From IMG/VR virus record IMGVR_UViG_3300025127_000198, positions 1 to 28,226 of that record: DNA of 28,226 bases. One strand, given 5' to 3'. A program made the position numbers and the translations under genes. Source of the DNA: a virus. Below the pieces are notes generated by a model. The model had not been told where the DNA came from. It searched no databases and saw nothing but the letters and a program-made list of their open reading frames with translations. This document shows, piece after piece, positions 1-28,226 of the stretch. Each line of letters starts with the position of its first letter. The first letter of the stretch is position 1.

Positions 1-16
1 AGAGCCTTATATGGGG

Positions 17-2830
17 TTATACGCTTGGATCGGCAACAAGGCCGGTGTTATACATAACGGAACGCCCTCGCGTTGATTCGCGCTGTAGCATATTGACAAT
101 AAAATCTTTCGCGTCGGTTTCAATAAATCCTTTGACGCTCTTCTCGTCGATAGCTGAAACTGAAAAATTAAAATGGAAATTATTCCCACCGCTACCAACA
201 AACCCGCCGCGCATCCGAGAGGCAGGCGTGATGTTTACATGTTCTGGCCCTTGCTCCCCTGCTAAAAATAAAGTCGGCCCGCCGATCATGCCATTGTACC
301 CGTTGGCCGCTTCTGTTAAGTCGAGGCGACGCTCTGCCTCTGCGGTGATTCCCTCTTCAAATGTCCGTGCGCGTTCTGCGGCAGAAATATCGGCGACTTC
401 TTGTGTGATTAATGCCTCGCGGAGTTCGTCTTGAACTTTACGCAACTCTGCGGCGGGCAGATCATCGCCACGCCGCAGTTTGGGTATTAAGTTAAACAAT
501 AAAAGTCGGGCCGCTTCTTCGCTTAGTCCAAAATCAACTAATTGTTCGCCTAATTTACTAACACCTAAAAGATTTTTAACTTCCCCTTTGCGATTGTAAA
601 TCCCCTCCAAAGCCCCTTGAAACCCGCCTGTTTCGGCCAGTGCGCCGCTTGCCGCTTCAAACCCCTGTAGTATTGCCCCAAACGCGCCCGTCGCCCTCTG
701 AGCGGCAGAGGGGCCAGTATTGAATATGAGAGATGAGGCGGCTTGTGCTAACTTGCCGCCAACCACCGCCCCTATCGGGCCGCCAAGAATACCGCCGATC
801 GTTTGGCCCAAACTGGCAAACGAGCTTTCAAAATCTCCCGTACTAATGCCATCGACCATTGCATCTTGTAGAGATTTGCCGATTTCGGCCTTTTTGTCTC
901 CAAAGTTTTGTTTTAGTCTATCGGTTAAGGTATTGCTGACCTCTGTCCCAACAACGTCTATTTTGGGAACAAATCCCTCTTGTACTCCTTCGCCTAATTC
1001 CTCGCCAATCTTTTCGCCGTCATCTTTTGCCGACTCCTCTATTTTAGTGACCGATCCGTTGTATTTTTCAACAACCTCTTTCATTCCCTCGTCAACTAAA
1101 TGGCTTGCGGATTCGGCAGTGACAGCAATCGCGTTCGTTACGCGATTCGTGTCTTTTTCTAACTCCTCGCCCATTTCCGACGCATGACTTTTAATATTCG
1201 TCAACGATTGCCGAACGTCGGTTTGTACTTCTGCGTATCTCTCTTTGAATGTTTTCGGAGCGTCAACCGTTAGCGGCTCAAAGTCTATATTGTCAATCGT
1301 TAGGCCGATATGTTGACCTAACTCGTTGAATGTGTCGATTATTCCGTTGATTGATCCCGTAAACTTTTCTCCAATAAAGTTTACGCCTTCAATCAATGGC
1401 GTTTTTATAAAATCCCAAAACGCGAGAAATGCTTGCTTGAGCGGCGACCAGATTATCTTGCCCAACTCAATAATAATTCCATACATGCCGCCCTGACCAG
1501 AAGGGCCGACGGCGAAGTTGCTGACCAAGTTCATCGACGCGGTAAATATGCCGCCGAGGTTGCCTAAAAAGTTTTCTGCGAAGTCGGCGTTGTTGAGGAG
1601 TTCGTTTAATACATTGATTGCGGTATTTTTAAAACCGACAATTACGGCGAGCGCGTCAGAAAACATCTGACCGAAACCGCCGACGGATTTGACGAATTCG
1701 TTGGTGTTACTTACTGCCGGAAGTAGGAAGTCATTAATTAACGCGCTCGCCATCGGAACAATATTCTCGCCAACAGAAATCGCCATTTCAGACAAAGCTG
1801 ATTGCAACTGTCGAACCGCACCGTCAAACGATCCGAGCCGAACTTTTGCCATGTCTTCAGCAACGCCGCCCGACTCTTTTATTTTGGTATCTAACGCATT
1901 GAATGAGTCGATGCCCTGCGCCCGTAGCGCATTGATTGCCCTCGCCCCCTCCGTGCCGAATATCTCAAACGCCTGTTGCGTTGTGACCGACTTCTCGTCT
2001 AACTGTTCTAAAATGTCAACCATCGGGAGAATATTCCCGTTGGTATCCTTGAAGTTTAGACCAAGCCGCTCCGTTTCTTTTGCCGCCTCTTTCGACGGGT
2101 TAATCATTGCGCGGAGTGCTGAGTTAAGTGACGTACCGCCGATGCTACCTTGCAGACCCGCGTTAGCAAGTAAACCGAGCGAGGTCGTTACGTCGTCAAA
2201 CTCAACGCCCGCCGCCGACGCAGTAGGGCCAACCATCTTGAACGCCTCGCCTAACATCCCGACATCGGTATTTGAGTTGCGCGACGTTTGGGCGAGCTTG
2301 TCAACTACGCCATCCAATTCGTCGGCGGTCATACCCATACCGCTCATAATGTTCGACGCTATGTCTGCCGCCGCGCCTAACTCCATACCCGCGGCCGACG
2401 CGAGACTTAGCGTCGAGGGCAGTGCGTCCATGATGTCGTTGGTATCGAATCCGGCCATACCGAGGAACTGGATACCCTCGGCGGCTTCTTTCGCAGAGAA
2501 GGCCGTCGTTGCGCCCATGTCGCGGGCAAGTTCGCTTAATCCCTCCAGAGTTTCGCCGGTCGCGCCCGTAATAGCCGAAACGTCGGCCATCGATTGCTCA
2601 AACTCTCTCGCTTGATTAAACGCGCTCGTCAACCCTGCACCGACGGCGGCAATACCTGCCGTTGCCATCCCTGCCAGTGCAACCGTTGACGCTTTTATGC
2701 CGGAGAGAAACGACCCCTGCTTGTTTTCGTCAAATGTGTTTGAGGTTTCGTTTTGTATGTCGCGGAGCGGAGCCGAAAACTGGTCATTCAGTTTTATCGC
2801 TACCGTCAAATCCTGTCGAACTGCGGGCAT
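17..2830 (-). CDS. Tail tape measure protein
   Basis: A 937-aa protein that sets tail length and is threaded inside the tail tube. The N-terminal third reads as the TP901-type tape measure core: a Gly/Ala-rich hydrophobic stretch near residues 45-70, then conserved segments rich in FEQSMADVSAITGA-type and GTSLNSALRAM-type motifs. Further hydrophobic segments occur in the middle and near residues 725-750 (GGILGGPIGAVVGGKLAQA). By the family rule of about 0.15 nm per residue the tail would be roughly 140 nm, which fits a siphovirus. It follows the frameshifted assembly chaperone, the usual order, and its start overlaps the end of the frameshift extension by 47 nt. The stop at 17-19 lies almost at the window edge, so downstream minor tail genes are outside. 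Function is well supported; exact domain limits are not. Confidence 0.95.
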   Translation of the reverse strand: MPAVRQDLTVAIKLNDQFSAPLRDIQNETSNTFDENKQGSFLSGIKASTVALAGMATAGIAAVGAGLTSAFNQAREFEQSMADVSAITGATGETLEGLSELARDMGATTAFSAKEAAEGIQFLGMAGFDTNDIMDALPSTLSLASAAGMELGAAADIASNIMSGMGMTADELDGVVDKLAQTSRNSNTDVGMLGEAFKMVGPTASAAGVEFDDVTTSLGLLANAGLQGSIGGTSLNSALRAMINPSKEAAKETERLGLNFKDTNGNILPMVDILEQLDEKSVTTQQAFEIFGTEGARAINALRAQGIDSFNALDTKIKESGGVAEDMAKVRLGSFDGAVRQLQSALSEMAISVGENIVPMASALINDFLLPAVSNTNEFVKSVGGFGQMFSDALAVIVGFKNTAINVLNELLNNADFAENFLGNLGGIFTASMNLVSNFAVGPSGQGGMYGIIIELGKIIWSPLKQAFLAFWDFIKTPLIEGVNFIGEKFTGSINGIIDTFNELGQHIGLTIDNIDFEPLTVDAPKTFKERYAEVQTDVRQSLTNIKSHASEMGEELEKDTNRVTNAIAVTAESASHLVDEGMKEVVEKYNGSVTKIEESAKDDGEKIGEELGEGVQEGFVPKIDVVGTEVSNTLTDRLKQNFGDKKAEIGKSLQDAMVDGISTGDFESSFASLGQTIGGILGGPIGAVVGGKLAQAASSLIFNTGPSAAQRATGAFGAILQGFEAASGALAETGGFQGALEGIYNRKGEVKNLLGVSKLGEQLVDFGLSEEAARLLLFNLIPKLRRGDDLPAAELRKVQDELREALITQEVADISAAERARTFEEGITAEAERRLDLTEAANGYNGMIGGPTLFLAGEQGPEHVNITPASRMRGGFVGSGGNNFHFNFSVSAIDEKSVKGFIETDAKDFIVNMLQRESTRGRSVMYNTGLVADPSV

Positions 2831-3583
2831 TTTGTTCTCTCAAAATGGTTGCGGTTTCGTCTGCGATAACGTCGAAACCATTTTTTACAATGTGCGGCAT
2901 TTCTATAATATCGGCAAAGTCCATATGCCGCAAATAGCCGCCCTGTTGCACCGAGTGAGATACGTCGTGTATCTCGTATAAGGCGCGACTCAGATCGGTG
3001 ATGCGTAACGCAGGGCATCCCTTAAAAGCGACCTCGCCAAGTAAGCCGCCTCTGTCCTTGCCCGCAGGGTGCAAGCACCGCGAAGGCTTGCGCCGACCCA
3101 TACAGGCAACGCACCCTTTATCTACCCCGAAATAGAACCATCTGGCCGCGCCGCGTAGTTTTTTAATTCTTCGCCCGTAAGGTGCGCCGTTTCGCCCAAC
3201 ACTCTAATAATTTCCATAATGAGCGAATCTGTCTGTGACGAGGTGGTCGGGTTCGGAATGTTTAAAAATATTTCTACGGGGTCGGTCTTTTCTTCGCCAC
3301 CAAAAACAAAATTCTGAAACTTTCGCGTGTGCGTTGCAAACCGCTTAATTAATCGCAATACCTCAATCGGCATCTGCGTAATCGCTTCCCCATATTCGGG
3401 GTCGTTAATCCACCGCTTGAGTTGCTCGTCGCGCCATTCGTTGACCGTGTTCTCTGACTCCTCGTAAAGCGTATCAACAGGGCGCAAGCGTTTTATCTCA
3501 AGAGATAACTGCTCCGACTCTGGAAGGTCGCGGTTGCTTTTCCATGTCGGCGTATACTTAAACCAAGTTAATCCTAATTCCAT
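2784..3583 (-). CDS. Tail assembly chaperone, -1 frameshift (GT-like) form
   Basis: Predicted fusion made by slipping back one base at 3158-3164. Residues 1-142 are those of the short form (3583-3158); reading then resumes at 3158 in the -1 frame and runs without a stop to 2784, adding 124 residues for a total of about 266. The extension begins LRGAARWFYFGVDKGC and has clustered Cys/His residues (C-x2-C-x8-C-x-H). In lambda the T part recruits the major tail protein to the tape measure. The -1-frame ORF has an ATG at 3101 but no good ribosome-binding site, and its open frame extends upstream exactly to the slippery site. That is why I treat it as an extension rather than a gene. Confidence 0.8.
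3122..3583 (-). CDS. Tail assembly chaperone, short (G-like) form
   Basis: A 153-aa protein between the major tail protein and the tape measure, the position of lambda gpG. The frame is open up to 3652, but that extension starts with GTG inside an intergenic hairpin. The ATG at 3583 has an AGAGG site 6 nt upstream and gives a typical chaperone start (MELGLTWFKYTPTWKSNRDL). The body is mixed alpha-helical and charged. Near the 3' end the codons TTA AAA AAC form a perfect A-AAA-AAC slippery heptamer, after which the zero frame ends at 3122 while the -1 frame stays open. By analogy with lambda, this abundant short form would coat the tape measure before tube polymerisation. Confidence 0.85.
   Translation of the reverse strand: MELGLTWFKYTPTWKSNRDLPESEQLSLEIKRLRPVDTLYEESENTVNEWRDEQLKRWINDPEYGEAITQMPIEVLRLIKRFATHTRKFQNFVFGGEEKTDPVEIFLNIPNPTTSSQTDSLIMEIIRVLGETAHLTGEELKNYAARPDGSISG
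3158..3164 (-). promoter_or_regulatory. -1 ribosomal frameshift slippery site
   Basis: On the minus strand the heptamer is A AAA AAC, read in the zero frame as (TT)A AAA AAC. This matches the X XXY YYZ rule for -1 frameshifting exactly. It lies 12 codons before the chaperone stop and just upstream of the open -1 frame. The G/C-rich sequence that follows (CTACGCGGCGCGGCC) could form a stimulatory structure, though I have not defined one. Confidence 0.85.
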
Positions 3584-3604
3584 GTTTTTCCTCTTTGCGT
3601 CAGA

Positions 3605-3661
3605 GGATAGGGTGCTTTTCTCATCGGTTGAGAGGGGTGACGCAATCCCCACACCCTATCC
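3605..3661 (-). other. Long hairpin between major tail and chaperone genes
   Basis: A perfect 10-bp inverted repeat (GGATAGGGTG / CACCCTATCC) brackets the intergenic space, with a nested GGGG/CCCC hairpin inside it. No U-tract follows on the transcribed strand, so it is unlikely to be a classical terminator. It may lower expression of the chaperone and tape measure relative to the abundant tail-tube protein, or protect the 3' end of the upstream message. Confidence 0.5.
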
Positions 3662-3676
3662 AAGAGTGCGTCGAAA

Positions 3677-4816
3677 TCAATCAAATACGAGCGTCACCTC
3701 ATCCTCGCCGCTTGAGCTTGCCAGAGCGACAAAGTTGACACTATAACGGATCATGTCCGCGTCTGGCGAGTCGCGTTGCGTTGGGTCAAGTTCGGTCACG
3801 TTGCAGTTGATCTTCATGCGCTTGCCGGTGGTATCGCCGATAGTAAAAAGCAAATCCTTCTGGACGTTGCGACGGAACTCGTTGAAAAGATTCACCTCAT
3901 CCTTGCGAACCAAAAAGTCGAGCGAGCCGGTGACTTCGCGGTAAGCCGGAACCGTTACGTCTGCCGCCGAACTGCTCCCGTATTCGGTATTGAGTAAGTC
4001 AATACCCGTATTGATCGACAGGCTACCGCCTAAATGCGTGATAGATGTCGAGCCGTTATCAAGCGACAGCGTTCCCGCCGTGCCAAACAACGGATCGCCT
4101 GCGAGCGTTGGCGATGGCGTAAACGGCTTGACTACATCGTTGTCAGACCAAGAAGACGAGGCAATTGTCAACGTGTTGGTCGAGTAATTGACAGCGGTGA
4201 CTTGCACGTTGTCGGTGCTTCCAACGCTAATGACCGAAAACGGTGAGAAGAAATCGGCATCGTCAACGACTAACGCGGTTGCGCTACTACCTGCCCCACT
4301 CGCCAAACTGTTCCCTGTCTGGATATAGTCCTTGCCGATACCGCTCGCCGTCCATGTAGCATATGAATCGCCCGACCAATTGAAGGTTAAGTTTTGAATG
4401 ACCGCACCAAAAACGCCTTCCGAAAGGTCGGAAGTTTTGCGGTAGATGCTCGCCGACAACGCGGTCGGGTCTTTTAGCAAGCTATACGTCACCGAAGAAC
4501 CGCCGCTTACCGTTTCCGTTCCGAGTGCGTGCTTTAAAAACAGACCGATGTCCGGCGCAGTTCCGGCAGAACCCGAAGGCCGCAAGATGCCCGATGCGCT
4601 GAATGGTTGCACCGGCGTTCTTGTGATTGTTCGCTCTACGCGGCTTCGCGTGTCGCGTCGGTCGTTAGGCATTTCACGCCCAACAGGTGCGCCCATCGTT
4701 ATTGACGTAGCGCGAAACGCATCCGTCGCGGCAGGCTTGACCGCTGTTCCATAGCTTGACTCGGCAACGATAAAGCCGACTAAGTCCGAGCCGTACGAAA
4801 AATTATCAACTCCCAT
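3677..4816 (-). CDS. Major tail (tube) protein
   Basis: A 379-aa Ser/Thr/Gly-rich, beta-strand-rich protein just upstream of the tail assembly chaperone, the usual place of the tail-tube subunit. The C-terminal half has the pattern of phage tube proteins (repeated short beta strands ending in RYSVNFVALASSSGEDEVTLVFD). Residues about 172-233 form a compact beta module (GSSATALVVDDADFF onward) resembling one in the capsid protein and one in the connector; see findings. ATG start preceded by ACAGGAGACAAAAA. The upstream gene's TAA stop forms the start of that leader, so the two are translationally close. The same leader occurs before the gene at 26326. Confidence 0.85.
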   Translation of the reverse strand: MGVDNFSYGSDLVGFIVAESSYGTAVKPAATDAFRATSITMGAPVGREMPNDRRDTRSRVERTITRTPVQPFSASGILRPSGSAGTAPDIGLFLKHALGTETVSGGSSVTYSLLKDPTALSASIYRKTSDLSEGVFGAVIQNLTFNWSGDSYATWTASGIGKDYIQTGNSLASGAGSSATALVVDDADFFSPFSVISVGSTDNVQVTAVNYSTNTLTIASSSWSDNDVVKPFTPSPTLAGDPLFGTAGTLSLDNGSTSITHLGGSLSINTGIDLLNTEYGSSSAADVTVPAYREVTGSLDFLVRKDEVNLFNEFRRNVQKDLLFTIGDTTGKRMKINCNVTELDPTQRDSPDADMIRYSVNFVALASSSGEDEVTLVFD

Positions 4817-4831
4817 TTTTTTGTCTCCTGT

Positions 4832-5308
4832 TTAGGAAGTGTAAACTAACAATTGCATTTCGGCTCGTTGCTGAAAAGTCGAACCATCCGCGCCGATTTC
4901 GCTCGCGTCAATACGTTCTAAAAAAACTTGATCCACTGCATCGCTTAGAGTCGATTTATTGATCAACTCTTGCACCGCCCGACAGGTGCGCCATAGTCGG
5001 ATTGTTATCATCTCCGTACCGGAGTAGGTCGCCGAGGATTGACTCGTTGTGACAATGACCTCGATGCTTATATAATGCAGTTGCCGTTGATCGGGCGAGT
5101 TGACCGCCTCGGTCGATGTCGGAACAATTACGAGGTTTACGTTGGCCGGATAATTTTCTTGCGGCGACCGCCAGAAATAGTCAACGCCGTCAAGCGTTAT
5201 CCCGTCACCATACGAAGTATCCAATGCGGCGAGCTTGGCCGTCATTCCGGCCTGTAAGGTCGTTATGAGCGAGTTAGCCGCGTCTTGTGGGTTTATCGTT
5301 CCCGCCAT
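4832..5308 (-). CDS. Tail terminator candidate (minor tail protein)
   Basis: A 158-aa protein between the tail completion gene and the major tail protein. That is the position of the tail terminator (lambda gpU-like) in siphoviruses. The N-terminus is helical and the middle contains a beta-rich segment with VNLVIVPTSTEAVNSP and HYISIEVIVTT, compatible with the terminator fold, but no diagnostic motif can be named. It overlaps the upstream gene by 16 nt and is separated by only 15 nt from the major tail gene, so it belongs to the same transcript. The assignment rests mainly on gene order and length. Confidence 0.6.
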   Translation of the reverse strand: MAGTINPQDAANSLITTLQAGMTAKLAALDTSYGDGITLDGVDYFWRSPQENYPANVNLVIVPTSTEAVNSPDQRQLHYISIEVIVTTSQSSATYSGTEMITIRLWRTCRAVQELINKSTLSDAVDQVFLERIDASEIGADGSTFQQRAEMQLLVYTS

Positions 5309-5784
5309 CGGGTCGAACCTTTCATCGCCTTCTCAACGTCTTTTCTCATTTCCTTCGCCCAATCGTTGACGAGTCCTTGATCGACTTTGACAAACGGTCG
5401 GGCGGGCATTTTCTTCGTTCCGTACTGGTGAAACTTCGCATATTTAATTCTTGTGCCTATGATTAACTGACGACCGCCTGCCCTATTGAAAACCATCTGA
5501 CGGCTCGACTCGTTTGTCAGTGAGTCGCGGAGATGGCCGCGTAAAACAAGCAACGGGCGGTTTGGAAAATGGCGATTTTTCCAAGCGGCATATTTTTTAT
5601 TCAAATTAGGCCAATCGTAGCCGATACTTTTGCCCTTACTTGTAAACGCTTTGTCGATGCGCTCTGTCCAATTTCTTTTTATACGCAACGCCGCGCCGCC
5701 GTCAAAGGGACGTTCTCCCCATTCGCGGAGTTCGCCCTCAACGCCCTCTAATTTTTCCAAGCCTGCGACGCGAATTTCAATCAT
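5293..5784 (-). CDS. Tail completion / virion morphogenesis protein (Mu gpG / P2 gpS-like)
   Basis: A 163-aa basic protein. The stretch YAKFHQYGTKKMPARPFVKV is the signature of the phage virion morphogenesis family (Mu gpG, P2 gpS; also like HK97 gp10 proteins), in which HQxG and MPARPF are conserved. These proteins act at the head-tail joining or tail completion step. The segment around LLVLRGHLRDSL is also typical. It starts by ATGA overlap with the small gene upstream and overlaps the terminator candidate downstream. Family is well supported; whether it acts on the head or tail side is not decided by sequence. Confidence 0.8.
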   Translation of the reverse strand: MIEIRVAGLEKLEGVEGELREWGERPFDGGAALRIKRNWTERIDKAFTSKGKSIGYDWPNLNKKYAAWKNRHFPNRPLLVLRGHLRDSLTNESSRQMVFNRAGGRQLIIGTRIKYAKFHQYGTKKMPARPFVKVDQGLVNDWAKEMRKDVEKAMKGSTRWRER

Positions 5785-6029
5785 TCGGCTTTTTCTTTAG
5801 CCTTTTTTACTGCGGCTTTTTTTGGCGCAGGCTCGCCGGTCAGCGCGTCAATCGCGGCTTGTATGTTGGCCTGTTTTTGGTTCATCTGCTCAACATATCC
5901 CGCGCCCTCTGCGGGAACTTTTGCGGTTTCGTCAATCGCCACTTGTATTTTTTCTATACCCTCGGCATCGGGGCGAACGCCTGCCGGTAAGATTGCGCTT
6001 GCAATATCGGCGACAGTAGGTTTCGACAT
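5781..6029 (-). CDS. Small Ala/Lys-rich virion-region protein
   Basis: An 82-aa protein of unknown function. The N-terminal part is helical and acidic (around EGIEKIQVAIDETAKVPAEGAGYVEQMNQKQANIQAAIDAL is predicted coiled or helical in character), and the C-terminus is a lysine/alanine tail (PKKAAVKKAKEKAE). A GGAGTTAAAG site precedes the ATG; the upstream gene's stop codon is embedded in this ribosome-binding site, so translation is likely coupled. It lies between the head-tail connector and the tail completion gene. I recognise no family. Confidence 0.75.
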   Translation of the reverse strand: MSKPTVADIASAILPAGVRPDAEGIEKIQVAIDETAKVPAEGAGYVEQMNQKQANIQAAIDALTGEPAPKKAAVKKAKEKAE

Positions 6030-6033
6030 TTCT

Positions 6034-6720
6034 TTAACTCCTTAACAGTGACAGCGAACCGCCTGCTGATTCGCGCTCTATATCTGCGGACGGAATATCA
6101 TATAGACCGTTCCGAATGTTGTCCATTATTCGGTTTCTCTCGACAATAAGCGGCTCAAGAAGTTCGTCCGTCCCTGTAGCCGATGAGCTATAAGCGGCGC
6201 GTTGTGTTCGTATCGCCGACATAGTAGCGTTTAACGTCTTGAGAATATTTGATGCGTCAGAGCAGGCGTTATAAGTGATTTGCGTGTTTGCGTCGGCCTT
6301 TAATTCTATAAACGGAACAATCTCGACAACAATCTCGCCGTCAGTGTTGACTATATCATCATCAATAATCATATACCGTTGATTGTCGCCTTGTATTTTT
6401 ATAAAGTCACCGCGTCGAACCGATCCGACGAGCGTTCCCGTCGATGCCTTCAGCGACAAAATCGTGTCCATCAAGTCGGCGGTTTCTTTCAAAACAATTT
6501 GACCGCCGCCCGACTTTGCTAATTGCCCGCCCTGTGGAGCAACCGGCGCGGCATATCCGCGACCGCGCAAAATGCCGTTGATCTCGCTGAAATCTTGCGT
6601 GATAAATCCCTCGACCTCGGTGCTTGACGGGTCGCTGTTTGTGTCAATGGTGAACTGCTGAACCATTGCCTGCACATCGGCAAGTTCACAATACCCATCT
6701 GTCGATAGATCAATCGCCAC
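6034..6720 (-). CDS. Head-tail connector / adaptor candidate
   Basis: A 228-aa protein with a GTG start that overlaps the end of the 57-aa gene by 11 nt. Its N-terminus (CELADVQAMVQQFTID, then EVEGFITQDFSEINGILRGRGY) has the short helical arrangement of head-completion or adaptor proteins (gp6/DUF1320-like), which sit on the portal. The middle, residues about 92-150, is a beta segment (VRRGDFIKIQGDNQRYMIID onward) resembling modules in the capsid and major tail proteins. The C-terminus is helical with ERNRIMDNIRNGLYDIP. Position between capsid and tail completion genes supports a connector role, but the call is by context. Confidence 0.6.
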   Translation of the reverse strand: MAIDLSTDGYCELADVQAMVQQFTIDTNSDPSSTEVEGFITQDFSEINGILRGRGYAAPVAPQGGQLAKSGGGQIVLKETADLMDTILSLKASTGTLVGSVRRGDFIKIQGDNQRYMIIDDDIVNTDGEIVVEIVPFIELKADANTQITYNACSDASNILKTLNATMSAIRTQRAAYSSSATGTDELLEPLIVERNRIMDNIRNGLYDIPSADIERESAGGSLSLLRS

Positions 6721-6883
6721 TTGTCACCTCAGAAGTTGCCTTGCGCTTTTTGGTTGATCGCTTGGCTTTTGCTTTTGGTTTCGCCTCGTCGAATAATTCC
6801 ATTGTTGCCTCGTCAAAATCGGAGGCGTTGACGATAGCGAACCCGTCGGCGTGTTTGATTTTTATCGTTTTTATTTCTGGCAT
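6710..6883 (-). CDS. 57-aa protein downstream of the capsid gene
   Basis: A small ORF of 57 residues starting MPEIKTIKIKHADGF and ending in a Lys/Ala-rich tail. Small proteins with an 'I-K-H-A-D-G-F-A-I-V-N-A-S-D-F-D' type start are common just after the capsid gene in siphophages and Mu-like phages, with no proven function. The start lies 55 nt after the capsid stop, beyond a strong hairpin. The end overlaps the GTG start of the connector gene, which suggests translational coupling. The coding frame is clean, with a charged C-terminal tail, so I consider it real. Confidence 0.75.
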   Translation of the reverse strand: MPEIKTIKIKHADGFAIVNASDFDEATMELFDEAKPKAKAKRSTKKRKATSEVTSGD

Positions 6884-6900
6884 ATTTACCTAATCGGTTA

Positions 6901-6930
6901 ATGGGGCAAGGGATCGCTCCCCTGCCCCAT
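6901..6930 (-). other. GNRA-capped hairpin after the capsid gene
   Basis: A 30-nt inverted repeat with a 13-bp stem (one G-U pair in the transcript) and the tetraloop GCGA on the minus-strand RNA. It starts 9 nt after the capsid stop codon. No U-tract follows, so I read it as a 3'-end stabiliser or partial attenuator that raises capsid mRNA relative to downstream genes. Confidence 0.7.
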
Positions 6931-6938
6931 CGACAAAA

Positions 6939-8057
6939 CTATCCAAGAATACGAACGGCCAACTCTGGACGCAGTAGCGTCGCGCCATAGAGAATATCGT
7001 ATTCAAACTTCCACTGCTTTTCTTGGCGCGTCACTTCCAAGCGCATCGTCAAGCCTGTTTTCTCGTCCGTGACTTGTCTCATCATTTCCGAGTTCATGCT
7101 CGCGTCCATCAACGGGGCCATAGCGAAACCGAAAGCGTTGCGCTGAAAGCCGAGGTTGACAACGTGAGATGCGGCGAAAGTAATCGCGGCGTTGTCAGCA
7201 ACAGCCGCGTCCAGAGCGGGAGCAAACGTCAAGTTGCCGCCCGCAAAAGAAGAAACAACAAACTGCTGAGAGGAACCGGCGATGGTAAAGATGTCGCCTT
7301 CGACGGGGTTGTTGCTACCTGTGTCGATCCCGATGGTCGTATCGCCTGCGGCGGTTGACGCATCGTTGACCAACCAACTCGTCGGCGTTCCGTTGGCGTT
7401 GGTGAACGTGGGAATGTTCTGGTCGAGGTTCCAAGACGCGCCGAGCGCATAACCGATGTCACCGGCTATAATTCCCTCGGTCGATCCGCGGTAGGAAGCG
7501 TCTTGCAGAGCGCGGTTGTTAAGAGCATTTCCTTCGGCATCTGCGTCCAGAGCAACGGCACGATCTTCCAACGGTGCTTTAAACTCGTTGAGCTTTGCCC
7601 GTGCGCCGGTTGTCCAAGCGTTGAGGTTCGACGCGAAAGGCGTTGTGCCTGCCGTGCCTGCCTGCGAGTATACGCCCTTATACAAGCCGAGAATATAGCT
7701 GTCCACGTTGTTAGCTAACGAACGGACGGCCTCGTCGCCCTGTAGGGTCTGGAATGCGTCAACGTCGATCTGCGTGATCTGCTGATCGGTGAGAAAGAAA
7801 CCGGCCTTGTACCACTGGTTGAGAGAAATGGTCTTGCTCGTCAAGGTGGTATCGCCTGCCGCCGCAGAGGTGTTGCTCGTAGAAACTGCGGACGCGCTAA
7901 TTTCTGCGCCGACGGGGACGGTAATGGTATCGCCACGGTCGCGGGCGACATTGCTATAGGTCGAGTTGACCAAGCGGGGCATGACAGCGTTCTCGCGCAA
8001 AACTTCCAAGCCTCGCGCAATCAGCTTATCGACAAGAGGTGTTACTGTATTTGCCAT
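6939..8057 (-). CDS. Major capsid protein (P22 coat-like)
   Basis: A 372-aa protein that builds the head shell. It resembles the P22 coat (gene 5) family: the N-terminus has the pattern of an N-arm followed by VARDRGDTITVPVGAEI, then a helix-rich spine (GDEAVRSLANNVDSYILGLYKGVY). A beta-rich insertion at about residues 236-297 contains GDIFTIAGSSQQFVV, comparable with the domain inserted in P22-type coats, and is followed by the conserved region HVVNLGFQRNAFGFAMAPL. The length is normal for the HK97 fold without a large prohead protease region. No protease gene is visible upstream; a separate scaffold is. The start has an excellent AAGGAG site within a 129-nt structured leader. Confidence 0.92.
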   Translation of the reverse strand: MANTVTPLVDKLIARGLEVLRENAVMPRLVNSTYSNVARDRGDTITVPVGAEISASAVSTSNTSAAAGDTTLTSKTISLNQWYKAGFFLTDQQITQIDVDAFQTLQGDEAVRSLANNVDSYILGLYKGVYSQAGTAGTTPFASNLNAWTTGARAKLNEFKAPLEDRAVALDADAEGNALNNRALQDASYRGSTEGIIAGDIGYALGASWNLDQNIPTFTNANGTPTSWLVNDASTAAGDTTIGIDTGSNNPVEGDIFTIAGSSQQFVVSSFAGGNLTFAPALDAAVADNAAITFAASHVVNLGFQRNAFGFAMAPLMDASMNSEMMRQVTDEKTGLTMRLEVTRQEKQWKFEYDILYGATLLRPELAVRILG

Positions 8058-8186
8058 GCGGCAATCTCCTTAAAAAAAAGGTTATGGGTTGATACCCGTT
8101 GATATTGCTCTCGGAGCATCGCACCAGATTGCCGCTCGGCGGTAATGCGGTGAATATGTGAACTGCTTGCGCCTATGCTCCTGTTA
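8058..8186 (-). other. Structured leader of the capsid gene
   Basis: A 129-nt gap between scaffold and capsid genes, long for this operon. In the minus-strand RNA several small hairpins can form (TGCTC-CGA-GAGCA; GGGT-ATCA-ACCC; an imperfect ATTACCGC/GCGGCAAT stem), then CCTTTTTTTTAAGGAG leads into the capsid start. I see no convincing promoter. It may serve mRNA processing or stability that boosts capsid synthesis. Confidence 0.4.
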
Positions 8187-8924
8187 TTATCCGTCTACTA
8201 TTTCAACTTCGCCTTTAGATACTTCCGACACATATTTGCCGATCTCGGAGCGGCGTATGCGTTTCTTTCCGTTTTGCATGGCGGTTTCGCCGCCGTTAGC
8301 ACCCGACCCCGTTGACTCTGCGAACAGAAACGAATCCGATGCCCTTAATTCTTCGACCAGATCGGGAATGCCCTGCGGCGTTTTCCCGTCGGAACTCATC
8401 ACAGGGTTGCCCTGTGCATCTACGCGGACGGCGGTCGTTCCGTCTCGCTTGAGTTGCGGCCTTATTGCCCGAATGATATGCTCAACGGCTCGGTCGTTTC
8501 GCGCATGGGATTTAATGGCCGCATCTCTAATTTGGTTCTCAACGATGTGTATGTCAAGTGTCTGCTCTGCTGATTGGTATTGTTGCGACATTTCGTTGAT
8601 TTTTTGCTCGTAACTTTGGCGCATCGCCTCGGTGCGTTTGTCGAGCAGTTCGTCAATCTTGCCCTCGCTCAAAAGTTCTTTTTCGGTGCGTTGTTGCACC
8701 TCCTTCTGCGACTCGGCGAGTTGAGCTTGGAACTCGGCCTGCTTTTTTTTGAGTTCTTCGTTCTCGCGGTATAGGTTGCGGTTGTTGTTTCTGAACTCGT
8801 CGATTTTGTCGTTGCTGTCGGTCTGCAAAACGTATTTATCGCCGTCTTGCGTGTAATGCTCTTTGGTGCCCTCTGGCAGATTGTCAAAAGCACCCGCGTC
8901 GATGATGCTGTTAAGCGTCGCCAT
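8187..8924 (-). CDS. Head scaffolding protein
   Basis: A 245-aa, highly charged protein directly upstream of the capsid gene. Residues about 45-130 are Glu/Gln/Lys-rich and predicted to be a long coiled coil (NRNLYRENEELKKKQAEFQ onward), as in phage scaffolds. The N-terminus is a short domain, and the C-terminus is basic with GKKRIRRSEIGKYVSEV, a plausible coat-binding helix-turn-helix as in P22-like scaffolds. The ATG lies inside the last codons of the MuF gene, preceded by AAAGGAG, so translation is coupled. The first nine codons are duplicated at 17822; see findings. Confidence 0.85.
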   Translation of the reverse strand: MATLNSIIDAGAFDNLPEGTKEHYTQDGDKYVLQTDSNDKIDEFRNNNRNLYRENEELKKKQAEFQAQLAESQKEVQQRTEKELLSEGKIDELLDKRTEAMRQSYEQKINEMSQQYQSAEQTLDIHIVENQIRDAAIKSHARNDRAVEHIIRAIRPQLKRDGTTAVRVDAQGNPVMSSDGKTPQGIPDLVEELRASDSFLFAESTGSGANGGETAMQNGKKRIRRSEIGKYVSEVSKGEVEIVDG

Positions 8925-8937
8925 ATTTCTCCTTTAA
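8898..8937 (-). repeat. MuF/scaffold junction, copy 1 of a 40-bp duplication
   Basis: This stretch holds the last codons of the MuF gene, its stop, and the first nine scaffold codons. It is 35/40 identical to 17809-17848 on the plus strand. It is the native copy because both reading frames are intact here. Confidence 0.85.
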
Positions 8938-10008
8938 TTCTCTTACGGTTAGTGTGCGACCTTGTTGGTCGAGTAAGTCCTTCAACGTTATTTTTCCGTC
9001 TTTGTATAACTGCAACCGACCCGCGCCAATAGTCGCTTTCTGTTCGGCCTCGCTCATTGCGGCGAACGTCTTGGCGAACGTCGGAGTCGGGGCAGGCTTG
9101 CCGTCGATTGGAAACCGCTCGCCCCGTTGCGCGATGTCCTCGCTCAGTTCGGGGTCGAGGACGGCCTGCAAATCTTCCAACGATTTAAAGATCGGCGCGA
9201 GCGTCGTGCGGCAGTTAAAATGCCACGGCGGGGTACCCGGAAAACTTATCGGCGTTCCTCTAAACCCGCGCCCCGTTTGCAAATCCCACGCATACCCGTT
9301 CCGCGTCCGGCAGAGTATCGTCGTCCGGTTGTCGAGGACGGCGTTAGCCTGCACCCCGCGAATGACGTTTGCGTTGCGCTGATACGATGCCAAACGCGCC
9401 GAGTTTATCACAGTATCGGTTGCCGTTCGTATGAGAGTTTCCGCGCCTGCCTTCGATTTAAAAACCACCCCATCGCGAAACTGCAAAGACCGATTGCCGC
9501 GAATAATGCCGAGCATATCGTCAAGCGTTTGGTTGTTCTGTACTGCATAGTTTAGCGCGTCCTTTGTGTTGTCTTTTAGTCCTCGGCGTTGACGCGCCCA
9601 CCGCTCGGCAACCGTCAAGCCGGTTCTGTCGTTCGGCACAAGGCCGGTTTCTACTATTTCAAGCGCAACCTCAGACGATATTAATTTCGGCGCGATAGGT
9701 GCGCGAAACGCCTGCTGTGTGATAGACGCAACCGCCGCCGATTCGGTTGCCGCTAATCCGACAAACGCCTCGACCGATTGCGCGGCCATCGCAACATAAG
9801 TGCGGTCGATTGCTCGGTTGACCTGATCCAGAAGTTGCTCAAGCTGTCGGCGACTCCTCGGCTCGGCGGCTTTCAATAAATCGACAATCTCGCCTTGCAG
9901 TTCGTTGATCTGAGAAACTACGTCGCGTATTTGCCCGTTCTGGAACGCGATCAAGTCGAGATCGTGTTGCGTCAATAGCTGATCGACGCGCTCGTTTATT
10001 GTCGGCAT
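8911..10008 (-). CDS. Minor head protein (phage Mu F-like)
   Basis: A 365-aa protein of the phage head morphogenesis (MuF / SPP1 gp7) family, which joins the portal in the procapsid and travels with the head. The diagnostic block is in residues about 205-275: helix TDTVINSARLASYQRNA, then LDNRTTILCRTRNGYAW and PPWHFNCRTTLAPIF, in which the spaced Cys and His residues are conserved. The N-terminal half is alpha-helical. It starts 8 nt after the portal stop and its last 14 nt overlap the scaffold start. The last residues (LKEKYGDA) reappear at the end of the HTH protein at 17551-17835. Confidence 0.9.
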   Translation of the reverse strand: MPTINERVDQLLTQHDLDLIAFQNGQIRDVVSQINELQGEIVDLLKAAEPRSRRQLEQLLDQVNRAIDRTYVAMAAQSVEAFVGLAATESAAVASITQQAFRAPIAPKLISSEVALEIVETGLVPNDRTGLTVAERWARQRRGLKDNTKDALNYAVQNNQTLDDMLGIIRGNRSLQFRDGVVFKSKAGAETLIRTATDTVINSARLASYQRNANVIRGVQANAVLDNRTTILCRTRNGYAWDLQTGRGFRGTPISFPGTPPWHFNCRTTLAPIFKSLEDLQAVLDPELSEDIAQRGERFPIDGKPAPTPTFAKTFAAMSEAEQKATIGAGRLQLYKDGKITLKDLLDQQGRTLTVRELKEKYGDA

Positions 10009-10015
10009 TTAGCCG

Positions 10016-11395
10016 TTATCCTTCGGCCTGCATTACCGCTTGTATACCTGCCTGTAGGTCGAGCATCTCGCGTTCCTCTTGGGGCGACGTTTCTGGCCGG
10101 AGCAACTCGCCGCGATCATACAAGAAAAGCAGGTTGTCAACGGTCATATAACCGGCTTGCACGATCTGCATCAGTTTGACGGCCTCGTCGCCGGTCATCT
10201 GCTCGGCAAAGAAATCGTTGTTGAGAATGACCTCGACCCCTTCCGGCGTTGCGCCAATCCAGACGTTGAGCAGAGCGACGGCCTGCGTCAGACCACGGTC
10301 AAGCGTTTCGGTGATGCCGCCTAACGTCGCTTGATCACCTGCCGAGCGGATACGCATCGCGGCGGCGGCCTCGGCTTGGTGCTTCTGTTTTTCAAGCAAG
10401 CGACCGCCGAGCGCGGCCATTTTCGCCTCATCCTCGGCCAGTGCGTCGCGCATGGCCGTCAACCCTTCGCCCGTAAACTCTAAATAATACGCCTTTGCGT
10501 TCGGCTCCTCTGACCACCACGCCGCGCCTGCGCCTATGCGATACCCTTCGTTGGATTTGGGAAAGCCTGCGGCGATGGCCGTCGGTAGGCCAGTATAATG
10601 CAGGCCGTGATTGTAGTCACAAGAGAGCCGCCAATGGTGGAGGTTTACGTCAACGAGGTCGAGCAGAGGCGGCTTTTCGATATCCATGCCGACAGTATTC
10701 GCGTTGATGCAAACAAACGGAATATATTCAAGCGGCGCACCCGCTACCGTAGGGACGGCCTCGTCAACAAGGACGTACTGCTCGCGCTGAGAGGCCGCGC
10801 TCTTGACCTTGACATATACCCGCACGATATAAATGCCGTTCTCAAGCGAAAGAACGCGAAGGCGTTGTTGCTCGGTCTGCTCGTATTCGTCGTTGACATC
10901 CTCAACGTTTGCCATCTCCGACAAGACGACCATCGTCACAACCGACCGGCCACCGATGCGCTCGGTGCGCCAATTGATAATATTCTCGGCGACATACGGG
11001 ACAAGATACGGGCGGTTTTCCTCGCCGCTGTAATCGCATAGCAACCCATACCGCCCGACCGTCAACAGTTCGCGCATCGCCGTCTTTGCCAATCCGTCGA
11101 AACTGTCGTCGGTCATCGTTACGTCGCCAAGATACTGGTCTGCCGCACCTCCGGCGATAGACGGCGACCGGCGAAAACAAGCACCGACCATTCCCTGCAC
11201 CGTGCGAGCGGTCGCGTTAAAAAACAAGCCGCGCCGGATATACGCCATATATTCGTTCGGCGTTTGTGTGTCGAGCGGCGGGACGTAATCGGGGCCGCGA
11301 TCTATGACGGCGGCCTGCCCTTCGTGTGCGTCGCGGCATTTCTGCCAAAACGGAGACATATCGTCGTAAGATTGTGCGGTCGATTCAACTGGCAT
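10016..11395 (-). CDS. Portal protein (DUF4055-like)
   Basis: A 459-aa protein between terminase and MuF genes, the standard place of the portal, through which DNA enters and leaves the head. The N-terminal part (AYIRRGLFFNATARTVQGMVGACFRRSP) and the later RLLEKQKHQAEAAAAMRIRSAGDQATLGGI helix match what I know of the DUF4055 group of portals found with P22-like heads. Length is normal for that group. ATG start preceded by GAGGA 9 nt upstream. A 65-nt gap separates it from the terminase gene and contains an operator-like palindrome, so it may be separately controlled. Confidence 0.85.
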   Translation of the reverse strand: MPVESTAQSYDDMSPFWQKCRDAHEGQAAVIDRGPDYVPPLDTQTPNEYMAYIRRGLFFNATARTVQGMVGACFRRSPSIAGGAADQYLGDVTMTDDSFDGLAKTAMRELLTVGRYGLLCDYSGEENRPYLVPYVAENIINWRTERIGGRSVVTMVVLSEMANVEDVNDEYEQTEQQRLRVLSLENGIYIVRVYVKVKSAASQREQYVLVDEAVPTVAGAPLEYIPFVCINANTVGMDIEKPPLLDLVDVNLHHWRLSCDYNHGLHYTGLPTAIAAGFPKSNEGYRIGAGAAWWSEEPNAKAYYLEFTGEGLTAMRDALAEDEAKMAALGGRLLEKQKHQAEAAAAMRIRSAGDQATLGGITETLDRGLTQAVALLNVWIGATPEGVEVILNNDFFAEQMTGDEAVKLMQIVQAGYMTVDNLLFLYDRGELLRPETSPQEEREMLDLQAGIQAVMQAEG

Positions 11396-11410
11396 CTGTT
11401 GCGTTCCTCG

Positions 11411-11427
11411 TTAGCGTTTACCGCTAA
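11411..11427 (-). promoter_or_regulatory. Operator-like palindrome before the portal gene
   Basis: On the minus strand the gap before the portal reads TATATT-like AT-rich sequence, then TTAGC-N7-GCTAA, then GAGGA and the ATG. This is the same order of elements as in the three early promoters, with a spacer of 7 instead of 6 in the palindrome. The -35 is poor (a TTGTAA about 19 nt upstream of TATATA), so promoter activity is uncertain. Confidence 0.45.
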
Positions 11428-11460
11428 AATAAAAATATATAGTCATTTGCGCCATTTAGT

Positions 11461-12753
11461 TTACAAGCCGCGCACCCGCGAAACGCCGCCGTCGTTTTTG
11501 CCAATCATCAAATCGGTCAACGCCCATACAAGCGCGTCGAGGCGATCCGGCGATTCGCGGGAGTCGTGCGTATACATACAAAGTTGATCCTCTAACGAGG
11601 CGAACGTGCCGCAGTGATGAATGCGCCCCTGCTCGTATAAGGCCGCAATCGGTTCAGCGCGTAGAATCTTCCCCCGCGCCGCTCGGACGGCCTTGTAAGA
11701 CACGTTGCGGTCAACCGTACGAATCGTATGCTCGACCATATCGCCGCCTTGATTAACCTCGGCAACGATGCGGTCGGCGTTATATTTATAATACGCTTTT
11801 ATCGCTTGTATCGCCCATTCTTGCGGCGTGTATTGCCCGCTGAAATCCTCGACAACATATCCACGGTTGCCAATCATACCGGCGACCAATATGCCGGTTT
11901 CGTCGGCATCCTCGCCCGAAGTCACGGCGGGGTCAACGCCGACAACGATGCGCTCAAAGTGCGGCGGCGTTTCGCGTAAACGGTGCGCGTCGATCATCTC
12001 CCGCGACCAGAGCGCACCGACTACATCGTCGAGAATCTCGGCGTGTAGCTCTTGCCGTCCGAGGCGCGTCCCTTCGTAGCGTTCGACGATGCGCTTGGCG
12101 AACGACTCGGCCAAGTTTTGCAGGTTGTCGTACGTCGAGCCTCGCGTCACCGTGACCAGTTCGTCAGCAACCAATTCCCGCATTATCTGAACGGGCCTCG
12201 GCGTGGTCGTAATAACCGCCTGCGGCGATTCGCCCAAGCGCAGGCCGAGGTCGAGGTTGCTCCACGTTTCTTCGGCGTATCGGTATTTCGCCAACTCGTC
12301 GAGCCAAGCCGCGTCATGCTGTGGGCCGCGTAACTGATCCGGCTCGTCGCCAGAATAACAAACGCCAATCGCCCCGTTGGGCCAAGTCAATCGCCGCTTT
12401 GACGGCTCGTAGAGCGGTCGGTTCCGGCCTGCCGTCGCCAATATACCCGACTCCCCTTCAACCATTACATCGCGCACATCTGCTTTTGTTTCGCCGACGA
12501 GCGCGATGCGTTCGCGTCCCTGCCTTATCTGCTCATGCACCCATTCAGCCCCGCATCGCGTCTTGCCGAATCCGCGCCCCGCCATAATAAGCCAGACGCG
12601 CCAGTTTCCTTCCGGCGCGATCTGATCGGGACGCGCCCAGAACCGCCAGTCCTCCAGAATCTCAGCGGCCTCGTTTGCCGTTAATTCTTTAAGTATCCTC
12701 GCCCGACTCTCGTCGTCGAGCGAGGCGATCAATTGCGCTGTGGAGTTTGTCAA
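11461..12753 (-). CDS. terL: Terminase large subunit (TerL)
   Basis: A 430-aa packaging motor. The ATPase part has the Walker A GRGFGKT at about residues 59-65 (K64), a Walker B-type region around DAAWLDELAKY, and the coupling motif ITTTPRP. The C-terminal RNase H-like nuclease starts near IVVGVDPAVTSGEDADETG, with catalytic aspartates, and continues to DSRESPDRLDALVWALTDL near the end. It matches the Terminase_6 type. The chosen TTG start (12753) overlaps the small subunit by 65 nt and has only a weak AGG upstream. A second in-frame TTG lies at 12732, so the start is uncertain by a few codons. Product is not in doubt. Confidence 0.95.
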   Translation of the reverse strand: MTNSTAQLIASLDDESRARILKELTANEAAEILEDWRFWARPDQIAPEGNWRVWLIMAGRGFGKTRCGAEWVHEQIRQGRERIALVGETKADVRDVMVEGESGILATAGRNRPLYEPSKRRLTWPNGAIGVCYSGDEPDQLRGPQHDAAWLDELAKYRYAEETWSNLDLGLRLGESPQAVITTTPRPVQIMRELVADELVTVTRGSTYDNLQNLAESFAKRIVERYEGTRLGRQELHAEILDDVVGALWSREMIDAHRLRETPPHFERIVVGVDPAVTSGEDADETGILVAGMIGNRGYVVEDFSGQYTPQEWAIQAIKAYYKYNADRIVAEVNQGGDMVEHTIRTVDRNVSYKAVRAARGKILRAEPIAALYEQGRIHHCGTFASLEDQLCMYTHDSRESPDRLDALVWALTDLMIGKNDGGVSRVRGL

Positions 12754-13090
12754 CTGCGCCTGTCGTGTCGGTGATTTCGTTTTCTGTTTTTGTTTCCACG
12801 CGGTCGGTCTGGTTCAAGCGGTTTTTTCCAAGCCAAATCAACATCGCCGTCTTGCCGCCTACCGCCGCGTCGTATTGGGCGCGACGGATTGAAACGTCGC
12901 CCTCTGATAAGCCGCGGTCGTATGCCTCGCGCACCTCTTTTTGCTTTAGCTTGTTTCCAAACGTAGAACGAGCCATGCCAAGAACGTCGGCAATCTCGTC
13001 GTAGGTGCAACCAAGCCGCGCCAATGCGCGAACCTGTTCGACATCTATTTTTTTAATTGGTCGCCCTTTTTTGGCCGGTTTTTTATCCAT
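12689..13090 (-). CDS. terS: Terminase small subunit (TerS)
   Basis: A 133-aa DNA-binding protein that recognises the packaging site and recruits TerL. After a Lys-rich start (MDKKPAKKGRPIKKIDVEQV), a helix-turn-helix spans residues about 18-48 (VRALARLGCTYDEIADVLGM then ARSTFGNKL). A central segment with RRAQYDAAVGGKTAMLIWLGKNRL is typical of small terminases. The frame is open to 13198, but that start would overlap the M15 gene by 95 nt; the ATG at 13090 sits 13 nt after the M15 stop and is preferred. Its Shine-Dalgarno is weak (AAAG). Confidence 0.85.
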   Translation of the reverse strand: MDKKPAKKGRPIKKIDVEQVRALARLGCTYDEIADVLGMARSTFGNKLKQKEVREAYDRGLSEGDVSIRRAQYDAAVGGKTAMLIWLGKNRLNQTDRVETKTENEITDTTGAVDKLHSAIDRLARRRESGEDT

Positions 13091-13103
13091 CTTTATTAGC
13101 GGT

Positions 13104-13499
13104 CTATTTAATGCGCGTCCTGTTATCCCATCGGGCGACCTTTGGCCGCATATCCAAGTGAATAAATATATCGTATCGACCGATGCCCATAAAACCAATT
13201 TCCTCGGCTTTATCGGCGATTAAGTCCAATGCCTCCGGCAGTATCGGCTCGCCTAAATGCGGCGACTTGACCGACGGCACGATATCCGTCGCAAAGATCA
13301 TATGCTGAGATTTAGACGCGCCACCTATAGCGTCGTTGTGTTTCGGGGACCGAAAGCCCGAAGTAATCCGAAGCGGAGCCTCCCACCAATCGCGCAATTT
13401 TTGCAAATTTTGCATATGTAGCCAGAACCGCGCATCGGGCTTGAACCCCGACAAAACTTCTTCCCAAGAAAAGTTTGGTATATCCTCGCGTAATTGCAA
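13104..13499 (-). CDS. M15-family peptidase (endolysin-like, peptidoglycan-cleaving)
   Basis: A 131-aa zinc peptidase of the M15_3 (D-Ala-D-Ala carboxypeptidase-like) family. Zinc ligands are visible as H66 and D72 in SQH-x5-D and H114 in FIHLDMR, with ITSGFRSPKHNDAIGG upstream as the conserved start of the domain. It probably cuts peptidoglycan peptides during lysis. The TTG start is preceded by GGAGG 6 nt upstream, the strongest site in this operon, and it is the first late gene after the candidate late promoter. Its place next to the terminase, about 11 kb from the holin candidate, is unusual. No signal peptide is visible, so export would need the holin. Confidence 0.88.
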   Translation of the reverse strand: MQLREDIPNFSWEEVLSGFKPDARFWLHMQNLQKLRDWWEAPLRITSGFRSPKHNDAIGGASKSQHMIFATDIVPSVKSPHLGEPILPEALDLIADKAEEIGFMGIGRYDIFIHLDMRPKVARWDNRTRIK

Positions 13500-13521
13500 T
13501 AAATTCCTCCCGTTTACGAAA

Positions 13522-13550
13522 AATATATATAATCACTCGACGTTCCACAA
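13522..13550 (-). promoter_or_regulatory. Candidate late promoter
   Basis: Minus-strand TTGTGG, 17 nt, then TATATT, ending about 20 nt before the M15 start codon. The -35 is weak (3/6), which would fit a promoter needing an activator. GTTCCACA occurs at the -35 (13542) and again at 13565, a possible activator site. No other good promoter is seen before the late genes. Confidence 0.5.
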
Positions 13551-13633
13551 GTCTTATGTAAACTGTTCCACATGAAACACTCACTCCGTAAGTAGGAAAA
13601 TATTTCCCTCCTTGTTGGTCGGTGTACGAGTAA

Positions 13634-13961
13634 ACCAAGTAAGAACCAAGTATATTTTTTTTACTTGGTGACTTTAACTTATTTTATTTATAGTAACTTA
13701 CGGCCCGTGCACAGGTAAACAGGGTAAAAACCGTTGGTTGATTTTTTTTAGAGAAAAAAACGCTTTTCTATACACGGGAGAAAAAAGGCGTTTTACTTGG
13801 TGACATTTGCATAAGTCCTATATTCTAAATATACTTAAGGTCACCAAGTATAGTTTTTTTACTTGTACACCAAAAAAAATAAAATAGTATAAGTTATTAA
13901 ATAAACAATAGGTTAAGTGTCACCAAGTAAAAATGCGTTTACTTGGTGCTTACTTAGTGAC
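13634..13961. repeat. Array of inverted and direct TTACTTGGTGAC elements
   Basis: Copies (orientation): 13634-13641 (-), 13645-13652 (-), 13661-13672 (+), 13793-13804 (+), 13840-13850 (-), a decayed one at 13860 (+), 13919-13930 (-), 13939-13948 (+), and 13950-13961 (+, one mismatch). Four copies carry at least 11 of the 12 bases and others share the ACTTGGT core. Pairs form palindromes, for example 13921-13948 with 10-bp arms around 8 nt, and 13793-13850 with a further inner AT-rich palindrome. Confidence 0.85.
13750..13794 (-). terminator. Leftward Rho-independent terminator
   Basis: On the minus strand an imperfect stem (AAAACGCC...GGCGTTTT type, arms at 13757-13769 and 13779-13794) is followed by TTTTTTTCTCT. 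It would stop read-through from the repressor transcript before the late promoter. Confidence 0.5.
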
Positions 13962-14035
13962 CTATGGGTCTATGGTCGGTATTATGTAAACCAAAGAAAG
14001 GGTTTATCGTCGCGTATTATGTAAACCAATTAAGG

Positions 14036-14085
14036 CAAATAAAAACCGCCCGATCAGTAACCGAGGAGAAACTGACCGAGCGGTT
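14036..14085 (-). terminator. Terminator of the repressor gene
   Basis: A 15-bp stem with 13 pairs (arms 14044-14058 and 14071-14085) and a 12-nt loop, followed on the minus strand by TTTTTATTT. It lies about 60 nt after the repressor stop. The loop contains, on the plus strand, a copy of the early AACCGAGGAG sequence. Confidence 0.75.
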
Positions 14086-14086
14086 T

Positions 14087-14122
14087 GTGCCGGAGTCCAA
14101 GACGGCACCCACCAAAGGAGGT
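14087..14122 (+). other. Small hairpin followed by an orphan Shine-Dalgarno
   Basis: GTGCCG...CGGCAC forms a 6-bp stem (14087-14108) and AAAGGAGGT at 14114-14122 is a perfect Shine-Dalgarno on the plus strand. No ATG, GTG or TTG follows at a usable distance. It may be the remnant of a lost gene start or a ribosome-binding decoy. Confidence 0.4.
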
Positions 14123-14142
14123 ATAAGTATAATTTAAGGCTC

Positions 14143-14373
14143 TTAAACGGGCGCGTCAACGCCGTCGAAGTGATATCCTATGATAGACTCCGGTCGGCAA
14201 CCCAACGCGCCACAAAGCCGCCCAACGGTTCGCAGGGTCGGGCTGTAGCGACCCGTCAGCATATTAGAGATTAGGGCCGGATAGGTTCCGGCTCTTTTGG
14301 CGAGTTCGCGGTAACTGTCGATCTCGGCCTCAGACATCGCCTCGTTTAATTTTGTTCTGTCAATCATTAGCAT
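14143..14373 (-). CDS. XRE/Cro-type repressor, single HTH domain
   Basis: A 76-aa DNA-binding protein of the Cro/C1 (XRE) family. The helix-turn-helix lies around SYRELAKRAGTYPALISNML, followed by TGRYSPTLRTVGRLCGALGC, the usual third-to-fifth helix pattern. There is no S24/LexA-type self-cleavage domain, so RecA-triggered cleavage is unlikely. The frame is open to 14409, but no ribosome-binding site serves that start. The ATG at 14373 sits exactly 7 nt after a TATATT -10 box, so a leaderless mRNA is plausible; the ATG at 14367 is an alternative. It is divergent from the first early promoter, as expected of a repressor that controls it. Confidence 0.8.
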   Translation of the reverse strand: MLMIDRTKLNEAMSEAEIDSYRELAKRAGTYPALISNMLTGRYSPTLRTVGRLCGALGCRPESIIGYHFDGVDAPV

Positions 14374-14380
14374 ATATAGT

Positions 14381-14409
14381 AATATAGGCAGTGGCGGATA
14401 AAAATGCAA
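14381..14409 (-). promoter_or_regulatory. Repressor promoter
   Basis: Minus-strand TTGCAT (14404-14409), 17 nt, TATATT (14381-14386). The start point would fall on the ATG at 14373. A degenerate operator-like sequence, TTAGCATATATAGTAA (14367-14382), overlaps the -10 and the start codon, which suggests autoregulation. Confidence 0.55.
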
Positions 14410-14446
14410 CGGCTCAAACTATTTTCATCTTTCTTTAAAAAAAGTG

Positions 14447-14502
14447 TTGACATTAAGAAATCAGGTCTGTATATTCCCTATAGACATTAGCAATAACGCT
14501 AA
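14447..14502 (+). promoter_or_regulatory. Early promoter-operator module 1
   Basis: TTGACA (14447-14452), 17 nt, TATATT (14470-14475), then the palindrome TTAGCAATAACGCTAA (14487-14502) about 6 nt after the expected start point. An A-tract precedes the -35. A near-consensus sigma70 promoter with an operator positioned to block it. It drives the first early genes. Confidence 0.88.
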
Positions 14503-14523
14503 TGCAAACGAACCGAGGAAAAA

Positions 14524-14745
14524 ATGGCAACGCCGCAAATCGAAGCAACGATTGAAATCCCAACCATCGAAACTTTCAACGTTGCCGGAAATCACACAAA
14601 AGAATACGCCATTGAAATGGCGAAGATCAACAACGAGGAAGACGATTGGACGTACGTCGCCGAGCCGAAAAACGCCGACGATCCCGAAGGAGTTTGGACA
14701 ATAAAGATTTTTGACGAAGATGATTTTTTCGTAGGCACGATCTAA
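14524..14745 (+). CDS. Early protein, small acidic
   Basis: A 73-aa acidic protein, the first product of early module 1, with an AACCGAGGAA site before the ATG. Acidic residues dominate the second half (NNEEDDWTYVAEPKNADDPE, FDEDDFF). No transmembrane segment or recognised domain. Acidic first-expressed phage proteins often bind host proteins or mimic DNA, but nothing here proves that. Followed by a 9-bp hairpin before the next gene. Confidence 0.75.
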   Translation: MATPQIEATIEIPTIETFNVAGNHTKEYAIEMAKINNEEDDWTYVAEPKNADDPEGVWTIKIFDEDDFFVGTI

Positions 14746-14752
14746 ACCAACC

Positions 14753-14776
14753 GGCGAGGGGCCGGAACCCCTCGCC
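14753..14776 (+). other. Intercistronic hairpin H1
   Basis: Perfect 9-bp stem GGCGAGGGG/CCCCTCGCC with loop CCGGAA, placed between two early genes and directly before an AACCGAGGAG site. No U-tract. The same stem recurs at 15519 and 16128. Confidence 0.8.
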
Positions 14777-14796
14777 ATAACCGAGGAGATTTAACA

Positions 14797-15087
14797 ATGC
14801 CTAAGTCCGCCGCTCACATGTCGCACAGCGACACCAAAAAGTTTTACCAATTGAAAGATCGCAAAGAAGTAGACGAAATTGAAATTGAAGAAAGCTATTA
14901 TCACCCTCTCGATGGAACATTTACACCAAGCAGTTTTTTGGTTTGGTTAAATAAAGGGTATTGTTTTGAAGAAAAAGGTTTACACTGCTTCGGAGAGGAT
15001 ACACTTGAAAAGATTGAAGAAAGCCTGTCACTTGTAAAACCATGCGATTGCGAGGATTGCAGGTTGGGGCATTGGGCTCGCCGCTAA
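14797..15087 (+). CDS. Early protein with Cys cluster
   Basis: A 96-aa protein of unknown function. The start (MPKSAAHMSHSDTKKFYQL) follows AACCGAGGAG with 8 nt spacing. The middle is acidic (DEIEIEESYYHPLDGTF). The C-terminal part has CDCEDC, with further Cys and His nearby (LHCFGEDTL; LGHW), which could bind a metal. It is the second gene of early module 1 and lies 23 nt before the protease gene. Confidence 0.75.
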   Translation: MPKSAAHMSHSDTKKFYQLKDRKEVDEIEIEESYYHPLDGTFTPSSFLVWLNKGYCFEEKGLHCFGEDTLEKIEESLSLVKPCDCEDCRLGHWARR

Positions 15088-15110
15088 CCACTAACCGAGG
15101 AGAGAAGGAA

Positions 15111-15512
15111 ATGAACACAGCGGAAATGCAGGCTCACATTACAAAAATAGCAAATGAAAACGGCATAAAAATAATTGCTTCAAAAGGAAATCGCGGTTGG
15201 GCCTGTAAAGAAAAAAAATATATCGAAATACCGACGGTCAAATCTCCAACGACATACGCATTGGCCTTGCATGAGTTAGGCCATTGCCTCGGCAAACGTC
15301 AAAGTGAGACGCGATTGAAGTCGGAGATTGGCGCATGGGAATGGGCAGTTAAAAACGCCTTGCTTTGGAAACCGTCAATGACCAAGAAAATGCGTCGAGG
15401 TTTAGATAGCTATGTCAGAAAATACACTCGCGTGAATTACGCAAACGACCCCACACCGGCAGAGCTTCGATTGATTGAGGAACTATGCACAGCGTCGGCT
15501 CATCTATGGTAG
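15111..15512 (+). CDS. HExxH metallopeptidase (ImmA/IrrE-like candidate)
   Basis: A 133-aa protein with the gluzincin motif HELGH (H54, E55, H58), followed by E72 in SEIGAWEWA, the spacing expected for the third zinc ligand in ImmA/IrrE (M78-like) peptidases. ImmA in ICEBs1 inactivates a single-domain HTH repressor by cutting it; IrrE cuts DdrO in Deinococcus. Here a single-domain HTH repressor is encoded just upstream on the other strand, so an antirepressor role is an attractive inference. The frame is open to 15042, but the ATG at 15111 follows AACCGAGGAGAG and avoids the upstream gene. It is last in module 1, before terminator H2. Confidence 0.7.
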   Translation: MNTAEMQAHITKIANENGIKIIASKGNRGWACKEKKYIEIPTVKSPTTYALALHELGHCLGKRQSETRLKSEIGAWEWAVKNALLWKPSMTKKMRRGLDSYVRKYTRVNYANDPTPAELRLIEELCTASAHLW

Positions 15513-15518
15513 CCGAAC

Positions 15519-15544
15519 TGGCGAGGGGTTTCGACCCCTCGCCA
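15519..15544 (+). terminator. Terminator-like hairpin H2
   Basis: Perfect 11-bp stem TGGCGAGGGGT/ACCCCTCGCCA with a TTCG tetraloop, then AACTATTTTTGATTATTA. The U-tract is short and displaced, so termination may be partial. It ends the first early transcript just before module 2. Confidence 0.65.
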
Positions 15545-15574
15545 AACTATTTTTGATTATTATTAAAAAAAGTA

Positions 15575-15629
15575 TTGACAAGGGAAATACAGGCTGTATA
15601 TTACTTGTAGACGTTAGCAATGACGCTAA
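15575..15629 (+). promoter_or_regulatory. Early promoter-operator module 2
   Basis: TTGACA (15575-15580), 16 nt, TATATT (15597-15602), palindrome TTAGCAATGACGCTAA (15614-15629), one base different from module 1. The A-tract upstream and AACCGAGGA downstream are also shared. Confidence 0.88.
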
Positions 15630-15651
15630 TGTAAAACGAACCGAGGAAAAA

Positions 15652-16119
15652 ATGGCTTATATGAGTCAAGATAAGAAAAAAGAAATCGCACCGAAGGTAA
15701 AAGAAATCTGCAACCGTCACGGCATAAAAGCGACCTTAAGCGTTCTTAATGGCATGACGCTCTGTCTCAATATTAAATCTGGAGAGATTGATTTTTTCGC
15801 CGACAGTGATTTAGACCCCGTACAGGAACGCGGATACATACAGGTAAACGAATATCACTATAAAGAATACTACACCGGCAAAGCAAAGGCATTTTTGTCG
15901 GAAGTTATTCCCGCGATAAACAACGGCAACCACGACAACAGCGATATTATGACCGATTATTTTGATGTCGGTTGGTATATCAGCGTCAACGTCGGCAAGT
16001 TTGACAAGCCTTATATTTTCACCGGCGCGAAGGAAGAAGCCGCACCCGTCGAGCCTACACCACAACCTCAGACAATGCCCTCGACATTCTACGCGCAGGG
16101 CATCGGTAACGAACAATAA
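15652..16119 (+). CDS. Conserved phage early protein (LPD29-like)
   Basis: A 155-aa protein. Its body (KEICNRHGIKATLSVLNG, then LCLNIKSGEIDFF, YTGKAKAFLSEVIPA, and SDIMTDYFDVGWYISVNVGK) follows a pattern I recall from a widespread phage/plasmid protein family related to the LPD29 polyvalent-protein domain, of unknown function. A Pro-rich C-terminal tail (EEAAPVEPTPQPQTMP) looks flexible. The frame is open to 15475, but this would run through the promoter and operator; the ATG at 15652 follows AACCGAGGAAAAA. It is the first gene of module 2. Confidence 0.75.
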   Translation: MAYMSQDKKKEIAPKVKEICNRHGIKATLSVLNGMTLCLNIKSGEIDFFADSDLDPVQERGYIQVNEYHYKEYYTGKAKAFLSEVIPAINNGNHDNSDIMTDYFDVGWYISVNVGKFDKPYIFTGAKEEAAPVEPTPQPQTMPSTFYAQGIGNEQ

Positions 16120-16127
16120 ACGCAACC

Positions 16128-16151
16128 GGCGAGGGGTTCCGGCCCCTCGCC
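16128..16151 (+). other. Intercistronic hairpin H3
   Basis: Perfect 9-bp stem GGCGAGGGG/CCCCTCGCC with loop TTCCGG, directly before AACCGAGGAG. It has the same stem as H1. Confidence 0.8.
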
Positions 16152-16171
16152 ACAACCGAGGAGAGAAGAAA

Positions 16172-16384
16172 ATGACCGATCCTAATATCACCGAAGAACA
16201 AGCCGAAATTTTTGAAGAATTTATTCACAGCCTGCCAACGGAAGAAAAGAAAAAATACACCCGTCTTTATAGGGCCAGAAACAAACGACGTTTTGAGGAT
16301 TATTTTATTGAATTCTTATCGGAAACAGATACAACAGAAATCCGTCGAAAACTGACGGGTAAAATGTTGCCGAGTTATTCATAA
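16172..16384 (+). CDS. Small early protein, helical and charged
   Basis: A 70-aa protein. The N-terminal half is acidic (TEEQAEIFEEFIHSLPTEEK) and the rest basic (RLYRARNKRRFEDYF), probably all helical. No known domain. The frame is open to 15962, but the ATG at 16172 follows AACCGAGGAG with good spacing, and upstream it would overlap the previous gene. Part of the module 2 operon. Confidence 0.7.
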   Translation: MTDPNITEEQAEIFEEFIHSLPTEEKKKYTRLYRARNKRRFEDYFIEFLSETDTTEIRRKLTGKMLPSYS

Positions 16385-16400
16385 CCGAGGACGCTTGACC

Positions 16401-16640
16401 ATGACATTTACCTATACATTCGACGACCGCGACGAGAACGGCCCCGACCTAACGATTGAAATCGGAACCGATGGAGGCTCGCCCGCCTGCCGTTATAACG
16501 AATACCCCGCAGACCCTGCCGAATGGTGGATCGGAGAAATTGCCGACGATGACGGCAACAAATACGACGAGGAGTATTTTACGGCTCAAGAGTGGGCCAA
16601 CATTGAAAACGCCGCAGAATCGGCACTGGAGAGCGCATAA
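16401..16640 (+). CDS. Small very acidic early protein
   Basis: A 79-aa protein with many Asp/Glu residues and few basic ones (TFDDRDENGPDLTIEIGTDG; EIADDDGNKYDEEYF; ENAAESALESA). The alternative TTG two codons upstream is less likely than the ATG at 16401, which lies 9 nt after CCGAGGACG. Its TAA overlaps the ATG of the next gene (TAATG), so they are coupled. High acidity could suit a DNA mimic or inhibitor, but this is a guess from composition only. Confidence 0.75.
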   Translation: MTFTYTFDDRDENGPDLTIEIGTDGGSPACRYNEYPADPAEWWIGEIADDDGNKYDEEYFTAQEWANIENAAESALESA

Positions 16641-16975
16641 TGGCAACCAAAAAAGAAGAACGAGTTCAAAAAGACATTGCCGTCGCTCAGCGTATCGCGG
16701 CAATCGGTTGCGCCGTTGCCCTGCGGCAACAGGGCAAGACCGCCGCCGATATACAAAGGGCGACAGGGTTGAGTTATTACCACCAAAGGAAATTATACAA
16801 CGCGCATAATATCCCCGCGCCGAGCAGATACGGCGCGACTCGTCGCGCTATTCTTGAACTGCTCGACGCGGGCGAAATGAGTCAAAGCGAGATTGCGCGG
16901 ACGCTCGGCGTATCGCGGCAACTCGTCAGCGAAGTCAAACGAATTGAATTGAAGAAAGAGGTTGACAGCAAGTAG
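16640..16975 (+). CDS. Double helix-turn-helix DNA-binding protein
   Basis: A 111-aa basic protein with two HTH-like segments: residues about 33-58 (GKTAADIQRATGLSYYHQRK) and about 73-104 (AGEMSQSEIARTLGVSRQLV). Each resembles the DNA-binding domains of resolvases and transposases or short-chain regulators. It is translationally coupled to the acidic protein upstream. A likely transcription factor of the early/middle genes; target unknown. The AT-rich gap after it (16976-17006) has no clear terminator. Confidence 0.75.
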   Translation: MATKKEERVQKDIAVAQRIAAIGCAVALRQQGKTAADIQRATGLSYYHQRKLYNAHNIPAPSRYGATRRAILELLDAGEMSQSEIARTLGVSRQLVSEVKRIELKKEVDSK

Positions 16976-17023
16976 CCGTATATATATCTTTAATAACATC
17001 ACCACAAACCGAGGAGCTTGACA

Positions 17024-17134
17024 TTGAAAACTTTTATGGACAACGCGAAGGCATTTCTCGCCATCGCTATCGGATACCTAAGCATCGAATGGTTCGCCGA
17101 GGTTTTATCTCATGCGATGGGGGCCGGAAGATGA
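17024..17134 (+). CDS. 36-aa membrane-like peptide
   Basis: A short ORF with a TTG start 8 nt after AACCGAGGAG, the early-gene ribosome-binding site, ending in ATGA overlap with the zinc-ribbon gene. Residues about 10-29 (AFLAIAIGYLSIEWFAEVL) are hydrophobic with a few polar residues, enough for one membrane helix. An internal ATG at 17036 is an alternative start. The conserved leader is the main evidence that it is translated. Function unknown. Confidence 0.6.
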   Translation: MKTFMDNAKAFLAIAIGYLSIEWFAEVLSHAMGAGR

Positions 17135-17316
17135 AAACAAAACCCTGTCCCTACTGCGCTGAAAAAATGTATATTTACGCACGCATGGGGAAATGGATTT
17201 GCTCCGACCATGCGCGGTGCGGCTACACGCTCGCCGCAACAGAAACCGAGATCGACATTTTTAAAAATTACATGACGCGCCGCAGTGTCGAACTGCAAAA
17301 ATATTGCGTTAAATGA
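17131..17316 (+). CDS. Small zinc-ribbon protein
   Basis: A 61-aa protein with C6-P-Y-C9 and C24-x2-H-x2-C30, a typical zinc ribbon of the kind found in many phage Lar-like or restriction-alleviation-like small proteins (CPYC...GKWICSDHARCGY). The open frame extends to 17089, but the ATG at 17131 is coupled by ATGA to the upstream peptide. The C-terminal half is a charged helix. Binding to DNA, RNA or a host protein is possible. Confidence 0.75.
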   Translation: MKTKPCPYCAEKMYIYARMGKWICSDHARCGYTLAATETEIDIFKNYMTRRSVELQKYCVK

Positions 17317-17450
17317 TATTAGGACGTGAAATGATATTAGGGCGAGCGGCGGGGAAAGCGGCAACTGGGGAGTCTGCCGCGAAAACTGCGAGAGCGAGCG
17401 CAAAGCGCAACGCCAAGACCGCAGGGGCCGCTCGCCCGACCAACTTCTAA
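17313..17450 (+). CDS. 45-aa Ala/Lys/Arg-rich peptide (tentative)
   Basis: A short ORF that starts in the stop codon of the zinc-ribbon gene (ATGA) and has a second ATG at 17331, with the start sequence duplicated (ATGATATTAGG twice, 18 nt apart). The product is Ala-, Lys- and Arg-rich (AAKTARASAKRNAKTAGAAR), like a histone H1-type tail, with no acidic residue after position 20. Coupling favours translation; the low complexity makes this uncertain. Confidence 0.4.
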   Translation: MILGREMILGRAAGKAATGESAAKTARASAKRNAKTAGAARPTNF

Positions 17451-17523
17451 CCCGTTCGCGGCAACGAGAGGAGCAGGCCGCGAGAAATAAACCAACCAAT
17501 CAATCACCGACAACGACCAGAGT

Positions 17524-17558
17524 GTCAACGTCAAATAAGGAGATAGCAACATGGGATT
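17524..17558 (+). repeat. 35-bp direct repeat, left copy
   Basis: Identical to 17853-17887. It contains the AAATAAGGAGATAG leader and the first codons (ATGGGATT) of the HTH gene; the other copy starts the SSB-like gene in the same way. A further about 22-bp similarity extends upstream (ATCAATCACCGACAACGACCA at about 17499-17519). Confidence 0.9.
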
Positions 17559-17835
17559 AGAAAAACTTCTTACCGCAGAAGAAGTTGCTGATTACTTGGG
17601 CCTAAAAGTAAGTTCGGTCAATAGAATGCGTTGGTTTAAGGAAGGTCCGGCTTATATAAAGTGGGGCGGGAAAACAAATGGCTGTATTAGGTATAGAGTG
17701 TCAGACGTAAATAAATGGTTAGAGGAAAACAAGGTAACAAATCAATCAACTAATCAATCAACTAATCAATCAACCGACAACGACCAAAAGATGGAAAGAT
17801 TACGCCCGTTGAGGGAAAAATATGGCAACGCTTAA
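17551..17835 (+). CDS. Excisionase/MerR-type HTH protein with repeat tail
   Basis: A 94-aa protein. Residues about 5-60 form an excisionase-type winged HTH (LLTAEEVADYLGLKVSSVNR, then YRVSDVNKWLEENK). Next comes NQST repeated three times, encoded by tandem CAATCAACTAAT units, and a C-terminal tail ending LREKYGNA that matches the MuF C-terminus. Codons are more AT-rich than in flanking genes. The gene lies between two copies of a 35-bp sequence that covers its own start and the next gene's start. Such proteins bind DNA as Xis/AlpA-like directionality factors or regulators, but no integrase is seen. It looks recently acquired. Confidence 0.75.
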   Translation: MGLEKLLTAEEVADYLGLKVSSVNRMRWFKEGPAYIKWGGKTNGCIRYRVSDVNKWLEENKVTNQSTNQSTNQSTDNDQKMERLRPLREKYGNA

Positions 17836-17848
17836 CAGCATCATTGAC
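17809..17848 (+). repeat. MuF/scaffold junction, copy 2
   Basis: 35/40 identical to 8898-8937 on the opposite strand, including the overlapping stop and ATG and the first nine scaffold codons (MATLNSIID). After that the frame runs 8 codons into the next leader and stops, so this copy is a fragment and not a working gene. Confidence 0.85.
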
Positions 17849-17852
17849 AAGG

Positions 17853-17887
17853 GTCAACGTCAAATAAGGAGATAGCAACATGGGATT
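17853..17887 (+). repeat. 35-bp direct repeat, right copy
   Basis: Identical to 17524-17558, supplying the ribosome-binding site and first codons of the SSB-like gene. The similarity upstream is interrupted by about 65 nt that include the MuF/scaffold fragment. Confidence 0.9.
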
Positions 17888-18503
17888 TTTGAATCTGAAC
17901 AGCGAACGCAAATTTCTACCCCGCCTTGATATGGATTTACGCGCCGGACGGTTTTTTGCCGTCGAGCGCACACAGAACGCCGCCGGAGAATGGGAGTCGG
18001 AAAAGATCGAAGTCGAGAAGCCTCGGTTCGTCGCCGACCTCGCCAACTGCGAAATCGGTTGGACAGCATTCATTGAGAAACGCCCCGACTCGGTTATGCA
18101 TCATTGCGCCGACGGTATGCCGCCGCAACCCACGCCCGAACATAAGGCGGCGTTTGGTTTTAACGTCAAGATGATCGGCGGGGAGTTCGACGGCAGTTTG
18201 CGGAAATTCGGCAAACAGGGTTTGACGATAGGCAAGGCATTTGACGATCTGGTCGACGCGTGGCAGGCGTTGCCGGAATCGACCGACCCGACGAAATGCC
18301 CTGTCGTAGCTGTCACCGGAACGACTCCGGTCAAGGCCGGTCAATCTACCAACTACGCGCCAAAATGGGGTATCGTTGAGTTTGTCGAACGCCCTGCTGA
18401 GTTCGACAATCATATCCCTGCGCGCAGGGACGTCGCCGCAGAAAAGGCCGCAGAGGAGGCGAATCAAGCCACTGTCGCCGCCGACGACGTAGAGTTCCTG
18501 TAA
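17880..18503 (+). CDS. Candidate single-stranded DNA-binding protein
   Basis: A 207-aa protein just before a RusA-like resolvase and the primase/helicase. The centre (FGFNVKMIGGEFDGSLRKFGKQG) is beta-rich, and the C-terminus is an acidic tail with a hydrophobic end (AADDVEFL) like the SSB tip (DDIPF) that binds partner proteins. It has no close match that I can name, so SSB is an inference from tail, length and neighbours. The ATG follows AAATAAGGAGATAGCAAC, a leader different from the AACCGAGGAG of the early genes and shared with the HTH gene. Confidence 0.55.
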   Translation: MGFLNLNSERKFLPRLDMDLRAGRFFAVERTQNAAGEWESEKIEVEKPRFVADLANCEIGWTAFIEKRPDSVMHHCADGMPPQPTPEHKAAFGFNVKMIGGEFDGSLRKFGKQGLTIGKAFDDLVDAWQALPESTDPTKCPVVAVTGTTPVKAGQSTNYAPKWGIVEFVERPAEFDNHIPARRDVAAEKAAEEANQATVAADDVEFL

Positions 18504-18514
18504 ACCCCTTAATT

Positions 18515-18560
18515 GCCCGATGGCCCCTCTCCTCTTGGGGCTGTCGGGCTATATTATTTT
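18515..18560 (+). terminator. Terminator-like hairpin after the SSB-like gene
   Basis: A 13-bp stem (GCCCGATGGCCCC / GGGGCTGTCGGGC, two G-U pairs) with a 9-nt loop, then TATATTATTTT. It overlaps the longest possible start of the RusA gene, hinting at attenuation or a downstream start for RusA. Confidence 0.55.
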
Positions 18561-18951
18561 GATAAATCAAACGCTTATACTCGACGGTGAACTGCCTGCC
18601 TTAAACGAAATAATCGCGGCAAGTAAATCGCACTGGTCGAGATACTCTCGCGTAAAACGAGGCAACACGCAGATCGTTGCACTTGAATGCCGAGCGCAGA
18701 AACTCAAGCCAGTTGACGCGCCCGTTGAGGTTACTTTCCGGCACTACAGACCGAATAAAAAAAAAGACCCCGACAACGTGGCCGGAGGCGCACAGAAAGC
18801 GATTCTTGACGGATTAGTCAAGGCGCGTATTCTCCCCGACGATACAATGCGCTATATTAGTTCGCTCCATCATTACTTCGAAATTGATCGTAAAAAACCG
18901 AGGATTGAGGTATCTATCAATGTCACAGATCAAGAGGAAATTTGCGCTTGA
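18520..18951 (+). CDS. RusA-like Holliday junction resolvase
   Basis: A protein of up to 143 aa. The diagnostic block KKDPDNVAGGAQKAILDGLV followed by ARILPDDTMRYI contains the conserved Asp residues of RusA (D-x-DN...D...DD), which cut Holliday junctions or branched replication intermediates. The first 13 codons lie in a terminator-like hairpin and have no ribosome-binding site, so the true start may be the TTG at 18559 (LINQTLILDGELPALNE), closer to the family's usual N-terminus. It overlaps the primase start by 32 nt. Confidence 0.85.
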   Translation: MAPLLLGLSGYIILINQTLILDGELPALNEIIAASKSHWSRYSRVKRGNTQIVALECRAQKLKPVDAPVEVTFRHYRPNKKKDPDNVAGGAQKAILDGLVKARILPDDTMRYISSLHHYFEIDRKKPRIEVSINVTDQEEICA

Positions 18952-21232
18952 ATACGCGGCGCGAGGTTGGCAGGTTTTCCCCTGCCATTTTATAACGACG
19001 AGAGGAACGTGTAGTTGCGGCGAGGAATGCGGCAACGCCGGAAAACATCCAATGACCTATCGCGGTCTAAACGACGCTACGACCGACGAGCAACAGATAA
19101 AGGATTGGTGGAGCCAATCACCCCACGCGAACGTCGGCATCCGCACCGGCGAGGTGTCCGGCATTACAGCGATTGATATTGACCCGCGTCACGACGGCGA
19201 TGCTACTTGGCGCGAACTGGAGCAGACCGTCGGCCCCATCCCAGACACGCCAACGCAGACGACAGGCGGCAACGGGCAACACATCATCGTCAATTATACG
19301 CCGCGCCTCCACTCTCAGAATGATGTCGCGCAGGGTATCGACATAAAAAACAACGGCGGGTATATCCTCGCCGAACCGAGCAATCACGCAAGCGGCGGTA
19401 GATACGAGTGGGAGCTTGCCCTTCATTACGATGACTACGCGCCCGTCGATCTGGCCGAGGCTTGGCCCAATGGCCTTGAGAGGCTCGTTGAACTACAGCA
19501 GGGCAATCGCCCCCAGTTGACACGCACAACGCGACAGGCGGCAACAGGGGAGCAAATAGACCGCGAAGTCGGGCAGGTGATCGCCGAGGGATCGCGCAAC
19601 GCTACGTTGACATCTATAGCCGGATCGCTACGCCGTCGCGGTCTTGACGCGGAACAGATCGCCGCGATGCTTCACCAATACAATCAACAGTTTTGTTCGC
19701 CCGAACTCGACGCGACCGAAGTTGATCGCATCGCGCAGGGCATGATGCGATACGAACCCGCGCCGCCCATGCCGTCAACCATAGACCCCGACCTCGGCGT
19801 GACCGCTGAGTCGGCCTCTACGCCGTCCGGCGGTGGATATAGCGTTGTCGGTCTACCGATGACCGACGGCGGCAACAGAGACCGTCTTGTGGCCCGTTAC
19901 GGCTCGCAAATATTATACGTTCCAGAGCAGGGTTGGCATCTTTGGGACGGCGTGCGGTGGCGACTCGACACCGAAACCCGCATCCAAGAAATGGCCCTCG
20001 ACACGGCGCGAACAATACGCGCAGAGGAACGCACCGGCATCGTCGATAAACAGGGCGTTGACATTGCCGAGAAATGGAGTCTGTCGAGCGAGTCGCTCGT
20101 CCGCGTAAACGCAATGATAAAACTGGCGCAATCGCACCCGTCAATCGTCTGCGGCGTTTCCGATCTCGACACGCACCCGTTTTTGTATAACGCCGCGAAC
20201 ACTACGGTCGACCTGCTGACGGGCGAAACGCTCGACCCCGACCCGACGCACCGCTTGACCCAACGCTCGCGCATGATCTACAAACCCGACGCGACTTGTC
20301 CGCACTGGCGCGAGTTCGTCGGGCAGATATTGCGCGAGGACGAAGCCGTGATACGCCACCTCCAGAAATACCTCGGCCTTTCGTTAACGGGCGATATGAC
20401 GAGCGAAGCGATGTTCATTCTTTACGGTGAAGGCGCGAACGGTAAAAGTATCCTACTTGAAGTTTTGGCTTATCTGATGGGCGATTATCTAAGCACGGCA
20501 CCGGCCCATACGTTTCTCAGTTCGTCGCGCAACGAGTCGATACGAAACGACCTCGCCATGTTGCGCGGGGCGCGTCTTGTAACGGTATCGGAGACAAATA
20601 AAGGGTCGTCGCTTGACGAGGCCGTAATTAAGCGCACTGTCTCCGGCGACCAAGAGACGGCGAGGTTTCTCCATAAAGAATATTTCTCCTTCCATCCGCA
20701 GTATAAAATCCTTCTGGCGACAAACAATAAACCAGAGATCAAAGGCGGCACCCACGGCACATGGCGACGGCTCCATCTCATAGAGTTCGGCGTAAAGTTT
20801 GGCTCGGCAGGTCATCCGGCGGCAGGTAAAAAAGACGAGATTATAGCACGGCTCAAGAGCGAGGCGAGCGGTATTCTTAATTGGCTAATTGAAGGTTATC
20901 AACTCTACCGCGCCGAGGGATTAGAACAGCCCGACGCGGTGCGGGATTCGACAGCAAGCTACCGCGAAGATCAAGACCCGTTAATAGATTTTTTCGGCAC
21001 CTGTTGCGAGATCGGCAGTGACTACACTGTGACCACGAGCGACCTGCGCGAAGCATACAACGCGCACACAGGCGAAGATCGGTCTGCGGTCTGGTTCGGT
21101 CGCCTTATGTCCGAGCACGGATACAAGCCGGAAAGCGTCGGCGGCAGGGGCAACCGAACCCGCGTATATCGCGGCATCATGTTGAGCGAGGACGGGCAAG
21201 CATTGCTCGCTCGTAACGATTTCCAATACTAA
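18920..21232 (+). CDS. Primase-polymerase/helicase (P4 alpha-like)
   Basis: A 770-aa replication initiator. The N-terminal domain (residues about 5-180) is a bifunctional primase/polymerase: a Cys/His insert CSCGEECGNAGKHP, catalytic D86 and D88 in AIDIDP, and the TGGNGQHIIV motif. The central and C-terminal part is the D5/P4-type SF3 helicase with Walker A GEGANGKS (residues 503-510), later LATNNKPEIKGGTHGTWRRL, and a winged-helix tail. The ATG at 18920 follows CCGAGGATTGAGG; an upstream ATG (18884) is possible but would lengthen the overlap with RusA. In P4 the homologous protein binds repeats at the origin, which makes the array at 13634-13961 a candidate target. Confidence 0.93.
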   Translation: MSQIKRKFALEYAARGWQVFPCHFITTRGTCSCGEECGNAGKHPMTYRGLNDATTDEQQIKDWWSQSPHANVGIRTGEVSGITAIDIDPRHDGDATWRELEQTVGPIPDTPTQTTGGNGQHIIVNYTPRLHSQNDVAQGIDIKNNGGYILAEPSNHASGGRYEWELALHYDDYAPVDLAEAWPNGLERLVELQQGNRPQLTRTTRQAATGEQIDREVGQVIAEGSRNATLTSIAGSLRRRGLDAEQIAAMLHQYNQQFCSPELDATEVDRIAQGMMRYEPAPPMPSTIDPDLGVTAESASTPSGGGYSVVGLPMTDGGNRDRLVARYGSQILYVPEQGWHLWDGVRWRLDTETRIQEMALDTARTIRAEERTGIVDKQGVDIAEKWSLSSESLVRVNAMIKLAQSHPSIVCGVSDLDTHPFLYNAANTTVDLLTGETLDPDPTHRLTQRSRMIYKPDATCPHWREFVGQILREDEAVIRHLQKYLGLSLTGDMTSEAMFILYGEGANGKSILLEVLAYLMGDYLSTAPAHTFLSSSRNESIRNDLAMLRGARLVTVSETNKGSSLDEAVIKRTVSGDQETARFLHKEYFSFHPQYKILLATNNKPEIKGGTHGTWRRLHLIEFGVKFGSAGHPAAGKKDEIIARLKSEASGILNWLIEGYQLYRAEGLEQPDAVRDSTASYREDQDPLIDFFGTCCEIGSDYTVTTSDLREAYNAHTGEDRSAVWFGRLMSEHGYKPESVGGRGNRTRVYRGIMLSEDGQALLARNDFQY

Positions 21233-21249
21233 CCGAAGAGATATAAACG

Positions 21250-21678
21250 ATGGACAACGTATATAAATTTTTGCGTCAACTCGACGCGGCAGGGATTGGT
21301 CTTGAATTGGCCGACGGCGATCAACTCAAAATGTCGGGCGGGTCGAATCTAACGCCCGACCAACGCGCCCACATCATAAAAAACAGAGGCGCAATTTTGG
21401 CGGCAATCAAAGCGCAACTGGTAGCGATGGGCGAACTCACCAACCGCGTAGAACAAGCGACAACGTGGTCGGCGTTAGAGCAGATCGTCGCAGAGGGTTG
21501 CGAGGCGTGGAAAGCGGGCAAACTCCAGACGGCTCACTACGAGCGCGTAACCGTCGCGGCCTGCAACCATGCGCGAGAGATACCTCCCTCGCATTCGATC
21601 ATCAACAACGCGATAGTTCGCACCGCAGAAGTGAACGCAAAAGTCGTCGAGGTGTTCGACGGGGAGCGCGTCGCATGA
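21250..21678 (+). CDS. TubC N-terminal-like early protein
   Basis: A 142-aa protein after an AACCGAAGAG site that overlaps the primase stop. The first about 60 residues (FLRQLDAAGIGLELADGDQL, then LTPDQRAHIIKNRGAILAAI) follow the pattern of TubC N-terminal docking-like domains found in many phage replication regions, of unknown function. The rest is helical. Its stop overlaps the next start (ATGA). Likely an accessory to the primase by position, but unproven. Confidence 0.65.
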   Translation: MDNVYKFLRQLDAAGIGLELADGDQLKMSGGSNLTPDQRAHIIKNRGAILAAIKAQLVAMGELTNRVEQATTWSALEQIVAEGCEAWKAGKLQTAHYERVTVAACNHAREIPPSHSIINNAIVRTAEVNAKVVEVFDGERVA

Positions 21679-22244
21679 ATGAGGTCATATATAAATATTG
21701 GTCAAGCCGACTTGAGGGGTTAAATTTTGAATGTTGTTTTCGTTGTAATTATAAAACAAAATTTTTACAACGGGCGCACATAAATGCGCGAGTCAGTGGA
21801 GGAAATAATAAAGCGGGAAACTTGCATTTATTATGCCGATTATGTCATGTTTCGTCTGAATTATTAGAGGGAGAAAAATATTGGGAATGGTTTAATTCTG
21901 ACAACGCGCCGATTAAATATTATCGTAAATTATTAAAACTAAACATATCAAACCGCACAGCCGAGGCTATGGCTAAAAAACGTAAGCGAGGAGAGAAGAC
22001 GGGTGGAGACGTTCCCTTCGGTTATCGCTTATTGGAGGGTGGACGGTTGGCCGTAGACCCCGACGAGCAAGAGGTTCTTTCTCTGATTCGCCAACGACGC
22101 GAAAACGGAGAATCCTACCGCAAGATCGGAGCGGAATTACAACGTCGAGGAGTCTTAACCCGTCGTGGAAAACGTGTCTGGAATCCGCAGGTAGTCAAAA
22201 ACGTATTGATCCAGAAAACAACGCCTAAGAATTGCGTCGCATAA
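21675..22244 (+). CDS. HNH nuclease fused to a serine-recombinase-type C-terminal domain
   Basis: A 189-aa protein. The N-terminal half has the HNH layout: C21-x2-C24, H35 in QRAHINARVSGG, then GNLHLLCRLCH (C54, C57, H58). The C-terminal half (about 105-185) matches the DNA-binding 'recombinase' domain of large serine recombinases (GGDVPFGYRL, DEQEVLSLIRQRRENGESY, RKIGAELQRRGVLTRRGKR), but no catalytic resolvase domain is present. The 5' half is clearly more AT-rich than the 3' half, so the fusion may be recent; an internal ATG (21969) preceded by GCCGAGG marks the boundary. The frame is open to 21465, but the ATGA start at 21675 is preferred. Possibly a homing-type endonuclease. Confidence 0.75.
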   Translation: MNEVIYKYWSSRLEGLNFECCFRCNYKTKFLQRAHINARVSGGNNKAGNLHLLCRLCHVSSELLEGEKYWEWFNSDNAPIKYYRKLLKLNISNRTAEAMAKKRKRGEKTGGDVPFGYRLLEGGRLAVDPDEQEVLSLIRQRRENGESYRKIGAELQRRGVLTRRGKRVWNPQVVKNVLIQKTTPKNCVA

Positions 22245-22270
22245 CCGCGGGCAGGGGGGGGCGCGGGACG

Positions 22271-22309
22271 AGTGGCAGAGGCGCGTTTTTGGCCTCTGCT
22301 ACTTTTTTT
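22271..22309 (+). terminator. Rho-independent terminator of the replication operon
   Basis: A 12-bp stem (AGTGGCAGAGGC / GCCTCTGCTACT with one G-U pair) and a T7 tract. It ends transcription from module 2 just before module 3. Confidence 0.88.
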
Positions 22310-22330
22310 CATCTTTTTTTAAAAAAAGTG

Positions 22331-22386
22331 TTGACATACTTGTGGTATGTGATTATTGTTCTTGTAGACGTTAGCAATAACGCTAA
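22331..22386 (+). promoter_or_regulatory. Early promoter-operator module 3
   Basis: TTGACA (22331-22336), 17 nt, TATTGT (22354-22359; weaker -10), palindrome TTAGCAATAACGCTAA (22371-22386), identical to module 1. The A-tract and AACCGAGGA are also present. Confidence 0.85.
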
Positions 22387-22408
22387 CGCAAAACAAACCG
22401 AGGAAAGA

Positions 22409-22720
22409 ATGGAAAACGAAACTTTTATAATCAAAACAATTCAAAACGTATCTGCGAGTCCTGCAATGTTTCAGACCAAAGAACTGCAAGCCGAAGCAAA
22501 AAAATATCAAGTTGAAATTGAAATGCCTTACGCCGGTATTCATTTGCAAAAGCATATTCAGCCCGAAGATGCACATTTCACGGTCAATGTTGAAAAAATC
22601 CGGTTCCGGTTTCTCAAGGACGGGCTGGAAAGCAACTGGTATATTACTCCCGACGGCGAAAAATGGAATGTTCACATGGAGAAAACGCTGAAAAATCTTA
22701 TTGAACTTTTAAACCAATAA
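22409..22720 (+). CDS. Early protein of module 3
   Basis: A 103-aa protein of unknown function, first gene after promoter module 3, with an AACCGAGGAAAG site. It is mixed alpha/beta (AKKYQVEIEMPYAGIHLQ; VNVEKIRFRFLKDG) and ends in a helix (EKTLKNLIELLNQ). The frame is open to 22232, but that would run through the terminator and promoter, so the ATG at 22409 is chosen. No membrane segment. Confidence 0.72.
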   Translation: MENETFIIKTIQNVSASPAMFQTKELQAEAKKYQVEIEMPYAGIHLQKHIQPEDAHFTVNVEKIRFRFLKDGLESNWYITPDGEKWNVHMEKTLKNLIELLNQ

Positions 22721-22728
22721 CCCAACCG

Positions 22729-22753
22729 GCGGCGGGGCATCCGGCCTCGCCGC
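22729..22753 (+). other. Intercistronic hairpin H4
   Basis: A 10-bp stem GCGGCGGGGC/GCCTCGCCGC (one G-U pair) with a 5-nt loop between the two module 3 genes, followed by an AACCGAGGAG site. It is a variant of the H1/H3 stem. Confidence 0.75.
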
Positions 22754-22779
22754 TACCTACTAACCGAGGAGATAAGAAG

Positions 22780-23040
22780 ATGATTAAATCAATGTTTCAC
22801 AACGAAGACGCAGAGATAACAGCGGCGCATGGTATTACAAATGACACAATGGTCAGTGACAGCGAGACGGTTGTTATTTATCATTCTCAGCGCAACAATA
22901 ACGAAACCGTCAGCAAGTTGCGGTATTCCGTCGGACGGGTGAAAAAAACCAAATGGTCAAATTGCCGCATTTGGGGCGTATCATCTAAGCACAGAACAAT
23001 CGAAGCCGCTATTGCCGCCGCGAGGAAACTTGACAAATGA
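22780..23040 (+). CDS. Early protein, last gene of module 3
   Basis: An 86-aa protein with AACCGAGGAGATAAGAAG before the ATG. The second half is basic (LRYSVGRVKKTKWSNCRIWG; SSKHRTIEAAIAAARKLDK). No domain recognised. The terminator at 23065 lies 24 nt after its stop and closes the early region. Confidence 0.72.
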   Translation: MIKSMFHNEDAEITAAHGITNDTMVSDSETVVIYHSQRNNNETVSKLRYSVGRVKKTKWSNCRIWGVSSKHRTIEAAIAAARKLDK

Positions 23041-23064
23041 AAAGGGTGTTTTACTCAAACTTAA

Positions 23065-23095
23065 GAGGGGCCGGACAATTCCGGCCCCTCTTTTT
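23065..23095 (+). terminator. Terminator between early and late operons
   Basis: A perfect 11-bp stem GAGGGGCCGGA/TCCGGCCCCTC with loop CAAT and a T5 tract on the plus strand. The hairpin also lies at the end of the converging late operon, but the minus-strand side lacks a good U-tract, so it works mainly for the early genes. Confidence 0.9.
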
Positions 23096-23180
23096 ATTTC
23101 TTACCTCTCGGTTTTCTTTTTTTCTTGGGCTTCGCTTTTTTCTTCCCGCCCATTTTACCGTATCCGATCCCCTTCGGCAT
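23094..23180 (-). CDS. 28-aa strongly basic peptide
   Basis: An ORF starting MPKGIGYGKMGGKKK, with about half its residues Lys or Arg and none acidic. The AAAGGAGG site 6 nt before the ATG is near perfect. It overlaps the end of the metallophosphoesterase leader region, only 14 nt after that gene's stop. Similar very short basic peptides occur in aquatic phages. It is probably the last late gene; its stop touches the terminator T-tract. Nucleic-acid binding is likely by charge alone. Confidence 0.65.
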   Translation of the reverse strand: MPKGIGYGKMGGKKKAKPKKKRKPRGKK

Positions 23181-23194
23181 ATTGTCCTCCTTTC

Positions 23195-24094
23195 TTATTC
23201 TGCGCGGCGCGGCGTGACTCTATACGTCCAGATTTTATTAACTTTTTTGCGCGTCATATCAGCAAACCACCCACCCATCGGGCGGGGAGCCTTGCCGGTT
23301 TCGTGCCACCACCCAGACCCGTCACCGGCAAACTCGTCTTTATACGTCGGCAGTTGTAAGTGATGTTGAGTTTCGGCATACGTCGCGCCGTTTGATTTTA
23401 TGCGCTCGCGTCGTATCTCCATTGACCAAGCCTCGTGGATATGGCCGGAGCAGATTATATCTGCGTCCGGCAAAAACGTCGCTCGGCGATTCGTCGCAAT
23501 GACTCCCTTAGTCACCGGCCCGCCGCCCCCCGATCCGTGCGTGTAATATACTTTTTTTGTGTCGTTAATTACTCCGTTTGACTGTTGCACATAACGCAAA
23601 AAAACCCAACCCGAATATCCCATGCGCTTAATCGACGAGTCGGTTCGCAGGTTTAGCTCGTTGATCGTTGCGCCGAGCAGATCAAACTCCGTATGCCGCA
23701 AAATAGACGTTTCGTGATTGCCCTCTGCCCACCCCGCAATATATGGCGCGTACGGCTCCAGAAACGCCACAGAATCCTCTACAAGCGCATTCAAGTAGTC
23801 TGAGCGTTTATACTGCGGCAACAGTGCGCTCTTTGATCCTCGGCGATCTGACGCGCCCTGCATCGAATCGAACCAATCGCCGAGGAACAGGGCGCGACCG
23901 TTAGCCGCAACCACCTCGTCGAGATGTTTCTTAATCAACTTACGGTCAGCGTGAGCAGAGTCGAAATGCTGATCTGATGCGAGAAGAATTGGAACCGACC
24001 AATCGGCTCCCGTCGGAGTCACAGCAATCGCAACGCATTTGTCGCTCAACCGCTCAACCGTCGGCTCAACAGGTCTGCGCCTGTTAGCTGTCAT
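23195..24094 (-). CDS. Calcineurin-like metallophosphoesterase
   Basis: A 299-aa protein with the full set of metallophosphoesterase motifs: SDQHFD (D41, H43), LFLGDWFDS (D73, D76), GNHE, a THG segment, and SGHIHE. It would bind two metal ions and cut phosphodiesters or remove phosphate. Phage members are known in many tailed phages, with roles usually unassigned. The C-terminus is specific to this protein and ends in basic residues. It lies 2 nt after the holin candidate in the late operon, so it is made late. It could act on DNA, nucleotides or signalling molecules. Confidence 0.9.
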   Translation of the reverse strand: MTANRRRPVEPTVERLSDKCVAIAVTPTGADWSVPILLASDQHFDSAHADRKLIKKHLDEVVAANGRALFLGDWFDSMQGASDRRGSKSALLPQYKRSDYLNALVEDSVAFLEPYAPYIAGWAEGNHETSILRHTEFDLLGATINELNLRTDSSIKRMGYSGWVFLRYVQQSNGVINDTKKVYYTHGSGGGGPVTKGVIATNRRATFLPDADIICSGHIHEAWSMEIRRERIKSNGATYAETQHHLQLPTYKDEFAGDGSGWWHETGKAPRPMGGWFADMTRKKVNKIWTYRVTPRRAE

Positions 24095-24096
24095 TT

Positions 24097-24255
24097 TTAA
24101 AAATCTATTAGTGCGCTAACCTCGACGGCGACATCTTTGGCAACGTCTGACGAAAGGCCGAGGCCGGAGAGAGCCGCCGCAATTATTAGCACAACAACGC
24201 GCTTGCTTGCCTTTTTGTTTTTTATTTCGTTGAATTTGTTTTTTATAAAATCCAC
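24097..24255 (-). CDS. Holin candidate
   Basis: A 52-aa protein with a GTG start preceded by AAAGAGG. A basic N-terminus (FIKNKFNEIKNKKASKR) is followed by one hydrophobic segment (VVVLIIAAALSGLGL), then an amphipathic stretch (SSDVAKDVAVEVSALIDF). Size, charge and order fit small phage holins with one or two membrane segments. It sits in the late operon among lysis-type genes, 2 nt before the phosphoesterase. No direct motif proves it; a pinholin-type protein is possible. The M15 peptidase at 13104 would be its partner. Confidence 0.6.
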   Translation of the reverse strand: MDFIKNKFNEIKNKKASKRVVVLIIAAALSGLGLSSDVAKDVAVEVSALIDF

Positions 24256-24258
24256 GTT

Positions 24259-24516
24259 TTACCTCTTTCTGTATCGCCGCACTTTTTTGGCGATTCGTTT
24301 CGGTTGCGCCGAGGTTTTGCGCCCTTTCTTTTTATCTGCTCTTTTTTTGCGACTCGTCGCGGCGTACTCAGCAGATGACAACGCCTTAATTGCGGCCTCT
24401 GGCAAATAACGCTCGCCGGTTGCCTTGCGTCCCTGCGTGGACGGCAGGCCGCTCTTTGTGCGCCATTTTTGCCGCGTCCATTTCTTTAACGACCGCTGTG
24501 ATTTCTTCAATGCCAT
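24259..24516 (-). CDS. Basic protein (DUF5872-like)
   Basis: An 85-aa Lys/Arg-rich protein. The N-terminal part (LKKWTRQKWRTKSGLPS, then ATGERYLPEAAIKALSSAEY) matches my memory of DUF5872, a family found in aquatic phages and some large viruses. The C-terminal half is a tail of KKRADKKKGRKTS and KRIAKKVRRYRKR. It could bind DNA or RNA. Clustered with three other basic genes in the late operon. Confidence 0.72.
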   Translation of the reverse strand: MALKKSQRSLKKWTRQKWRTKSGLPSTQGRKATGERYLPEAAIKALSSAEYAATSRKKRADKKKGRKTSAQPKRIAKKVRRYRKR

Positions 24517-24520
24517 GAGA

Positions 24521-24703
24521 TTATTTTCGCCATGATTTCCGCGCCTTTACTTTTGCCCGTTTCGACAAGTCGCCGAAATGGTAAACGCGGACGCTTGACG
24601 AGTTATGAGTTGCGCCGGAATGTATTTGTCCGTTCGGCATCCTGTGAGTTTTGCCGCGAAAAACTGAACCGTCCCGCTTGTAATGTTTAACCCTCGGAGC
24701 CAT
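24521..24703 (-). CDS. 60-aa basic protein
   Basis: A small Lys/Arg/His-rich protein of phage-type pattern (HYKRDGSVFRGKTHRMPNGQ, then AKVKARKSWRK). Its start overlaps the stop of the gene upstream by one base, so the two are coupled. No acidic patch and no membrane segment. I recall similar proteins beside the DUF5872-like proteins of aquatic phages. Role unknown. Confidence 0.68.
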   Translation of the reverse strand: MAPRVKHYKRDGSVFRGKTHRMPNGQIHSGATHNSSSVRVYHFGDLSKRAKVKARKSWRK

Positions 24704-24915
24704 TAGTTTCGATATCCTCCACCGGCGGCACGATAACGCAGGGCGAGCAACTGCGCTTTTCTCGCAGACCAGACCCCACTCGGCCCGCCTTTACTGCCGC
24801 GCTTGATTGCGTAAAACATACGCTTCCGCATTTTTGGTTTGGTGTAGTTCCCCGCCGCATTGACGGTCGATTTTCTGCGAGGCTTGGCCTTGCGTTTTGT
24901 TTTTTTCTTTGCCAT
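24703..24915 (-). CDS. 70-aa basic protein with WSARKAQLLA motif
   Basis: Starts with MAKKKTKRKAKPRRKS, then KMRKRMFYAIKRG, and ends GGPSGVWSARKAQLLALRY then RAAGGGYRN; the W-S-A-R-K-x-Q motif recurs in related phage proteins. The frame is open to 24993, but the ATG at 24915 overlaps the upstream stop (TAATG) and is preferred. Virtually no acidic residues. Probably binds nucleic acid. Confidence 0.72.
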   Translation of the reverse strand: MAKKKTKRKAKPRRKSTVNAAGNYTKPKMRKRMFYAIKRGSKGGPSGVWSARKAQLLALRYRAAGGGYRN

Positions 24916-25190
24916 TACCATTTGACCTTGTTCGCCCACCAAGCGGGAGAGGTTTTTCCTCTTGCTATGTTTTTTGCGTGGCGTTTTTTCCACGCCAACC
25001 GCCGCGCCCGATATGCTTTAGATTCGCCTTTTTTCTTAGGCGAACCAGAGACTCCTTGCGAGCCAAATCTAATAAGCCGAGGTTTGCCACCCTCGCGAAT
25101 CAACACCGCGTGACTCTTTTTTTTATGCTTCGGCGTTCGTTTAGGCTTATTATATCCGGCGAACCGTTCGCCTCTGTACTTAATCGCCAT
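24915..25190 (-). CDS. Basic protein (DUF6321-like)
   Basis: A 91-aa protein with the pattern KRTPKHKKKSHAVLI, then RLIRFGSQGVSGSPKKKGES, and SPAWWANKVKW at the end. I recall this arrangement as DUF6321 of aquatic phages and giant viruses; function unknown. It is the most conserved-looking of the basic cluster. The TAATG overlap with the next gene shows they are translated together. Confidence 0.78.
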   Translation of the reverse strand: MAIKYRGERFAGYNKPKRTPKHKKKSHAVLIREGGKPRLIRFGSQGVSGSPKKKGESKAYRARRLAWKKRHAKNIARGKTSPAWWANKVKW

Positions 25191-25193
25191 AAT

Positions 25194-25640
25194 TTACTCG
25201 CACCCGTAGCTATCCATTTTTATCGTCAATGCGTCAAGCCGTTTCTCTATGTAGTCGATGCGCGTGTTCTGTATTGCATCATCCGGCAACGCGCCGATAT
25301 TGCCTCTCGGCCAGTTCGTTGCAAAATATGTGTTTTCGTCGGTGTCCTTGCGGAGTAGCATCAAATCAACTTCAAACCGCGTTTTGGTTTTTTCTAATTC
25401 TGCGATGCGAATATTGTGCGCGTTGATCTCGCTTTCTTGCTCGGCGACCTCTTCGACCGCCCTGCTCAATTTCTGCTGTTGCTCAAATATTGCGCTTATT
25501 TGATCCCATCCCAAATATAACGCCGTCCCGCCTGCCAAGAGCATTATCAACAATATCCCCGCCTCTTTGGATAGCGTCGATAATGCTCCGGCGGTGTCTA
25601 ATGCGTCTGTATTATGATGCTCCGTCTGCTCGCTCGTCAT
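25194..25640 (-). CDS. Membrane-anchored coiled-coil protein (spanin- or lysis-associated candidate)
   Basis: A 148-aa protein with one membrane helix at about residues 27-45 (AGILLIMLLAGGTALYLGW), then a heptad-rich coiled coil (about 52-100) and a C-terminal conserved-looking part (LPDDAIQNTRIDYIEKRLDA). The topology fits an inner-membrane spanin (Rz-like), and the place in the lysis region supports it. No Rz1-like lipoprotein gene is evident nearby. Other membrane roles are possible. It overlaps the upstream 71-aa gene by 29 nt. Confidence 0.65.
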   Translation of the reverse strand: MTSEQTEHHNTDALDTAGALSTLSKEAGILLIMLLAGGTALYLGWDQISAIFEQQQKLSRAVEEVAEQESEINAHNIRIAELEKTKTRFEVDLMLLRKDTDENTYFATNWPRGNIGALPDDAIQNTRIDYIEKRLDALTIKMDSYGCE

Positions 25641-25827
25641 TGTCCTTCAATTGATATTTGCCGCTCGCATAATCTAACGCGCCGCGCAACTGGCAACATT
25701 GCGGGTCGTTGGCAATGAGAAATTGCGCCCTCTCGTTAAGGGCTTTCTCCATTTCCTCAATCAGTTTCGCATTATCTTGCGGTTCGGCTTGTCCGTTTGC
25801 GTCGTTGCTTTTTGCGTCATTACTCAT
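25612..25827 (-). CDS. Small Asn/Asp-rich late protein
   Basis: A 71-aa protein with a low-complexity start (SNDAKSNDANGQAEPQDN), then a helix (AKLIEEMEKALNERAQFL) with a Cys pair (CCQLRGALDYASGKYQL). An AAAGAGG site precedes the ATG. Unknown function. It starts the lysis-type group after an AT-rich gap (25828-25901) that might hold a promoter (TAGTAT/TATACC-like -10 sequences), though none is strong. Confidence 0.7.
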   Translation of the reverse strand: MSNDAKSNDANGQAEPQDNAKLIEEMEKALNERAQFLIANDPQCCQLRGALDYASGKYQLKDNDERADGAS

Positions 25828-25901
25828 TGCGTCATCCTCTTTTAAAAGGGGTTAAGGTATAAAAATAATATACTAAAAATATGATAGTTTTGCTGAATTG
25901 C

Positions 25902-25982
25902 TTACCGCTTAAATGCTCTTGTCATTGCGTCTAAAAACGCAAGGCCCATGCGATGAATTGCGCGAACTACGCGACCGACCAC
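25902..25982 (-). CDS. 26-aa basic amphipathic peptide (tentative)
   Basis: A short ORF with a GTG start overlapping the end of the 119-aa gene by 16 nt. The product (VVGRVVRAIHRMGLAFLDAM, then TRAFKR) would form an amphipathic helix with Arg/Lys on one face. No clear Shine-Dalgarno, so translation is uncertain. A 6-bp hairpin at 25925-25942 lies inside it. Confidence 0.25.
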   Translation of the reverse strand: MVGRVVRAIHRMGLAFLDAMTRAFKR

Positions 25983-26326
25983 GGCGCGGGTTCTTCGCGT
26001 GAGGCGTTGATTCTTGCGGCGAGTTGATTTTCAAGACCTTCCTTTTGATCATCTGCCCACTGATTTAAATGCGCTATGCACCGATCTGGTAACGCCGTCA
26101 TATCGGCGAGAGGTTCAAAATCTTCTGCGGTGCAATCGTCGATATTTAGAGGAACCCACGGATCGGTCGAGGCAACGCCGAGGTCGGGGTTGTCCTCGTC
26201 AACGCATTGGCAAATCACAACGACTTGAGTTATGACGTTTTGTTGAACCGATCCGTCGCCTATTTCCATCTCTGGGACGACTTGCAACCTCGTGGTTATA
26301 TCGTGCGAGTGTTTATATAAAGCCAT
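25967..26326 (-). CDS. 119-aa late protein downstream of tail fibre
   Basis: A protein of unknown function beginning MALYKHSHDITTRLQVVPEM, with an acidic middle (CVDEDNPDLGVAST; DDCTAEDFEPLADMT). It may be a fibre accessory because it follows the tail fibre by only 14 nt. The leader ACAGGAGACAAAAA is the same as that of the major tail protein, apart from the A-run length. Confidence 0.72.
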   Translation of the reverse strand: MALYKHSHDITTRLQVVPEMEIGDGSVQQNVITQVVVICQCVDEDNPDLGVASTDPWVPLNIDDCTAEDFEPLADMTALPDRCIAHLNQWADDQKEGLENQLAARINASREEPAPWSVA

Positions 26327-26340
26327 TTTTTGTCTCCTGT

Positions 26341-28226
26341 TTATGCCGCTTCTAACGCTTCAATGCGAGCGGTGAGTTCTTGAATTGCCGCCGTTAAAAG
26401 CGGGACGAGTTTGCTCTGGTCGATGCCTTGATATTCGGGTTCGCCTTTCTCATCAACTGCGTCTTTCTCGCCCGTAATCGCCTCCGGCACTATAGGCGAA
26501 ACTTCATGCGCGAGAAAACCGTCAACCGTTACGTCTGGCGAATTAATAAAATTAAAACGCTGAGGTTTTAGCGCGTTGACGCGATCAACTGCGCCTGTGA
26601 TCGGCGAGAGGTTTTCCTTGAGTCGATAATCTGATGACGTATTGAATGCGGTCGCTGATGAGGTGACGCTAATTGATCCGACAGATGTCGCGGCGTTATA
26701 TCGAAAGTTGGCAATTTCGCCCGCCGCTCCCGATCTGCTTAGATATAAAGAAGTCGCTTGACGAGCCGCCCATATATAACCGCCGGTGTAGATTTCTACG
26801 CCGTTATTGTCTGTCAACAAGCGCGACGAGTTTGTGCCGTTGAATAGGACGTTTATGTCTGCGGTTGTGAATGCTGTCGTTCCATTTGGGTGAATCTCAA
26901 ACCGGCTTGCGATTGCGCTTACATTCCACGCAACGAGAGAGTCAGAAGTTGCTCCGCGAAGCTGCCACTGCCATTCCTGTGCGTCGTTTTTCAATCGAAA
27001 CGCAGGGTTGCTGTTTGATGCAGATGATTCGACTTCGACAACTGCATCGTCAGCAGTAGATTTTACATGAAGAGTGTGTTCTGGCGAGGCCGTGCCAATA
27101 CCCACTTTTCCACAACAATCAATTCGCATCCGCAGGGCATCATCACCTTCTGAGGCACTGTTTCCCGTAGTGTGAAAATCCAGCGAGTAACGCCCATTTT
27201 TGTCAATAACCGCTGAACGAATGGCCGCACCTACACCTACACCGTTTCCTGACGTATCGGCAGTGTTAAACAACACAGCACCTAAATAATCAGTACCAGA
27301 AACCGCTCCATTTTGGCTGTAGCCTGTCTCAAACGAGTAGTTGCTATCTAAATTTAGAGTCGCTCCTACGCGACCTGCTCCCGCACTCGATATTGTTTGC
27401 GTTGGGCCATCGAAAACAGCGTCACCGACCACCGAAAGAACTTTTGTAGGCGAGGTCGTTCCTATTCCAACGCGCTTTGACGAATCTATCACCATCGCCT
27501 GCGCTGGACTGCTACCCGTATCAAAACGTATCTCAGACGCTCTAAACTCTGTCGCTATATATGCCGCTCCAGATCGGTTATACGATTGGAAATTAGCGTA
27601 ACCAGAGGACGTGCCGATTTCCAACTGTTCAGCACCACCGTTGGAGATATTAAACGCATCACCTGCTACGCCATTATTACCGACAATAAGCCTTTGAGAA
27701 TTGTCAATCCGCATCGCTTCCGTGTTGTTAGTAGCGAATTGGAGATACGAGTTTTCCGCTTGCCAAATAAACGCTTGGGATGACGTTCCGATACCGACTT
27801 CAAGTCCGTTATTTCCACTGGCTGTTGAAGTGAATCGTGCAACTCCCTCCGTGCCATCAATGTGCAAAGGGCGTTGTGGCGAGGCCGTGCCAATGCCCAC
27901 GTTAATACCCGAAGATGTGCTAAACGTAGAAGCGTTGTAACGCCATATTTCAACCCCATCATCTTGAAATGTCATATTGCCGCCACGCGCATCGAAGAAG
28001 CCATTGTCTGCGTTAGTGGGCGGTTGTATGCGTAGCTGACGCGAGGACGAATTTGCTTCAAGAATTAGCATCCCTTCAGCAGGTGGTTCGCCTCCTTGCG
28101 ATGCGTGGATTTTTACTGTTGGCGATATCCCGACCCCAACATTACCATCCGTAATTTTAACCGTGTCATAATACGTTGTTCCGCCCTGTACAGTGCTGAG
28201 TGCTAATACGTTTGAGCCGTAATTAA
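26341..28226 (-). CDS. Tail fibre with C-terminal S74 chaperone (partial)
   Basis: The 5' end lies beyond 28226; the open frame continues to the window edge, so the first ATG seen (28071) is probably internal. The body is beta-rich with repeats around VGIGTASPQRPLHID, VGIGTTSPTKVLSV and VGIGTASPEHTLHV, as in fibre shafts. The last about 100 residues are an intramolecular chaperone of the Peptidase S74 family: SSDYRLKENLSPITGAVDRV, then FLAHEVSPIVPEAI and a C-terminal helix LLTAAIQELTARIEALEAA. The domain trimerises the fibre and cuts itself off at the conserved Ser. Recognises the host surface. Confidence 0.9.
   Translation of the reverse strand, partial: NYGSNVLALSTVQGGTTYYDTVKITDGNVGVGISPTVKIHASQGGEPPAEGMLILEANSSSRQLRIQPPTNADNGFFDARGGNMTFQDDGVEIWRYNASTFSTSSGINVGIGTASPQRPLHIDGTEGVARFTSTASGNNGLEVGIGTSSQAFIWQAENSYLQFATNNTEAMRIDNSQRLIVGNNGVAGDAFNISNGGAEQLEIGTSSGYANFQSYNRSGAAYIATEFRASEIRFDTGSSPAQAMVIDSSKRVGIGTTSPTKVLSVVGDAVFDGPTQTISSAGAGRVGATLNLDSNYSFETGYSQNGAVSGTDYLGAVLFNTADTSGNGVGVGAAIRSAVIDKNGRYSLDFHTTGNSASEGDDALRMRIDCCGKVGIGTASPEHTLHVKSTADDAVVEVESSASNSNPAFRLKNDAQEWQWQLRGATSDSLVAWNVSAIASRFEIHPNGTTAFTTADINVLFNGTNSSRLLTDNNGVEIYTGGYIWAARQATSLYLSRSGAAGEIANFRYNAATSVGSISVTSSATAFNTSSDYRLKENLSPITGAVDRVNALKPQRFNFINSPDVTVDGFLAHEVSPIVPEAITGEKDAVDEKGEPEYQGIDQSKLVPLLTAAIQELTARIEALEAA

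Follow-up and report, generated by a model that had tools for sequence, protein, structure and literature searches.

In T4-type phages, PeSLs have been described as 'mobile regulatory cassettes', with genes shuffled at the repeats (Arbiol 2010; Comeau 2014, both as cited in PMC4503421). Conserved boundary sequences are short repeats at the borders of phage modules, where homologous recombination could join modules (PMC3029335). The genomes of cluster K mycobacteriophages carry SAS and ESAS repeats immediately before the start codons of non-structural genes; some of these include an inverted repeat, and the 13-bp SAS, present in 11 to 19 copies, has a proposed role in translation initiation (PMC3203893). 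Finally, the 439-bp element MPME1 is bounded by terminal inverted repeats, comes with a 6-bp addition and has inserted at several sites (PMC3029335).

Here we compare with these systems a locus of an uncultivated phage, in which an HTH gene is flanked on both sides by the leader of its downstream neighbor. The window, i.e., the whole stretch of DNA analyzed, is the 28,226-bp linear IMG/VR virus record IMGVR_UViG_3300025127_000198. We consider it probable that accessory genes of this phage turn over by recombination at repeated leaders, the HTH unit being one case, in which a foreign regulator was inserted.

Results

The late genes of the phage (a MuF-type head protein, the scaffold and their neighbors) are on the minus strand of the window, and the early genes, including a RusA-like resolvase and a Prim-Pol/D5 primase-helicase, are on the plus strand. 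The AT-rich region between the two blocks holds an inverted near-repeat of about 69 nt (13634-13700/13890-13958, 78%), possibly a control or replication region. A 41-nt direct repeat (27068-27108/27863-27903, 83%) was also noted within a 576-aa minus-strand ORF.

Self-comparison of the window confirmed the exact 35-bp repeat of 17524-17558 at 17853-17887 given in the initial annotation, and the repeat reaches 38 nt with one mismatch when counted from 17521 and 17850. The stretch upstream of it, likewise said to be duplicated, shares the 14-nt ACCGACAACGACCA (at 17506 and 17773), which lies within a 35-nt stretch of 89% identity (17486-17519 versus 17752-17786). Leader copy 1 (17485-17558, plus strand), containing the exact repeat and the ATGGGATT start of the downstream gene, precedes the HTH gene. 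Of the second copy, the upstream half (17739-17786, plus strand) holds about three copies of the 12-nt unit AATCAATCAACT and encodes the tail of the HTH protein, and the 3' half (17850-17887, plus strand) precedes a gene for a 207-aa protein; the halves are split by 64 nt at 17787-17850. A simple consensus scan of the plus strand over approximately 17485-17900 gave no match to a promoter or terminator for the leader or the HTH gene.

Between the leaders lies a 94-aa HTH_17 (excisionase/AlpA-type) gene (17551-17835, plus strand), which starts with the first 8 nt of the downstream gene and ends at the stop codon of MuF. The ORF matched Pfam HTH_17 (E=3e-11, 43.8 bits; cut-off 27) and PHROG 66, 'excisionase and transcriptional regulator' (1e-10), and has 39% GC, in agreement with its earlier description as an AT-rich excisionase-type HTH gene between the leaders. 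Its GC3 is 0.37, compared to 0.65 for the downstream gene, although composition alone is weak evidence because the window has other AT-rich stretches. The HTH domain extends to about residue 60, and from about 17739 the ORF, which stays open through three pieces differing in origin, runs through the copied upstream half of the leader and then a MuF fragment to MuF's own stop codon, these two pieces making up the last third of the gene. At its other end, the HTH gene opens with the same ATGGGATT as the 207-aa gene and then diverges, and it therefore uses the start of the downstream gene; the original start probably lay close to the EKLLTAEE motif. Judged from its domain and place, the protein may be an early DNA-binding regulator, produced together with the replication genes. 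No close relatives of the HTH protein were found in IMG/VR or GTDB genomes; elsewhere, there was one 44% match in plasmids and matches of only 31-46% in phages, mainly of Vibrio and Gordonia. A DNA search of annotated phages with the HTH locus and the MuF junction gave no match, and a search of Rfam gave nothing relevant.

The interruption of the second leader had been described as about 65 nt holding a copy of the MuF/scaffold junction. We found 64 nt, in which 41 nt are 88% identical to the phage's own junction (8892-8932, minus strand). The fragment (17787-17850, plus strand) corresponds better to a relative with a 94% identical scaffold (L028), matching it at 18/18 positions over 17787-17804 and at 30/31 over 17818-17848; the two are collinear, and the intervening stretch of about 44 nt is absent. 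Within 17787-17816, up to 18 consecutive nt agree exactly with the L028 allele and no more than 6 nt with the phage's own, and a plain copy of the own junction was discarded in view of this weaker match. The 3' end of the HTH gene is thus joined to late-gene sequence, as proposed in the initial annotation, this piece being closer to the allele of a relative. The scaffold ATG within the fragment opens a 17-codon frame (17822-17875, plus strand) that stops 4 nt short of the downstream ATG, an arrangement in which translational coupling to the downstream gene would be possible.

The downstream gene (17880-18503, plus strand) encodes the conserved 207-aa early protein, all homologues of which, including that of L050, start with MGF. 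It had been called SSB-like, an assignment to which family, PDB-sequence and fold searches give no support: the protein matched nothing in Pfam or PHROG and no PDB sequence, and its structure model, of low confidence (mean pLDDT 61), had no fold match. A search of GTDB genomes for a host returned no match to the 207-aa family. The earlier proposal that entry of the HTH gene duplicated the leader of an SSB-like gene stands as to the leader, present on both sides, while the SSB identity is unproven.

We compared the locus among the 11 IMG/VR loci that encode the 207-aa protein. In the close relatives (L003, L004, L005/L006/L009 and L007; 90-94% aa identity), a single leader runs straight into the 207-aa gene, and the outgroups L010-L013 (66-68%) and L050 (59%) have no HTH gene before it. 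Window positions 17558 (17543 for L003) and 17849 map to overlapping positions in the relatives, an overlap (24-41 nt) of the kind expected for an insert with a direct repeat on either side. No HTH_17 domain above the family cut-off was found in 10 relative records, these being fragments. The comparison with related phages suggested in the initial annotation thus yielded empty sites in close relatives and outgroups alike, i.e., an uninterrupted leader there and the cassette here, in line with its view of an acquired unit; given these empty sites, the HTH gene was most likely gained in this lineage. The unit is known from one metagenomic contig, with no second record confirming it; L025 was rejected as an independent source, being a contig that duplicates window 609-12369 at 100% identity.

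Two GWCAACGWC-like sites are common to 10 leaders and can pair as GAC-AAC-GACC-loop-GGUC-AAC-GUC. In leader 1, the conserved paired sites GACAACGAC/GTCAACGTC (17509-17532, plus strand) form a possible hairpin, and in leader 2 they are found at 17776-17784 and 17853-17861 (plus strand), separated by the MuF fragment, which thus sits between the arms of the conserved hairpin (or between the paired sites). Across the 10 leaders, 97% of cells pair, double changes occur in 2 of 7 pairs, and sliding the partner abolishes pairing, but because so few pairs vary, a two-site DNA operator is equally possible. The minimum-energy fold of the second leader still has the arms paired across the fragment.

Two structured elements were noted upstream of leader 1. 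The first, at 17340-17437, is GC-rich, with a closing stem (GGGCGAGCGGC/GCCGCTCGCCC), two inner hairpins and a folding z-score of -3.75; it is kept in L003, L004, L005 and L007 with a few compensatory changes, had no Rfam match and is a candidate phage RNA. L050 has a different GC-stem element in its place. The second, a conserved hairpin directly before the leader (17455-17484; UUCGCGGC-AACGAGAGGAGCAG-GCCGCGAG), has an RBS-like loop that hardly varies, and a pattern search of IMG/VR returned it only from the same known relatives.

Self-comparison also identified three further repeated leader families in the early region. Leader P (14415-14530, 15543-15656 and 22301-22415, all plus strand) consists of a promoter-like TTGACA/TATNNT pair, a TTAGC-N5-GCTAA dyad, which may be a repressor operator, and the RBS AACCGAGGA. 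Each of the three copies was noted to precede a different gene. Leader H is a GC hairpin (GGCGAGGGG/CCCCTCGCC) followed by AACCGAGGAG (14743-14789 and 16117-16164, plus strand); at about 15515-15543, the hairpin is present without AACCGAGGAG. The third family, an RBS leader, occurs at 15066, 16135 and 22734. A leader pattern scan found the leader of the 207-aa gene at no other gene among the relatives compared, and the HTH unit therefore lacks the shared P and H leaders; pattern matches in L045 and L047 were set aside as chance, all true matches being known relatives.

The gene order of the window is P-F0-H-F1-F2-P-F3-H-F4-F5, versus P-F3-H-F5 in L004, P-F0-H-F5 in L043/L044 and P-F41-P-F42-F5 in L007/L046. 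The window therefore strings together cassettes found singly in relatives. The segment with gene F4 (16165-16379, plus strand) is not in the relatives, and its breakpoints overlap in the leader by 13-27 nt. Past 22301, the genes that stand between leaders have been exchanged: the window carries F17 and F18 there, L041 carries F31-type genes, and L044 carries F38 with an F31-type gene. All five clean indels relative to the relatives (the HTH gene, F4, F1-F4, F0-F2 and F28) had a leader-repeat overlap, of 10-118 nt, and a sixth, larger gap versus L046 (22308-23091) had only a 5-nt T-rich overlap. Leaders, which make up 13% of the region, contained 14 of 24 distinct breakpoints (binomial tail 3e-7, a value that is approximate because the relatives share history and the alignments extend through repeats). 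F28 is inserted in L004/L041 and L007/L046 at the position equivalent to window 21231-21240. It was noted that this gene (L041:4831-6009, L046:6464-7453), absent at that position of the window, follows the primase at ACCGAGGA-type repeats; judged by eye, its product (MRYGSVCSGVEAASLAWEPLGW...) looks like a DNA cytosine methyltransferase.

Discussion

The best-supported reading of the HTH unit is that it represents a recent, unusually messy case of gene turnover at leader repeats. The insertion has an empty site in relatives, a foreign composition, a captured start codon, a 38-nt flanking repeat and a composite 3' end. In the wider pattern, breakpoints overlap in leaders, and the same cassettes are single in relatives and serial in the window. 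We propose that each early accessory gene stands behind one of a small set of reusable leaders, of promoter/operator/RBS or hairpin/RBS type, and that such genes would be gained, lost or swapped with breakpoints inside these leaders. This turnover may be driven by recombination at the leaders, either homologous or through microhomology, that probably takes place during co-infection; an incoming gene would be expressed at once with early timing, and a displaced gene would retain its leader. At the HTH locus, a foreign HTH_17 regulator gene would have been inserted at the start of the 207-aa gene, with recombination leaving a copy of the leader on each side. Recombination between the 38-nt copies would then remove the whole unit along with the MuF fragment and restore an uninterrupted leader.

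Points against this explanation are that the unit is seen in a single contig, that its leader type occurs at no other gene of the relatives compared and that leader homology does not account for the MuF fragment; template switching may be among the mechanisms that brought this fragment in. The fragment is also where the most serious alternative finds its footing, namely that a one-off illegitimate rearrangement, e.g., multi-jump replication template switching, joined HTH gene, leader and MuF piece independently of the other leader cassettes. This would fit the internal deletion of the fragment, its 5' border without leader homology, the 12-nt tandem expansion in the leader copy and the presence of this leader type at no other gene. 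We nevertheless regard it as unlikely, since the ends of the HTH insertion coincide with the leader, and the other four clean indels in this region show the same. An assembly artefact or chimera is considerably less probable still: a single metagenomic contig is at hand, and with small k an assembler could join separate paths through the 35-bp repeat, but the MuF fragment differs from the phage's own allele and has borders without long repeats, so that repeat collapse cannot produce it, and the HTH ORF is open across all three pieces. The idea of a self-mobile, ultra-small MPME-like element moving by its own ends can practically be dismissed, as the size of about 330 bp, the HTH protein and the empty site in relatives would suit it, but there are no terminal inverted repeats (those seen were short pairs attributable to chance, none of them terminal), the window holds one copy without close relatives in IMG/VR or GTDB genomes, and what flanks the unit is the leader of the target gene rather than an element end.

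Returning to turnover at repeated leaders, a broader version, to which we give slightly less than an even chance, would be that small Prim-Pol phages have a means of gene capture independent of the T4 type, with the HTH unit as a recent capture that gained a new C-terminus and took a MuF piece into the hairpin loop while the arms were kept. If this is true, leader families double as recombination sites and expression signals, and genes enter singly, pre-wired into the early program. The locus makes it possible to test whether the break positions of phage mosaics are set by leader repeats rather than by the sequences of the genes.

The initial annotation knew of no described parallel for this structure. 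That view is not supported, as at least four other gains or losses in the early region break at repeated leaders, and such shuffling is known elsewhere. The locus resembles PeSLs in having repeated regulatory leaders between early genes, with genes shuffled there (as cited in PMC4503421), and the gene content between leader repeats is shuffled among related phages here too. PeSLs are composite promoter and stem-loop motifs of large T4-like phages, whereas P (promoter and dyad) and H (hairpin) are repeated separately here and are unrelated in sequence, and the HTH-flanking leader has no promoter or terminator match. The phage itself, known from a 28-kb record that encodes Prim-Pol/D5 replication as well as MuF and scaffold, falls outside the T4 type. 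By analogy with conserved boundary sequences, the HTH unit would behave as a boundary-repeat cassette, with the difference that the boundary is a leader with a start codon, duplicated within one genome. Compared to SAS, the leaders are longer, number two to three copies each and lie at breakpoints of gain and loss. Like a moron (PMC3029335), the HTH gene is an extra gene of differing composition, in one genome and absent from relatives; unlike one, it has no promoter and terminator of its own that we could find and relies on its neighbor's leader and start. With MPMEs it shares an ultra-small insertion in a phage genome and an empty site in relatives, but the features of MPME1 were not found at the unit. 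Swapping of accessory genes bounded by leaders is thus already known in other phages, and the present case is a closely resolved example outside the T4 group, its resolution resting on empty sites and single-cassette relatives, in which the HTH gene has taken its start codon from a neighboring gene, and leader and late-gene DNA supply the C-terminus of its product.
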